From Accumulibacter sp. (GTDB lineage: Bacteria; Pseudomonadota; Gammaproteobacteria; Burkholderiales; Rhodocyclaceae): 64,000 nucleotides of DNA. Under the pieces are notes generated by a model that had not been told where the DNA came from, searched no databases, and saw only the letters and a list, made by a program, of their open reading frames with translations. Positions 1 through 64,000 of the stretch are shown here, piece by piece; position 1 is the stretch's first letter; the number at the start of each line of letters is the position of its first letter. The stretch spans positions 124,001 to 188,000 of the forward strand of contig JACKLW010000007.1 of assembly GCA_024235715.1 (NCBI GenBank), in the 5' to 3' direction. The position numbers and the translations under genes are program-made.

Positions 1-510
1 GTGTTGGGGGAATAGAGCTTGGCAGCCAGGGTCATTTCGATACCGGGCAGATAGAGCGCGAAGCCAATGGCGTCGACTATGTGGCGGACGAATCGCTTGC
101 CGTCACGGGTCTTCCCGAAGAGGGTCAAGCGCAGGACTGTGGCATCACCGGCGACGACGCGCAGGCCGTACCAGAGGGGAAAGCCGAACTGCGCATCGAC
201 CAAGGCCAGGAAATGATCGTTGAGGACCTCAAAGGCTGCGACCGACACCTGCATTCGGGCTTTGGCAAAGGCCTGCGCCGAGACTTCTCGCATCAGATCG
301 GCGCGGTTGGCCAGGTTGGCAAAGAACGCGTCCAGTTCCGACTGCACTTTGGAGGTGTATCCGCCGAGCAGGCAGGCAATCAGGCGGGGGAAACTGAGGA
401 CACCTGTTCGTGAGAACGCTTTTTCTGTCAGACGCGACTTGACGAAAAAAGCGTGAGAAAAAAGGAAGTTAGAAAATGAGTTAACGACGTTGACATAAAG
501 ATCGCTGCAT
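1..510 (-). mobile_element. IS4-like transposase, N-terminal fragment, runs off the left edge
   Basis: Reading the minus strand from about 510 down to 1 gives one open frame without stops. Its translation has the pattern of an IS4-type DDE transposase N-terminus: a SRLTEKAFSRTG-like segment, FPRLIACLLGGY, then FAKARMQVSVAAFEVLND and WYGLRVVAGDATVLRL. The last segment contains the Asp expected for the first catalytic residue. The rest of the catalytic domain lies beyond position 1. An in-frame TAA lies just upstream of the open stretch, and no ATG, GTG or TTG codon precedes the conserved region, so the 5' end is either mutated or uses an unusual start. Plus-strand open frames here are shadows. 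The family call rests on motif recognition only; the terminal inverted repeat was not identified. Confidence 0.72.
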
Positions 511-983
511 ATAAAATTTTACATCCGTATCAATGGGATACGGATTCTGCCGGGAGCCTTCCAGGCGCGCAACCCGTTTCTTTATTTGCTGATCGAATTA
601 TGACAATGGCGCGCTAGGTTGGGAGCATTGCGGTGAAGCCCCGCTTACCCGCTCGATTGCAATGCAGTGCTCGTTTCTGCAGTTGTGACGGCCTGCCAAC
701 TACAAGCCGTCGTCAGCAGGCGTGATGACTGGGGAAATGGCTGCAACCCATGGCTATGTCGAAATGACGAGGGGACAGCTGTTGAAAGACAGAACAAACG
801 TAGTCGGCGATCCCGACATGCTGGTCAAGGAAGCAGTAGATTTTTCCTTGATTGTGTTCGCCAGCGCACAGACGGTTCTTGAGCAGGCGGGTAGCCTGAG
901 ATTGTCGTCAATACCGATGATGGATGCTGAACTGGCAATCTCGCTGGTGGCATCCGGGATGGAATTTTGAAGAGGAAATCGAT
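511..983. other. Stretch without a recognisable gene
   Basis: The first part, about 480-560, is AT-rich compared with the rest of the window and probably contains the outer end of the flanking insertion sequence. An open frame at 722-970 (82 codons, plus strand) stops 13 nt before the CsbD-like gene. It has no ribosome binding site that I can see and resembles no family I recognise, so it is not called. Confidence 0.4.
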
Positions 984-1208
984 ATGAACTGGGATATCGT
1001 TGAAGGAAACTGGAAACAATTCAAAGGCAGGGTAAAGGTTCAGTGGGGCAAGCTTACTGACGACCAGCTTGATGTGATTGCCGGCAAACGTATCGATCTG
1101 GCCGGCAGGATTCAGGAGAGCTACGGCGTCACGACAGACGAAGCCGAAAAGCAGATCAAGAACTTTGAAGAACTCAACAAGGACTACCGTCCAAGCGATC
1201 CTTCCTGA
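984..1208 (+). CDS. CsbD family stress-response protein
   Basis: A 74-residue hydrophilic protein beginning MNWDIVEGNWKQFKG. This is the hallmark N-terminus of the CsbD/YjbJ family, followed by the expected W-G-K-L-TDDQLDVI and AGRIQESYGV..EEAEKQI segments. Family members are small, abundant proteins induced by general stress; their molecular function is unknown. The ATG at 984 is preceded by a good ribosome binding site (AGAGGAAAT, 971-979). A longer frame in the same register starts at 924 but lacks a site and adds residues foreign to the family, so the shorter start is preferred. Neighbouring BON and GlsB-like genes are typical companions in stress-related clusters of betaproteobacteria. 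Confidence 0.9.
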   Translation: MNWDIVEGNWKQFKGRVKVQWGKLTDDQLDVIAGKRIDLAGRIQESYGVTTDEAEKQIKNFEELNKDYRPSDPS

Positions 1209-2270
1209 TCCGGTTATGTTGAATACGGCGATCGGGCACGGATCGTGCCAGGTTCGTCAATACAGTCGATTATTCTGGTCGCCAGTCGTCGCTATAGGCG
1301 ACGGAAGGCGCGCCGAAAAATGATCGAACGAGTGTCGGCATTTTCGAATTTGCGAGTTGTTCTGCGATCTGTTTACAGGGACCTTCGCCCTTGCGCAAAG
1401 GATGTCGCGGCGTCGGCGTAGCTTGGCAGGCTGACATGACTCCACACCAATTCATCGCGATTCAAGTCCGGAGCAGATCCGGACAAGAAATGCAGCGCGA
1501 GACGCGCGTTAGTCGTGTTCACGAACTCTCTTACGCGGACGCCCCTGGGGCCGGCCAGCCATCGACGATCGGATGGGCCGGCCTTGTTCTCGAGACCATC
1601 ACCCGTTTGCCCAGTTCGGCAAGCAGGTCGGCGTTAGGCGCGTCTTGGTGCGCGCAGGACCAGAACGCATCGCTCGCATTGCCGGCGGACGCGGCGCTGA
1701 TCGCTTCTCTTAGGCCTGGGCTCGAGGACCGGCGTTTGTCCGCGCACGCCGCAATTCTTGCCGTGAACGGTATCGCGCCGAAAGCCAGACCCGTCCCGGA
1801 AGAACAGCTCGATCGGTTGCGCCGTCGTCTGCTCGGCAATGGCTGGATGCGTCTCGCACTGCCAGCGTTCAAATCAGCCGGATGTCTTTCCGGGTCGGGT
1901 GATCAGATGAACGGCCATCCCTGTTCGTGAAACATGAACTGGTCATGGGCTGTGAGGATCCATGCTTGCCGCCCTGCCTACGGATCAATGAGTAGGCACG
2001 CGACGTTCACCGGGCAGGCTGACAGCAAGCGCGCGTCAACCGCGGACGCCACCGCGGTGCTCGCGGAGGCTGTCCCTGCGCATGACGTATGTACGTCAGC
2101 GCACAGACTGAGCTCGTCACAGTGAATAGGCTGTGGTTGAGGATTCGACATCGTGTGCGGGTCACGCCGCGTCAGGTTCGCGGGTCGGTTCGGAAAGCGG
2201 CGCTGTTGCCTGCAGACCAAACGGAACGGAAAGCTGAGCGCAAAGCGTAGTCTTCGATACGGAGGCAATC
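1209..2270. other. About 1 kb without a supported gene
   Basis: Apart from the hairpin at 1235-1249, I find no convincing coding sequence. Open frames exist on both strands between 1391 and 1930 (179 codons on plus, 113 on minus), but high GC makes such frames common. Neither has a clear ribosome binding site or recognisable motifs. The last 10 nt hold the GGAGG ribosome binding site (2261-2265) of the decayed gene that follows. The region may be the remnant of an older insertion. Confidence 0.4.
1235..1249 (+). terminator. Small hairpin after the CsbD-like gene
   Basis: GGCACG, loop GAT, CGTGCC: a perfect 6-bp stem with a 3-nt loop, 27 nt after the stop codon. No T-run follows, so it may stabilise the 3' end rather than terminate. 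Confidence 0.35.
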
Positions 2271-2555
2271 ATGTCCTTGCTCGCATGGATCGCACTCGGG
2301 CTCATCGCCGGGTTCATCGCCAGCAGGATCGTTGGCGAAACCGGGCAGGGTGCGGCCAGGGACACCGTTCCTTGGCGTCGTCGGCGCAGTCACCGGCGGC
2401 TGGCTGTTCAATGCCTTTGCGATGGTCGCTGTCGGGGATTCACGCTTTACCGCCTGCTTGTCGCCGTAGTCGGCGCAAGTGCGCTGCTGCTGGTGTAGCA
2501 CGCGGTTTCGCGCCGCATTCGCGAAGTCCTGTTTGACGTGGGTCTGGAGAATTGA
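2271..2555 (+). pseudogene. Decayed GlsB/YeaQ/YmgE (transglycosylase-associated) membrane protein gene
   Basis: The start (ATG 2271 after GGAGG) encodes MSLLAWIALGLIAGFIASRIV, the typical first helix of the small GlsB/YeaQ/YmgE membrane proteins. After about residue 33 the family sequence (LGVVGAVTGGWLFNAF) continues in the +1 frame from about 2371. It returns to the original frame near 2430 (GFTLYRLLVAVVGASALLLV). A TAG at 2496-2498 then replaces the Tyr codon expected before HAVSRR, and the old reading frame can be followed to TGA at 2553-2555. Two compensating indels plus a nonsense codon indicate a pseudogene or, less likely, clustered sequencing errors. The intact relative would be a roughly 85-residue inner-membrane protein linked to stress. 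Confidence 0.75.
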
Positions 2556-2557
2556 TC

Positions 2558-2872
2558 ATGAGAACACTTGGGAAGTATCTTTGCGCACTGTTTCTGGCGG
2601 TGACGCTGGTCGCCGCCGCTGGCTGCGCGTCAACTTCGAAGCAGGAGGGGACCGGCGAGTATGTGGACGACAGCGTCATCACCAGCAAGGTGAAGGCCGC
2701 CATATTCAACGAGCCCAGCCTGAAGTCTGCCGAGATCAACGTCGAAACGTTCAAGGGCGCGGTTCAACTGAGCGGCTTCGTGAGTTCGCAGGCCGCGGTC
2801 AACAAGGCGGTTGCCTTGGCACGTGCCGTCGGTGGCGTAAGCTCTGTCAAGAACGACATGCGGGTCAAGTGA
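2558..2872 (+). CDS. BON-domain lipoprotein (OsmY-like)
   Basis: 104 residues. The N-terminus has a basic start, a hydrophobic core and a lipobox (VAAAGC), so the protein should be lipidated on the Cys at about residue 23 and anchored in the periplasm or outer membrane. The rest is a single BON domain: DDSVITSKVKAAIF, then EINVETFKGAVQLSGFV and the terminal VGGVSSVKNDMRV. BON domains bind phospholipid and are found in OsmY, DolP and related envelope proteins. The ATG at 2558 is chosen over a TTG two codons upstream because it begins a normal signal peptide. The gene starts 2 nt after the end of the decayed GlsB-like frame, so the two were probably one stress operon. Confidence 0.88.
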   Translation: MRTLGKYLCALFLAVTLVAAAGCASTSKQEGTGEYVDDSVITSKVKAAIFNEPSLKSAEINVETFKGAVQLSGFVSSQAAVNKAVALARAVGGVSSVKNDMRVK

Positions 2873-3022
2873 GCGATGACAGCTGGCGTCCACAACCGTA
2901 TGGTCCCATTCGGTGGCGGCCGTGATCAGCCAGCCTCGATGGAAAGAACGCCCGCAGCCAGGGCGATGGGCGAAAAGCGTGCGATCACCCGCTGATCACC
3001 CGCAGCGCCCTGCGAGCTAGCG

Positions 3023-4213
3023 ATGCCGTTGCCTGCCTCGCCATCCACCGATAGTCGCCATGTGCAGTCCCCGGCCGGCGAGACGGCGGCGGCGCCCGAC
3101 GTGACGCCACCCACGCTTCGTATCGGACCGGGCACGCAGAGCCTGTCGCTGGCCGTCCTCGCCACGATGGCCACGGTCTTCGCGTTGGAATGGGCACAGC
3201 TGTTCGTCATCACCCTGTTGCTCGGTCTTCTCTTCGCCTACACCCTGAATCCTCTGGTCGTCTGGCTGGAACAGATCAGGATACCGCGCGCGCTGGGTAG
3301 CACATTGGTGATGGTGGGGGTCGTATGTTCGCTCACGTTCGGGGCCTATTCGCTGCGTGGGCAGTTTCAGACCATTCTCGACCAGGTACCTGCGGCGGTG
3401 AGCAAGTTGTCGGCCGGCCTCGCCAGCGTACGCAAGGGCCAGACCAGTACCATGCAGAAGGTGCAAACGGCGGCCAGCGAAATCGAAAAGGCGACCAGCC
3501 AGGCGGCGGGCATTGATTCAACGCCCAGACGGCCGGCAACTCGCGTCGTCATCGACACGCCCGGCTTCAAACTCGGCGACTTCCTGTGGGCGAACTCCGT
3601 CGGCGCAGTGGGCGTGATCGGCCAGGCGGCGATGGTGCTCTTCCTGACTTTCTTCCTCTTGCTGTCAGGCGATACCTACAAGAGGAAGCTGGTGCGCCTT
3701 ACGGGACCGACGCTCTCGAACAGGAAGATCACCGTTCGCATCCTCGATGACATCAACGCATCGGTCCAGCGCTACATGTCCATGCTCCTGGCGACGAACG
3801 TGCTGGTGGCGCTGCTTACCTGGCTCGCACTGCGCTGGATCGGCCTCGAGAACGCCGGCGCCTGGGCAGTGGCCGCAGGCCTGCTGCATGTCATTCCCTA
3901 CTTCGGTCCTGCCGTTACCGCCGCCGCCATCGGCATGGCCGCCTTCATGCAGTTCGACACCCTGTCGATGGCGCTGCTGCCCGCGGGAGCCTCGCTGGCG
4001 GTCGCCACCCTGGTCGGGACCTTCGTCACCACCTGGATGACCGGCCGGATCGCCAGGATGAACACGGCTGCGGTATTCGTCTCGCTGCTTTTCTGGGCGT
4101 GGCTGTGGGGCATCTGGGGAATGCTCCTGAGCATCCCGATCACGGTCATCCTGAAAGTAGTGGCTCAGCATGTGGAGCAACTTGAGCCGGTGGCGGAACT
4201 GTTGGGAGAGTAG
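3023..4213 (+). CDS. AI-2E family (PerM/TqsA-type) membrane transporter
   Basis: A 396-residue multi-pass membrane protein of usual family length. Hydrophobic helices appear around residues 50-95, 98-120, 200-225 and in a dense block from 255 to 380. A hydrophilic, Ala/Gln-rich helical stretch at 120-165 corresponds to the extramembrane coiled segment of this family. The signature segments are VMVLFLTFFLLLSGDTYKRKLVRL, a conserved hydrophobic-to-SGD turn, and the HVIPYFGPAVT motif, with GIWGMLLSIPITVILKVV near the C-terminus. Members have been linked to export of small molecules, including autoinducer-2; the substrate here cannot be inferred. The first 35 residues are Pro/Ser-rich and probably cytoplasmic; the exact start is uncertain because the ribosome binding site is weak. 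Confidence 0.88.
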   Translation: MPLPASPSTDSRHVQSPAGETAAAPDVTPPTLRIGPGTQSLSLAVLATMATVFALEWAQLFVITLLLGLLFAYTLNPLVVWLEQIRIPRALGSTLVMVGVVCSLTFGAYSLRGQFQTILDQVPAAVSKLSAGLASVRKGQTSTMQKVQTAASEIEKATSQAAGIDSTPRRPATRVVIDTPGFKLGDFLWANSVGAVGVIGQAAMVLFLTFFLLLSGDTYKRKLVRLTGPTLSNRKITVRILDDINASVQRYMSMLLATNVLVALLTWLALRWIGLENAGAWAVAAGLLHVIPYFGPAVTAAAIGMAAFMQFDTLSMALLPAGASLAVATLVGTFVTTWMTGRIARMNTAAVFVSLLFWAWLWGIWGMLLSIPITVILKVVAQHVEQLEPVAELLGE

Positions 4214-4244
4214 GCCGCACAGGTTCCTCGCTGTGCTGTCCTGC

Positions 4245-4283
4245 ATGGCGATCCCGTTGTCAGAAAAGGACCTTTTCAATTGA
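4245..4283 (+). promoter_or_regulatory. Leader mini-ORF and palindrome over the ndvB-like ribosome binding site
   Basis: The ribosome binding site of the next gene lies inside a perfect 15-nt palindrome, GAAAAGGACCTTTTC (4263-4277). A 12-codon ATG-initiated reading frame (4245-4283) runs through it and stops with a TGA that overlaps the TTG start of the big gene. This could couple translation or sequester the site. It is visible in sequence only; function is not shown. Confidence 0.35.
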
Positions 4284-7200
4284 ACGTCGACAGCAAGCGC
4301 AGCCGCTATTTTCGGCCATCAAAAGCCCGGCTTCCCGATGATGGCGTGCTAGGCACCTTGCCCGACGCGGAACCCCCGTTGCGCTCCGAGTTGTACAGCG
4401 CCGATCAAATGGCCCTGCACGGCGAGGCGCTCGCGGCCACGCACAAGCTGATTCCCGGCCAGGCGCCGGACCTGCTTCTGGCTCGGCTGGCAGACAACGA
4501 GAGCACTCTGGTGGGTGTCAGCGAGCTGCTGACGACGGCGGCCACGGAGAGCCGCCGGATGATGCCGGCCGGCGAATGGCTGCTCGATAACTTCTATCTC
4601 ATCGAAGAGCAGATCCGCACGGCCAAGCGGCACTTGCCAAAAGGCTACAGTCGTGAACTCCCGCGCCTCGCGCACGGCCCGTCGGCCGGGCGTCCGCGGG
4701 TGTACGACATCGCGCTGGAGGCCATTGCGCACGGCGACGGCCGTGTCGATATCGACAGTCTCAGCGGTTTTGTGGCGGCGTATCAGGCCGTCAGCCCGAT
4801 GAAGCTGGGCGAGTTGTGGGCGATCCCGATCATGCTGCGGCTGGCAGTGATCGAGAATCTGCGTCGCGTCGGCATAAGAATCGCGGCGGGTTGGGCGGAG
4901 CGCAACCTGGCCGCTACCTGGGCGGACCTGATGGCGGAGACCGCAGTCAGTGATCCCAAGAGCCTGATCCTGGTGATCGCCGACATGGCGTGCTCGGATC
5001 CTCCGATGGTTGGCGGTTTCGTCGCCGAGCTCGCGCGGCGCTTGCAGGGACGCGGCCCGACTCTGGCGCTGCCCCTGACCTGGATCGAGCAGCGCCTGTC
5101 CGAGTCGGGTCTGACGATCGAGCACCTCGTGCAATCCGAGAACCAGCAGCAGGCCGCCGATCAGGTCTCGATCAGCAACAGTATCGGCAGTCTCAGGGTT
5201 CTCGGCGCGACGGACTGGCGCACATTCGTCGAGACACAGAGCGTCGTCGAGAACACGCTGCGTGAGGATCCAGCGGGCGTCTATGGCCGGATGGATTTCG
5301 CCACCCGTGACCGATACCGCCATGCCATCGAGAGGATCGCAAAGCAGGGCGCCCTGTCCGAGGGCGAGGTCGCGCGCCAGGCGGTCGAGCTCGCGCGCAT
5401 GGGTGCCGCGGCGATCGATGCTGGCGCCGGCACCAAGGATCGTGCAGGTCACGTTGGCTACTACCTGATCGACAAGGGCTTGCCGCAACTCGAACGGGCG
5501 GCGCAGGTTCGCCTTTCCGGCAGCGCGTCCTTGCGCAGAACGGCAGGCCGCTTCCAGCTACCTGTGTACCTGGGCGGCATCGCGCTGGTCACGGTGATTC
5601 TCTCGGGAAGCCTGCTGGCGCAGGCGTTTGCCGCCGGGGCGCCGGACTGGCTGCTGGCACCGGTCGGCCTCCTCTCGCTGCTGGCTGCAAGTCGATTGGG
5701 CGTCGCGCTGGTGAACTGGCTGGCAACGCTGCTGGTGGCACCGCATCCTCTGCCCAGAATGGACTTCAGCAAAGGCATCCCGCCCGAGGCGCGCACGCTG
5801 GTAGTGGTCCCTACCATGCTTACCAGCGCTGCGGGAGTGGAGGATCTGATCGAGGGACTGGAAGTGAGGTTCCTGGCGAATCGCGATGAACGTCTGCACT
5901 TCGGCCTGTTGACCGATCTCCACGACGCCCGTCAGGAATCGCTCCCGGAGGACGAATCGCTGCTGCAACTGGCGCGAACCAGGATAGGAGAGCTGAACGA
6001 GAAGTATGGCGCTGGCGGGGCCGGCATCAGGGACGACCTTTTCTGCCTCTTCCATCGCCCGCGGCGCTGGAACGCCAAGGACCGGCTGTGGATGGGTCAC
6101 GAGCGCAAGCGCGGCAAGCTGGCCGACTTGAACGCGCTGCTACGCGGTGGCGGCAAGGAAGCCTTTGCGCTCGTTGTCGGTGATCTCGCGGTCCTGTCAT
6201 CGGTGAAGTACGTGCTGACGCTCGACACCGATACGCAGCTGCCGCGCGATGCGGCGCGGCAATTCGTCGCTACCATGGCGCACCCGCTGAATCGCCCCGG
6301 CTACGATACAGCGAAGCAGCGTGTCACCGAGGGCTACGGCATCCTGCAGCCACGCGTGGCGATCGCCCTGCCGGGAACGAACCGCTCGCGCTATGCGTGC
6401 CTGTATGGAGGCGAGCCGGGCATCGACCCATACACGCGCGCCGTATCGGATGTCTACCAGGACCTGTTCGGCGAAGGCTCGTTCATCGGCAAGGGAATCT
6501 ACGACGTCGACGCCTTCGAGCAAGCGCTGGGCGGACGCTTCCCTGAGAATCGCGTTCTCAGCCACGATCTCCTGGAGGGGTGTCATGCGCGCTCGGCACT
6601 GTTGAGCGACGTGCATCTGTACGAGGATTGTCCGGCGCGCTACGGCGCCGATGTGAGCCGCCGCTACCGCTGGATCCGCGGCGACTGGCAGCTGGCGGGG
6701 TGGCTGCGCAGGCGTGTCCCGGGCGCGGCCTCCGGCACGGACCACACGCGGCGGAAGAATCCGCTCTCGATGCTGTCGCAGTGGAAGCTCTTCGACAACC
6801 TGCGGCGAAGCCTCGTCCCCGCGGCGCTGACGCTGCTCCTGCTGTCGGCATGGACGCTGCTCGCGCCGGCCTGGTTGTGGACGCTGGCGGTGATCGGGAT
6901 CATGCTCCTTCCCTCACTGTGCGCCGCCATCCTCGACATCTTCCGCAAGCCCGAGGACATGCACCTGACGCAGCATCTCGCAAGCATCGCGCGCTCGGCA
7001 TACCGGCACTTCGTGCAGGTCGTGTTCGAAATCGCCTGTCTCCCCTACGAGGCGTTCTTCAGTCTCGACGCGGTCTTGCGCACCACCTGGCGGATGCTTG
7101 TGACCCGCGCACGATTGCTCGAATGGATTCCGTCGGGGGAGGCGGATCGCCAGTCGCGCGAGCGCGACCCTGGCACGCTGGGCGCCTGTTTTCGGGCCAT

Positions 7201-10200
7201 GTGGTTCGCCCCGGCTGTCGCCGCCGTGGCCGCCATACATCTGGCGGCGTCGAAGCCAGCAGTGCTGGCGGCGGCGGGGCCGATCCTGCTCCTCTGGTTT
7301 GCCTCGCCGATCATCGCCTGGTGGATCAGCCGCCCGCTGGCGCCTCGCAAGGCGATCCTGAGCGGCGAGCAGACAGTCTTTCTGCGCGCGCTGTCGCGCC
7401 GTACCTGGGCCTTCTTCGACGACTTCGTCGGCCCGGAAGACCATTGGCTGCCACCGGACAACATTCAGCAGTATCGCGTTGCCGCGGTTGCGCACCGCAC
7501 GTCGCCCACCAACATGGGACTGGCGCTGCTGGCAAACCTTTCCGCCTACGACTTCGGCTATATCGTGGCCGGACAAGCCCTCGAACGGACGGCGAACACC
7601 CTGAACACGATGGACACGCTGGAACGTTACCGGGGGCACTTCTATAACTGGTATGACACGCAGACCCTGCGACCGCTGCTGCCACTGTACATCTCGACAG
7701 TAGACAGCGGCAACCTCGCGGGCCACCTGTTGACCCTCCGTGCGGGTCTGCTCGCCCTCGCCGACGACAGGATACTGCCGGCGCGGCTGTTCGAAGGCCT
7801 GGGCGATACGCTCGGGATTCTCCTCGGCGAGGCCGACGAAGCCGCCGTGGAGCAGGCGACGGCATTTCGCAACGAACTGGAATCGGCATCGGCTGCCCGT
7901 CCGGACGGTCTCGCGGCGGCGCGCGCTCGCCTCGAGCGCCTGGCGATGCGTGCCGCCGCACTTGCCACACAGGTCGCGGAGAGTCCGCAGGACGGGGACA
8001 TCAGGGCGCCCGGGCACGACGCAAAGGGACATGACGGGGGATGGGCCCAGGCGCTTGCGCGCCAATGCCGCGAGGCACTGGACGAACTGAACTTCCTGGC
8101 GCCGCGGCAAGTTCTGCCGTTGCCCGCGGCTGCGAAAGAGACCTTCGCCGAGAGCGCTGCAATACCGACGCTGCGCGAACTGGCGATGGCAGGCAGCGCC
8201 CCGGCCGGAGAAAGGATGGCGGCGATCGAGCGCGTGGCGCTGCAGTGCCTGCAACACGCGCGCATGGAGTATGGCTTCCTTTACGACGAACTGCGGCACC
8301 TGTTGAGCATCGGTTACAACGTGGCCGAACGGCGCGCGGACCCGGGCTACTACGACCTGCTGGCCTCGGAAGCGCGCTTGTGCAACTTCGTGGCGATTGC
8401 GCAGGGACAACTGCCTCAGGAGAGCTGGTTCGCCCTTGGGCGCCTGCTCACCGGCAAGGACGGAGAACCGGTTCTGCTGTCGTGGAGCGGTTCGATGTTC
8501 GAATACCTGATGCCGCTGCTGGTGATGCCGACCTACGACAACACGCTGCTCGACCAGACCTGCAAGGCGGCAGTGGCCAGGCAGATCGAGTATGGGCACC
8601 TGCGCGGCGTGCCCTGGGGACTGTCGGAATCCGGCTACAACGCGGTCGACGTGCAGCTCAACTACCAGTACCGCGCCTTCGGCGTACCCGGCCTGGGACT
8701 CAAACGAGGACTGGCCGACGATCTGGTTATTGCACCCTATGCCTCGGCCCTGGCGTTGATGGTGGCGCCCGAGCAGGCGTGCGTGAATCTGCAGCGCCTT
8801 GCGGCCGAAGGGTTCATGGGCCAGTTCGGCTTCTTCGAGGCGATCGACTACACGCCTGCACGGCAGCGACGCGGGCAAGCGCGAACGGTGGTGCGCTCCT
8901 TCATGGCCCATCATCAGGGCATGAGCCTGCTCGCGCTTGCCTATCTGGTGCTGGAGCGTCCGATGCAGCGGCGATTCGAATCGGAGCCGCTGTTCCAGGC
9001 AATCATGCTGCTGCTCCAGGAGCGCATTCCCAGGACTACGGCATGGTTTACGCACACCGCACAACTCTCGGCGGTACGCTCGCCGTCGGTTGCGGCGGAA
9101 ACGCCGATTCGCGTGTTCAGCAGCCCCGACACAGCGGTGCCGGAGGTGCAGTTGCTGTCGAACGGCCGCTATCACCTGATGGTCACCAATGCCGGCGGCG
9201 GCTACAGCCGCTGGAAGGATCTCGCCGTTACGCGCTGGCGCGAAGATGGCAGTTGCGATCACTGGGGCACGTTCTGCTACGTCCGCGATGCGCAGAGCAC
9301 GGCATTCTGGTCGACCGGCTATCAGCCGACGCGCAAGCGCCCCGAGCACTACGAAGCGATTTTTTCCGAGGGCAGAGCCGAGTTTCGCCGCCGCGATTCC
9401 GTGACCGGTGGCGAAGGCGCCGAAGGCGGCCAGTTCGAGACCCACACCGAGATCATCGTCTCGCCGGAGGATGACATCGAGTTGCGCAGGGTGCGCATCA
9501 CCAACCGCTCTCGGCAACGGCGGCCACTCGACGTCACCAGTTATGCCGAAGTGGTGATCGCGCCGCCGGCCGCGGACGCCATTCATCCAGCCTTCAGCAA
9601 CCTGTTCGTCCAGACCGAGATTCTGCGGGAACGCTGCGCCATCCTGTGCACCCGCCGGCCCCGCTCGGCCGGCGAGCAGGCGCCCTGGATGTTCCACCTG
9701 ATGACGGCACACGGCGCCGATGTCGGCGAGATTTCCTACGAGACCGATCGCCTGCGCTTTATCGGCCGCGGCAGAACGGCCGCCGCTCCCCTGGCGATGA
9801 GCGACCCCGCGCCGCTTTCCGGCGGTGAGGGTTCGGTGCTCGATCCGATCGTCGCCATCCGCTGTTCGCTGGCGCTTGATCCGGAGCAGACGGTCACCAT
9901 CGACATGGTGTTTGGCATCGGCAAGTCTCGCGACACGGTCTTGAGCCTGATCGAGAAATACCAGGACCGGCATCTCTCGGACCGCGTTCTCGATCTCAAC
10001 TGGACGCACAGCCAGGTGGTGCTGCGGCAGCTCAACGCCAGCGAGGCCGATGCGCAACTGTATGCGCGCCTGGCCAGCTCGGTGATTTACGCCAACGCGT
10101 CGCTGCGCGCGGACGCCGCTTTGCTCGGTACGAATTGTCGCGGGCAGTCGGGGCTGTGGGGGTACGGCATCTCCGGCGATCTGCCAATCGTTCTGCTACA

Positions 10201-13045
10201 GATCGGCGACGCGGCCAATATCGATCTCGTGCGCCAGCTGGTACAGGCGCACGCGTACTGGCGCCTGAAGGGACTGGCGGTGGACCTGGTGATCTGGAAC
10301 GAAGACCACGCCGGTTATCGGCAGCGATTGCAGGAGCAGATCATGGGCTTCATCGCCTCCGGCATCGAGGCCAGCGTGATCGACCGGCCGGGCGGCATCT
10401 TCTTGCGGTCTGCGGAGCAGATATCCAGCGAAGATCGCGTTCTGCTGCAGTCGGTCGCGCGCGCCGTCATCTCGGATGGCCGGGGAACGCTGGCCGAACA
10501 GCTCGATCATCTTCGGCTCGCCGGACCGCGCATGCCCCGTTTTGTGGCGAGTCGAGCCCACCGAAGCGAGGACCTGCCCGACACGACTGCCGCCAACGAG
10601 AGGCAGCGGCGTGACCTGATCCTGTTCAATGGGCTGGGAGGATTCACCCCGGACGGGCGCGAATATGTCATCACGCTGGCGCCCGGCCAGGTGACGCCGG
10701 CACCGTGGGTCAACGTCCTGGCGAATCCGGACTTCGGGACTGTCGTCTCGGAGAGCGGCGTCGGCTACACATGGAGCGAAAACGCGCACGAATTCCGTCT
10801 CACGCCGTGGCACAACGACCCGGTGTGTGACGCCAGTGGTGAAGCGCTCTACCTGCGCGACGAAGCGAGCGGCCACTTCTGGTCGCCGACGCCGCTGCCG
10901 GTGCGTGCAGCGGCGCCCTATGTGAGCCGGCATGGATTCGGCTACAGCGTCTTCGAACACCGCTCGGGCGGTATTCGCTCCGAACTGTGGGTCTACGTGG
11001 CCATCGACGCCGCGGTCAAGTTCTCGGTGCTGAAGGTGCGCAACGAATCAGGCCGGGCGCGCAAGCTCTCCGCAACCGGCTATGTGGATTGGGTGCTCGG
11101 GGATCTGCCCGCGAAAACGGCCATGCACGTCACCACCGAGATCGATCCGCACAGCGGTGTCCTGTTCGCCAGAAATCGGTACAACGCGGAATTCGCCGAT
11201 CGTCTCGCCTTCTTCGACGTGGATGATCCGCAGCGCAGCCTGAGCGGCGACCGTACGGAATTCCTCGGGCGCAACGGCACGCTGCGAAATCCGGCCGGCA
11301 TGAGACGCTCGCACCTGTCAGGCAGGGTGGGCGCTGGTCTGGATCCCTGCGGCGCGATCCAGGTCGCCTTCGAACTGGCCGACGGGGAGGAGCGCGAAGT
11401 CGTCTTCCGGCTCGGCGTCGGGCGCAACGCCGATGACGCCGGCGAACTCGTGCACCGCTTCCGCGGCGCGCTGGCCGCGCGCAGCGCACTCGAAGCGGTG
11501 TGGCAGTACTGGAAGCACACCCTCGGCGCGGTGCAGGTGGAAACACCCGACCCGTCGGTCAACGTACTGGCCAACGGCTGGCTGATGTACCAGACACTGG
11601 CGTGCCGTCTCTGGGCGCGCAGCGGCTACTACCAGTCCGGCGGCGCCTTCGGCTTTCGCGACCAGTTGCAGGACGTCATGGCGCTGGTCCACACCGAGCC
11701 CGCGCTGGTGCGCCAACATCTGCTGCTCTGCGCGAGCCGTCAGTTCCAGGAGGGCGATGTCCAGCACTGGTGGCATCCACCGTCGGGTCGTGGCGTGCGC
11801 ACCCATTGTTCGGACGACTACCTGTGGTTGCCGCTGGCCGTCTGTCGCTACGTGACCAGCAGCGGCGACACCGGGGTGCTCGATGAACACGCACATTTCC
11901 TGGAGGGCCGCCCGGTCAACCCGCAGGACGACTCCTACTACGACCTGCCCGGGCGCTCCGCCGAGGCGGCCAGCCTGTACGAGCACTGCGTGCGCGCCAT
12001 CCTGCACGGTCTGCGCTTCGGCGAGCACGGCCTGCCGCTGATTGGCTCGGGCGACTGGAACGACGGCATGAATCTGGTGGGGATCGGCGGCAAGGGCGAG
12101 AGCGTCTGGCTGGGATTCTTCCTTTGTGAAGTCCTCGGGCAATTCAGCGCCCTTGCGCGCGTGCGTGGCGATACGCCCTTCGCGGAGCGCTGCACGGCGG
12201 AGGCCACGCGGCTGCGCCGGGATCTCGAAGGTCACGGCTGGGACGGCGAGTGGTACCGGCGCGGCTACTTCGACGACGGTACGCCGCTTGGTTCGGCAAG
12301 CAACGAAGAGTGTCAGCTCGATTCCATCTCGCAGAGCTGGTCGGTGCTCTCCGGGGCGGGCGACGCGATACGCTCGCGCATGGCCATGCAGGCGGTGGAC
12401 GAGCGGCTCGTGCGCCGCGAGGACGCGCTTGTCCAGCTTCTCGATCCGCCCTTCGACAAGTCGAATCTGGACCCCGGCTACATCCGCGGCTACGTGCCCG
12501 GCGTGCGGGAGAACGGCGGGCAATACACGCACGGGGCGATCTGGACGGCGATGGCCTTCGCCGCCCTGGGCGACGCGCGGCGCGCATGGGAAGTCACGGC
12601 AATGATCAATCCGGTGCACCATGCCACATCGGCGCAAGGCATCGCCACCTACAAGGTCGAACCCTACGTCATGGCCGCCGACGTCTATGCGCTCGCGCCG
12701 CACACCGGGCGCGGCGGATGGACCTGGTACTCCGGTTCGGCCGGCTGGATGTATCGGCTGATGGTCGAATCGCTACTCGGCCTCAGGCTCGAGTGCGACA
12801 GGCTGCATCTCGCTCCGTGCCTGCCCGCGAACTGGCAGGCATTCAAGATTCACTACCGCTACAGGGAGACCGTCTATCACATCGCCGTGGCGCAGGAACA
12901 CGTCGGCGAGCAGGGCGCGCGCATGCAGATGAGCGTGACGGTTGACGGCGAAGAACGAAGCGACCAAACAATCCCTCTCGTCGACGATCATCGCGAACAC
13001 CCGGTCGAGGTGGTTTTGCGTGCCGGCAGCGCATCGGGGGCCTGA
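4280..13045 (+). CDS. ndvB: Cyclic beta-1,2-glucan synthase-like protein (NdvB/Cgs type)
   Basis: 2,921 residues, close to the 2,800-2,900 of known NdvB/Cgs enzymes, which make osmoregulated periplasmic cyclic glucans at the inner membrane from UDP-glucose. Domains in order: an N-terminal cytoplasmic region; membrane helices near residues 428-490; a GT84-type transferase domain with DTDTQLPRD (about 648), GEGSFIGKGIYD, HDLLEG (about 762) and RWIRGDW (about 798); further helices near 843-883 and 971-1018; a glycoamylase-like domain (PTYDNTLLDQ about 1418, MAHHQGMSLLAL about 1545); then two beta-sandwich plus GH94 phosphorylase-like regions. The final GH94 part has GSGDWNDGMNLVG (about 2590), whose second Asp is the expected catalytic acid. 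The start is TTG with AAAAGGA upstream. The gene stands alone between unrelated genes. Whether it makes a cyclic product or mainly acts as a phosphorylase cannot be told from sequence. Confidence 0.92.
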   Translation: MNVDSKRSRYFRPSKARLPDDGVLGTLPDAEPPLRSELYSADQMALHGEALAATHKLIPGQAPDLLLARLADNESTLVGVSELLTTAATESRRMMPAGEWLLDNFYLIEEQIRTAKRHLPKGYSRELPRLAHGPSAGRPRVYDIALEAIAHGDGRVDIDSLSGFVAAYQAVSPMKLGELWAIPIMLRLAVIENLRRVGIRIAAGWAERNLAATWADLMAETAVSDPKSLILVIADMACSDPPMVGGFVAELARRLQGRGPTLALPLTWIEQRLSESGLTIEHLVQSENQQQAADQVSISNSIGSLRVLGATDWRTFVETQSVVENTLREDPAGVYGRMDFATRDRYRHAIERIAKQGALSEGEVARQAVELARMGAAAIDAGAGTKDRAGHVGYYLIDKGLPQLERAAQVRLSGSASLRRTAGRFQLPVYLGGIALVTVILSGSLLAQAFAAGAPDWLLAPVGLLSLLAASRLGVALVNWLATLLVAPHPLPRMDFSKGIPPEARTLVVVPTMLTSAAGVEDLIEGLEVRFLANRDERLHFGLLTDLHDARQESLPEDESLLQLARTRIGELNEKYGAGGAGIRDDLFCLFHRPRRWNAKDRLWMGHERKRGKLADLNALLRGGGKEAFALVVGDLAVLSSVKYVLTLDTDTQLPRDAARQFVATMAHPLNRPGYDTAKQRVTEGYGILQPRVAIALPGTNRSRYACLYGGEPGIDPYTRAVSDVYQDLFGEGSFIGKGIYDVDAFEQALGGRFPENRVLSHDLLEGCHARSALLSDVHLYEDCPARYGADVSRRYRWIRGDWQLAGWLRRRVPGAASGTDHTRRKNPLSMLSQWKLFDNLRRSLVPAALTLLLLSAWTLLAPAWLWTLAVIGIMLLPSLCAAILDIFRKPEDMHLTQHLASIARSAYRHFVQVVFEIACLPYEAFFSLDAVLRTTWRMLVTRARLLEWIPSGEADRQSRERDPGTLGACFRAMWFAPAVAAVAAIHLAASKPAVLAAAGPILLLWFASPIIAWWISRPLAPRKAILSGEQTVFLRALSRRTWAFFDDFVGPEDHWLPPDNIQQYRVAAVAHRTSPTNMGLALLANLSAYDFGYIVAGQALERTANTLNTMDTLERYRGHFYNWYDTQTLRPLLPLYISTVDSGNLAGHLLTLRAGLLALADDRILPARLFEGLGDTLGILLGEADEAAVEQATAFRNELESASAARPDGLAAARARLERLAMRAAALATQVAESPQDGDIRAPGHDAKGHDGGWAQALARQCREALDELNFLAPRQVLPLPAAAKETFAESAAIPTLRELAMAGSAPAGERMAAIERVALQCLQHARMEYGFLYDELRHLLSIGYNVAERRADPGYYDLLASEARLCNFVAIAQGQLPQESWFALGRLLTGKDGEPVLLSWSGSMFEYLMPLLVMPTYDNTLLDQTCKAAVARQIEYGHLRGVPWGLSESGYNAVDVQLNYQYRAFGVPGLGLKRGLADDLVIAPYASALALMVAPEQACVNLQRLAAEGFMGQFGFFEAIDYTPARQRRGQARTVVRSFMAHHQGMSLLALAYLVLERPMQRRFESEPLFQAIMLLLQERIPRTTAWFTHTAQLSAVRSPSVAAETPIRVFSSPDTAVPEVQLLSNGRYHLMVTNAGGGYSRWKDLAVTRWREDGSCDHWGTFCYVRDAQSTAFWSTGYQPTRKRPEHYEAIFSEGRAEFRRRDSVTGGEGAEGGQFETHTEIIVSPEDDIELRRVRITNRSRQRRPLDVTSYAEVVIAPPAADAIHPAFSNLFVQTEILRERCAILCTRRPRSAGEQAPWMFHLMTAHGADVGEISYETDRLRFIGRGRTAAAPLAMSDPAPLSGGEGSVLDPIVAIRCSLALDPEQTVTIDMVFGIGKSRDTVLSLIEKYQDRHLSDRVLDLNWTHSQVVLRQLNASEADAQLYARLASSVIYANASLRADAALLGTNCRGQSGLWGYGISGDLPIVLLQIGDAANIDLVRQLVQAHAYWRLKGLAVDLVIWNEDHAGYRQRLQEQIMGFIASGIEASVIDRPGGIFLRSAEQISSEDRVLLQSVARAVISDGRGTLAEQLDHLRLAGPRMPRFVASRAHRSEDLPDTTAANERQRRDLILFNGLGGFTPDGREYVITLAPGQVTPAPWVNVLANPDFGTVVSESGVGYTWSENAHEFRLTPWHNDPVCDASGEALYLRDEASGHFWSPTPLPVRAAAPYVSRHGFGYSVFEHRSGGIRSELWVYVAIDAAVKFSVLKVRNESGRARKLSATGYVDWVLGDLPAKTAMHVTTEIDPHSGVLFARNRYNAEFADRLAFFDVDDPQRSLSGDRTEFLGRNGTLRNPAGMRRSHLSGRVGAGLDPCGAIQVAFELADGEEREVVFRLGVGRNADDAGELVHRFRGALAARSALEAVWQYWKHTLGAVQVETPDPSVNVLANGWLMYQTLACRLWARSGYYQSGGAFGFRDQLQDVMALVHTEPALVRQHLLLCASRQFQEGDVQHWWHPPSGRGVRTHCSDDYLWLPLAVCRYVTSSGDTGVLDEHAHFLEGRPVNPQDDSYYDLPGRSAEAASLYEHCVRAILHGLRFGEHGLPLIGSGDWNDGMNLVGIGGKGESVWLGFFLCEVLGQFSALARVRGDTPFAERCTAEATRLRRDLEGHGWDGEWYRRGYFDDGTPLGSASNEECQLDSISQSWSVLSGAGDAIRSRMAMQAVDERLVRREDALVQLLDPPFDKSNLDPGYIRGYVPGVRENGGQYTHGAIWTAMAFAALGDARRAWEVTAMINPVHHATSAQGIATYKVEPYVMAADVYALAPHTGRGGWTWYSGSAGWMYRLMVESLLGLRLECDRLHLAPCLPANWQAFKIHYRYRETVYHIAVAQEHVGEQGARMQMSVTVDGEERSDQTIPLVDDHREHPVEVVLRAGSASGA

Positions 13046-13064
13046 TCGGGCGCTTGACCCGGCC

Positions 13065-13097
13065 TGCTGCGGGAGGCATGCTGCCTCTGCCGCAGCA
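13065..13097 (+). terminator. Strong hairpin after the ndvB-like gene
   Basis: TGCTGCGG then GAGGCA on the left pair with TGCCTC and CCGCAGCA on the right, with a TGC loop and a 2-nt bulge: 14 paired bases starting 20 nt after the stop. There is no uridine tract, so it may be a processing or stabilising structure or a factor-assisted terminator. Confidence 0.55.
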
Positions 13098-13204
13098 AGC
13101 CTTGCGTCGCAGTTTGCAGAGATGCGGCTAATGTGAAAGTCGCCCAGGCGACTCACCAATCCCCCCTTCGCCCCTTGCGAGACAAGTGGCGGGGGAAAAG
13201 GGGT

Positions 13205-13252
13205 ACGGTCATGACTTGCATGATCCGGGGTATTTCGATGTGTCATGACCGT
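13205..13252. promoter_or_regulatory. Perfect 11-bp inverted repeat upstream of the metalloprotease gene
   Basis: ACGGTCATGAC (13205-13215) and GTCATGACCGT (13242-13252) are exact inverted copies separated by 26 nt, ending 42 nt before the metalloprotease ATG. The arm spacing and internal GTCATGAC palindromes suit a dimeric regulator site. A C-rich/G-rich complementary segment (13164-13203) precedes it and could fold on its own. Confidence 0.45.
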
Positions 13253-13294
13253 TGGTAGCGCCTTCCTTAATCGATTCGGACAGAGGAGAACACA

Positions 13295-14401
13295 ATGCCA
13301 AGAGCACCCAAAGCGGCAAGCCAGGCGGCAACCGAAAGCGAAGCCTCCAACTTGCGCTACTGCTGTCAGCCCGTGCAGCATCCACGGCAGTTCGATCCGG
13401 CGGTCGATGTGCTGCGTTCGCGCGCCATACTGGCCGGCGGCAAGAAATGGGTCAATGGAACGCAATTGACCTTTTGCTGCTACAAGGCCGGCGATGCCGT
13501 TCCCAATGCCTGGAAAGGCAAGGCGACAGACATCGAGGAGGTGCGCCAGGCTTTCGAGACCTGGTTCAAGCTGGGCATCGGCATCAGCTTCAAGGAACTG
13601 GCTGAACCCGACGATGCAATGCTGCGTATCGGCTTTGCGCCCGGCGATGGCTCGTGGTCCTACGTCGGCCGCGACAACCTGAACATACGCGATCCCCTGC
13701 AGCGAACCATGAACTTCGGCTGGGCGCTCAATACCGCCTACGGACGCGACACTGCATTGCACGAGATCGGCCACGCTCTCGGCCTCGAGCATGAACACCA
13801 GAACCCCTTCGCCGGAATCGCCTGGGATACCGATGCCGTACGCAACTATTTCCAGGGGCCGCCGAACAACTGGGATGCGCAGACCATCGACTGGAACATC
13901 CTGCGCAAGATCAGCCCCGCAGAAGTGAAGGGCACCAACTGGGACCCCAACTCGGTGATGGAATACGCTTTCGGCGCCGGCCTGATCGTCGAGCCCGCTG
14001 CCTACCGCGGCGGCTTGCAACCCAAGGGCGGGCTCTCGGCGGCCGACAAGGCGTGGATCGTCGAGTCCTATCCGGGAGCCGGTCCGACGAAGAAGATTCC
14101 GGCGCTCGAAGTCGGCTTGTCACAGAGGCTGGCGATCAAGGCCGGCGAGACGCGTGTCTTCGATTTCATGCCGAAGCGCACACGCAACTACAGCATCACC
14201 ACCTTCGGCAGCGCGGACACCCTGATGGTGCTCTTCGAGGTGCGCAGCACCGGCAACGTGCAGATCGGCGGTGACGATGACAGCGGCACCGACAGGAACG
14301 CAAAGATCGAAATGCGCCTGATCAGGGGACGGCACTATCAGATCGGCATACGCCTGTACTATGCGCAGATGGCGGCCGAAACGGCGGTCATGGTCTGGTG
14401 A
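13295..14401 (+). CDS. Zinc-dependent metalloprotease (metzincin, M10/M12-like)
   Basis: 368 residues. The zinc site is complete: HEIGHALGLEH (His156, Glu157, His160, His166), followed by SVMEYAFG around residue 217 as the Met-turn expected for metzincins. Upstream, residues 50-150 have the WVNGTQLTFCCY and VRQAFETWFKLGIGISFKEL pattern of an astacin/matrixin-like N-lobe. After the catalytic domain (ending near 255) a roughly 95-residue beta-rich segment resembles a PPC-type domain (GETRVFDFMPKRTRNYSITTFG). No signal peptide is visible, so secretion, if any, would be non-classical. The ATG at 13295 has a clear ribosome binding site (AGAGGAGAA, 13283-13290). Relation to neighbours is unclear. 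Confidence 0.85.
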   Translation: MPRAPKAASQAATESEASNLRYCCQPVQHPRQFDPAVDVLRSRAILAGGKKWVNGTQLTFCCYKAGDAVPNAWKGKATDIEEVRQAFETWFKLGIGISFKELAEPDDAMLRIGFAPGDGSWSYVGRDNLNIRDPLQRTMNFGWALNTAYGRDTALHEIGHALGLEHEHQNPFAGIAWDTDAVRNYFQGPPNNWDAQTIDWNILRKISPAEVKGTNWDPNSVMEYAFGAGLIVEPAAYRGGLQPKGGLSAADKAWIVESYPGAGPTKKIPALEVGLSQRLAIKAGETRVFDFMPKRTRNYSITTFGSADTLMVLFEVRSTGNVQIGGDDDSGTDRNAKIEMRLIRGRHYQIGIRLYYAQMAAETAVMVW

Positions 14402-14474
14402 GGAGCCGTTGCCTCCGCGCAGCGGCCAGCGCCGTGCTGAAGGCGACCGCTCGCCTGCTGCCGGCAGCTCGGCG

Positions 14475-15215
14475 ATGAGCCACGCGGCCGCCGTCGTCGA
14501 GCGTCGCTTGCTGGCCGGGGTGCCGCTGCTGATCGTGCACCCCGCCGGCAGGGTGACGCCCTTGCCGACCGTGCTCTGGTTTCATGGTCTCGGTGCAGAC
14601 AAGGAACTGCATTTGCCCGAGTTGCAGCGCTTCGCCGGCGCGGGCCTGCTGGCCATCGGGATCGATGCGGTCGGTCACGGCCAGCGGCGCCTGGCCGATT
14701 TCGAGCAGCGTTTCGCGCAGCCGCCAGAACACGCGAGCAGACTTTTCGATTCGCTGGTGGCGCAAACGGCCGCCGAACTCCCGCAGCTCATCGACGCGCT
14801 GGTCGGCTGCGGGCTGAGCGACCGCGAGCGGATCGCTGTCGCCGGTGTGTCGATGGGCGGCTGTATCGTCTACGGTGCGAGCAGTAGTGATTGTTCCCTT
14901 CGTGCCGCCGTCGCGCTGATGGGTTCGCCGGCCTGGCTGCATCCGGATGGCGCCGACTTTCCTGTCGATCGGTTCTTCCCCACGGCTCTGCTGTCGATCA
15001 CCGCCGAGAACGACGAGGTCGTTCCGCCAATGGCGGCGCGTGCCTTGCACGGGCAGCTGGAAGCGCGCTATCGGCAGGATCCGGAGCGGCTCGACTACCG
15101 GACGATCGCCGGCGCGTCTCATTTCATGTCCCCGGAAGACTGGAGCCACGTGCTTGACCAGACGGGCGCATGGCTCGTCCGCTTTGCGGCCGACGGAGAT
15201 CCAGGCGTTCCCTGA
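14475..15215 (+). CDS. Alpha/beta hydrolase (dienelactone hydrolase/prolyl peptidase-like)
   Basis: 246 residues with an alpha/beta-hydrolase layout. The oxyanion-side motif WFHGLGADKE lies at about 35-44 and the nucleophile elbow GVSMGG has Ser126. Asp180 (ENDEVVP) and His216 (GASHFM) complete the triad at the expected spacing. The frame is open back to 14361, inside the metalloprotease gene, but ATG 14475 gives a normal fold start. No strong ribosome binding site is seen, so translation may depend on the upstream gene, whose stop is 73 nt away. Substrate unknown: esterase, thioesterase or peptidase are all possible. It faces the convergent paaJ gene. Confidence 0.82.
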   Translation: MSHAAAVVERRLLAGVPLLIVHPAGRVTPLPTVLWFHGLGADKELHLPELQRFAGAGLLAIGIDAVGHGQRRLADFEQRFAQPPEHASRLFDSLVAQTAAELPQLIDALVGCGLSDRERIAVAGVSMGGCIVYGASSSDCSLRAAVALMGSPAWLHPDGADFPVDRFFPTALLSITAENDEVVPPMAARALHGQLEARYRQDPERLDYRTIAGASHFMSPEDWSHVLDQTGAWLVRFAADGDPGVP

Positions 15216-15225
15216 GAGTAGGCCT

Positions 15226-15241
15226 TGCCGCAGCAGCGGCA
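15226..15241. terminator. Hairpin between convergent genes
   Basis: TGCCGC, loop AGCA, GCGGCA: a perfect 6-bp GC stem in the 53-nt gap between the convergent hydrolase and paaJ genes. It could act in both directions, though no U-tract follows. Confidence 0.4.
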
Positions 15242-15268
15242 GCGGCGATCGTGCGGCAGGCGTTTTCG

Positions 15269-16474
15269 TCAGACGCGCTCGATGATCATCGCCACGCCCT
15301 GGCCGACGCCGACGCACAGGGTGCATAACGCGTAGCGGGCGGAGCGGCGACGCAGTTCCCAGGCGGCGGTGGTCACCAGACGCGCACCGGTCATGCCGAG
15401 CGGATGGCCAATGGCAATCGCGCCGCCATTCGGGTTGACGTGCGCGGCGTTGGCGGGGATTGACAGGTCGCGCAGCACCGCCAGGCACTGCGCGGCAAAC
15501 GCTTCGTTGATCTCGATGACGTCCATCTGGTCCAGCCGCAGCCCGCTCCTGGCCAGCACCTTGCGCGTCGCCGGCGCAGGGCCGAAGCCCATGATCCGCG
15601 GCGCAACGCCGGCAGTGGCCATGGCCACGATGCGTGCGCGGGGTGTCAGGCCGTGTTTGGCGGCCGCCTCTTCATTGGCGATGAGCAGCGCGCAGGCACC
15701 ATCGTTGATTCCCGCCGAGTTGCCGGCGGTAACCGTGAGTCCGGCAGCGTTGATGCCTTCGCGCTTGGCCAGTCGGGCCATGGTCATCTCCGGGCGGGGG
15801 TGTTCATCGCTCTTGAAGACCGTCGCGTGACCTTTCTTTTGCGCCAGACGAACGGGGATGATCTCGTCGGCGAATCGTTCGGCTTCGTGCGCGGCACCCC
15901 AGCGCTGTTGCGAGCGCAAGGCAAAGGCGTCCTGATCGGCTCGCGAAATGCTGAACCTGGCGGCGACGTTGTCGGCGGTCTGCGCCATCGAGTGCGTGTC
16001 GTGGAGCTTTTTCAGGAGCGGGTTGACGAAGCGCCAGCCGAGCGTCGTGTCGTGGATCGCCGTGCTGCGCGAGAAGGCGCTTTCGGCCTTGGGGATGACG
16101 AACGGCGCGCGCGACATGCTCTCGACGCCGCCGGCAATCATCAGATCGGCTTCGCCCGCCTTGATCGAGCGCGCAGCCAGGCCGATGGCATCCATTCCCG
16201 AGGCGCAGAGGCGGTTGACCGTCGTTCCGGCGACCTCGACCGGCAGCCCGGCGAGCAGACCGGCCATGCGCGCCACATTGCGGTTGTCCTCGCCGGCCTG
16301 ATTGGCGCAGCCGTAGATCACGTCATCGACAAGGGACCAGTCTACCCCGGGGTTGCGGTCGATCAGGGCGCGAATCGGCAAGGCTGCGAGGTCATCGGTG
16401 CGCACGCCGGACAGCGCACCTCCATAACGGCCGACCGGCGTCCTGACAGCGTCGCAGATAAAGGCTTCGTTCAT
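15269..16474 (-). CDS. paaJ: 3-oxoadipyl-CoA thiolase (PaaJ/PcaF-type)
   Basis: 401 residues, the usual length for PaaJ/PcaF. It cleaves 3-oxoadipyl-CoA (and the didehydro form in phenylacetate catabolism) to succinyl-CoA and acetyl-CoA. All thiolase catalytic residues are present: Cys90 in NRLCASGMDAIG, His357 in GHPLGMTGAR and Cys387 in CTLCVGVGQG. The N-terminus EAFICDAVRTPVGRYGGALS.VRTDDLAALPI is typical of the oxoadipyl subgroup rather than general acetoacetyl-CoA thiolases. It is the last gene of the minus-strand paa operon, 161 nt downstream of paaI; the gap is larger than between the other members, so a separate processing event is possible. Confidence 0.93.
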   Translation of the reverse strand: MNEAFICDAVRTPVGRYGGALSGVRTDDLAALPIRALIDRNPGVDWSLVDDVIYGCANQAGEDNRNVARMAGLLAGLPVEVAGTTVNRLCASGMDAIGLAARSIKAGEADLMIAGGVESMSRAPFVIPKAESAFSRSTAIHDTTLGWRFVNPLLKKLHDTHSMAQTADNVAARFSISRADQDAFALRSQQRWGAAHEAERFADEIIPVRLAQKKGHATVFKSDEHPRPEMTMARLAKREGINAAGLTVTAGNSAGINDGACALLIANEEAAAKHGLTPRARIVAMATAGVAPRIMGFGPAPATRKVLARSGLRLDQMDVIEINEAFAAQCLAVLRDLSIPANAAHVNPNGGAIAIGHPLGMTGARLVTTAAWELRRRSARYALCTLCVGVGQGVAMIIERV

Positions 16475-16635
16475 TTACGGGGAGTCCTTTCAGTGGTCGA
16501 GCGCTGGCGCGGCATGGTCGACCGGGGTATGGGGGGCTGGTTGGCAACGAGGGCGGGGCAGGCGTATTGTCCTGCCGGTTGGTCTCGAGTTGCTGCGTGG
16601 CTTTGCTGCGTGCTGCGACCGTGGAGGTCGAGGCT

Positions 16636-17181
16636 TCATTGCGGGTTTCCTTCGACCGCATCCGGCCCCTGCCTGGCCGCACTGCTCGATGCGCCAGGTT
16701 CGCTGTCTTCGGCTTCGAGGCCGGCGATCACTTCGCCGGCGATGCGGTACGATTTGCCGCGGAAAAGGGCCACCACCTTGCCGCGCGCGTTGCGGATCGT
16801 CGTGTCGTAGACGCCGGTGCGTCCGGCGAGCGATCGTTCCTCGCACTCCGCTTCGAGCAGTTCGCCCTCGCGTGCCGGCGTGAGGAAGTCTATGTGGCAC
16901 GCGGAAGCGACCGTGTTGCGGTTGTAGCTGTTGCAGGCGTAGGCAAAAGCCGAGTCGGCAAGAGTGAACAGATAGCCGCCGTGACAGATATGGTGGCCGT
17001 TGACCATATCCGGTCGGACGAGCATCGTCAATCGCGAGTAACCGGGGCGAACGCTGGCCAGTTTCAGGTCGATCAGCTTGCTGGCCGCGTCGCGGCTGAA
17101 CATCGCCTCGGCCGTCTGTTCGGCGAGCAGGCGCGCGGTCTCGGGATCGGGGTCGGGGTCGGGGCTGGCGGGGTCAGGCAT
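16636..17181 (-). CDS. paaI: Hydroxyphenylacetyl-CoA thioesterase PaaI (hotdog fold)
   Basis: 181 residues with a central hotdog thioesterase domain: HICHGGYLFTLADSAFAYACN holds the conserved HGG and the Asp of the PaaI group, followed by CHIDFLTPAREGELL and a GRTGVYDTTI strand. PaaI hydrolyses stalled ring-hydroxylated phenylacetyl-CoA intermediates and so rescues CoA. The start ATG (17179-17181) overlaps the end of paaH by 8 nt, indicating translational coupling. The first residues are an Asp-Pro repeat (PDPASPDPDPDP) encoded by a GGGGTC-type hexanucleotide tract, and the C-terminal 35 residues extend beyond the usual PaaI end (about 140-150 residues). Both extensions look disordered. Confidence 0.9.
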   Translation of the reverse strand: MPDPASPDPDPDPETARLLAEQTAEAMFSRDAASKLIDLKLASVRPGYSRLTMLVRPDMVNGHHICHGGYLFTLADSAFAYACNSYNRNTVASACHIDFLTPAREGELLEAECEERSLAGRTGVYDTTIRNARGKVVALFRGKSYRIAGEVIAGLEAEDSEPGASSSAARQGPDAVEGNPQ

Positions 17182-18703
17182 GGAAAGTCTTTCGGGAAAA
17201 CACCTTGCGGGCGAGCAGCGGCGAAACGCGATAGCGGTCTTCGCCGTAGGTGGCGGCGAGATTGGCCAGTACGCGGCGGACCTGCTTGAGGCCGATGCGC
17301 TCGGCCCAGGCCAGCGGACCGAGCGGGTAGTTGGTACCCAGGCACATCGCCTGATCGACGGCGTGCGCGTCGCAGACCTGCTGGTAGACCGCATCGGCAG
17401 CCTCGTTGGCCAGCATGCAGACGCTGCGCATGACAGCCAGGCCGGGAACGTCGGCCAGCTTCGAGACGGCGAAGCCGGCAGACTGGAGCAGCGCGACGGC
17501 AGTCTCGATCGCCGCCGGGCTGCATTGCTCGGCAGCGGCAATTGCCAGGCGGCTGGCGCTGCCGTAGTCGAGTGCCAGGTCGACCAGGACGGTGTTGGAA
17601 ACGCCCTTGCGCGCAGCGCGCTCGCTGGCGGTGCGGCCATCGGTCAGGTAGAGCACGGCGCTGCCGGCTTCGGCAAAGCGGCCGTCCGGTGTCGTGCCGG
17701 CTGGCTGAAACGGCAGGCCGTGCGCTTGCAGCCGGCTGCGCAGGGACTCGGCCAGCGAACCCTCGGCAAAAATCAGCGGCGCCGACGACAGGGCGGCCTG
17801 CTTCGGCAGGGTGTTCGCCGGCGGTCGCGGTGTGTCGTCGTAGCGATAGAAGCCGCGCCCGCTCTTGCGGCCGAGAAAGCCGGCGGCGACCAGTTCCTGC
17901 TGGATCAGCGAGGGCGCGTAGCGAGGGTCGTTGAAGAACGCGCTCCACACCGATCTGCTGACCGCCAGGTTGACGTCGAGTCCGATCAGATCCATCAGCT
18001 CGAAAGGCCCCATGCGGAAGCCGCCGGCCTCGCGGAAGACGGCATCGAGCGTCGCGCAGTCGGCGGCGCCTTCGTTGAGCAGGCGCAGCGCTTCGCCGTA
18101 GTAGGGGCGGGCGACGCGATTGACGATGAAGCCCGGCGTCGAGCGCGCCATTACGGCCGTCTTTCCCCAGGCCTGCGCCGTGGCCTGCAGCGTGCCGGCG
18201 ACCTGCGCGTCGGTCGCCAGCCCGCTGACCACTTCGACCAGGACCATCAGTGGCGCCGGGTTGAAGAAGTGCAGTCCGGCCATTCGCTGCGGCGATTTCA
18301 GCACCGCGGCGACGGCCGTGATCGATAGCGAAGAGGTATTGCTGGCGAGCAGGCAATCCGGCGCGACCAGGCCTTCCAGGTCGCGAAACAGCGCCCGCTT
18401 GGCGCCCAGATCCTCGACGATGGCTTCGATCACCAGAGCGCTGTCGGCGAGTTCGTCGATAGTGCGCGCCAGCGACAGTCTGGCCCGTGCCGCTTGCGCG
18501 GTGGCTGCAGCGAGCTTCCCGCGGCTGACCAGTTGTTCGAAAGCTGCGCCGATGCCGGTGATCGCCTGCTCGGCGACAGCTGCATCGGCGTCGAAGAGGC
18601 GCACCCGATGGCCGGCAGCAGCGGCGACCTGCGCGATACCGGCGCCCATGGCACCGGCGCCAACGATGCCGACGATCCTGTCCTTGCTGAGGGCGGCGTT
18701 CAA
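17174..18703 (-). CDS. paaH: 3-hydroxyadipyl-CoA dehydrogenase PaaH
   Basis: 509 residues. The N-terminal Rossmann domain has GAGAMG (15-20), then SNTSSLSITAVA and HFFNPAPLMVLVEVV, typical of 3-hydroxyacyl-CoA dehydrogenases. Two C-terminal 3HCDH domains follow (GFIVNRVARPYYGEALRLL and a second around 400-490 with GLAVMRSVCMLANEAADAV). The duplicated C-terminal domain and the ~500-residue length are characteristic of PaaH rather than single-domain dehydrogenases. It oxidises 3-hydroxyadipyl-CoA with NAD. It lies 5 nt after the paaG stop and overlaps paaI by 8 nt. Confidence 0.93.
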   Translation of the reverse strand: MNAALSKDRIVGIVGAGAMGAGIAQVAAAAGHRVRLFDADAAVAEQAITGIGAAFEQLVSRGKLAAATAQAARARLSLARTIDELADSALVIEAIVEDLGAKRALFRDLEGLVAPDCLLASNTSSLSITAVAAVLKSPQRMAGLHFFNPAPLMVLVEVVSGLATDAQVAGTLQATAQAWGKTAVMARSTPGFIVNRVARPYYGEALRLLNEGAADCATLDAVFREAGGFRMGPFELMDLIGLDVNLAVSRSVWSAFFNDPRYAPSLIQQELVAAGFLGRKSGRGFYRYDDTPRPPANTLPKQAALSSAPLIFAEGSLAESLRSRLQAHGLPFQPAGTTPDGRFAEAGSAVLYLTDGRTASERAARKGVSNTVLVDLALDYGSASRLAIAAAEQCSPAAIETAVALLQSAGFAVSKLADVPGLAVMRSVCMLANEAADAVYQQVCDAHAVDQAMCLGTNYPLGPLAWAERIGLKQVRRVLANLAATYGEDRYRVSPLLARKVFSRKTFHA

Positions 18704-18708
18704 TTTTG

Positions 18709-19500
18709 CTAGCGATCCGTGAAGGTCGGCGTTCGCCTGCCGATGAAGGCGGCGACACCTTCACGGTAGTCGTCGCTGCGGCCGAGTTCGCGCATGATGT
18801 CGCGCTCCAGGTCGAGCTGCGTTTCGAGCGGATTGTTGACCCCGGCACGCATCACCTGGCGGGTGCGGACCAGCGCCCGGGTCGGCGCGCTGGCGAGTTG
18901 CCTGGCGATTCGGTCGATCGTTGGCGCCAGTTCGGCGTCGTCGACGCAATCCCAGATCAGGCCCCAGGCGGCGGCTTTCTCGGCCGGCAGCTTTTCGGCC
19001 AGCATCGCCAGTCCGATGGCACGCGCCATGCCGACGCGTTGTGGCAGGAACCAGCTGCCGCCGGTATCGGGAATCAGCCCGATCTTGCTGAAGGCCTGCA
19101 GAAAACTCGCCGAGCGTGCGGCAACGACGATGTCGCAGGCCAGCACCAGGCTGGCGCCGGCACCGGCGGCAATGCCGTTCACCCCGCAGATCGTCGGCAT
19201 GCGCAGGTGCTGCAGGCGCAGGACCAGCGGCTTGTAGTTCTTCTCGATCGTTGCTGCCAGGTCGGGCGGCTCGTCGCTGCCCGCCACTGCGCGATCGTTG
19301 AGATCCTGGCCGGCACAGAACGCGCGTCCGGCGCCGCTGAGTACCAGAACGCGGGCGCTGAGGTCGGCGTCGAGCGCGTCCATTGCCTGCCGGATCTCGG
19401 CATGCATCACCTCGGTGAAACTGTTCAGGCGATCGGGACGATTGAGCGTCAGGCGTGCGATGCCGTCGTCGACGGCGCAAGTGATGGCAGTGAAGCTCAT
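18709..19500 (-). CDS. paaG: Ring-1,2-epoxyphenylacetyl-CoA isomerase PaaG (crotonase family)
   Basis: 263 residues, matching the usual 262. Crotonase motifs are in place: TLNRPDRLNSFTEVMHAEI, GAGRAFCAGQDLNDR and GVNGIAAGAGASLVLACDI for the oxyanion hole, then SKIGLIPDTGGSWFLP, whose Asp belongs to the isomerase active site. PaaG converts the epoxide to the seven-membered oxepin-CoA and later isomerises a double bond. The ATG at 19500 begins MSFTAITCAV; the open frame extends upstream into paaN but without a plausible start. It lies 10 nt after the paaN stop and 5 nt before paaH, so all are one transcript. Confidence 0.93.
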   Translation of the reverse strand: MSFTAITCAVDDGIARLTLNRPDRLNSFTEVMHAEIRQAMDALDADLSARVLVLSGAGRAFCAGQDLNDRAVAGSDEPPDLAATIEKNYKPLVLRLQHLRMPTICGVNGIAAGAGASLVLACDIVVAARSASFLQAFSKIGLIPDTGGSWFLPQRVGMARAIGLAMLAEKLPAEKAAAWGLIWDCVDDAELAPTIDRIARQLASAPTRALVRTRQVMRAGVNNPLETQLDLERDIMRELGRSDDYREGVAAFIGRRTPTFTDR

Positions 19501-19510
19501 TGGGCGGTTC

Positions 19511-21175
19511 TCAGAGATGGCGGCGGCGCTGTACGACGCGGAAGCGGTTGGCGACAAAGGCGGAATCGGCATATGAAGCGTTGGCGGCCGGGTTGCCACC
19601 CGTGCCATGATAATCGGAGAAAGCCGTCGATTGGTTGACGAAGACGGCTCCGGTCAGGTTGATCGACAGCGCGACCTTCGACCGCCAGGTCGCTTCGCTC
19701 ATGGCCTCGATGACTTCGGCCGAGGTCGAGTATACCGCGGCGGTCAGTGCGCCGTGCTCGCTGACGACGCGCTCGGAGAGGGCGATGGCGGCAGCGGTAT
19801 CGGCGACCCGGACCAGGAAGCTGATCGGCCCGAAGCATTCCTGGGTCCATGGTGGCTCGTCGGCTGCGCAGGCGATCAGCACCGGTGAGCGCACGCGTGC
19901 CTCGGGAAACTCGGGGTGGTCGATCGCTTTGGTGCCGAGAACGACCTTGCCCAGCGAGCCGCTGCTCGCCGTTTCGATGCGCCGCAGTGTGTCTTCGGAC
20001 TGCACCGCGCCGAGTACCGCAAGCGCGACTTCCGGCTTGCCGAGGAGCGCGTCGATGGCGCCGGCGAGGTCGCTGGCCAGATCGTCGAAAGTCTTGTGGC
20101 CAAGGTCGGTTTCGATACCGGCAGCCGGTACGAAGAGCGCTTGCGAGGTGGTGCACATCTGCCCCGAGTAGAGCGAAAGCGTGAACGCCAGGTTGCGCAG
20201 CATTGCCTTGTAGGCATCGGTGGAGTCGATGACGATGTTGTTGACGCCGGCGAGTTCGGCATAGACCTGAGCCTGGCGACAGTGGTCGATCAGCCAGTTG
20301 CCGAAGGCATTGCTGCCGGTGAAATCGATGGACCGGATTGCCCGGTGTTGCGCCAGTTCGCGCGTTGCCTGGTCTTCTTTGAACGCCGCCAGGCTGACCA
20401 GGTTGGCGTCGATACCGTTCTCGGCCAGCACTTCGCGGATGATGCGCACGCTGATCGCTACCGGCAGTATGGCGTTGGGGTGCGGCTTGACGATCACCGG
20501 GTTGCCGGTGGCCAGCGCGGCGAACAGGCCGGGGTAGGTGTTCCAGGTCGGAAAGGTGCCGCAGCCGATGACCAGCGCGACGCCGCGGCCGACGATCTCG
20601 AATTGCTTGTGCATGCGCAGGGGCGGGTTCTTGCCCTGCGGTTTTTCCCAGATTGCTTCCGCCGGTACGAAACTCTGTTCGCGCCAGGCGTAGGCGACGG
20701 CTTCGAGGGCGCGATCCTGCGCGTGCGGCGCGCCGGCCTGGAAAGCCATCATCCAGCCCTGGCCGGTAGTCATCATCACCGCGTGCGCCAGTTCGAAGCT
20801 GTGCTTGTTCAGCCGTTCGAGGATTTCCAGGCAGATGCCGGTGCGTCCTTCGGCGCCGATATTCCGCCAGCCGCGCATGGCCTCGAGGCCGGCGTCGATC
20901 AGCGCCTGCGCATTGCACACCGGGTAGCTGACGCCGAGGGCCAAGCCGTAGGGCGACGTCTCGCTGCTCGTCCACGCGACCTGGCCGGGCTGGTCGAGCG
21001 CGAATTGCCGTCCGAGACAGCGCTCGAAGGCGCGCTTGCCGTCTTCCATCGCGCTCTCGCCATAGATCCCGGGGCTTGGCGTCTCGGCGTACGCCGCCCA
21101 GTAGCCGCGCTCGTGAATGGCGTTGACGGCGGCGTCGAGGGTGGCGCGGTGCTTGTCGAAAAGGGCGTGCGGCAT
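19511..21175 (-). CDS. paaN: Phenylacetic acid degradation aldehyde dehydrogenase PaaN
   Basis: 554 residues, an aldehyde-dehydrogenase-fold protein of the PaaN type found in several beta- and gammaproteobacteria. The catalytic Cys341 is in YSGQMCTTSQ, the general-base Glu307 in YAELAGVNN, and IDFTGSNAFG and PWTQECFGP follow the ALDH pattern. It lacks the C-terminal MaoC-like hydratase domain of E. coli PaaZ. It can therefore oxidise the semialdehyde produced by ring cleavage, but another enzyme must hydrolyse oxepin-CoA. The start (ATG ending at 21175) has a strong GGAGGAT ribosome binding site. It is the first gene of the minus-strand operon, divergent from the di-iron gene. Confidence 0.9.
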   Translation of the reverse strand: MPHALFDKHRATLDAAVNAIHERGYWAAYAETPSPGIYGESAMEDGKRAFERCLGRQFALDQPGQVAWTSSETSPYGLALGVSYPVCNAQALIDAGLEAMRGWRNIGAEGRTGICLEILERLNKHSFELAHAVMMTTGQGWMMAFQAGAPHAQDRALEAVAYAWREQSFVPAEAIWEKPQGKNPPLRMHKQFEIVGRGVALVIGCGTFPTWNTYPGLFAALATGNPVIVKPHPNAILPVAISVRIIREVLAENGIDANLVSLAAFKEDQATRELAQHRAIRSIDFTGSNAFGNWLIDHCRQAQVYAELAGVNNIVIDSTDAYKAMLRNLAFTLSLYSGQMCTTSQALFVPAAGIETDLGHKTFDDLASDLAGAIDALLGKPEVALAVLGAVQSEDTLRRIETASSGSLGKVVLGTKAIDHPEFPEARVRSPVLIACAADEPPWTQECFGPISFLVRVADTAAAIALSERVVSEHGALTAAVYSTSAEVIEAMSEATWRSKVALSINLTGAVFVNQSTAFSDYHGTGGNPAANASYADSAFVANRFRVVQRRRHL

Positions 21176-21204
21176 GGCATCCTCCGGTAAGGGTGGTGGC
21201 GACC

Positions 21205-21266
21205 TTGAGACTGGGTGCGTCCAGAGACAAGTCCTAAACGGTACAAACTATGCGCCATTCTGTCAA
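21205..21266 (-). promoter_or_regulatory. paaN leader: TTGACA box and two-part motif shared with the AraC-type gene
   Basis: On the minus strand a perfect TTGACA (21266-21261) is followed after 17 nt by TACCGT, a weak -10. Then come GTACCGTTTAG (21244-21234, overlapping that -10) and GCACCCAGTCTCAA (21218-21205). The two latter elements recur in the same order upstream of the AraC-type gene at 28815. Confidence 0.45.
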
Positions 21267-21376
21267 TCTGCGTATCATTAAGGCGCGCGGCGAATAATGC
21301 GAGAGTGCTCGCGCGACGACTCGTCAGGGCCGGTAAAGGTAGATACAAAGCCATGCTGGAGCGTTAATTTAACAGT

Positions 21377-21410
21377 CTGCCGAACAGCATGCAGGGATGC
21401 CGTTCGGCAG
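21377..21410. promoter_or_regulatory. 9-bp inverted repeat with extended inner stem in the paaN/di-iron divergent region
   Basis: CTGCCGAAC (21377-21385) and GTTCGGCAG (21402-21410) are perfect inverted copies. Inside them GCAT (21387-21390) pairs with ATGC (21397-21400), giving 13 paired bases with one mismatch. A small palindrome GTTAATTTAAC sits just before it (21363-21373). The position, about 58 nt upstream of the likely -35 of the di-iron gene, suits an operator, for example for the PaaX-like repressor encoded downstream; this assignment is inference. Confidence 0.45.
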
Positions 21411-21467
21411 CAGGGGTGGCGAACGCGATGACCCTGCAGACTGCGACGCGAGCCGATACGAGTCTGC

Positions 21468-21497
21468 TTGACAGGCAACGACAAGACGTAACATGAT
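21468..21497 (+). promoter_or_regulatory. Likely sigma70 promoter of the di-iron operon
   Basis: TTGACA (21468-21473), 18-nt spacer, CATGAT (21492-21497). This would give a leader of about 50 nt before the ATG at 21556. Confidence 0.45.
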
Positions 21498-21555
21498 GAT
21501 CGAGCCGGAGTCGGATCCGGTCGGCATCCGAACATACCCGCCAGGGGAGATCCGC

Positions 21556-22584
21556 ATGAGCACAGACAAGCAACGCTTTGCCGAGACGATGGCCATGCCG
21601 CCATCGACCGAGCAACCCAACATCTACCCGCTGTCGTGGGAAGCGAACACCAGGAAGATGGAGGAGGTGTGGGCTGCAGCACAGCGCGACTACTGGGATC
21701 CGGCCAAACTGCCGTGGGACACTTTCGATCCCGACAGCTACAGCTGGGAAGAGCGTGAGGCCATCGCCTACTGGTGGACGCTGCTGTCGGTATTCGATGC
21801 CTCGGCGCCGCCGGTATTCGCCGCGGCGATGATCAAGACCTACGAAGCGCATGAAGAGGCGCCGGTACGCAACTGCTTCTTTTCGGTGACTCGCGACGAG
21901 CACAACCACGAGACGATGTGCGGCATGGCCATCACCCGCCTGCTCGACCATCCCGATCCGCTCGGCTACACGCCGAAGAGCGATCTCGGCCGGCGCCTGC
22001 AAAAGAACGCGGCGTGGCTGTATTTCAACGGTGGGCGCTACTGGGAGGGCTACAAGAAGGCCGTGCCGCGCTATTCGCTGGCAGTCCTCTTCAGTTCCTT
22101 CCTGATGGGCGAGATTGCCGCGGCGACGATCTTCAAGCAGATGTACGAGAACTGCCGCGAGGCGGTCTTCCGGGAAGGTTTCCGCAACATCGGTCGCGAT
22201 GAAGGCCGGCACATGGCGATCTGCATGGCCTTGATGCAACGCGACTACCCGCGCCTGGGGGAAGACGACAAGCGGACCGTGACCCGGCAGATTCGTGCCG
22301 GCTATCTGTTCCTTTCTGCGGTGCTGTTCGAGCCACCGATGGATTTCTGGGATCTGCCCGCCGACTTCATCGCCAATCAGCGCGAAGGCGAGGAGGTCTG
22401 CCGGCAGGCGGGTTTTGGCGTGCCCGGCTACGAGATGAAACTGCAGAACTGGAAGAAGGCGATGCTCAATCTCAAGGGCGTGCTCGACCAGTACGCTATC
22501 GAATTCCCGGCGATCCCCGAAGTCGGCATTACCGGGCGCGAGATCAGCGACGTCGAAATGGACGATATCATTCCGGTATTCTGA
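21556..22584 (+). CDS. Ferritin-like di-iron oxygenase of unknown substrate
   Basis: 342 residues. Two ExxH motifs mark a carboxylate-bridged di-iron site: RDEHNH (Glu115, His118) and RDEGRH (Glu216, His219). Glu186 (MGEIAAA) and Asp81 or Glu97 are candidates for the remaining ligands, at spacings like those of R2-type and other ferritin-fold oxygenases. The sequence does not look like PaaA, PaaC or BoxB as I know them. The gene is followed 105 nt later by a ferredoxin-type reductase, which supports an electron-fed oxygenase. Its place between the paa operon and the PaaX-like regulator suggests a role in aromatic acyl-CoA or phenylacetate metabolism. ATG 21556 is preferred over 21493 because of GGGGAGA at 21545-21550. 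Exact reaction unknown. Confidence 0.75.
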   Translation: MSTDKQRFAETMAMPPSTEQPNIYPLSWEANTRKMEEVWAAAQRDYWDPAKLPWDTFDPDSYSWEEREAIAYWWTLLSVFDASAPPVFAAAMIKTYEAHEEAPVRNCFFSVTRDEHNHETMCGMAITRLLDHPDPLGYTPKSDLGRRLQKNAAWLYFNGGRYWEGYKKAVPRYSLAVLFSSFLMGEIAAATIFKQMYENCREAVFREGFRNIGRDEGRHMAICMALMQRDYPRLGEDDKRTVTRQIRAGYLFLSAVLFEPPMDFWDLPADFIANQREGEEVCRQAGFGVPGYEMKLQNWKKAMLNLKGVLDQYAIEFPAIPEVGITGREISDVEMDDIIPVF

Positions 22585-22689
22585 ACGCTCGGAACACGCG
22601 AAACGCCGACAGTGGCCAGCGAGGGTGCCCGCCTTCGGCGGCGCCGCACAGCGTTGCAATAGTCCGGTGAACGCACTCTGGAGACCACC

Positions 22690-23760
22690 ATGACCAGCAC
22701 CATGACCAGCCAGATCGTCCTGCACCCGTCAGGCAAGCGGATTGACTGTGCGCTTGGCGACACGGTGCTCGCCGCCCTCGAAGCCGCCGGTTACGCCTTG
22801 CCGAACAATTGTCGCGCCGGCGCCTGCGGCGAATGCAAGGTACGTGTCCGCTCGGGTGACTTCGACCAGGGGATGGTGCTCGACATGGCGCTTTCGCCTG
22901 AGGATCGCCTTGAAGGCTATGGCCTGATGTGCATGGCAAAGCCGCTCTCCGAAGAACTGGTCATCGAATGGGGCAGCGAAGACGATGCCCGGCCGAAATT
23001 TTTTCCGCCGAGCCAGAACATGCTCTTCGTGGTGGTCAGCAAGAGTTTCTGCGCAACCCGGGTTGTCGAGCTGCGCCTGCGCCCGGTGGGTGCGCTCCTG
23101 CGCTACTGGCCCGGCCAGTACATCACGCTTGGCGATGATGGCGCGGGCGTTCCCTACCGTGCCTATTCGATGGCCAACGCGCCGCGACCCGACGGCGAGA
23201 TCGTCCTGCAGGTGGCGCGCTCGGACGACGGCGGCACCAGTGCCTGGGTGTACGACACCCTGGCGGCCGGCGACCGGGTGAAGATCAATGGCGCGTACGG
23301 CACCTTCGTCGGCGATCCGACGGTCGACACGCCGGTGCTTTGCCTGGCAGCGGGGACCGGCGTGGCGCCGGTTCTGGCGCTCGCCGAGGCGGCGTTGCGC
23401 CGGGGTTTCCGGCGACCGGTGAGCTTTCTCGTCTCGGCGCGCAGCGCCGACGAAGTCTACGCCGGTGGCATGCTCTCGTGGTGGCATGCCAAATACCGCA
23501 ACTTCAACTATCAGGTGACGCTGACGCGTGAGGAGCGGGCCGGCTATCTGCACGGTCGCGTCGACGCGATCCTGCCGCTGCTCCTGCCGGATCTTTCCGG
23601 TCACTCCGTTTTCGCTGCCGGCAGCCCGGAATTCGTCGATGCCTGCGTGAGCACGGTCAGAAAGCTCGGCGCGCAGGACGCGCTGATCCACAGTGAGGGC
23701 TTCTTTCCTCAGCACGGCACCGACGAAGACGCCGCGGTTGCTTCCCCGCTCAAGCGCTGA
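22690..23760 (+). CDS. 2Fe-2S ferredoxin/FAD/NAD(P) oxidoreductase (oxygenase reductase component)
   Basis: 356 residues in the order ferredoxin, FAD, NAD(P). The plant-type 2Fe-2S cluster ligands are Cys41, Cys46 and Cys49 (NNCRAGACGEC) and Cys81 (GLMCMAKP). The flavin-binding RAYSMANAP and nucleotide-binding AAGTGVAPVLALAE segments follow, and the C-terminus has FAAGSPEFVDAC. This order matches MmoC/XylZ/TmoF-type reductases and is the reverse of PaaE, whose ferredoxin domain is C-terminal. It should transfer electrons from NAD(P)H to the upstream di-iron protein. ATG 22690 has GGAG eight nt upstream; a second in-frame ATG at 22702 is possible. Confidence 0.88.
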   Translation: MTSTMTSQIVLHPSGKRIDCALGDTVLAALEAAGYALPNNCRAGACGECKVRVRSGDFDQGMVLDMALSPEDRLEGYGLMCMAKPLSEELVIEWGSEDDARPKFFPPSQNMLFVVVSKSFCATRVVELRLRPVGALLRYWPGQYITLGDDGAGVPYRAYSMANAPRPDGEIVLQVARSDDGGTSAWVYDTLAAGDRVKINGAYGTFVGDPTVDTPVLCLAAGTGVAPVLALAEAALRRGFRRPVSFLVSARSADEVYAGGMLSWWHAKYRNFNYQVTLTREERAGYLHGRVDAILPLLLPDLSGHSVFAAGSPEFVDACVSTVRKLGAQDALIHSEGFFPQHGTDEDAAVASPLKR

Positions 23761-23768
23761 GCAATCGC

Positions 23769-24797
23769 GTGCCGCGAATTCTCGAGTCCCGGGCTGCCAA
23801 TGGTGCGATCGCGCGCCGTCTGGATCAGGCACGAGAGAGCAGTGGCGCGTCGCCTGACCTGCCGGTCGCTGCACGCATCGCGCTGTGCAGCGGGCAGAAG
23901 CGGGTGCATGCCGGTTCGCTGATCGTTTCGCTTTTCGGCGACCTGGTCGTGCCGCGCGGTGGTCGCATCTGGCTGGGCAGCCTGATCCGCCTGCTCGAAC
24001 CGCTCGGTTTGAGCGAACGCCTGATCCGGACAACGGTCTTTCGCCTGGTCAGGGAGCAGTGGTTGCGTTCCGAAGCGCTCGGCCGACGCAGCGATTACCT
24101 GCTGACGTCAAGCGGTCAGCGCCGTTGTGCAGAGGCGGCCAAACGCATCTACGCCGCGCACGCCCCGGACTGGGACCGACGCTGGCGACTGGTTCTGGCG
24201 GTCGGTCCGCTGGCGGCGAAGGAGCGCGACGCCCTGCGGCGGGCACTCTTCTGGCGGGGTTTCGGGGCACTGGGTGCGGAGTGCTTCGTTCATCCGGGCG
24301 CGGACCTCACGGCCGCTTTCGACGCCCTGGTGGCCGACGGTCTCGGCCACCTGCTGCCTGCCCTGATGCCGCTGCTGGCCGCCGACGCCAGTCTGGCGGG
24401 CAGCGCCAGCCATGCCGACCTCGTTTCCCGCGCCTGGGATCTCAGCGAACTGGCGTGCTCATACGCCGATTTCATCGCCGCCTACACGCCGGTCCTGCTG
24501 CAGTTGCGTGTCGATCAGCGGGCGCCGGTCGATGACGAACAGGCCTTCCTGACGCGCCTGCTGTTGATCCACGACTACCGCCGCCTCCTGCTGCGCGATC
24601 CGCAGTTGCCCGAAGTGCTGCTGCCCAGCGCCTGGTCCGGCGAGGGCGCGCGGGCCCTGTGCAGGGAACTCTACCGCCGCCTGCTGGCGCCCTCCGAGCG
24701 CCACCTGGACCATTTCCTGTCGACGGCGGACGGCAATTGCCCTCCGCGGCAACTGTTCGTCGAGCGTCGTTTCGCCGCAGACGATCCGCTCACCTGA
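23769..24797 (+). CDS. paaX: PaaX-type transcriptional repressor
   Basis: 342 residues, somewhat longer than typical PaaX (about 300). Family features start at residue 45: HAGSLIVSLFGDLVVPRGG, IWLGSLIRLLEPLGLSERL and RTTVFRLVREQWL form the winged-helix DNA-binding region. The conserved ARAWDL-like VSRAWDLSELA and the C-terminal LLIHDYRRLLLRDPQLPEVLLP complete the pattern. PaaX represses phenylacetate genes and responds to phenylacetyl-CoA. It starts with GTG 9 nt after the reductase stop, so it is probably co-transcribed. The first 44 residues are not conserved, and the true start may be internal. Its likely target is the divergent paaN/di-iron region. Confidence 0.88.
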   Translation: MPRILESRAANGAIARRLDQARESSGASPDLPVAARIALCSGQKRVHAGSLIVSLFGDLVVPRGGRIWLGSLIRLLEPLGLSERLIRTTVFRLVREQWLRSEALGRRSDYLLTSSGQRRCAEAAKRIYAAHAPDWDRRWRLVLAVGPLAAKERDALRRALFWRGFGALGAECFVHPGADLTAAFDALVADGLGHLLPALMPLLAADASLAGSASHADLVSRAWDLSELACSYADFIAAYTPVLLQLRVDQRAPVDDEQAFLTRLLLIHDYRRLLLRDPQLPEVLLPSAWSGEGARALCRELYRRLLAPSERHLDHFLSTADGNCPPRQLFVERRFAADDPLT

Positions 24798-24810
24798 GGG
24801 CGCGCCGCTG

Positions 24811-25470
24811 TCAGGGGCTGTGCGGTGCGCCACTCTCCCGCTCCTGCTCGCCGGCCTGCGCCTGCCTGCGCAATTCGATCAGCGGTTGCACCCCCGGCAT
24901 GTCGAAGCGTTTTCGGTCCGGCTCGACGGCAGCCAGCGCCTCGGTTTCGACCAGCGTCGCCAGCGAACGCCGGGTGAGTTCCTGATAGGTCAGCGTGCCG
25001 TCGATCTTCCAGGCCATTTCCTGTTCGCTGAGCAGGCGCATGACCTTGGCCGGAACGCCGCCGACCAGCGAGCGTGCCGGTACCTCCATTCCGGCGCGGA
25101 CGAAGGCGCAGGCGGCAACGATCGACGACTCGCCGATGACCGCGTTGTCCATGATCACAGCATTCATGCCAACCAGCGCGTTGCGGCCGATGCGGCAGCC
25201 GTGCAGCACTGCGCCGTGGCCGATATGGCCGTCCTGCTCGATGACCGTGTCCGTCCCGGGAAAACCGTGCATGACGCAGGTGTCCTGCACATTGACGCCC
25301 TCTTCGAGGATCAGGCGGCCGAAGTCACCGCGCAGGCTGGCGCAGGGACCAACGTAACAGCCCGGTCCGACGATCACGTCGCCGATCAGGACGGCTGCGG
25401 GATGCACATAGGCACTCGGATCGATGACCGGAACGATGCCGTCGATGGCGAAAACACGCGGGCGGTTCAT
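24811..25470 (-). CDS. paaY: PaaY, gamma-carbonic-anhydrase-like hexapeptide thioesterase
   Basis: 219 residues with a left-handed beta-helix of hexapeptide repeats (about 20-140) and the metal-site pattern [18 protein letters not shown]. This places it with PaaY/CaiE and gamma-carbonic anhydrases. PaaY is a thioesterase removing inhibitory ring-hydroxylated CoA thioesters in the phenylacetate pathway. A helical C-terminal part ([19 protein letters not shown]) is characteristic of PaaY; the last 30 residues are extra. ATG (ending 25470) has AGGAGT nearby, while the frame open to 25545 lacks one. It is convergent with the PaaX-like gene, 13 nt between stops; in E. coli paaX and paaY are collinear. 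Confidence 0.88.
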
Positions 25471-25829
25471 GCGGCTACTCCTGTAGGAGGTCCTGCGCCG
25501 TGGGCGAAGCCTGTGGCGCAAGGCCGATTCTGCGACGCTGACCATTCTAGTCCGCTGCCGGCGCCGCCGCGACGATGCCGCGCCCGAAAAAGCGACGCAA
25601 GGTCAGTCCCGGTCATTAATGTGAAAGTCGCGGGCCGCCTGATGCCCGCCTTTACTCGCCGTGGCAGCGTAGCCGGGCGGGTCGCCGAGAGCGTAAGGAT
25701 CATGCAGCTGCGACGACTCAGTTCCCGTAGGCCGGAAGGCCGCATGCCAATACCCTTCATGAATCTCGTCGCCCACCACTTGCCGGTTCCCTGGCACCTC
25801 ACCGCTCCGATGCGCATCGACGAGGCGGC
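25471..25829. other. Intergenic region between divergent paaY and glycosyltransferase genes
   Basis: 359 nt without a supported gene. It contains a 15-nt sequence, TAATGTGAAAGTCGC (25617-25631), that also occurs at 13129-13143. Open frames on both strands between 25600 and 25830 have no recognisable motifs. Promoters for both flanking genes should lie here, but I see no clear -35/-10 pair. Confidence 0.4.
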
Positions 25830-26498
25830 ATGATCTCGGTCATCATTCCGGCGCTCAATGAGGAAGCACGCATCGCCACGACACTGGCCAGCGTGCTGCC
25901 ACAGCGACCCCTGGAAGTGCTGGTGGTCGATGGCGGCAGCAGCGACGCGACCACCGCCGTCGCCGCGGCGACCGCCGGCGTGCGGGTATTGCGCGCGGAG
26001 AAGGGGAGGGCACGCCAGATGAATGCCGGCGCGGCGGCAGCGTGCGGCGAATGGCTGCTGTTCCTGCATGCCGACACGCTGTTGCCGCCGCTGGCGCTGG
26101 CGCGTATCGCCGCGCTGCCGGAGAGCGTCCTGGCGGGCGCCTTCAGCCATCGTTTCTCGGGCAGCGACTGGCGTCTGCGCCTGATATCGCTCCTCGACAA
26201 CTACCGCACGCGGATCACACACATCGCCTTTGGCGATCAGGCGGTTTTCGTGCGGCGCGAACTGTTCGCGCGTCTCGGCGGCTTCCCGCTGTGCGACGTG
26301 ATGGAGGATGTGGCCTTCGGCGAAGTCCTGCGCGAAGCCACCGTGCCGATTCTGCTCGCCGAGGAGGCGGTCACCGATTCGCGCAAGTTCGAGCAGATGG
26401 GCGTCTGGACCAGCCTCGCGCGGGTGGGTGTGCTGCTGTTCTGCCATCGCCTGCGCTTGCCCCTGCTTGGGCGGCGGTTTTTCAACGAAGTACGCTGA
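25830..26498 (+). CDS. TIGR04283-type family 2 glycosyltransferase
   Basis: 222 residues with a GT-A fold: MISVIIPALNEEARIATTL at the N-terminus, VVDGGSSDAT, then GRARQMNAGA and LHADTLLPP holding the DxD-type metal site. FGDQAVFVRRELFARLGGFP and MEDVAFGEVLRE follow. This is the short subgroup named arsenosugar-type or rSAM-associated glycosyltransferase in automated annotation. Whether it acts on arsenosugars or other lipids/sugars is unknown. The ATG is preceded by GAGGCGG. It lies 36 nt upstream of the DUF547 gene, probably the same operon. Confidence 0.87.
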   Translation: MISVIIPALNEEARIATTLASVLPQRPLEVLVVDGGSSDATTAVAAATAGVRVLRAEKGRARQMNAGAAAACGEWLLFLHADTLLPPLALARIAALPESVLAGAFSHRFSGSDWRLRLISLLDNYRTRITHIAFGDQAVFVRRELFARLGGFPLCDVMEDVAFGEVLREATVPILLAEEAVTDSRKFEQMGVWTSLARVGVLLFCHRLRLPLLGRRFFNEVR

Positions 26499-26534
26499 CC
26501 GCCGGCCGGACAGCCGTCGGATTCTGGAGAGGTC

Positions 26535-27344
26535 ATGAAGAACTGGATTGTCGCGATCGCCTTCGCCCTGCTGCCGCTATCGGTCAGCGCCGCGTTCGAT
26601 CAGAGCCATGCTGCGTGGACGGCGCTGCTCAGGCAGCACGTCGTGCTGATCGACGCGGGCAAGGCGTCACAGGTGGACTACGCCGGCTTTGCAAAGAACC
26701 GCGCTGCGCTGAAAGCCTATCTGGACAGCCTGTCGGCGGTGACCCGGGAGCAGTTCGACTCCTGGCGCAAGCCGCAGCGGCTGGCCTTCCTGATCAACGC
26801 CTACAATGCCTTCACGGTCGAACTGATCCTCGGCAGGTACCCGGATCTGACATCGATCCGTGACCTGGGCAACATCGTCTTCAACAGTCCCTGGAAGCAG
26901 AAGTTCTTCACGCTCTTCGGCGAAAAGCGCCATCTGGACTGGATCGAGCACGAGACGATCCGCAAGCCCGGCGCCTACGACGACCCACGCGTCCACTTCG
27001 CGGTGAATTGTGCCTCGGTGGGTTGCCCCATGCTGAACGACGAGGCCTTCGTCGCCGAGCGCCTGGATGCACAACTGGAACAACAGACCCGCCGCTTCCT
27101 CGCCGACCGCTCGCGCAACCGCTTCGACGCCGGGAGCGGCACCCTGCTGGTCTCGCAGATCTTCGACTGGTACGGCAAGGATTTCTCGTCCGGCTATCGG
27201 GGTATCACTTCGCTCAGGCAGTTCCTCGGAAACTACGCCGATCTGCTGGCCGCAACGCCCGCCGGGCAGGCCCTGGTCCGGCAGGGCATGGTGGAGATCG
27301 ACTATCTCGCGTACGACTGGGCGCTCAATGGCGTTCAGCCGTGA
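26535..27344 (+). CDS. DUF547 domain periplasmic protein
   Basis: 269 residues. A signal peptide covers residues 1-19 (hydrophobic IVAIAFALLPLSVSAA, cleavage after SAA). The DUF547 signature is clear: RLAFLINAYNAFTVELIL and FAVNCASVGCPMLNDEAF, with a final ISQIFDWY-like VSQIFDWYGKDF. The family is distantly related to papain-like folds, and the conserved Cys in the NCASxGCP motif could be catalytic; no activity is established. GGAGAGG precedes the ATG. The gene follows a TIGR04283-type glycosyltransferase closely, suggesting a shared envelope or glycan role. Confidence 0.85.
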   Translation: MKNWIVAIAFALLPLSVSAAFDQSHAAWTALLRQHVVLIDAGKASQVDYAGFAKNRAALKAYLDSLSAVTREQFDSWRKPQRLAFLINAYNAFTVELILGRYPDLTSIRDLGNIVFNSPWKQKFFTLFGEKRHLDWIEHETIRKPGAYDDPRVHFAVNCASVGCPMLNDEAFVAERLDAQLEQQTRRFLADRSRNRFDAGSGTLLVSQIFDWYGKDFSSGYRGITSLRQFLGNYADLLAATPAGQALVRQGMVEIDYLAYDWALNGVQP

Positions 27345-27693
27345 GGCTGGCGGCGATGCGCTGATCGGATCAGGCGCAGTGTCGCGGTCCTTGCCCCGGA
27401 ACTTGTATTCGCCGTTTATGCCCTGCACCGGGAGCTGCTAGTCGATGCGGGCGATCAGGTCGCCGGCGATCAAGAACCCGAGCCTGAAAATCAGGAGGGA
27501 GCCAGAAGTGACGGTGTGCATCGCGAGCGAAGGGTCCGCGTCCGGCATGGCAAATTCCCGTTGGTTGACGGAGGATGCAGCCGAGTGCTCCTGACGATTC
27601 CATGAAGGCTGCGCCACGCGTGCCTTGCGACAAGTCAACATTCTTCCAGTGGGAATGACGGCGAACACCGCCTCATCGGCAATCGCGTGGGGC
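27345..27693. other. Gap between convergent DUF547 and AraC-type genes
   Basis: About 350 nt with no supported gene. A hairpin (GCG-CTGATC-G-GATCAG-GCGC, 27358-27377) follows the DUF547 stop. The rest shows nothing recognisable. Confidence 0.4.
27358..27377 (+). terminator. Hairpin after the DUF547 gene
   Basis: CTGATC and GATCAG around a single G, extended by GCG/CGC with a bulge. With a one-base centre the closing pairs would open to form the loop. No U-tract follows. Confidence 0.35.
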
Positions 27694-28815
27694 TCATGCC
27701 TCGCGTCCCGACGCCTGCTGCAACCAGTCGGCGTAGTCCCGAAGGGGCCGCGAACTCGCCAAATGGCTGCTGACCGAGGCATCTTCGCTCTGCTCGAGAG
27801 CCATGCCAAGGATCTCGGACGGTGACACGGCGAACCGGTTTCGGAAGCGATGACTGAAGGAACTGGCGTCGGCGAATCCCCAGGCGCTCGCGACGTCGGC
27901 AATCTTGGTGTGCCGCGGATCGGCCCCGCGCAACTCCCGATAGCAGCGCTCCAGACGTGCGCCGTTGATGAACTGCCTGACCCCGCCGACGGGCGCGAAC
28001 AAGCGATAGACCGTGCTGCGCGAGACGTGGAAGTGCCGGCAGAGCGCTTCGACGCCGACGTCACCCTGCAGCCGCGTCATCAGGTATTGCTGCATGGCGC
28101 TCAGGCTCGCGTGAATCGTTTCGGCTGGCCCATAGCCGAGCATGACATCCAGAAAGCCGAGAAATGCGTCGCAGAGGATTGTCGCCTGCGGCAAGGTCAC
28201 CTGCCCGAGCTCGGCGATCAATTCCTGCCACAGCAGCGATAACAGCCGGCCGTCCGGGTCGGCCATGGACCAGGACAGGACCGGAGTCTGCTCATTCATG
28301 CCGGCGCCGGCCCTGAGCCGGTGGCGCGGAATGATGATCGCGTGCAGGCACATTGCCGAGGCCTCGGAGTCGAATTCGTAGGCCCAGTCGCGCAGGTAGA
28401 TATGCCCGGCGAGCAGGCGCACGTGACCGTGGGTCATGATCAGGCGCTCCTCGCCCGCCAGTTGCGCCTGCAATGACAAGAAGTCCCTGCCCTCCCCGGC
28501 CAGCAGCTCCGGGCCGCGCAGAAACCGCGCCGGGCTGAATCGAGCCTGGTTAAAGACCAGCTCACCCACCCTGTACCCGGCGGCCTCGGCGCGGAAGCCC
28601 TCGGGTTCCCCCCTTGGCCAGGTCTGGTAGAGCGACGCGGTCATCTGCCGCCATGCCGCAAGACGCTCGTTCGGCGGAAATCGATCGGAGTCGAAACGGG
28701 CTGCGGGGACCTTGTTCAAGCGGTGCTCCAACGGCGTGGATCCGAGGCCGCGTATCGGGACATGCCCGCACCGCCGCTGCGCATCGGGGATGACATGGAG
28801 TCGCCAAGAAAGCAT
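27694..28815 (-). CDS. AraC-family transcriptional regulator
   Basis: 373 residues. The N-terminal ligand-binding part (about 30-230, with PNERLAAWRQMTASLYQ) resembles the AraC-binding-like domain found in regulators of aromatic catabolism. The C-terminal AraC HTH pair is at about 255-345: VEALCRHFHVSRSTVYRLF, then KIADVASAWGFADASSFSHRFRNRFAVSPSE. The start is uncertain: no ribosome binding site precedes the ATG at 28815, and conservation seems to start near residue 35. The leader shares a two-part motif with the paaN leader, so the protein may regulate paa genes and itself. Confidence 0.87.
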   Translation of the reverse strand: MLSWRLHVIPDAQRRCGHVPIRGLGSTPLEHRLNKVPAARFDSDRFPPNERLAAWRQMTASLYQTWPRGEPEGFRAEAAGYRVGELVFNQARFSPARFLRGPELLAGEGRDFLSLQAQLAGEERLIMTHGHVRLLAGHIYLRDWAYEFDSEASAMCLHAIIIPRHRLRAGAGMNEQTPVLSWSMADPDGRLLSLLWQELIAELGQVTLPQATILCDAFLGFLDVMLGYGPAETIHASLSAMQQYLMTRLQGDVGVEALCRHFHVSRSTVYRLFAPVGGVRQFINGARLERCYRELRGADPRHTKIADVASAWGFADASSFSHRFRNRFAVSPSEILGMALEQSEDASVSSHLASSRPLRDYADWLQQASGREA

Positions 28816-28840
28816 GGATGAGACGTCAAGTCAAGGAATG

Positions 28841-28873
28841 TTGAGACTGGGCGCCTAACGCTCTAAACGATAC
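28841..28873 (-). promoter_or_regulatory. AraC-gene leader motif shared with paaN
   Basis: On the minus strand GTATCGTTTAG (28873-28863) is followed by GCGCCCAGTCTCAA (28854-28841), 26 nt before the ATG. The paaN leader has the same two elements with one mismatch in each (GTACCGTTTAG, GCACCCAGTCTCAA) but with 7 nt more between them. Confidence 0.45.
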
Positions 28874-29189
28874 GCATTGTAGATTCCGCGCATTGGCCGC
28901 AAGGGATCCGAATCGGCGCTGCTGCGCGGCCGGCAGCCCTGAAACGCCCGCGCTACCGACGCCATCACAACAGCCATCCGAAGGGGGCACTCATCGTGAT
29001 AGATCCGAATCGCCGTACGCGTCTTCATCCGCGACGAGCGCCTGTGCAATCCTCATCGTCAGCACCAACCCCGCAGTCCGTACCGAACCGTCGGCTCACT
29101 GCCCGCGCCGTGTCAGGGAGTGGCGCGACGCAAGCCACCAGGAGCGCACCGACGATCGTCTCTGCAATCCGGCTCGGGGGCGCCCGCCG
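28874..29189. other. Region upstream of the glycine-rich ORF, nothing recognised
   Basis: About 315 nt. The plus frame is open from 28893, but the sequence encoded before 29190 is rich in Arg/Ser/Pro, has no family resemblance and looks non-coding. Confidence 0.35.
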
Positions 29190-29660
29190 GTGCTGAATAC
29201 GGGGGTATGGATGGCCATACTCGCCGCCATCGGCATCAGCACCGCGCAAGCCCGGAATACCGTCGCGTTCATCGCAGACGGCGCGACCGGCCCGACGGGC
29301 TCCGACGCATTGTTCGAAGCCGGCAAGACGGGCGGCGTTGGATTGTTCGCCATCGACGCCGGCGTCACCTACGCTTTCGCCGCGAATCCGGTGTCAACCA
29401 TACCCGGGACGCCGGCCTTCTACCTCCGCTACGTCGACGGCAGCGTAGGGAATGGTGCGATTCCGCCCTTGGGGAATGTCATCTTGAACGGGACCGCCAA
29501 TGTCACGACCACCACCGCGCCGGGAATCGCTGTCGATCTTCAAGGTCGCCAGGGCGGTCGCGGCGGCAATTCCGGGGGCATCGGCAGGGGCGGCAACGCC
29601 GGCGCTGGCGGATGGGCAGGCGGGCCGCTCGCCTTGCTTCACGAGAAGCGCAACCTATAA
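29190..29660 (+). CDS. Small glycine-rich secreted-looking protein, possibly a truncated remnant
   Basis: From the GTG at 29190 the frame gives about 156 residues: a signal-peptide-like start (VWMAILAAIGISTAQA), a hydrophobic beta-rich middle with VAFIADGATGPTGSDALFEAG and TYAFAANPVST, and a Gly/Asn-rich end (GGRGGNSGGIGRGGNAGAGG). It then stops abruptly after a short unrelated tail. I do not recognise the family. The Gly-rich end looks like the beginning of a repeat region, so this may be the 5' remnant of a longer exported protein. Alternative start: ATG 29211. No clear ribosome binding site. Confidence 0.4.
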   Translation: MLNTGVWMAILAAIGISTAQARNTVAFIADGATGPTGSDALFEAGKTGGVGLFAIDAGVTYAFAANPVSTIPGTPAFYLRYVDGSVGNGAIPPLGNVILNGTANVTTTTAPGIAVDLQGRQGGRGGNSGGIGRGGNAGAGGWAGGPLALLHEKRNL

Positions 29661-29679
29661 TCACAAGCGGAGACATGAA

Positions 29680-30015
29680 ATGCAAATCAAAGACCTGGGA
29701 ATCTTCAACGAGATGCCGTTCCTGTTCTGGGTGAAGGACGCCGACGGCCGACACCTGTTCGGCAACAAGGTGATCTGCGATCTCGCCGGCGAAGATGTGC
29801 TTGGAAAGACCGACCATGACCTGGTCTGGCGCAAGGATGCCAATGCACTGCAGGCACATGATCGCCAGGTCTTGGAAACCGGAAAGACGTCGTTCATTCA
29901 CGAGCATGTGCGGCAGTCGGCGGACGGCGACGCCTCACTGAACGTCTGCAAGTGGGTCGGGGATCTGGACGGCCAGCGCTGCTGCTTCGGCATTTCCTTC
30001 ATCATCGACGAGTAG
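29680..30015 (+). CDS. Stand-alone PAS-domain protein
   Basis: 111 residues consisting of one PAS domain: MPFLFWVKDADGRHLFGNKVICDLAG, GKTDHDLVWRKDANALQAHDRQVLETGK and WVGDLDGQRCCFGISFIID fit the PAS_4 pattern. There is no output domain, so it would act through a partner or as a small-molecule sensor. The ATG at 29680 follows AAGCGGAGAC; longer frames upstream lack a site. It lies 20 nt after the glycine-rich ORF and 160 nt before the methyltransferase start. Confidence 0.8.
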   Translation: MQIKDLGIFNEMPFLFWVKDADGRHLFGNKVICDLAGEDVLGKTDHDLVWRKDANALQAHDRQVLETGKTSFIHEHVRQSADGDASLNVCKWVGDLDGQRCCFGISFIIDE

Positions 30016-30175
30016 CGTGCGAAGGTCGCCAGCGGCCTCGGGCGAGGCCTTCGTGGCCATGCTGCCCTGGCTACCGGCGCTTCGCAGGCGGCCAGGTGTC
30101 CTCACGACCCTCGGACAGGCCGCGGCGATTGAGCGCGGGGGCTTGCCGAATGTCCTTCAGGGCAGGAGAGAGTTG

Positions 30176-31216
30176 ATGCTTCGACCGATGGAGGGCGGTG
30201 GCGTCTACGACCGCCACAACGAATACCAGATGCGTGGCGGGCTCCTCCACGCGGATCTGGTCGCGACGGCCGCGAGCGGGATCGTGCCCGACGAGCGGCG
30301 CGGCTCGGTCGTTCTGGTCGATTACGGCTGCGCGCAGGGCCGGGTGTCGAATCCGCTGATCCGCTCCGCGATCGAGCGGTTGCGCCGCGCGTATCCCGGC
30401 GTCCCGGTGCAGGTCTACCACAATGACCTGCTGACGAACGACTGGGCCAGCCTGTTCGAGCGGCTCAGGTCCGAGGACGCCTATCTCAATGTCGCCGGCG
30501 GTCCGGTGACGCCGCTGGTTTCGGCCACCTCGTTCTACGAGCCGGTGGCCCCACGTGGGATCGTCGACCTCGGCTTGAGCTTCGCGGCGATTCAATGGCT
30601 TTCGTCGCCCGGGCCGCGGGGCTGTGGCAGCGCCCTCTATTTCGATCAGCTGGAGGATGGACCCCGGGCAGAGATGGCGCGGCAGGCACACGCCGACTGG
30701 ACCCGCTTCCTCGATCGGCGCGCGGACGAGTTCGCCCCGGGCGGGCGGCTGGTGCTCGACATGATGGGCGTTCCGGAGGGTGGCACTGCTGCCGGACATC
30801 AGGCCTGGCAGATGGTCCGGGGCATCTGTGAGGAGATGCAACGGGAAGGTCTGCTCGACGCCGCGCGCCTGGACGGATATGTGCTGCCGGTCTACGAGCG
30901 ATCGACGGACGAGGTGCGCAGGCCGTTCGCGGAAGCGATAGGCACCCGCCTGCGCCTCGAGCAACTCGCGCTGGTGCCGGTGCCGAGTCCCTTCACCGAG
31001 CGCTACCGGGCGGATGGTGATGCCGGCGCCCTCGCCGCCGGCTTCGTCGGCTTCTTGCGGGCCTTCAGCGAGCCGAGCCTGCGGGACGGGCTGGGGCTCG
31101 ACGACGCCGCGCTCGAGGCGCTGTACCGCCGGCTGGCGGCGCGGATCGAGGCCGCGGCGGCGGGGTTCGTGTTCGACGTGCACGCGCTCACTCTGGTAAT
31201 CAGTCGAATCGACTGA
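30176..31216 (+). CDS. SABATH-like SAM-dependent carboxyl methyltransferase
   Basis: 346 residues from ATG 30176, which has an AGGAGAG site at the right distance; the frame is open back to a GTG at 30017, but that start has no site. Motifs fit the salicylate/jasmonate carboxyl methyltransferase family: LVDYGCAQGRVSNPLI for SAM binding, VYHNDLLTNDWASLF, SFYEPVAPRGIVDLGLSFAAIQWLS and FAPGGRLVLDMMG. Such enzymes methylate carboxyl groups of small acids. The family is best known from plants; bacterial members exist but are poorly understood. The stop is 7 nt before the next gene, and the set leads into the giant gene, suggesting one transcript. Confidence 0.8.
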   Translation: MLRPMEGGGVYDRHNEYQMRGGLLHADLVATAASGIVPDERRGSVVLVDYGCAQGRVSNPLIRSAIERLRRAYPGVPVQVYHNDLLTNDWASLFERLRSEDAYLNVAGGPVTPLVSATSFYEPVAPRGIVDLGLSFAAIQWLSSPGPRGCGSALYFDQLEDGPRAEMARQAHADWTRFLDRRADEFAPGGRLVLDMMGVPEGGTAAGHQAWQMVRGICEEMQREGLLDAARLDGYVLPVYERSTDEVRRPFAEAIGTRLRLEQLALVPVPSPFTERYRADGDAGALAAGFVGFLRAFSEPSLRDGLGLDDAALEALYRRLAARIEAAAAGFVFDVHALTLVISRID

Positions 31217-31223
31217 GCGTGAC

Positions 31224-31739
31224 ATGCAATCGCGCAACATCGACCTTGCCGGACCCGGAGCGACCGGAATGAGCGGTCCGTACGATACCATCGTCATCGG
31301 CAGCGGCGACGACGGGCTGCCTTGCGCCTGCCATCTCGCCAAGGCGGGAATGAAGGTGCTGGCCCTGGAGCAGTACGCCTCCACCGGCGCAATGACCACT
31401 ACCGAAGAGGTAACGCCGTCCGGATTCCACTCGCACACCCACACCATCGGTTACCAGATGGAGGATCGGTCGCTGGTGCCCCGCGAACTCCGGCGGCATC
31501 GCTACGGCTTTGCGCTGCTGCACGCGCAGATCGGCTTCTCCCAGGCCTTTCCCGATGGCGCCTCGAGCAGCGTCTTTCGCGACATGGAGCGGACCTGCGG
31601 GAGCATCGCCCGCTTTTCCGCCAGGGATGCCGATGCCTGGCGGACCCTCTGCCCGCGGCCCGATAGACGCTGCTCCGTGGCGCAAGTGACGGTGCCCGGC
31701 GCGCTTCGTTCCATGCTTCCACGCGAGGCGGACCGATGA
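31224..31739 (+). pseudogene. Truncated FAD-dependent oxidoreductase (phytoene-desaturase-like N-terminus)
   Basis: 171 residues against about 500 for complete relatives. The dinucleotide-binding start YDTIVIGSGDDGLPCACHLAKAGMKVLALE matches the CrtI/FAD-dependent NAD(P)-oxidoreductase group, in which the consensus is GSGHNGL. The frame follows the family through FSARDADAW and then turns into an unrelated, Arg-rich tail ending at the stop. The remaining substrate-binding domain is absent, so the product is probably non-functional. Its TGA overlaps the ATG of the giant gene (ATGA, 31736-31739). Alternative start: ATG 31269, giving a normal beta1 strand at once. Confidence 0.68.
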
Positions 31740-34700
31740 GCATGTCTCGATCGAACCGAAATCGTGGCGTCGCTTCAGCGCCAGATCATTCGGCGGCGGA
31801 TGCATCCGCGCCAGGATCCCCTTCCCTGCGTGCGGCAAGACGAAAGGGGGGGCCGGCGCAAGAGCTCGCTCGCAGCCTGCGGCAGACGGTCGCCGCCGCG
31901 TTCGGTGCTTTCCGGCGCAGGGGCACGAGCGAGAACGTCAGCGAAGCCTATGCTCGTCGGCCAAGGCCGATGCTGTGCGAGGCGCTGGAGCAGCGTCTGC
32001 TGCTCTCGGCGGATTTGTTGCCCACTCTTGCGCCCGTGCAGCAGGATTTGGGGACGGTCCCCGGGGAAGAGCAGGCGGGTGTATTCGAGGATCTGCCGTA
32101 CGGCCCCGGAACGCAGCCGTCGGTGGCGATAGTGCGGCCGACGCCATTGCCGGCCGCGCCGCCGGCGCGTGAACTCGTTTTCGTCGACGCCGACATCGTC
32201 AATCGGGCGGCACTGCTGGCCGCCGTGGGCCTGGACGGCGCCGACCAGTCGGGTCTGATCATCCTCGACGCCGGCCGCGACGGCATTGCGCAGATCGGCG
32301 ACGCACTGCGCGGGGCCGGCCGCGTCTCGGCGGTGCACATCCTCTCCCACGGCAGCGCCGGCGGTCTGCAGATCGGCGGGACCTGGCTCGATGCCTCCGG
32401 CCTCGACGCCCATGCGAGCGCATTTGCCGATTGGCGGGCGCAGCTTACCGACGAGGCGGACATCCTGCTCTACGCCTGCAACGTGGCGGCGAACCCTGCC
32501 GGCGTCGAGCTGGTCGACCAGCTCGCCTATCTCACGGGCGCCGATGTGGCGGCGTCCATCGATCCGACCGGCGCCGAGGTGCTGGGTGGCGACTGGGATC
32601 TGGAGTTCGTGCGCGGTGCCATCGAGGCACGGTTACTGACGCAGCAGGCCGACGCGCCGGTGTTCGGGCATTTGCTCGAGACGATCGACATCCCCAGTGA
32701 CGAGGCGAGCGTGACCCTCACCGCGGCCACGCTGGAGTATCGCGGCCCCGGCGGCGAAGTGGACAATGCCGCTTACAGCTTCCGCGACAACAAGGAGGAA
32801 GCCGTCGCCATCGTCGGTAGTGCCAACAGAGGCCAGACGTTCTACTTCGAGGCCAGACCCGATCTGAGTGCCGACGCGCTGCTCGGCTCGTCTCTGGACG
32901 GCGGCAGTGCGGCTGCCAACGCGCTCGATTTCACCAGCTACGGTGGCGCGAACACCAAGCTTGGGTTCATCATCGACGCGACGTCGCAGGCTGGCGGCGC
33001 AGGCATCGCCGTCGTCGACGACAACGCGTCGATCCTTCCGAAAGCTGTGCGCATCCAATCGATTCAGGGCGGACCCGGTACGGCGACGGACGTTCACACC
33101 GGTTTCAACAGGTTTTCCTTTGTCGCCGGCTGGGACGCCAACCTCACGGTGCTTGGCTCTACGCAAGCCTCGAACGTCAACAACGGCATGCTGGATTTTT
33201 CCGGCTTCAATGCCGATCTGACGGCAACACTGGATGCATCGGGCGCTCAGAAGCATGGCTCCGTCAAAGTGAGCGACGGCAACCATACCGTCACGGGCGT
33301 CAATATCAACGCGGTCAGTGTTGCCGACGGTCGTACGCTTGACCTCGACCTCAGCGCGCTCGACGAAGATGTCACTATCCGCGTGATCGGCTCGAACGCC
33401 GGTCCGACCAAGGTCGAAATCAGCTCCGCCACCACCGCTGTCATGACGTTCGCGCGCGTCGGCAAGCTGACCCTGGGTCAGCAGAAGAACACACTCAAGT
33501 TCGAGAGCGGCGGTTCAGTCGGCAACATCTACGGTCCCTGGGGCGAAGGCAATCAGCAGAACGCCGGCTACGCGGACTTCGAGCTGGTCCTCGACTACGG
33601 CGGTTTTGGTCGAGCCGCGACCGTCAATCTGGGTGCCAAGCCCGACCTCGCGGCCCAAAGCAATCTCAACGGGCCTGTGGATGCCGGGACAGCCGGCGTC
33701 GCCGCAGAGTGGAAGATCTGGAGCCCTGCTGCGCTGCCGGCTGTGGCCCAGATGCACTTGAGCTACGGCGGCTATGCGGCGCCCGCGGTCAACGTTGTCA
33801 ACCTGACTGGAAGTGCGGCGGGGGTCCAGGCTGCAATCGGCCAGGCAGTCGACGCAATCGCCGCGCTCAAAAATGGCGCAGCCGGGATCCAGCGCATCGG
33901 CGACGTCACCGGCAGCGGCACCACGAATGATCCGTGGATCGTCCGGCTCAATCGCACCGCCGCCACACCGCAGCAGCTCGGGGCGGCGGAGGCTTCGACG
34001 ATGTTGGCGCGTGTCGGACCATCGACCTGGCGGGTCGCGGTCGGCGCCGACAGTGGCACGTTCACGCTGACCGGCCTGCAGAACGGTGGTGACGCAGTCA
34101 CGACGATGCCGATCGATCTGCGTGCGGCGCGGGCCGATTCGGCCCAGGTCAAGAACGCCGTTCAGGGGGCCATCCTGGGTTCAGCGGTGACCGTGACCGG
34201 CTCCGGGACGACGGCAAGCCCCTGGGAAATCTCGCTCGGCGCTGCGATCCCGAACGCTACGCTCGATGCCGTAACGAATACCGCAGGTTTGGTCGGAACC
34301 CAGTTCCTGGTGTTTTCGAGCACGGTGGTCGGCGCCGCACCCAGGCTGAAGGAGTGGACGCTGTCAAACACCGCAACTGCGGGGGCCTTCAAGCTGCAAG
34401 TGACCACGGCAAACGGTGTCGGAACCACCGGCGCGCTGCGCTTCGACGCCGACGCGACCGAGATCGAGGCAGCGCTCAAGGCGCTCACCGAAATCGGCAC
34501 CGCGAGCGTCACCGGCAATGGCGATGGCAGCTGGAGCATCGGGCTGGTGGACGACGGCTTCGGCGTCGATCAGCTGGCGCTGGCCGTGCTCGACGCGAGC
34601 CCGAACATCACGGCCTACGCCACATCCGGCGTCGGCGGGCTGGACGTCGGCACGGCCAATGGTATCGCCGGTCTGACCGTGACCGGGATCGTCGGCAGCG

Positions 34701-37700
34701 TCAATTCGAACGACCGACTTTTCTACGGCGCGAACACGGCTATCGTGATCAGCGCCCCGAGCGGCGCCAACCTGGTGGCCGGTGGCAGCGCCAACGACAG
34801 GCTGACCTCCGGCAACGGCAGCACGGTGTCCGGCGGCGGCGGCGACGACACCATCACCGGCGGCGATGGTGCCACCAACACCTTGTCCGGCGGCGCCGGT
34901 GCCGATCTGCTGACGGCCGGCGGCAGTGGCGACATCCTCTACGGCGGCGCTGGCAACGATTTCGACGACGACGTCACCCACACGCAGGCGGCGCAGCAGC
35001 TCAAGGGCTTGATCGGCAGTGACGGCGCCGACATCCTCTACGGTGGCCCGGGCGACGACGGCTTGTTCGGCGAGGGCGGCGTCGATCACCTGTACGGCGG
35101 CGGCGGCGCCGACCGCTTGCACGGCGGCGCGGCCAACGACGTCTTGCACGGTGGCGCCGACGGCGACTTCCTGTACGGCGACGCGGACAAGGACGAGCTG
35201 TACGGCGAAGACGGCGCCGACAGGCTCGAAGGAGGCGCCGGGGATGACGAGCTGACCGGCGGTGCTGGCGCCGACTCGATGATGGGCGGCCTTGGAGAGG
35301 ACACTTTCTCTTTTTCCGATGGCTGGGACATGGACGCGGTGGTCGATGGTGGCGCCGACGCCGACACGGCGGATTTCTCCAAAGTCACGCGCAACCTCAC
35401 TTTCACTTTTCCCGCGGCGCTACCCGCTGCCGACGGAGAACTGGCTCCGGCGGTCAACGTCAGGTCGGAAAACAATGAAGATTCTGCGCCCCTCACCAAC
35501 ATCGAGAAGATCAAGGGCGGCGCCGGATGGGACCACTACAAGGTCGAGGCCGGGTGGGTCGGGACGATAGAAATCCTGGACGCCGGAAGCCTCGACACGC
35601 TGGATCTGTCGGCCGAAACGGCGGACCTTCGCATCGAGGTCAAGCAGACTCAGGTCGTTGTGAACCGCGACCCCGTAGCGGGTGCGGGCATCAAGGTGAG
35701 CAAGATCACCGTTGCGAATTTGTCGCAGCTGATCGTCGGTCAGGGCACCAACACGATCCAGGTGACAGACGCCAATCCACCCGCACTGACGATCTCGGCA
35801 CCACGCGACGCCAACGGCAACATCTACCCGGACCACCAGGTGGTCATTGACACGACCGGACTCGGCGCGCAGCAGGCCTTGAGTTTCACCGCCGCGGTGA
35901 ACCTTGCCGAGGGGCCGGCCGGCTTGAGCACGCTGGTACGCACAGCCGGCGCGGATGCCACCGAGTCGGTCTGGCAGATGGTCGTGACCGACGAGTTGAC
36001 GCCGTTTACCCTCACCTTCGGCGATCGCGAGGGCGGCCAGCAGACCACGGGCTTGATCACGCTCTATACCGAAAACGCGATTGGCAAACGGACCGCGAAA
36101 GCCGACGCCGTTCAGCGTGCGGCGATTCAATCGGCCCTTTCCGCCCTGACCAATGTCGCCGAGGACACCAACAACGTACTGAACCAGGTACAAACGATCA
36201 AGAACGGGATGCCAGTCGCTTTGCCATGGGTCCTGGTGCAGGGCAGCGGTACGCAGAACGACCCGTTCACCATCCGCATCAAGGGCAAGATCGGCGTCAA
36301 TCCGATCCTGTCGTCGGCGAAATACGCCGTGGGTTCCATCGCGACGCTGGAGCCGGTCGAGTCCGAAACGATGCCCGGCGTCTTCAATCCCCGGCAGGCC
36401 GTCTCGCTCTTCGTCGATGGCTCGCTGCAGCCCTTCACGCTGAACGTCTTGCCGAATGCTCCCGCGGCGGCCTTCAAGGGCTTCATCGGTTCGGCAAGCG
36501 ACCTGCGAACCGAGGTCGCTGCTGGTGCCAATACGGCCATAGACAATATCGAAGTCAGCGGCGAGGGTACGCACGACGATCCGTGGATTGTCACCTATCG
36601 CCGGGATCTTGACGCCAACCTGGCGGCGGGGAGGATCGTCGGCTTCGATAGTCTGGGGAAGAACAAGAGCCGCGGCGCGCTGATGCTGCAGAACGTGGCG
36701 GATCCGGCGTTGACCAATGCGAACGCTTACGCGGCCAATGCAAGTCCGCACATGGGTACGGCGGGATCGGCGGCGGAATTTCGTCTTCACAACACGGCAA
36801 ACGCCGGCCGCTTCACGCTGACCTTCGGCGGACAAACGACCTCGGAGTTGAGTTGGGACGCCACGGCGGCCCAGCTCCGCGACGAACTGGCCAGTCTGGC
36901 GAATGCCGGGACCAAGGTGCTCGACAGCGTCGAGGTCACCGGCAGTGGCCGGCCGAACGACGATTGGATCATCGAATTGATCGGCGCCGACAACACGGCG
37001 CCGGGGCTCAACGGCCTGACGATCGCCGATGCCTGGCCAGCGCAGACGCGCGTCTTCCCGTTCAGCATCTCCACAGGTGTCAATCTGGAGCTCCGACTGG
37101 GTGGTGCCGCGCCCGACTTCATCGGACCGACGACACGGCCGCTGGTCGGCGAAGGCAGCCTTTTGCTCTTCGCGGGCGATGATGGCAGCGAGATCACCGG
37201 TAGCAACACCGGCGATACGATCTTCGGTGGAGCTGGCGACGACACGCTGCGCGGCAGTGGGGGCAACGACGTCATCGCCGACCCGCTCGGAACGAACATG
37301 CTTGCCGGCGGCAGCGGCAACGACATCATCACCGGTGGCAGCGGGGCCGACACGATCTCGGGCGGGGACGGCAATGACGTGCTCCGTGGCGGCGACGGCC
37401 AGGACGAGCTGAGCGGCGATGCGGGCAACGACCTCTTGAATGGCGGCCGGCTCGGCGACACTTATTCGTTCCAGGATGGCTGGGGGCACGACACGATCGT
37501 GGAAGCGCCGGCAAAGGCTAACAAGGGCGACGTCCTCGACTTCTCACAGGTGACGCAAAGTCTGACCCACGTCCTGAGCGGCGGCGAGCTGGTCTCTGGA
37601 GTGAAAAGCAGCACCTTCAGTCTGGAGCAGAGCGAGGCGGGCGATGCGTTGACTGAAATTGCCGGACGCGTGACCGTGCACGACGAATTGGGGTTCGTCG

Positions 37701-40700
37701 TCGGCCAGCGGGCAGCGAAAAAGTCCGGCAACGTGTCCCTCGAAGCCGACTACGCATTCAATTTCGGTGCCGACCCAGCCGCTAATCCGGTTCAGACGCT
37801 CCGGCTGGCCGTGGATTATGGCGACGGCAATGGTGAGCAGGTCGTCGAGGTCGTGGTGACCGGCGCAGGCAGCGCCGCCGACGCCGCCGCTGCTGTCCAA
37901 ATCATCAGCAACGCGCTTGCCGCGGCCAAGCTGGACAATGTTCTGTCGGCTGCCGCCAGCGGCAACAAGGTGGAACTCACGCTGGCCGGGGCGGCGGATG
38001 GCCGCACGCGGAGCATTCGAATTCTGCCCTCCGCCGCCAGCTTCACGAACTCGGTGAGCCTGGGCAAGGTGCCGCAATCGACCATAGCTGGCTACGACCC
38101 GAGCCTCAGCCGTTTGCACGATCTGGGGGCGATCAAGGCCGCGAGCGCCGACAACACCTTTCTCTTCGGTTCGGACTGGCGTCTCGCGAACGACAGCAAG
38201 TTCTTCTGGGACTACGCGACGGCATCTGCAAGTTTCAGCATCCCGGAACTCGAGATCGACACCAGCATGGTGAGCGAGGGTGGCTTCCGCCTGGTGCTTG
38301 ATTTCCGCCATGTGGATCAGGAACTGAGCTTCACCTTCGACGATGAAGGCGATGGCAAGACCAGCCTGACGGTCGGCCGCTTCGAATCTTTCAGTCTGCC
38401 TACCGGAATCTCGATCGATCTTCCCGTACCGGGGCTGCTGTTCAACACGGTCAAGTTCACCAACGTGGATGCCAATACGGTCATCTTCACGGGGCGCAAT
38501 GCGAACTACATCACCCTCGACAAGGGCGCGAACTTCGCCGGAACCCTGATCGCCAGCACCGGCCTGGTGGGCAAGGAAGCGATGCTCAACCCGAACAACT
38601 GGGTGCCCTATGTGCTCGCCGGCGAGTTTCCCAACTGGTTCGTGGTCAACGAGATCAGCTATAGCGGCAACGTTCTGCCACGCCAGGACCAGCAGGCGTC
38701 TCTGGGCGGGATTTCGAATATCTTCAATGGGCTCGACCCTTTCCCGGTGCATTTCGGCGGCAGCACCGGGTTCGGTTTGGGCAATCGGGCGGCCGAGCTC
38801 ACCGGATTCGTCGGCGCTACGGTACTCAACGTCTTCGACGTGCACGTGGGCAGCGGTGTCATCAAGAGTCCCTACGTCGTGGGGACGCAGCTGTCTACAC
38901 CGAGCGACGACTATGCGAATGCCGTTCCCGATGAGTTCAGGCCCTTCGTGCCGCAGACCTGGAGTGCAGATCTGACCAGTGGTCGACTGCTCGGGAAGAA
39001 CCACTTCAGCGTCGGGCAATCGGCCCTGGAGAACGCGATCGGTCCCCTGGAGGCGCTGGTCGCCACGTACATCAACGGCAAAAAGGACGGCAGCTACTCG
39101 GATGCCGCCAACGACGCCTTCAGCGAGTGGCTGACCGTCATGCTTCCGGGAACGATGATCGGCCTGACCGGCAGCGATACGTACGCGTTCGACGGCGCCT
39201 GGGGACTTGGCCTGGTGCTGGAACCCCTTACGCTTTCCAACGAATTGCCGAATTTCATCGATACGCTGGACTTCGCGGGTGTGTCCACACCGATGTATGT
39301 GACCGTGTGGCCGACGAGCATCTTGAACTATTTCCTCGGGAAAGCTGGATTGGGTGCATCGTTTGATGCAACAGTGTTCGGCGGCAATGTCGTGATCGCG
39401 ACGCCGTTTGACCAGGAGGCGTTAGTTGAACAGATCGATGCCGGCAAGACCCTGCAGGATGTCGGCAAGGGTGGAGAGCTACTGAAAACCTTCGTCGATC
39501 TGCTGTGGAATTTCAGTGGCGTGGTTCCGGGGGGAGGAAAGATCACCGACCTGGTCCTGAATTCGGACGCGCGCGATGAACTGAAGTCGTCGCTCGGTGG
39601 TGTTATCGATCAGGCACTCACCTTCGACGGCGGCATCGTGATCGCCAACGACATCGAGCGCATCCTGGGGGGCGACAGCCTGACGGTGCAATTCGTCAAC
39701 GGCCTCGATATCGACGGGAACCTTCAGATTCCAACGCTGGCAGGCAGCGTGGTGGGCGGCAATGCGCTGCTGCTGGACTACTCCAACCTGGAGATCACCG
39801 ACGACTTCACCGGTGTGGAGGTCGATGCGAGTGGCCTGTTCGGATGGAATGCCAATATCGCAGAGCTCAAATTTGGGTCGGGAGACGCCGACAACTTCCT
39901 GGCCGCCACCTTGAAGGAATTTCTGCCCGACTATTCGGCCACGTTCGGCACGGCGGATCTGATCAACGGTGCCCGGTTGGTCAGTCAGGACGTCCTGCAA
40001 CAGATGATCAATTCCCTGCCCGACGTCGAGCCGAACTCGGAACCCTGGAAGACGTTGCTCGACGTGCTGCAGGCCGGGATCGGCGCCCAGGTCAACAATC
40101 TCTCGGACATCGTCGGCACCCAGGGCAACGACGTGCTGACCGGCAGCGTGTTCGGCAACACTTTCGTCAGTGGCGGCGGGAGCGACGTCATCGACGGCAA
40201 GGGCGGGGAAAACACCCTGACCCTGGCGGACGCCGACGCGGTGGTCATCCAGACTTCAGATAGCGAAGGCGTCGCGTGGGGCATGAGCAATTGGCTCTCC
40301 GCGACGGCCAGCGGCAACAGCGGCAAGACGACGGTGACCGACAATGGCCGCGGCAGCTATGCCCTCGCCTTGTCGGACGGGACCCACACCTGGTACACGC
40401 GCGGCTTCAAGGCCACCAGCGACGAGAGCGCCGTCAGGCAGGCGATCCTCGACGCGCTGAGCCCGAGCGCCGATGCAGCTCATCCGTGGTTCGGCGCCAC
40501 AGTCGCTGCGACCGACGTGAACGTGTCAAAAAGCGGCGACAGCTTCGTCGTCACGCTTCCCACGACCTACAGCGTTGACGTGCGGAGCTACACGCACTTC
40601 AAGAACGTCGCTCCTCCCCTGGATGCCGTGGCGCATTACTCGATGTACGACTTTGGTTCGTACGTGCTGCCGGTGGCGAATACGCCCTCGCCGTTGCCCG

Positions 40701-43700
40701 CCGCTGCGCCGGCGGCGCTGGGCGCCGGGCCCGAGGTGGGGCCGCGCTTCCGCGTTCGCGCCGACTGGAACACGGCGACCATCCAGCACACCGAGAGCGA
40801 TGCGACGGTGGAGTTCGTCGGCGTGACCGACCCGGTGCAGATCGAGGTCTTCGGCGACACCGTGCTGCCGAACGGAACGACAGCAGTCAAGACCGTGGTC
40901 AGCTCGCTGGACGGGCTGAATACGCTGACGACATACGGCGATTTCACGTTCATCGGTCTCGACCCGGCGCAGGTGACGCTGGTCAAACCGAGCGCCGCCC
41001 TGAGCAGTCGGACGAGCAGCGGCGACGCGAGCGACGAGAAAAAGCTGGCCGACGGCCTCTCTGCCTTCGCAACCTGGATCGCGACCGCGGGTGATTCCAT
41101 CGTCACGAGCTTCGAGGAGGTCGGCACGCTGCCGTACACCGACTTCTCGTTCACCAGCCTGCTCGGGGCGGAAAATATTGCCGATCTGGCGCAGACCATT
41201 TCGAAACAGGTCGCGGCCGAGGTGGCCGCTCCGGTGAGCGCGATCTTCGCCAGCGGTGATGCCACGGCGCAGACACTCGCCGATGCCGTCAGCAGTGTCC
41301 GGCTCGGGCACTCGTCGGGCGCGCAGGATTTCACCGCCAGCGTCGATCTGGCCGACTTCCGCCATGGCTTCACGCTCAACCTGGGCGACAACATCTTCGG
41401 CGACTTCGGGCTGGCGGTGACGCAGTCGACGCCCGTCAACCTGGACCTGGCGCTGGACCTGGACTTCGACTTCGGGCTGGACGCAAGCGGGGACTTCTAC
41501 GTCGCCGACCCGACCGTCTTCCTGCGCCTGGAACTGGGCAGCGGCGCGCCGCCGCTGGATATCAGCGTGGCGCTCGGTCCGCTGGCGATGGGCATCGAGG
41601 ACGGCGAGGTGAGCTTCGAGCTCGGGCTGGGTGTCGGGACCAATGGCCGCCTCAGCATCGACACCTTGAATGGCGATGCGAGCGGCAGCCTGCTCGGTAC
41701 CCCGAAGCTCGGCAGCGACGCGAGCTTCAATCTGTATCTGCCCGTGGAATTGCAGGGGGCGCTCGCTGGCCTGCAGGGCGAGCCGGTCGTGTTGTCGGGT
41801 TCGTACCACAGCCATGGCGCGGATATCAGCCTGGGAGCCTTCCTGACCTCCCTGGCGGGAACGGTGCTGAGCGCGAATTTCGATGACTTCATCGACTTCA
41901 AGAACGTCTCGCTCGATGTGCTGCTCGATGCATTGATCGCCGGCCTCAATGGACTGGTGGGACAGTCGAGCGAAGTGCAGAGCGTGGCGACCGATGCCGT
42001 GTCGGGTCGCTTCCAGCTCACGTTCGACGGCCAGACGAGCACCGCGCTCGACGCGGCTACCGCCAGCGCCCACGATATCGAGACGGCGCTCGACGGTTTG
42101 ACGACGCTGGTGGGCTTTCCGGACGGGATTTCGGTGAGCGTCACCGGCACCGGCAGCCTGGACGACCCCTGGCTGATTCAGTTCATCACGCCGGATTCGA
42201 TCGACATCACGCAGCAGATCGGCGCGCTGGCGCTGGGCGCTCTGGTGAATGGCGATGGCAACGCTGCGACGCTCACCACCGCGACCGTGAGCAACGGCGG
42301 CGTCGTCGACCCGGACAGTCTCGCGTACAAACGGCTGCCGCTGGTCAACAAGAGCCTGGTGCAGGTGCTGGGCAACGGCTCGGACGATGTCATCGCGCAG
42401 ATCACGGACGCCCTGCGCACGGTACGTAGCGATCTGCGCGACATTCAGTCCTTCGAGGTGGACGTCAACTTTGCCCTCGACGATGCGCTGGGGATCGCGC
42501 CGGGCCTGGGCGACAAGCAGGCGCTCAAGCAAGCCGTCGAAGTGTTGCGTGCGGTATCCGCGGGGCTCGACGGCCTGTCCACCGACGCGGACCTCGCGCT
42601 GGCGATCGCCTGGGAACCGGGGCAGAGCGACGCCTTTGCCCAGCTGCGCGACGATCGCGGCATCGCCGCGGCGGCGAATACGCTGGCTGCGATATCGGGG
42701 ACGCTGGACGCCGCCTCGAGCGACGACGACCTGGCCCTGGCGCTCGCCGCGGCGAGCGCCCTGAGCGACTATCAGACGCTGCTTGCCAACCGCGACGCGC
42801 TGGTGGCGGACAGCGCGTTCGTCGACGCCGTCAATGTGCTCAATGGGTTCGGCCTGGGGCGCTTCGTGAGCGCCGCAGACGTGATCGATCTGCTGCGCAC
42901 GCAGCCGACGAACCAGGCGTTGAGTCAGCGCGACGTGCTGCGGTCGGGCGACACGGCCGAGACGCTGGCCATGGCCCGGGCGGGGCAGACCCTGGTGGAC
43001 CTGGGCGTCGTCACCGCGGTGCCGACCAGTGCTGCGGAACTGCCCGACGACGCAGCGCTGGCGGCAGCGCTGGCGGGCTCGAGCCTTGCCGATGCCACGG
43101 CCGCGCGCGATCTGATGGCGGCGAGCTTTCTGCTGGCCGGAGAAGGGCTGAACGGCCGCTCCAGCAACGGCGACATCGAGTCGCTCCTCGGCGGCGACGA
43201 CGCCGCGGTTGCCGCGGCCCAGGCGGCTGTCGATCGGTTGTGGGGGCCGTTGTACCAGGCCGATCAGGACCTGACCTATGCGCGTGCGCTGCTCGTGTCG
43301 CACGGCCTGACGGTCGCGGATCCGCTCGCCCTGACCGACGCGATGGTGATGGCGGCCTTCGACAATGCCGACCAGGTTGATTCGGCCACTACGGCAGTGG
43401 CGACGATCGCCGCGGCGGCGCAGTCGACACTGGCTGCGGCGGACGCCCTGGACGCGGTGGGCCTCGATGCCACGGCGGAAGATGCCGATCTCGCGCGGGC
43501 GGTGGTCGATCCGGATGTCCTCAGCGGGCTGATGCGCGCGCGCGATACCTTGAGCGTGGCCGACGAGAGCGTGGCCGACGCGAACGCGCATCTGGCGGCG
43601 ATCGTCCTCGATCCGGCGAAGGCATCGACCTATACCAGCACCGAGCTCGCTGTCGCGATGGTGGCCGCCGACGCCACGCTCGCCGCGCAGCTCGCAACGC

Positions 43701-46700
43701 TCATGTCGGCGCGGGACACGCTGACGGCGTATGACAGCGCCAGGATCGTCTCGTTGTCCTACGAAAGCAACCAGCTCTTCATCGGCTTCAACTTCGACGT
43801 CCAGACGCAGACCACGATCGATCTGCATTCCGTGGAGACCTTCTTCAAGGACGACCTGGGGCTGCCGGCGTCGGTGGAGTTCAACATCGCTTCGGGCAGC
43901 GACCTCACGCTCACCGGCGACATGGGGCTCGATTTCCGGCTCGGCGTGGACTTCAACGACCTGCTTGCCGGTATCACCTTCGACGACCTGTTCCTGCAGG
44001 TGAACGCGTTCACGCTGCACGGCGAGATCGCCAGCACCAGCCTCACGGGCGACATCGGATTCGGCCCGCTGCTCGGCAGTGTCGCCGGTGGCGCGCTGGA
44101 TCTGGCCGCGGGCATCGCGATCGGCCTGGATGGCGGTAATGTCACGTCGCTGTCGCAGTTGCGCGACCAGGGCCAGAGCGCATTGGACATCTCGCTCACC
44201 GACTCCTCGCTGGCGGTGGACCTGCCGCTGGCGCTCGCGGTGGACGGTGTGCAGTCTGGTGAATACGAGCTGAGCTATCGGACCGATGACCTGTTCGGGG
44301 CGATCTCGAGCCTGCTCGCCAGGTTGCCGAGCTGGGACGACATCGCCAACCTGAGCGTCGACGAGGTCATTGCCGGCATACGCGAGGCGGTGGACTTCGT
44401 AGACAAGCTGGCGATCAACAACGCCTCGACGGTGGCCCAGATTCCGCTCCTGAACGACTACCTGGACGACGCGCTGAAGAAAATCCGCCAGGGTCTGGAC
44501 TTCGTTCAGGCCCTGGAGGCGGCGCAGACGCAGCATCTGGTGTTGGGCGGCACCGCGACTGCCGGGGCGCTGGGCCTGATCTTCGACGGCCACCAGTCCG
44601 AGCCGCTGTCGCTGACCGCGGCCGAGCTGAGCGCCGCCGGGCTGCAGAGCGCGATCGCCGGTCTCTCCTGGGTCGCGAACGACGCCGACCTGGATGCCGT
44701 CGACGTTGCCGGCAGCGGCACGGCCAACGATCCGTTTGTCATCCGGTTCAGCGGGGTACGCCAGGGACTCGATGTGCCCACGCTGTCGGTCGTCTCGAAC
44801 ACCTTGACCGACGCGGACGGGGCTGCGGTCAGCGCCACGGCGAGCGCTGCCGACAACGCCAACATCGCACGAGACCTGCACGTGGCGCAGAGCTTCCTGC
44901 ACGACGCGCTCGCGATCGACGACAGCGTCGTCCAGACCGTGTACACCGATGCGGCCACCGGGCAGCTCACGATCGGCCTGCTCAACGGCGTCGATACGGT
45001 GACCATCGACGTCGGGGCGAGCGCCTTCGCGGTGAAGGCGGCCATCGAGACGCTGTCGGCCATCCAGCCCGGCACCGTGTTCGTGCGCGGCAGCGGCGAC
45101 AGCGCCGACCCCTGGGTCATCGGTCATGCCGGTGCCGAGGCCGGCAATCCGTTCCCGGCGCTGGCGGTTGCCGGGGTCGGCACGCTGCTCGACCTGGACG
45201 GCGAAGCGGCGGAGGTGGTGGCGGCAGCGGACGTCAACGAGCACGTGAAGCTGCTCCTCGACGGTAGCGCGGTGGTGCTGGACATCGGCAAGGGCATCGA
45301 ATTTTCGGCCAACGACCAGACGCTGCGCCTGAGCCTGGATGAACTCGCGGCCGCGCTGCCTGCGAGCAATCCGTTCAAGTCGATCCTCGAGGGTGCCAGC
45401 AAGCTGCTCGATCTCAACGCGAGCGGTGATGTCACGGTCGAGTTGGCCGGGCGCATCGATCTCAAGGTGGGCTTCGATCCGAACGCGGCGACGATCGGCA
45501 ACTCCGTTTATGTCACCGACGACTCGCGCGTCGCGCTCGACGTCTACCTGGATGCGCAGGACATCCAGCTCGACGTCAGCCTGAACGTCGACGAAGCGTT
45601 CAACGACTTCGACAAGCTTTTCCCCAACAACACCCTCACCTCGGCGCTCAAGGACGTGCTAAAGGGCACCGATGTGAATACGGTTGGCATCCACATCGGC
45701 AACGCCACCTTCGGCGGCGGCAGCTTTGCGCTCAATAGCGGCGTGGATGCCGACGGCGACTCGCGGCTCGACCCGGCGAGCTTCCGCTTCGGTTTCGTCT
45801 CCGATGGCGTCTCAGATCCTGGCGTACCGGGCAGCGGCGATGACCGCTACACGATCGCCGAACTGGGGGATGCCAGCGTCACCCGCTTCTCCGGCACGCT
45901 CACCGCGGACCTGCCGCTGTACTTCCCCACCGCGGACCTGCCGATGGGCGGCGTGCGCGAAGACCGCAACGGCGACGGCCACGGCGACAACGTGCTGTTC
46001 GCGCAGATCACCGACTTGAACGACGTCGGCGGCACGCTGGAGGTGGTGACGCCGCATTTCACGAATTCGATCGGGCTGTACGCGCTGCTCGACAATATCG
46101 ACATCGTGACCGTGATCGCCGGCAAGTCCGGCGATCCGACCGGCGATCCATTCAATGACGGCATCCTCGGCACCTTGCAGGACGTGCTGACCGGCAGCGT
46201 GTTCGGCATCGGGCTGCCGTTCATCGGCGACAAACTGCAAAGCGCGGCCGATGTCGTGGGCAGCTTCCGGGACGAGGTGCGCAGCGCGCTCGTCCAGCTC
46301 TCGGGGGGCACCGACACCGTGGTCTCGATCGTCCAGCATGCGCTGTACGATGCGCTGGGACCATCCGGGCTCGGCATCCTCACCGACGCCAACGGCGACA
46401 GCAGCGTCAGCTCGGAAGACATTCTGGTCTCGGGTGACGCCGGGCACGTACAGTTCGACGTCGCGATCGCGCAAACGCTGTTCGAGGACAAGGTTCCGAT
46501 CGACTTCGCGCTCGGCATCCCCGGGCTGGGCCTGGAGTTTGCCAACGGCGACCAGATCGACCTCAAGGTCGACTACACCTTCGACTTCGGCTTCGGGCTG
46601 TCGATCCACGACGGCTTCTACTTCGACACCTCGGCGCTCGACGAGCTGGCGGTGAACGTGGTGGCCGGGCTGGCTCCTGGGTTCGCGGCCAATGCCGAGC

Positions 46701-49700
46701 TCGCCGTTCTCGACTTGCAGCTGACCACGCCAGCGGGCATGGACGGTCCGGACAAGAACGGCATCTCGGGCAAGTTCTACATCGACGTGGAGGATACGGG
46801 CGCAGGCACCGGGGGCCAGGTCAACGGTCGGCTGACGCTCTCCGAGATCGAAGCGTCCCAGGCAGGCGACATCGTGAAGTTCGGCCTGGAAGCCAAGGCC
46901 GAGGCCAACCTGCATGCCGCGCTCGGGTTGGGCGGCATCAAGGGCCTGCCGCAGATCGACACGGACTTGCACCTGCTGCAGCAGTTCGGGCTCGGGGCCG
47001 GTGCGCCTGCCGGAAGCGGCCAGAACCAATCGAGCTTCGGCTCGGCGCCGATCGTGGAGTTCCGCAACGTCAACCTGAACCTCAGCAGCTTCCTGAGCGG
47101 GGTCGTCGGCCCGACCGTCGGTTTCATCCAGCAGGTCATCAAGCCGGTGCAGCCCATCATCGACATCCTGGAGAAGTCGCTGCCGGTGCTGTCCGACCTG
47201 GCCGGGCATGACGTGACGCTGCTCGATCTGGCGGAGATCTTCGGCGGCGGCGAGACGCGCGCCTTCTTCCAGGCGGTCGAGACCCTGCTCGATGCCATCG
47301 ATCTCATCGAGACGATCGACGCGAGCAGCAGCGACGTGATGATCGCGCTCGGCGACTTCAAGCTCGGCGGCACCGGCCACGACATGCGCCAGCAAGCCAA
47401 CACGCTGGCGAGCGGCCAAAGCAAGGCCACGGGCTCGGCTTTCGATTACGACGAATCGGCGCTGCACCAGGGCATCTCGACCCAGTCGAGCAGCACGGCC
47501 TCGGCCGCCAAGGCGAGCACGAGCCTGCTCACCAAGCTGAAGAACTCCGGCATCAGGCTGCCTTTCGTCACCAGCCCGAGCCAGATCCTCGGCATGCTGT
47601 CGAGCGACTTCAGCAGCATCGACTTCCTGCAGTGGGACATGCCGGCGCTCAAGCTCGACTTCGACATGCGCGAGTCCTATCCGGTGTTCCCGGGGCTCAA
47701 TGCCTTCTTCGAGGGCGCCGTCGGTGTGGTGCTCGATCTCGCCTTCGGCTACGACGGCAAGGGCATCGACGAATTCATGAGGAGCGGCAACAAGGCCGTC
47801 GGCGATCTGTTCGACGGCTTCTACATCCTCAACGCCCCGGATGCCAACGACAACCCGATCCCGGAGCTTACGTTCTTCATCACGGTGGACGCCGGTGTCG
47901 ACCTCGGTATCGGCGGCCTGGTGGAAGCGGGTGCCGTCGGTGGGCTCACCGCGAGCATCGCCTTCAACCTGAACAGTCCCCCGAACCTGATCGACGACGA
48001 GTTCCGCTACAGCACCTTCGCCCACATCCTGACCACCGCGCCGCAGGCGCTGTTCGACGCGCACGGCGAGCTCGACGTTTTCCTGGAAGCGTTCCTGTGG
48101 GTGGGGGTCAAGATCTTCGGGGCCAAGGTGACGCTGTACGACTGGCACAAGGACTTCCTGCGCGAGACGCTGGTGAGCTTCGATTACCACGAAGCGATCC
48201 CGACGCCGGTGCTGGCCACCATCCAGGGCGAGCAGCTGCTGCTCAACATCGGCGCGCGTGCGGCTGACCGCATCGCCGGTGGCAAGGACGGTGACGACAC
48301 CATTTCGGTCGCGTACGACAGCACGGGCGACATGTTTACGGTCTCGGGGTTCGGCACCACCCTGAGCTACGACGCGACCGGCATCACGACGATCTGGGCC
48401 GATGGCGGCGCCGGACAGGACAGCATCACGATCGAATCGACGGTGACGCAGGCCGTGGTGTTGCTGGGCGGGGACGACAATGATCTGTTCACGATCGCCT
48501 CCAGCGGCGACATCACGATCGATGCCGGTGACGGCGATGACAATGTCACTGTCACCGACAATGCGGCTGCGTCGGCGAGCCGCTCGGTGGTGATCGACGG
48601 CGGTGCCGGTGCGGACAGCATAACGGCGAAGGTGGCGGGTCCGGTGCTGGTGCGCGGGGGCGACGGCGACGACAGCATCACTACGGGAGCGGGGGACGAT
48701 TTCATCCTCGGCGGCACTGGCGACGACAGCATCATGGCAAAGGGCGGGGCCGATCTGATCTTCGGCGGCGTGATCGCCGATGCCAACGGCGACGGTGTGC
48801 TCGATGCCTCGGACTTGAGCTTCAAGGTGACCGACGACCGCGCGACGATCGTGGCGGCGGCGGCGACGCTCAGCCAGCCCGGCGACAGCGGAGACGACGT
48901 GCTCTACGGCAACGACGGCGACGACGTGCTTTTCGGCGGCAACGAGGCGATCGGGGCCAATCGACTCTACGATCGGGCCTTCGGCGGCGCCGGCAACGAT
49001 CTCGTCTTCGGCGGCACGGGCGACGACACGCTCTACGGCGACTCGGCCAATACCACCGACAGCGGCGACGACCTGCTGCACGGCGACGACGGGGACGACC
49101 GATTGCTGGGCGGTGCGGGTTCGGACGTGCTCTACGGCGACGCCGGGGCCGACATCCTGACCGGCGGGCTGGGGATCGACCAGAGTTACGGCGGGGACGG
49201 CGACGACGTCATCACCTGGACGCGGGCGTTCAAGGTGCAGCAGGCCGGCACGGCCGCCGGCGACATGACCACGGACCTGAACCTCGGCAGCGAGGGGCAG
49301 GACTCGGTGATCGATGGCGGGGCGGGTGCCGACCTGCTGCAATTGAGCGGCGATGACACGGACGAGAACGTCGCCATCACGGTCGGCAGTGTCGGCGCTG
49401 CCGAGCAGGTCAATGTCGCGGCGACGAGTGCGCTCATCGTGACCTGGACCAATGCGGCGACGCCGCTCGCGCTGGCGGCGACCGGGATCACCTCCCTGTC
49501 TATGGATCTTGCCGCGGGTGCGGATGCGCTTACGGTGGGCGACCTCTCGAGCCTGGGGATCGGCGACGTGACGCTGGACCTGGGCAGGCAGGTGAGCACC
49601 GGGGTGCAGACGGTCAACCTGACCGAGCGCTATCGCGACGTCGTGCAGATCACGCCCGGATTCGACAGCTTTGCCGGGCTGCTGGATGCGAACGGCGACG

Positions 49701-52700
49701 GGGCGGTGATGACGATCGCGGTGACGCAGCCGGTGACGGCGAGCGCGGACCAGGAACTGGAAATCGTGCACGACGGTGCGGCCGGCGCATTCGTGCTCAC
49801 CTGGACCACAGCCACAGGGGTGCGCTCCAGCGATCCGATCGCTTACGACGTCCAGGCGGCCGAGTTGGAGCAGCAGTTGCGCGATCTGACTGGTCTCAAC
49901 GGGCTGACCGTCAGCGGCAGCGGTTTGGCGCAAGCCCCGTGGCAGGTGGTACTGACCGGCACGGCGGGCAGCACCCCGGTGGCCGTGCTGGGCGCGGTGA
50001 CCGACGGCATGCTCACCGCCAGCCGGTTCGCGCTGACCCGGTCCGACGGCAGCGCGGGCCAGGTGTCGCTGCAGAGCATTACCACGCCGAGCGGCAACGC
50101 GGGCTACCAGCTTGCGCAGGACGGCACAGCGGGCCAGTACATGCTCGGGCCGAAAGGCGCGGTGGGTATCGTGCTCGACGCCAGTGCTGATCAGGACCGG
50201 GTGGCGGGCGCGCTGGCGCGCCTCACGGGAGGTGAGGTCACCTTCGTGGCGGCCGACCCGGTGACGGGTGCCTGGAGCTTCGAGCTTGCGGATACGGCGC
50301 CGGGCAGTGCGCCAGTGCTGGTGGCGAGCGCTACGGGCTTCCTGCCCGGCGGCGGCGAGCCGGCGACCTTTTCGGCCACGACCGTGACCGACGGTGTCGG
50401 CGTCAACGAACAGCAGCGCATCACGCATGACGGTACAAAAGGCAGCTTCACGCTTAGCCTGAATGCCGAGACCACCGCGCCGATTGCCTGGGACGCAGCG
50501 GCCGCAGACGTGAAAGCGGCGCTCGAGCTGCTGGCCTCGATCGGCCCCGACAACGTGGCCGTGACCAGCAGCGCTGCGGGCACATACGACATCACTTTCC
50601 AGAACAGCCTGCAGGGCGACAACCTGGATGCGCTCACTTTCGACGCAACCGCACTGAAGCTCGCCGACGGCAGCGCCGCGGCGCTTAGCGTACAGACCCT
50701 GGTCGACGGCGATACGGGTCACGTCGAAGAGGTGCAGCAGTTCTACCACGACGCCGACTGGGGCGCCTTCGTGCTCACCTTCCAGGGCGAGACGACCGCG
50801 CCGATTGCCTACGATGCAAGCGCGGCGCAGGTGCAGACCGCGCTGGAGGGCTTGGCTCCGATCCATCCTGGAGACATCGCCGTTGCCGGAACAGGGACGC
50901 AGAACAATCCGTGGGTGGTGACCTTCGTCAACCGCATCCAGCGGGTGATCGGCATCCAGCACGTGCCGTTCTCGAACAGCAGCGAAGGCGGCGACGCGGC
51001 TGCCGACCGGATCGTGCTCGAGGGAGGCGCGAGCGCCGATCACTTTACCGTGACCCAGAGCGATCCGACCCAGGTCAAGGTCGTTCAGAGCGGCGGTCCC
51101 ACGTTCGTGCTGCTTAACGCGGCGCGCGACGCGCAGGTGGCCGATACGCTGCGCATCGAGGGCTTCGGGGGCAACGACACGCTCGAGGTCGATGCGACCG
51201 AGCCGCTGACGGCGGACATCATCGCGCTCGAATTGAGCGGGGGTGCGGACGACGACACGCTGATCGGCTCGATTTTCGATGATCTCATCGACGGCGGCCT
51301 GGGGGACGACACCCTCACGGGTGGGCCGGGCCAGGACGCCTTCCTCGATGCGGGGGGCACCGATACGTTGATCGAGCGCCAGGATGCAGACATGTCGCTC
51401 TTCGACGACGTGTTGCTGGTGGGCGAGATCCTGGGCGATGACGGCAGCGCGTTCTTCTCCGCGGATGGCGTGGCCGATGAGAACGCGACCCCGGGCTCGG
51501 CGTATCCGGGGGAGACGGGATTCACCCCCCCGGTGATGACGCCGTTGCAGGACCGGGGCGACGTCTACGCGGCGACCTACCTGGACCATGGGGTCGGAGC
51601 AAGCCGCGCGCTGCAGATCGAAGACCTGAGCGGGATCTTCGAGAAGGCGGAGCTGACCGGGGGCTCGCACCAGAACAACCTTGTGGTCGGAGACCAGGAC
51701 GGGATCGTCTGGCTTTCTGACGGCGCTGGCGGAATGAGTCAGCGTGCGGTCTCGGACTGGACCGGTATCGTGACGCTCGATACGGCTGCCAACGACGAGA
51801 ATACCGGCTACGAGTACTACCTGCTGAACCTCGACGGCACCGGGGGCATGCAGGTGACGGTCAAAGATTCGAGCCCTGCGAATGGCTTCGACGAGCTCTT
51901 CATCCGCGGCAGCAGCGGGCAGGACGTGGTCGACCTGGGCGCGAGCGGCGCCACCGGCCTAGTCAAGGTCGGCGATCCCTCCGCGGTGGGCGCGGCGCGC
52001 CAGTCGGTGAACTACATCGGCGTCGACCGGCTGCAGATCCACACCGGCGGGGGCGATGACAGCGTGCTCTCCGACGACAACCGGGCGTTGACGCTGATCG
52101 ATCTCGGCGAGGGCGACGATCAGATCACGATCGGCACCGTGCCGCTCACCTACGACACGACCGCGCGCACGGTCGAGTACCCGAACGGGATACCGGTGGC
52201 CGACGAGAACACGCTGACCCCGGGCAACAGCTTCACGATGGTGGTGCTGGGCCAGGCCGGAGAGGATGTGTTCGAGGTCAACCACAACACGGCCGAGCTC
52301 TACCTGCACGGGGGCGACAACGATGACCTGTTCCTGATCAACACCTTCCTGACCATCGTCAAGCCGGGCGAGAACGGGGGCGATCCGGTCATCATCAACT
52401 CGATCCATGCGTTCGGCGGCAATTCGCCGGACGACAACGACCGCTTCGAGTACGTGCAGAACGCCCCGGTCTACATCGACGGCGGGGCCGGCACCGACAC
52501 CACGGTGATCAACGGCACGTCGATCAATGACACCTTCGTCATCCTTGAGAACTTCATCATCGGTGCCGGGCGCATCATCTCGGAGTTCACCAACATCGAG
52601 CGCCTGGAGATCAACGGCGCGGCCGGCGACGACACGTTCTGGGTCATGGGTACCAGCGCGGAGCTGGAGGTGGTGCTGCGCGGGGGCTCGGGTGACGACA

Positions 52701-55700
52701 TCTTCCATCTCGGCGGGTACCCGCTGCCGGTGGGTGCGGATGTGCCAGCCAGCGAGCAGGCGCAGGCTGCCTTCGCCGTCGCCGTCGCGCCCTATATCGA
52801 TTACACGTATGCCACAACGCAATCTCAGCCCGCTACGCTGGCCGTAACCGCTTTTTCTGCGCCGGACGCGGCCGCAAGGGCACGCGCCCAGCTGGAAAGC
52901 CTCTTGGAACAGCAGATAGCCGCGCATCCCTATCCGCAGATCCTGACCGGTTTGCCGCGGACGAATCCGCCGTCGGACACGCGCCGGCGCGCCCAACTCG
53001 ATGACGCGGCGGGACGCCAGTTCGGCGGCGCACAGGACGCGGCGAACCGAGCGCCCATCAAGTCCGTCGTGCAGACCGGGGGCGATACCTGGAACGTGAC
53101 TTTCCTGCCCGTGACGTTCGAATATCGCTACGGCAGCTGGACGGATGCCGTGACCCGGGCAGTGACGCCGGGTGCGCTCGACGTCGACCCGCCGCCGTTC
53201 GCCTTCCAGGCGGACGCCGTCTACGACCTCGCGGCGATCAGGAGCCGCGTCACCGTCATTGGCGGCGAGACCTTCGAGACCGACCTCGATGACAATGGAT
53301 TCGCGGGTGACGAGTTGATCGTCCACGACCAGGATGCAGCCGCAGGCAATATCGCTTTCGACAGTCGCCCCGAGGATCAGCTGCTGGTGCCGACGCTCCT
53401 GTCTTCCAGCAACCTCGATGTCTATTCGACCGCCACGCCGGTCAAGCTCATCGACGGCAGCGGCCTGGACGAGCCTCTCGACGCGTCCGACGATCTCGCC
53501 GATGCGCTCGCCGTGACCCACGTCCTGGATTCCGGGTTCAACGATTCCTGGGTCACCAACACGGTCGGCTCCGGTGATTACTACGCCGGCCGCGCGCCGG
53601 GAACGCTTCCCACCTTCGTCTGGGATCTCGGTGCAGACCGAAACCTCGACAATGTGCTGCTGTGGCAATACCAGTACAACGGCGGAGCCGCAGGCAACGT
53701 CGGCAACGACGCCCGTACCTTCGAGCTGCGGTTCAGAGCCGAGGCAGAAGGGCCGGTGTTTGCCGCGATCGCGGACTACGTTGGAACGCTTGCGTCGTCG
53801 GTCGCGCTCGGCAACGTCAACCCGGCGCAGCGTTTTGCCCTGAACGGTCTGGCCGCGGCGCAGGGCGTGCGCTACGTGCAGATGGTCATCACCGACAACT
53901 ACTTCGGGCAGCCCGGCATCAACGGCGGTGGCGACCGGGTCGGACTGGGCGAGATCCGCTTCGATGCGGCGAAACCGGATGCGGATCCGGTCTACGGCCT
54001 GTCGGGCCTGACCGGCCTCGGTGGCGGATTCGACAACGCGGGGACGTGGTTCGGCATCGAGTACGAGCAGCTGGAACGCATCGAGGCGCGGCTCGGCGAA
54101 GCTGGCGATACGGTTGCGATCAATGCCACCCCCGCCGGGACGGACCTCAAGCTGATCCTCGGCGGCGGCAACGACAGCGTGACCCTGAACCAGTTGAATG
54201 CCGACACCGAGATCCTCGGCGGTGCCGGCGACGACACGCTGACCGCCAACGGCACGGTGGTCGAGCAGGCCGCCCTCGGCACCAAGCTCAGCTTCGACGG
54301 CGATGCCAATCTGCGCGAGACCCTGGTACAGCAGGTATTGAGCAGCGACCCGAATAAACGGGCGGCGCAGCAGGATTTGCTGGATCAGGCGCCGTATGTC
54401 TTCGCCGACACCATCTCCGGCACGACGGCCAACACCAACGCCCGCAGCTGGCCGAACTCGATCGGTCTCGGCGCGAGCGACCTGCCGCCCGGCGCCAGCG
54501 CTCTGGACTATGCGCTGGAGCGGCGTGAGCCGGCTGCCTTCACGCTGGCGCCCGGCGAATCGGTGGAGGTCGCGCCGGGCCAGACGGTGACCAACACCAC
54601 CAGCGATACCCAGGTCTGGTTCCGCACCGTCAAGCTCGACGCGAACGGAGCGCTGGTCAAGGATGCAGTGCAGGCGCGCGGGGTGCAGGAACTGGGCGTG
54701 CAGCGGCGCGGCGTCCAGGGCAAGGATGCCGACGGCAACCTGCTCTACCTGGACACCAACGGCAAGGTGGTGACCAACGACACGGGCGTGATCTACTACG
54801 TGACCGACGCGGCCAACGGCACACCTCTGTACTGGGATGGCAACGCCCATCAGACGGCGACCGATACCGGTATCCCGGTGTACGTGACCGACATGGCGAA
54901 CGGCGTGCCGCTGTATCTGCGCAGCTTGAGTAACGGCACGGTGGTGACGACTGCCGATCCCTTCCTGGCGCTCAGTGCCGAGCTCTCGGCCAACCCGCTG
55001 CTGCTGCAGGGCACGAGCGGCAAGATCGCGCTGACCAGCTACGCGGGTGGCTACCTGACCCAGTCCAGGGACAGCGTCAATCACATCGTTTCGGGTGCGA
55101 CCAGCATTGGTGCCGATCAAACGCTGGTGATCGAATGGCTGGGCAACGGTCAAGTGGCGTTGAAGACGCCGCTCGGCTACATCAGCGCCCAGGGTGCCGG
55201 CGGCGGCGAGGTTCAGGCCAACCGTTCCGCGATCGACTTGTGGGAGCGGTTCGAGATCCTCGATCTTGGCAATGGCGACATCGCGCTGCGCGCCGGAGAC
55301 GGGATCCACTACCTGTCCGTCGACGCAAGCGGCCGGCTGAACGCTGGCGGCGGCGCACCGGTGTTTCACCAGGTCTTTCACGTCACCGACGCCGCGGGTC
55401 CGGCCCAGGGCAGCGACCGGATCGGTCTCGTCGGCGAGACGATCGGCGAATACGGGACCGTCACCGGACTGGACCACAATGCGCAGACCGTCACCCTCGA
55501 GCATTGGTATGCCAACCCGGTGGTCGTAGCGAGCCCGGTTTCGCTGAACGGCACCGACCCGGTCGCGGTGCGCATCTCGGACATTTCAACGAGCATCGAC
55601 CAGGCGACCGGCAATCTCGCGACGACGTTCAAGATTCAACTTCAGGAACCGTCCGGTTTCGACAATACGCACGCGACCGAAACCCTTCGCTTCCTCGTCG

Positions 55701-58700
55701 TCGAGGCGGGCCGCCACGTGCTGGCGGACGGCACGGTGATCGAGGCCGGTACCGTTGCTGCCGACCGCACCTCGAAGCAGACGTTGCGGGGCCCGATCCA
55801 GATACCGTTCCAAGGGTCGCTGGATGCCTCGGCCATGGTGTTCAGCCAGCTCCAGACCTTCAACGACGCCAGCACGGATGGGCGCTACGACTATGCCTGG
55901 AGCACCGCTGTCGCCACCAACGGCTCGGTGCAGGTGGGCGAGCTGCGGGCATATGGCGGCGTCTTCGAACTGGGCGACAGCGTTCATCGCAATGGGTCGA
56001 GTGTCGCGTTGACCAACGGCGTTCAGCTGACCGACGCGGTGACCAGTCAGTCCGGGTCCTTCTGGTCTGCGTCTGCGCTCGGTTTCCGCGCCGACCTCAG
56101 TTTCAATGCCTGGGCCGAGGTCGACATCTACCACCCGACAGGGGGCGGTGGGGACGGACTGACCTTCATGCTGCAGCCGAGCGGGAGCACGGTCCTCGGC
56201 ACAGGCGGTGGCTATCTCGGACTGCCCGATCCGAGCCAATACACGTTCCTGGCAGTCGAGCTGGACAGCCTTGAGAATGGCAGTGGCGGCATCTACGACA
56301 AAGCCGGTTCGGACGGCATCACGGGGCCGCATGTGGGCATCGACACGAGTGCTGCCGGCAGTGTCGCCCGCGCTGCGGTGGGCGCGTTCAACCAGTCCGC
56401 CACCAGCTCGCCGCACTACCTGTGGGTCGACTACGACGGCGTTTCGAACCTGATGCAGGTGTATTTCTCGTCGTCCGCGACCAAACCGGCGAATCCGACG
56501 GTGTCGGCGGTGGTGAATCTCGAGACCCTGTTCGGAAGTAAAACGCAGCTCTATGCCGGTTTCACCGCCGGGACGGGAGCCGACACGAACGTCCATCGGG
56601 TGCTGAACTGGCGAGTCGAACCGGCGCTCATGGGGGAGACGATCGGCTGGATTGCGGTGGACCGCGCCTCGACCGGAAGCGCGGATCATACGGCACTCGC
56701 CAGCGGCGCGAGGTCGATCACGTATTCGTCGCCGGAGAACGAATCCGGCGGGCTGCCGTCGTTCCTCGCGACGCTCTACGGGAGTGGGCCCGCCGCGCCC
56801 GACGCCATGCGCCTCACGGACAACGGATTGGGCAAATTCACGCTGACCAGCGAGAGCCATACCGGCGGTCTGGGGCAGATCTCCGGAACCTTGGACGTCT
56901 GGATGCTTCCGGGAACGAGCGGCACGCTGGGCGGCGTCCCGCTGAAGTCCTTCGTGCCGGCGCCGGACCCTGCATCCAATGGAGGGGAATTGCTGTGGCT
57001 GGACGACGCCGGCAACCGGATCGATTTCCAGCCGCCGCTCGGATACGCGGTCGGATTGCAAAACTCGGCGCCGGCGTCGGCGCCACAGGTGTCTCTTGCG
57101 CCGGTACCGGCGCTGATCGACGTCTACCGCATCGAACCGGCCCCACTCAAGCTCGCCGTCCTGATCGCGGAAACGAGCAGTGGCAACGACCGCTTCGTGT
57201 TGACCGGTGGCACCACCGTGGACAGCCATCTCGTCCTCGACGGCAACGACTCGCAGATCACGAGCACGGACGCAACTGCGCCGACGGGCATTGCGCTGTC
57301 GTTGTCGGGCGTGGAGGACATGGATCTCACCTTGGCCGGCGGCAACGACACGGTGCAAGTCTTGAGCACCGTCGCGGGCAGCAGCACGCGCATCGATACC
57401 GGCGGTGGGGATGACCGGATCGTGCTCGGCGATTCGGTCCGTGGGCTCGACGCGCTGCCCGGACCGATCGTCCTCGAGGCAGGCGCCGGCTCGAACATGC
57501 TGAGCGTTGACGACTCCGGTTCCACGACCGGCGATACGAACGTGGTCATCACCGGCTCGGCAATCAGCGGTCTCGCGCCCTCGACCATCACCTACGCCGC
57601 CAGCGGGGGCTCGTTCGCCGGGGGCATCACGATCATGGGCGGGAGCGGCGGCAACCATTTCACGTTGAGCGATATCGGCAACGCCGCGCCCGTCGTTCAT
57701 ATGGGTGCGGGCGACGACACCCTGCGTGTTTTCCATCTTGACGCGATAAATCTCGAAATTTACGGCGAGGCCGGCAACGATCTGCTGAGTGCGGGACCCG
57801 GCGACGACCTGCTGGTGGGCGGACCGGGCGCCGACACGATTCTCGGCGGCGCCGGCGACGACATCATCATCGGCGGAAGCCCGACCGCAGGGATTCCGGA
57901 TGGCGCCGACACGCTCGACGGCGGCATCGGCGACGACGTAATCGCCGGCGACAATGCGCTCATCGCTTTCGACAGCGACGGTCTTTCGCCGCGCGTGCGG
58001 GCGCTCACGGGCAGCACGATCCACGATCCGACGACCGGGACGCCGCTGGTCGAAACGCAGGGGCGCGCGGATCCCTCGGGGCTGTCGGACCGGACCATCA
58101 TGCTGCTCGATCATGGACAGGCCGTGGCGACTGAGCTGTTTGGTGCGGATGTGATCCTGGGCGGCGGCGGCAACGACCGGATATTCGGGGGCATGGGCAA
58201 CGATCGCCTGCTCGGGGACGAGACGCTGGCGGTCGCGGCCCCGGCGCTCGGCGCACCCGCACTGGAGTTCGTTGCGAATCCGTACGACGGCGACCCGGCG
58301 TATTGGAACGCCACGATCGGCGCGCCAGGGTTCGATTGGAGCCTGGTGCCGGGCGCCACGCCAGTCCCCGTGAATGACAGCGCGGTCAAGGCCCTGGCAG
58401 CTGCGTACCGCTTCGACGGCAGCGGCGGGGGGGCCATGAACTCGTTTGGCGACCTGCCCAGTGCTCCCGGAGACAGGTCGGCGAGCCTGGAGCTGTGGTT
58501 CCGGCCGTCCGATCTGGTCGACAAAGAGGTTCTGTTCGAGACCGGGGGCTCGCAACTTGGCAGTTCCTTCCTGCTGGATGGGCCGACCTTGCTCTTCGCG
58601 ACCTCCAGCAACTCCACGGCAACGACGCTGCAAATGGCCGCGCCAGTGCCGGCGACGGGCGACTTCATCCACGCGGTCGCGACGCTGTCGTTGACTGGCG

Positions 58701-61700
58701 GCGCGGCCGATATCACCCTGTATGTGAATGGTCAGGCAGTCGATAGCCGAACCGTCGCTGGCTATACCGGTTGGACTGGCGGCAATGCCGCCGGCCTGGC
58801 GACGAGCAACAGTGATCTGGGCGGCGATTTCAACTATGGCGTACTCAGCGGGTTCGGCAATTTCAGCGGCGAGATCGCGCTCCTGCGGCTCTATGACACG
58901 GCCCTGAGTTCCACTCAGGTGGCCCAAACCTACGCCGCAGCGCAGGCGTCCGGCGCGGACTACATCGAAGGCGGCGGCGGCGAGGACACGATCGTCGGTG
59001 GGCCCGGTCAGGACGACCTGATCGGTGGCAGTTCGAGCCTCTTCGGTCTTGCCGCCCGCGACGACCGGCCGGACGGCGCGGACCGGATCTACGGGGGCGA
59101 GGAAACACTTGCCGCTCGCAACGACGTGGGCGATCTGAGCGACGTGGGCCACGCGGCCGACGCGGACGTGATCGCGGGAGACAATGCCAACATCTACCGG
59201 CTGGTCGATGGCACCACGGGGGCATGGCTCACCTTCAATCACGATACGAGCTCGGGGGATGTGCGCGTCCTGCCGCGTGCGGTCGAAGTGCTGGACCCGG
59301 TCAAGGGCAACGACATCCAGACGCTCGACCTCGACGACTGGACGCTGAACGGCACCGCATCGCAAATCACCGTCGGCGAACTGCGGCTGACCAGCGGCGC
59401 GACCAACGAGGCGGGGTCGGCTTTTACATCGCAGCCGCTGGCCTTCGGCGCCGACTATTCGTTCAACGCGCGATTCCAGGTCGACATCCACGATGCGGGA
59501 GGGCTCACCGACGGGGACGGTCCAGGGGCCGACGGACTGGCGTTCGTTCTGCAGAACGCCGCGGCCAGCGAGCTCGGCGACCATGGTGGCTCGTTCGGAC
59601 TGCCGTCGAACGACGTGGCGTTTCTCGCGATCGAGCTGGATTCCTTCAGCGGTGGCCGTTTCGACCCCTCGATCCTGCCTGATCACTTCAGCGACAGCGG
59701 GCATCTGTTCACCGACAGCCAGGATGTCGGCAGTCCGGGTCTGGCGGGCTCGGCGAGCGAAGCGGGCGGTGTGTACACGGTGGCAGGCAGCGGCACCGAC
59801 ATCTGGAACACCAGTGACAGCTTCCGCTTCGTCTCCGGCAACGCGACCGGTGACGCGGAGATAATTGTGCGTGTCGGCACGTTCAGCGGGCCCGCGGAAT
59901 GGTCGAAGGCTGGCGTGATGTTCCGCGACGGCACCGGGGCTTCGGCAGCGCACGTGGCGCTCGTTCAGCGGCCGGACCGTCAGCTTTCGCTGCAGTGGCG
60001 GGATGGCAATGGGCTCGCCGCCGGATGGGAGGGCCTGACCTTCGGCGGCAGCAACGGGCCGAAGTGGCTGCGTCTGACGCGCCAGGGCGATCTCTTCATT
60101 GCCAGCTACTCGCTCGACGGTGAAAACTGGATCGAGGGCGGACGGCATGCCACGGTGATGGGCGATACGGTGCGCGTCGGGCTTGCGGTCACCGCAACCG
60201 ACAATAGCGGCCTGGCAACGGCCACCTTCGACAACGTCGCGATCGCCGGGCTCGACGATCTGCCGAGCCATCTGGGCGTGGACACCAACGTCGATGGCAG
60301 CCTGGCGCGCGTGGCCATCGAGCGCTTCAACGATGGCGTGCAGGGCGAGAACCCGCGCTGGGTGTGGGCGGACTACGACGGCAACACGCAGCGTCTCGAT
60401 GTCTATCTGTCGTCCACCGCCGACAAGCCAGCGCGGGTGACACTATCGACAGCAGTCGATCTGCAGGCGCTGTTCGGCACTGGCACGCCGCTCTACGTGG
60501 GTTTCAGCGCGGCGACCGGCGGCGGGTTCGAAGTGCACGACGTGCTCGACTTCGCTCTCCGGCGCCAGTCCGGCTACGGCGGCGACGACCTGCTGATCGG
60601 CGGCAGCGGCGACGATGTCATCCTGGGCCAGACCGGCAATGACGTGCTCTTCGGCGAAGGCCAGGACGACGATCTGATCGGCGGCGACGACAGCGACCGC
60701 ATCTTCGGTGGCGCCGGCGAGGATGGCATCCTTGGCGACAACGGCCTGATCCTCACCAGCCGCAACGGGCTGACCGAGCCGCTCAACGGGGTGGAACAAT
60801 CGCAGGCGGACCTGGTGTTCGCCACCGACGACGGCACCACCGGCAGCGTGGAGTATCTGGACGGTTACCTGCGCAAGGGCTTCGTGGATCTCGACAGCGG
60901 CGGCGGCGCTGCGGATCTCATCTACGGCGGTCTGGGCGACGACTTCATTTTCGCCGGCGGCGGCGACGATGCCGCCTCCGGCGCCGAGGCGCTGGCGGCC
61001 AACTATGTCACGAAGGCGCTCACCGACCCGGACGTGCTGGGCTACGACGGAACGAGCGGCCTCTTTGCGGACTACGATCCGGCGGCGCCGCTCACGCGCA
61101 TCGACGGTTTCATCCTCGCCTTCGAGGCGACCGACGCCGAGGGCAACGTCATCGAGGACGGCAAGGACCGGATCTTTGGCGGCGCGGACAACGACTGGCT
61201 GGTCGGGGGTACGGGCAAGGATCGGCTGTTCGGTGGAACAGGCGATGACGTGCTCGACGCCGACGACAATCCGGATACCGACGGCGGCCTGAACGACACG
61301 CTCGAGGATGCTGGCCTGGCGGTGGCGGACTTCGCCTTCGGCGGCGCGGGGCGCGACACGCTGATTGCCAACACCGGTGCGGACCGGTTGATCGACTGGG
61401 GCGTGGACCACAACCGTTTCATCGCGCCGTTTGCTTTGTCCGAGCCGACGCAGCAGAGCGGGTACGGCGACGATCTGGCGGCGTTCCTGATCGATCTGGC
61501 TGCCGCGAGCGGCGCGGATGCCACGCCCATGGCAACGGTGAACGCAATCGGGCTGGTGCGGCCCGGCGATCCGGGCTGGGATGACGAGCAGACGGCGATT
61601 GCCGACCAGCCGCCCGTAGGGGCGCTGGCCTCCGACACCGATGGTGGTCCGGAAGAGGACCGTGGCCTGACCCAGACCGATGCCGGCGGCACGCCGGGGA

Positions 61701-63796: not shown

Positions 63797-64000
63797 AGAG
63801 CGGCTGGCGGCGCCTTTGCATCGTTGATCCGGCTTTCCTCGGTCGAACCCACGAAGAGCGTTGCAAACTCAGCGCTGAGAAGGGTTTGTGCCCAATGAGG
63901 CGGGTCGCCCGATGGCTGAAGTGAATCCCGAGCAGAAAGAGGGTCGTCAAGGCGATGGCCAGCGCCTTGCAGGAAACGGCGCAGCGGGCGCAAATGCGCG
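63797..64000. other. Downstream of the giant gene, nothing assigned
   Basis: 204 nt. A minus-strand frame (stop near 63705, open beyond 63950) and plus frames exist, but no ribosome binding site, hairpin or family motif is recognisable. A gene may begin past the right edge. Confidence 0.35.

Follow-up and report, generated by a model that had tools for sequence, protein, structure and literature searches.

A candidate two-gene di-iron oxygenase in the phenylacetate locus of Accumulibacter

Ring epoxidation of phenylacetyl-CoA is generally attributed to a single conserved enzyme of several subunits. This enzyme, PaaABCE, is a di-iron hydroxylase with a separate reductase. BoxAB, the benzoyl-CoA epoxidase, also has an aryl-CoA as its substrate and consists of two gene products, a di-iron epoxidase and a reductase. 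Among other di-iron proteins, R2 of ribonucleotide reductase carries a radical tyrosine four residues past the first ExxH motif (Y122 in E. coli), and R2lox is characterized by a D/E-ExxH-E-ExxH ligand layout, a Mn/Fe cofactor, and a Tyr-Val crosslink. The physiological role of R2lox is unsettled, and we know of no dedicated reductase beside it. Reductases of the BenC/MmoC type serve oxygenases of unactivated substrates.

Here, we analyze a 64,000-nucleotide stretch of Accumulibacter DNA (hereafter, the window) in which a candidate di-iron oxygenase (DIO) and a reductase (RED) adjoin the phenylacetate (paa) genes. Searches of open-licence PMC papers brought up no DIO-like oxygenase, and none is described in the available portions of PMC9765128, PMC6449761, PMC2907700, PMC9007349, PMC13186573, PMC9416434, PMC9115942, and PMC2653477. 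As far as those portions go, PaaA/PaaC are recommended as markers of the phenylacetate pathway (PMC13186573), an alternative oxepin-CoA hydrolase was found and paaABCDE named as the oxygenase (PMC9007349), and an atypical oxygenase for polystyrene was postulated in Exiguobacterium, in a cluster that has paaA and paaB (PMC9416434).

The locus and its two proteins

An earlier note on this DNA had described a di-iron protein and a reductase lying between a paaN-G-H-I-J operon and a PaaX-like repressor, in a locus devoid of paaABCDE. NCBIfam matches of the neighbors agree with this layout (Table 1). The operon spans 15269–21175 on the minus strand, with DIO, RED, and paaX beyond it on the plus strand; PaaN, PaaG, PaaJ, PaaX, and PaaY exceed curated NCBIfam cut-offs. 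PaaK is encoded outside the window in the same genome (725 bits, over cut-off), and no alternative oxepin-CoA hydrolase passes its cut-off there (the best score, 182 bits, is paaG itself). The absence of paaABCDE holds for PaaA/PaaC, and the search with PF05138, the PaaA/PaaC profile, was likewise empty for the rest of the genome, with zero matches in the 4.14-Mb assembly. In a congener, G022, this profile does recover PaaA/PaaC, with scores of 323 and 283 bits. Since the assembly is 90.5% complete, a PaaA/PaaC copy could lie in the missing tenth, judged from this genome alone.

Table 1. Genes and operator sites of the paa locus in the window.
Feature	Coordinates	Strand	Remarks
paaJ, thiolase	15269..16474	-	PRK09050 and pcaF over cut-off
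paaI-like thioesterase	16636..17181	-	named from position and relatives (tblastn); start picked by eye
paaH	17174..18703	-	TIGR02279 639.7 bits (cut-off 669.4); PRK08268 over cut-off
paaG, epoxide-to-oxepin isomerase	18709..19608	-	TIGR02280 371 bits, over cut-off
paaN	19511..21175	-	TIGR02288 886 bits, over cut-off
weaker operator-like site, GATAC...GTACC	21240..21276	-	faces paaN; read by eye; outside the top matrix scores
paa operator, 44 bp, GATAC...GTAAC	21452..21495	+	upstream of DIO; top window score in operator scan
DIO	21556..22584	+	ATG start; 342-aa R2-like di-iron oxygenase candidate
RED	22690..23760	+	ferredoxin-FAD-NAD reductase, BenC/MmoC layout
paaX, repressor	23769..24797	+	GTG start; TIGR02277 285 bits (cut-off 264.55)
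paaY	24811..25545	-	TIGR02287 322 bits, over cut-off

The start of DIO is preceded by a GGGGAG box, and in seven orthologues the nearest start codons coincide with this ATG at 21556 or differ from it by a few residues, rather than matching the ATG at 21493 of a longer frame. The two ExxH motifs of the earlier note, E115/H118 and E216/H219, have the right residue numbers in the 342-aa translation. Together with D81 and E186 they make up six candidate ligands, all invariant down to 45% identity. Structure prediction, one of the checks that the note had proposed, gave a model that resembles the R2/R2lox di-iron fold in structure comparison; a Foldseek search with this model returned only one match at E ≤0.001. 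The top 50 rows of the fold comparison contain no PaaA or BoxB entry, which leaves room for a fold kinship with them. The predicted model thus combines an R2-type fold with the D/E-ExxH-E-ExxH layout of R2lox, at 14% identity to R2lox itself. A profile search of PDB sequences for solved R2lox kin found 7qbp alone, weakly (E 0.86), and PDB sequence searches with DIO gave nothing below E 0.04.

DIO lacks the radical tyrosine of ribonucleotide reductase R2: the corresponding position (122) is a cysteine in 50/50 and 12/12 rows of two alignments (A2 and A3, respectively). Against this difference, Ribonuc_red_sm is matched by 16/50 DIO members at E ≤0.1 (best 2.2e-5).

DIO passes no family cut-off in Pfam or NCBIfam, so the note's failure to place it in a described family stood, with no over-cut-off match to any known oxygenase family in these collections. 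This includes the profile comparisons with PaaA, BoxB, and AurF that had been proposed alongside structure prediction. DIO is unlisted against the PaaA/PaaC models PF05138, TIGR02156, and TIGR02158 (Pfam E ≤10; NCBIfam E ≤1; HMMER filters on), and a profile–profile comparison with PaaA (hhalign) gave a probability of 1.5% over narrow alignments, with sequence kinship undetected. The BoxB model TIGR03225 is also unlisted at NCBIfam E ≤1. The score against the AurF family of N-oxygenases (PF11583) is 23.6 bits, under the gathering score of 29.6, and distant DIO relatives from Variovorax and Nonomuraea reach 25.3 and 25.2 bits against the same cut-off; unlike AurF, DIO has a paa context and a dedicated reductase.

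RED begins with its ferredoxin domain (Fer2, 11–85), followed by FAD (123–206) and NAD (219–319) domains. This order is opposite to that of the PaaABC(D)E reductase, as the note had held: in the PaaE of locus L079, the ferredoxin part lies at 319–398 of 406 residues. The best NCBIfam match of RED is BenC (125 bits, cut-off 430), with MmoC third (111 bits, cut-off 500). RED shares the domain order of BenC/MmoC reductases, but its scores are far under their cut-offs and its partner hydroxylase is unrelated to theirs. In all of the best 80 of 292 relatives and in all eight loci of the genus, the first gene matched beyond DIO is RED.

DIO-RED does not fall within PaaABCDE, as RED lacks the C-terminal ferredoxin layout and PaaA/PaaC are absent from the searched assembly. 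DIO is a single hydroxylase protein, whereas the canonical enzyme has PaaA/PaaC plus PaaB and PaaD with no detected sequence kinship to it; what the two systems would have in common is a di-iron hydroxylase served by its own reductase and the place in the pathway proposed here for DIO-RED. In its two-gene make-up, DIO-RED is like BoxAB, but the BoxB and BoxA sequence models do not fit DIO and RED (RED scores only 20 bits against BoxA, cut-off 459).

Distribution of DIO-RED

We surveyed 28 genomes of the genus (G000–G027). PaaN exceeds its cut-off in 9/28, and DIO occurs in eight of those nine and in 0/19 others (Fisher p=3e-6, uncorrected for kinship). PaaA/PaaC are found only in the ninth paaN genome, G022; the 19 genomes lacking paaN have neither DIO nor PaaA/PaaC. 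One genome with DIO and no PaaA/PaaC, G010, is a single contig with a completeness score of 100%, and the other seven DIO genomes are 83 to 100% complete. DIO forms two lineages in the genus that lie apart on the tree, neither with PaaA/PaaC: the window type, to which G018 and G013 belong (91% and 89% identical to the window), and the type of G010, with five genomes at 70–72%. PaaX lies within the fetched stretch in 7/8 DIO loci, the exception being L015. In G022, paaN-G-H-I-J is 62–89% identical to its window counterparts, and paaY adjoins paaN where the window has DIO-RED-PaaX, in a contig that ends inside paaY; paaA and paaC are on a different contig, together with paaB and paaE by position.

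Within the family (199 genomes), DIO is present in 36, a count that includes the partial G458 and omits a weak match in G597. PaaG exceeds its cut-off in 36/36 of these and in 38/163 DIO-less genomes (p=3e-19). The 74 PaaG genomes divide into 19 with DIO only, 17 with DIO and canonical PaaA/PaaC, 25 with the canonical enzyme only, and 13 with neither. A general mutual exclusion of DIO and PaaA/PaaC was rejected (odds ratio 0.47, p=0.16 within the PaaG genomes). In five of the 13 genomes with neither enzyme, a divergent PaaA-like gene lies immediately upstream of paaG; the remaining eight have no recognized epoxidase, this divergent gene included. When the divergent gene is counted as an epoxidase, a post hoc choice, none is found in 19/36 DIO genomes vs. 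8/38 others (p=0.007). Since 13/74 PaaG genomes have neither enzyme, the absence of PaaA alone does not make DIO the epoxidase.

On a wider scale, we examined the best 80 of 292 relatives in named records, in fetched stretches of which several end at contig edges. PaaG is held by 56, PaaN by 53, PaaX by 40, and paaA by 20. For 50 of the 60 loci free of paaA, a sample chosen on that account, the whole genome was traced, with completeness not given: 24 of these score above 300 bits with PF05138, one scores 135 bits, and 25 have no over-cut-off match (one of the 25 has a sub-cut-off match of 24 bits). PaaG, H, J, and N are all in the DIO locus in 20 of the 25. Among the genomes with DIO and no over-cut-off PF05138 match are those of Brachymonas denitrificans DSM 15123, Azonexus hydrophilus ZS02 and DSM 23864, Dechloromonas hortensis MA-1, D. 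denitrificans ATCC BAA-841, and Castellaniella sp. S9. The records of these six carry no MAG mark. For DIO-only Azonexus, Dechloromonas, and Brachymonas, no phenylacetate growth or enzyme data were found in the available portions of the open-licence PMC literature.

Linkage of DIO to paaG goes with the state of the canonical enzyme. In 49 of the 50 genomes (L081 left out), linked DIO occurs in 24 genomes without and 9 with canonical PaaA/PaaC, and unlinked DIO in 1 without and 15 with (p=1e-5; labels read by hand, no kinship correction, some cuts at contig ends). Adding the 20 loci that contain paaA gives 24 without and 26 with for linked DIO, and 1 without and 18 with for unlinked DIO (p=7e-4). 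DIO copies unlinked to paaG are thus nearly confined to genomes with canonical PaaA/PaaC. In a rapidly built DIO tree (88 proteins, 75 labelled), PaaA/PaaC presence needs 15 changes, five of them forced by well-supported branches, with 35/83 inner branches poorly supported. These repeated changes suggest that PaaABCDE was gained and lost several times while DIO persisted.

At higher ranks, DIO is matched in 15/399 genomes of the order-level sample, including six weak matches (E 7e-9 to 4e-4), and in 2/369 at the class level, namely the window's own genome and one weak match (E 5e-4). No DIO relative was found in viral contigs, no match in phage records, and none in PHROGs at E ≤0.1.

A few relatives lie in other contexts. 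On a Vitreoscilla filiformis plasmid, DIO-RED adjoins paaB-E and paaZ. A plasmid of Variovorax sp. RA8 carries a relative at 49–50% identity, whose neighbors include a divergent ligase resembling PaaK (282.6 bits, cut-off 646.3), an enoyl-CoA hydratase that comes closest to the alternative oxepin-CoA hydrolase, followed by PaaG-like models (all sub-cut-off), and a MaoC protein nearest to the hydratase part of PaaZ. This stretch further encodes RED, a thiolase-like protein, a transporter, and a protein annotated as indolepyruvate ferredoxin oxidoreductase; PaaA, B, C, and E have no match within its 19 kb. This context suggests that the DIO family acts on aryl-CoA esters more widely. A Nonomuraea relative (46%) has no RED and no paa gene within its 19-kb stretch. 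Transport-like genes, named by eye, adjoin DIO-RED in many relatives.

An operator in common with other paa operons

We surveyed 58 intergenic regions between paaN and DIO, using 50 rounds of letter shuffling as the control. A dyad, GATAC-N(28-31)-GTATC, occurs in 30/58 (shuffled mean 0.1) and its relaxed form in 52/58 (shuffled mean 0.44). The strict sites, none of which comes from the window, were used to build a 44-bp operator matrix. Scanning all window positions on both strands, this matrix scores best at 21452 (11.6), with the next position at −0.3. The operator starts 104 bases ahead of DIO and contains a TTGACA (21468). This belongs to a promoter-like pair that extends to 21497, the only such pair in 21100–25600, where shuffles average 0.7.

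The scan was extended to 49 chosen loci of relatives, with scores down to −2. The operator precedes paa genes in clusters lacking DIO (L129, 17.4; L137, 22.2; L138, 4.9), and DIO-RED thus carries the operator common to other paa operons, as a member of the paa regulon would. PaaX is the presumed binding protein. In seven Dechloromonas-type loci (L044, L046, L056, L063, L084, L086, and L092), a two-operator region lies between divergent operons, with paaN-G-H-K-J-livJ-paaA in one direction and DIO-RED in the other. As both enzymes diverge from this common region, DIO-RED and paaABCDE appear co-regulated in those seven loci. The operator scores 0.8 in L034, where DIO is divergent from paaA, and is absent or marginal where DIO lies apart from paa genes (−0.7 in L082, 0.1 in L097). 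No operator scoring at least −2 was found at L019 and L020 (both G022), L022, L079, L090, L144, and L128.

Proposed role and alternatives

DIO-RED is best read as a ring oxygenase of a second kind, with phenylacetyl-CoA as its most likely target and with substrate and product deduced from context. This reading explains why every DIO genome of the family sample has PaaG, why PaaABCDE can be absent beside DIO, and why both enzymes can have a common switch. The genus profile, the predicted R2-type fold with its invariant candidate ligands, and the paa-like surroundings of the Variovorax relative also speak for it. We lean, by a modest measure, towards a phenylacetate-pathway enzyme, a di-iron oxygenase with two components, that epoxidizes phenylacetyl-CoA. 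RED would pass electrons taken from NAD(P)H, via FAD and a 2Fe-2S center, to DIO, whose R2-type di-iron site would activate O2 and place one oxygen atom onto the phenylacetyl-CoA ring; the 1,2-epoxide would then be handed to PaaG. In this scheme, the metals of DIO, the path of the electrons, the activation of O2, and the substrate and product are all putative. DIO-RED would be the only ring epoxidase in Accumulibacter and several other genomes, and would work beside the canonical enzyme, within one regulon, in genomes that also have paaABCDE.

The earlier note had offered two options, a simplified epoxidase in place of PaaABCDE or a different aromatic oxygenase brought under PaaX control. The first has good support in Accumulibacter and several isolates, which keep the rest of the pathway and have no PaaA/PaaC over cut-off. 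It failed as a general rule, because 17/36 family genomes with DIO also have canonical PaaA/PaaC and paaA is found in 20/80 loci. The note had also counted a full paaABCDE elsewhere, lacking co-regulation, against its reading; what was found is that both enzymes can have one operator region.

Co-occurrence with PaaA/PaaC (17/36 in the family; 20/80 in the same locus; 24/50 elsewhere in the genome) counts against an epoxidase role and may point to another substrate for DIO. Also unfavorable are the absent or marginal operator scores in G022 and where DIO lies apart from paa genes, the single Foldseek match, the undetected sequence kinship to PaaA, and the Nonomuraea relative with no RED in its 19 kb. 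The main rival is that DIO-RED oxidizes other arylacetyl-CoA esters (hydroxyphenylacetyl-CoA, indoleacetyl-CoA, etc.), followed by the PaaG/PaaN steps, so that genomes with both enzymes would handle two substrates. Frequent co-occurrence would be explained in this way, and the Variovorax relative lies beside a divergent PaaK-like ligase and the annotated indolepyruvate ferredoxin oxidoreductase. However, 20/25 DIO-only genomes keep an otherwise ordinary paa set, PaaK is over cut-off in the window's genome, and the operator at the DIO promoter also precedes paa genes in DIO-less clusters, so we consider this rival unlikely, if worth serious attention.

A distinctly less likely possibility is that DIO-RED works on a substrate not yet joined to CoA or on a precursor (free acid, amine, or hydrocarbon), providing phenylacetate. 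The resemblance of RED to BenC/MmoC-type reductases and the transport-like genes beside DIO-RED would fit, yet Accumulibacter and the DIO-only isolates would be left with no recognized maker of the PaaG substrate. A role in repair or salvage, such as deoxygenating a stalled epoxide or handling tropone-type by-products, would suit the loci shared with paaA (20/80) and the paaB-E genes adjoining on the Vitreoscilla plasmid, but it is very improbable given that DIO is kept with no over-cut-off PaaA/PaaC in 25/50 genomes and with none at all in 8/8 DIO-bearing genomes of the genus. Slightly less probable still is a broken or anaerobic pathway in DIO-only genomes with DIO unrelated to ring epoxidation: the eight family PaaG genomes lacking any recognized epoxidase show that such clusters exist, but PaaG accompanies DIO in 36/36, the operator is held in common, the candidate metal ligands are conserved, and PaaA/PaaC presence changes repeatedly on the DIO tree (15 changes, five well supported).

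Returning to DIO-RED as a phenylacetyl-CoA oxygenase, a broader proposal, which we hold to be evenly poised, is an undescribed family of aryl-CoA ring epoxidases, two-gene di-iron enzymes with an R2/R2lox fold and no detectable sequence kinship to PaaA/BoxB, which repeatedly took over central phenylacetate oxygenation and has distant members on other arylacetyl-CoA pathways (Variovorax, perhaps actinobacteria). If so, an R2-fold protein would join the known CoA-ester ring epoxidases, and sequenced isolates already have DIO-RED as the only epoxidase candidate found here. Accumulibacter inhabits wastewater plants. Surveys that look for the textbook enzyme only would overlook the two-gene DIO-RED, which, if the proposal is true, would be an exception to the PaaA/PaaC marker rule in the available portion of PMC13186573; genomes judged by those markers, Accumulibacter among them, would then be misjudged.

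Divergent PaaA-like genes and paaG clusters

In five genomes of the 199-genome family sample (L022 and L137–L140), paaG is immediately preceded by the gene for a divergent PaaA-like protein, and each of these genomes carries another divergent PaaA-like gene at a separate site. All five lack canonical PaaA/PaaC (profile matches over cut-off to the textbook phenylacetyl-CoA epoxidase subunits) as well as DIO, the R2-like di-iron oxygenase candidate of the window. The two scanned of the proteins encoded next to paaG scored 69.5 and 63.1 bits with TIGR02156, below the cut-off of 280, and hhalign against PaaA gave 98.3%. Perhaps the protein encoded upstream of paaG represents a third kind of ring epoxidase.

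Other genomes without DIO or canonical PaaA/PaaC have paaG clusters with paaY and partly paaI, paaJ, paaK, or paaN (L129, L130, L131, L132, and L134); when the ORFs within about 12 kb were inspected by eye, none stood out as an oxygenase.

Features of the window and of related loci (L numbers, fetched stretches of relatives with their own coordinates; RED, the reductase gene after DIO)
Feature	Stretch	Coordinates	Remark
Divergent PaaA-like gene	L022	9123-9890	Directly upstream of paaG
Divergent PaaA-like gene	L137	5911-6663	Directly upstream of paaG
Divergent PaaA-like gene	L138	5944-6708	Directly upstream of paaG
Divergent PaaA-like gene	L139	5935-6741	Directly upstream of paaG
Divergent PaaA-like gene	L140	5900-6694	Directly upstream of paaG
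Operon with DIO relative	L126	2542-19011	Variovorax sp. RA8 plasmid
Solute:sodium symporter-like gene	L014	6469-8139	After RED; named by eye
2,921-aa frame	Window	4280-13045	By eye
Protease-like frame	Window	13295-14401	By eye
Alpha/beta hydrolase frame	Window	14361-15215	Adjoins paaJ; Pfam match
10,686-aa single open frame	Window	31736-63796	By eye

Other frames of the window

The Pfam match of the alpha/beta hydrolase frame is PETase-like, at 28.3 bits barely above the cut-off of 28. By eye, the protease-like frame contains the zinc motif HEIGHALGLEHEH, the 2,921-aa frame has the look of a cyclic beta-glucan synthase, and the repeats of the 10,686-aa frame resemble those of calcium-binding RTX-type surface proteins.

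Transport genes and a plasmid operon

Judged by eye, RED is followed by a solute:sodium symporter-like gene in the loci of the second Accumulibacter DIO lineage (L014; also L012 and L015–L017) and by branched-chain amino acid type ABC transporter genes in many Dechloromonas-type loci; these genes probably serve phenylacetate uptake. The Variovorax operon combines its DIO relative (49–50%) with a divergent PaaK-like ligase, MaoC, enoyl-CoA hydratase, an FAD-linked oxidase, and indolepyruvate ferredoxin oxidoreductase, and is a candidate pathway for a different arylacetate.
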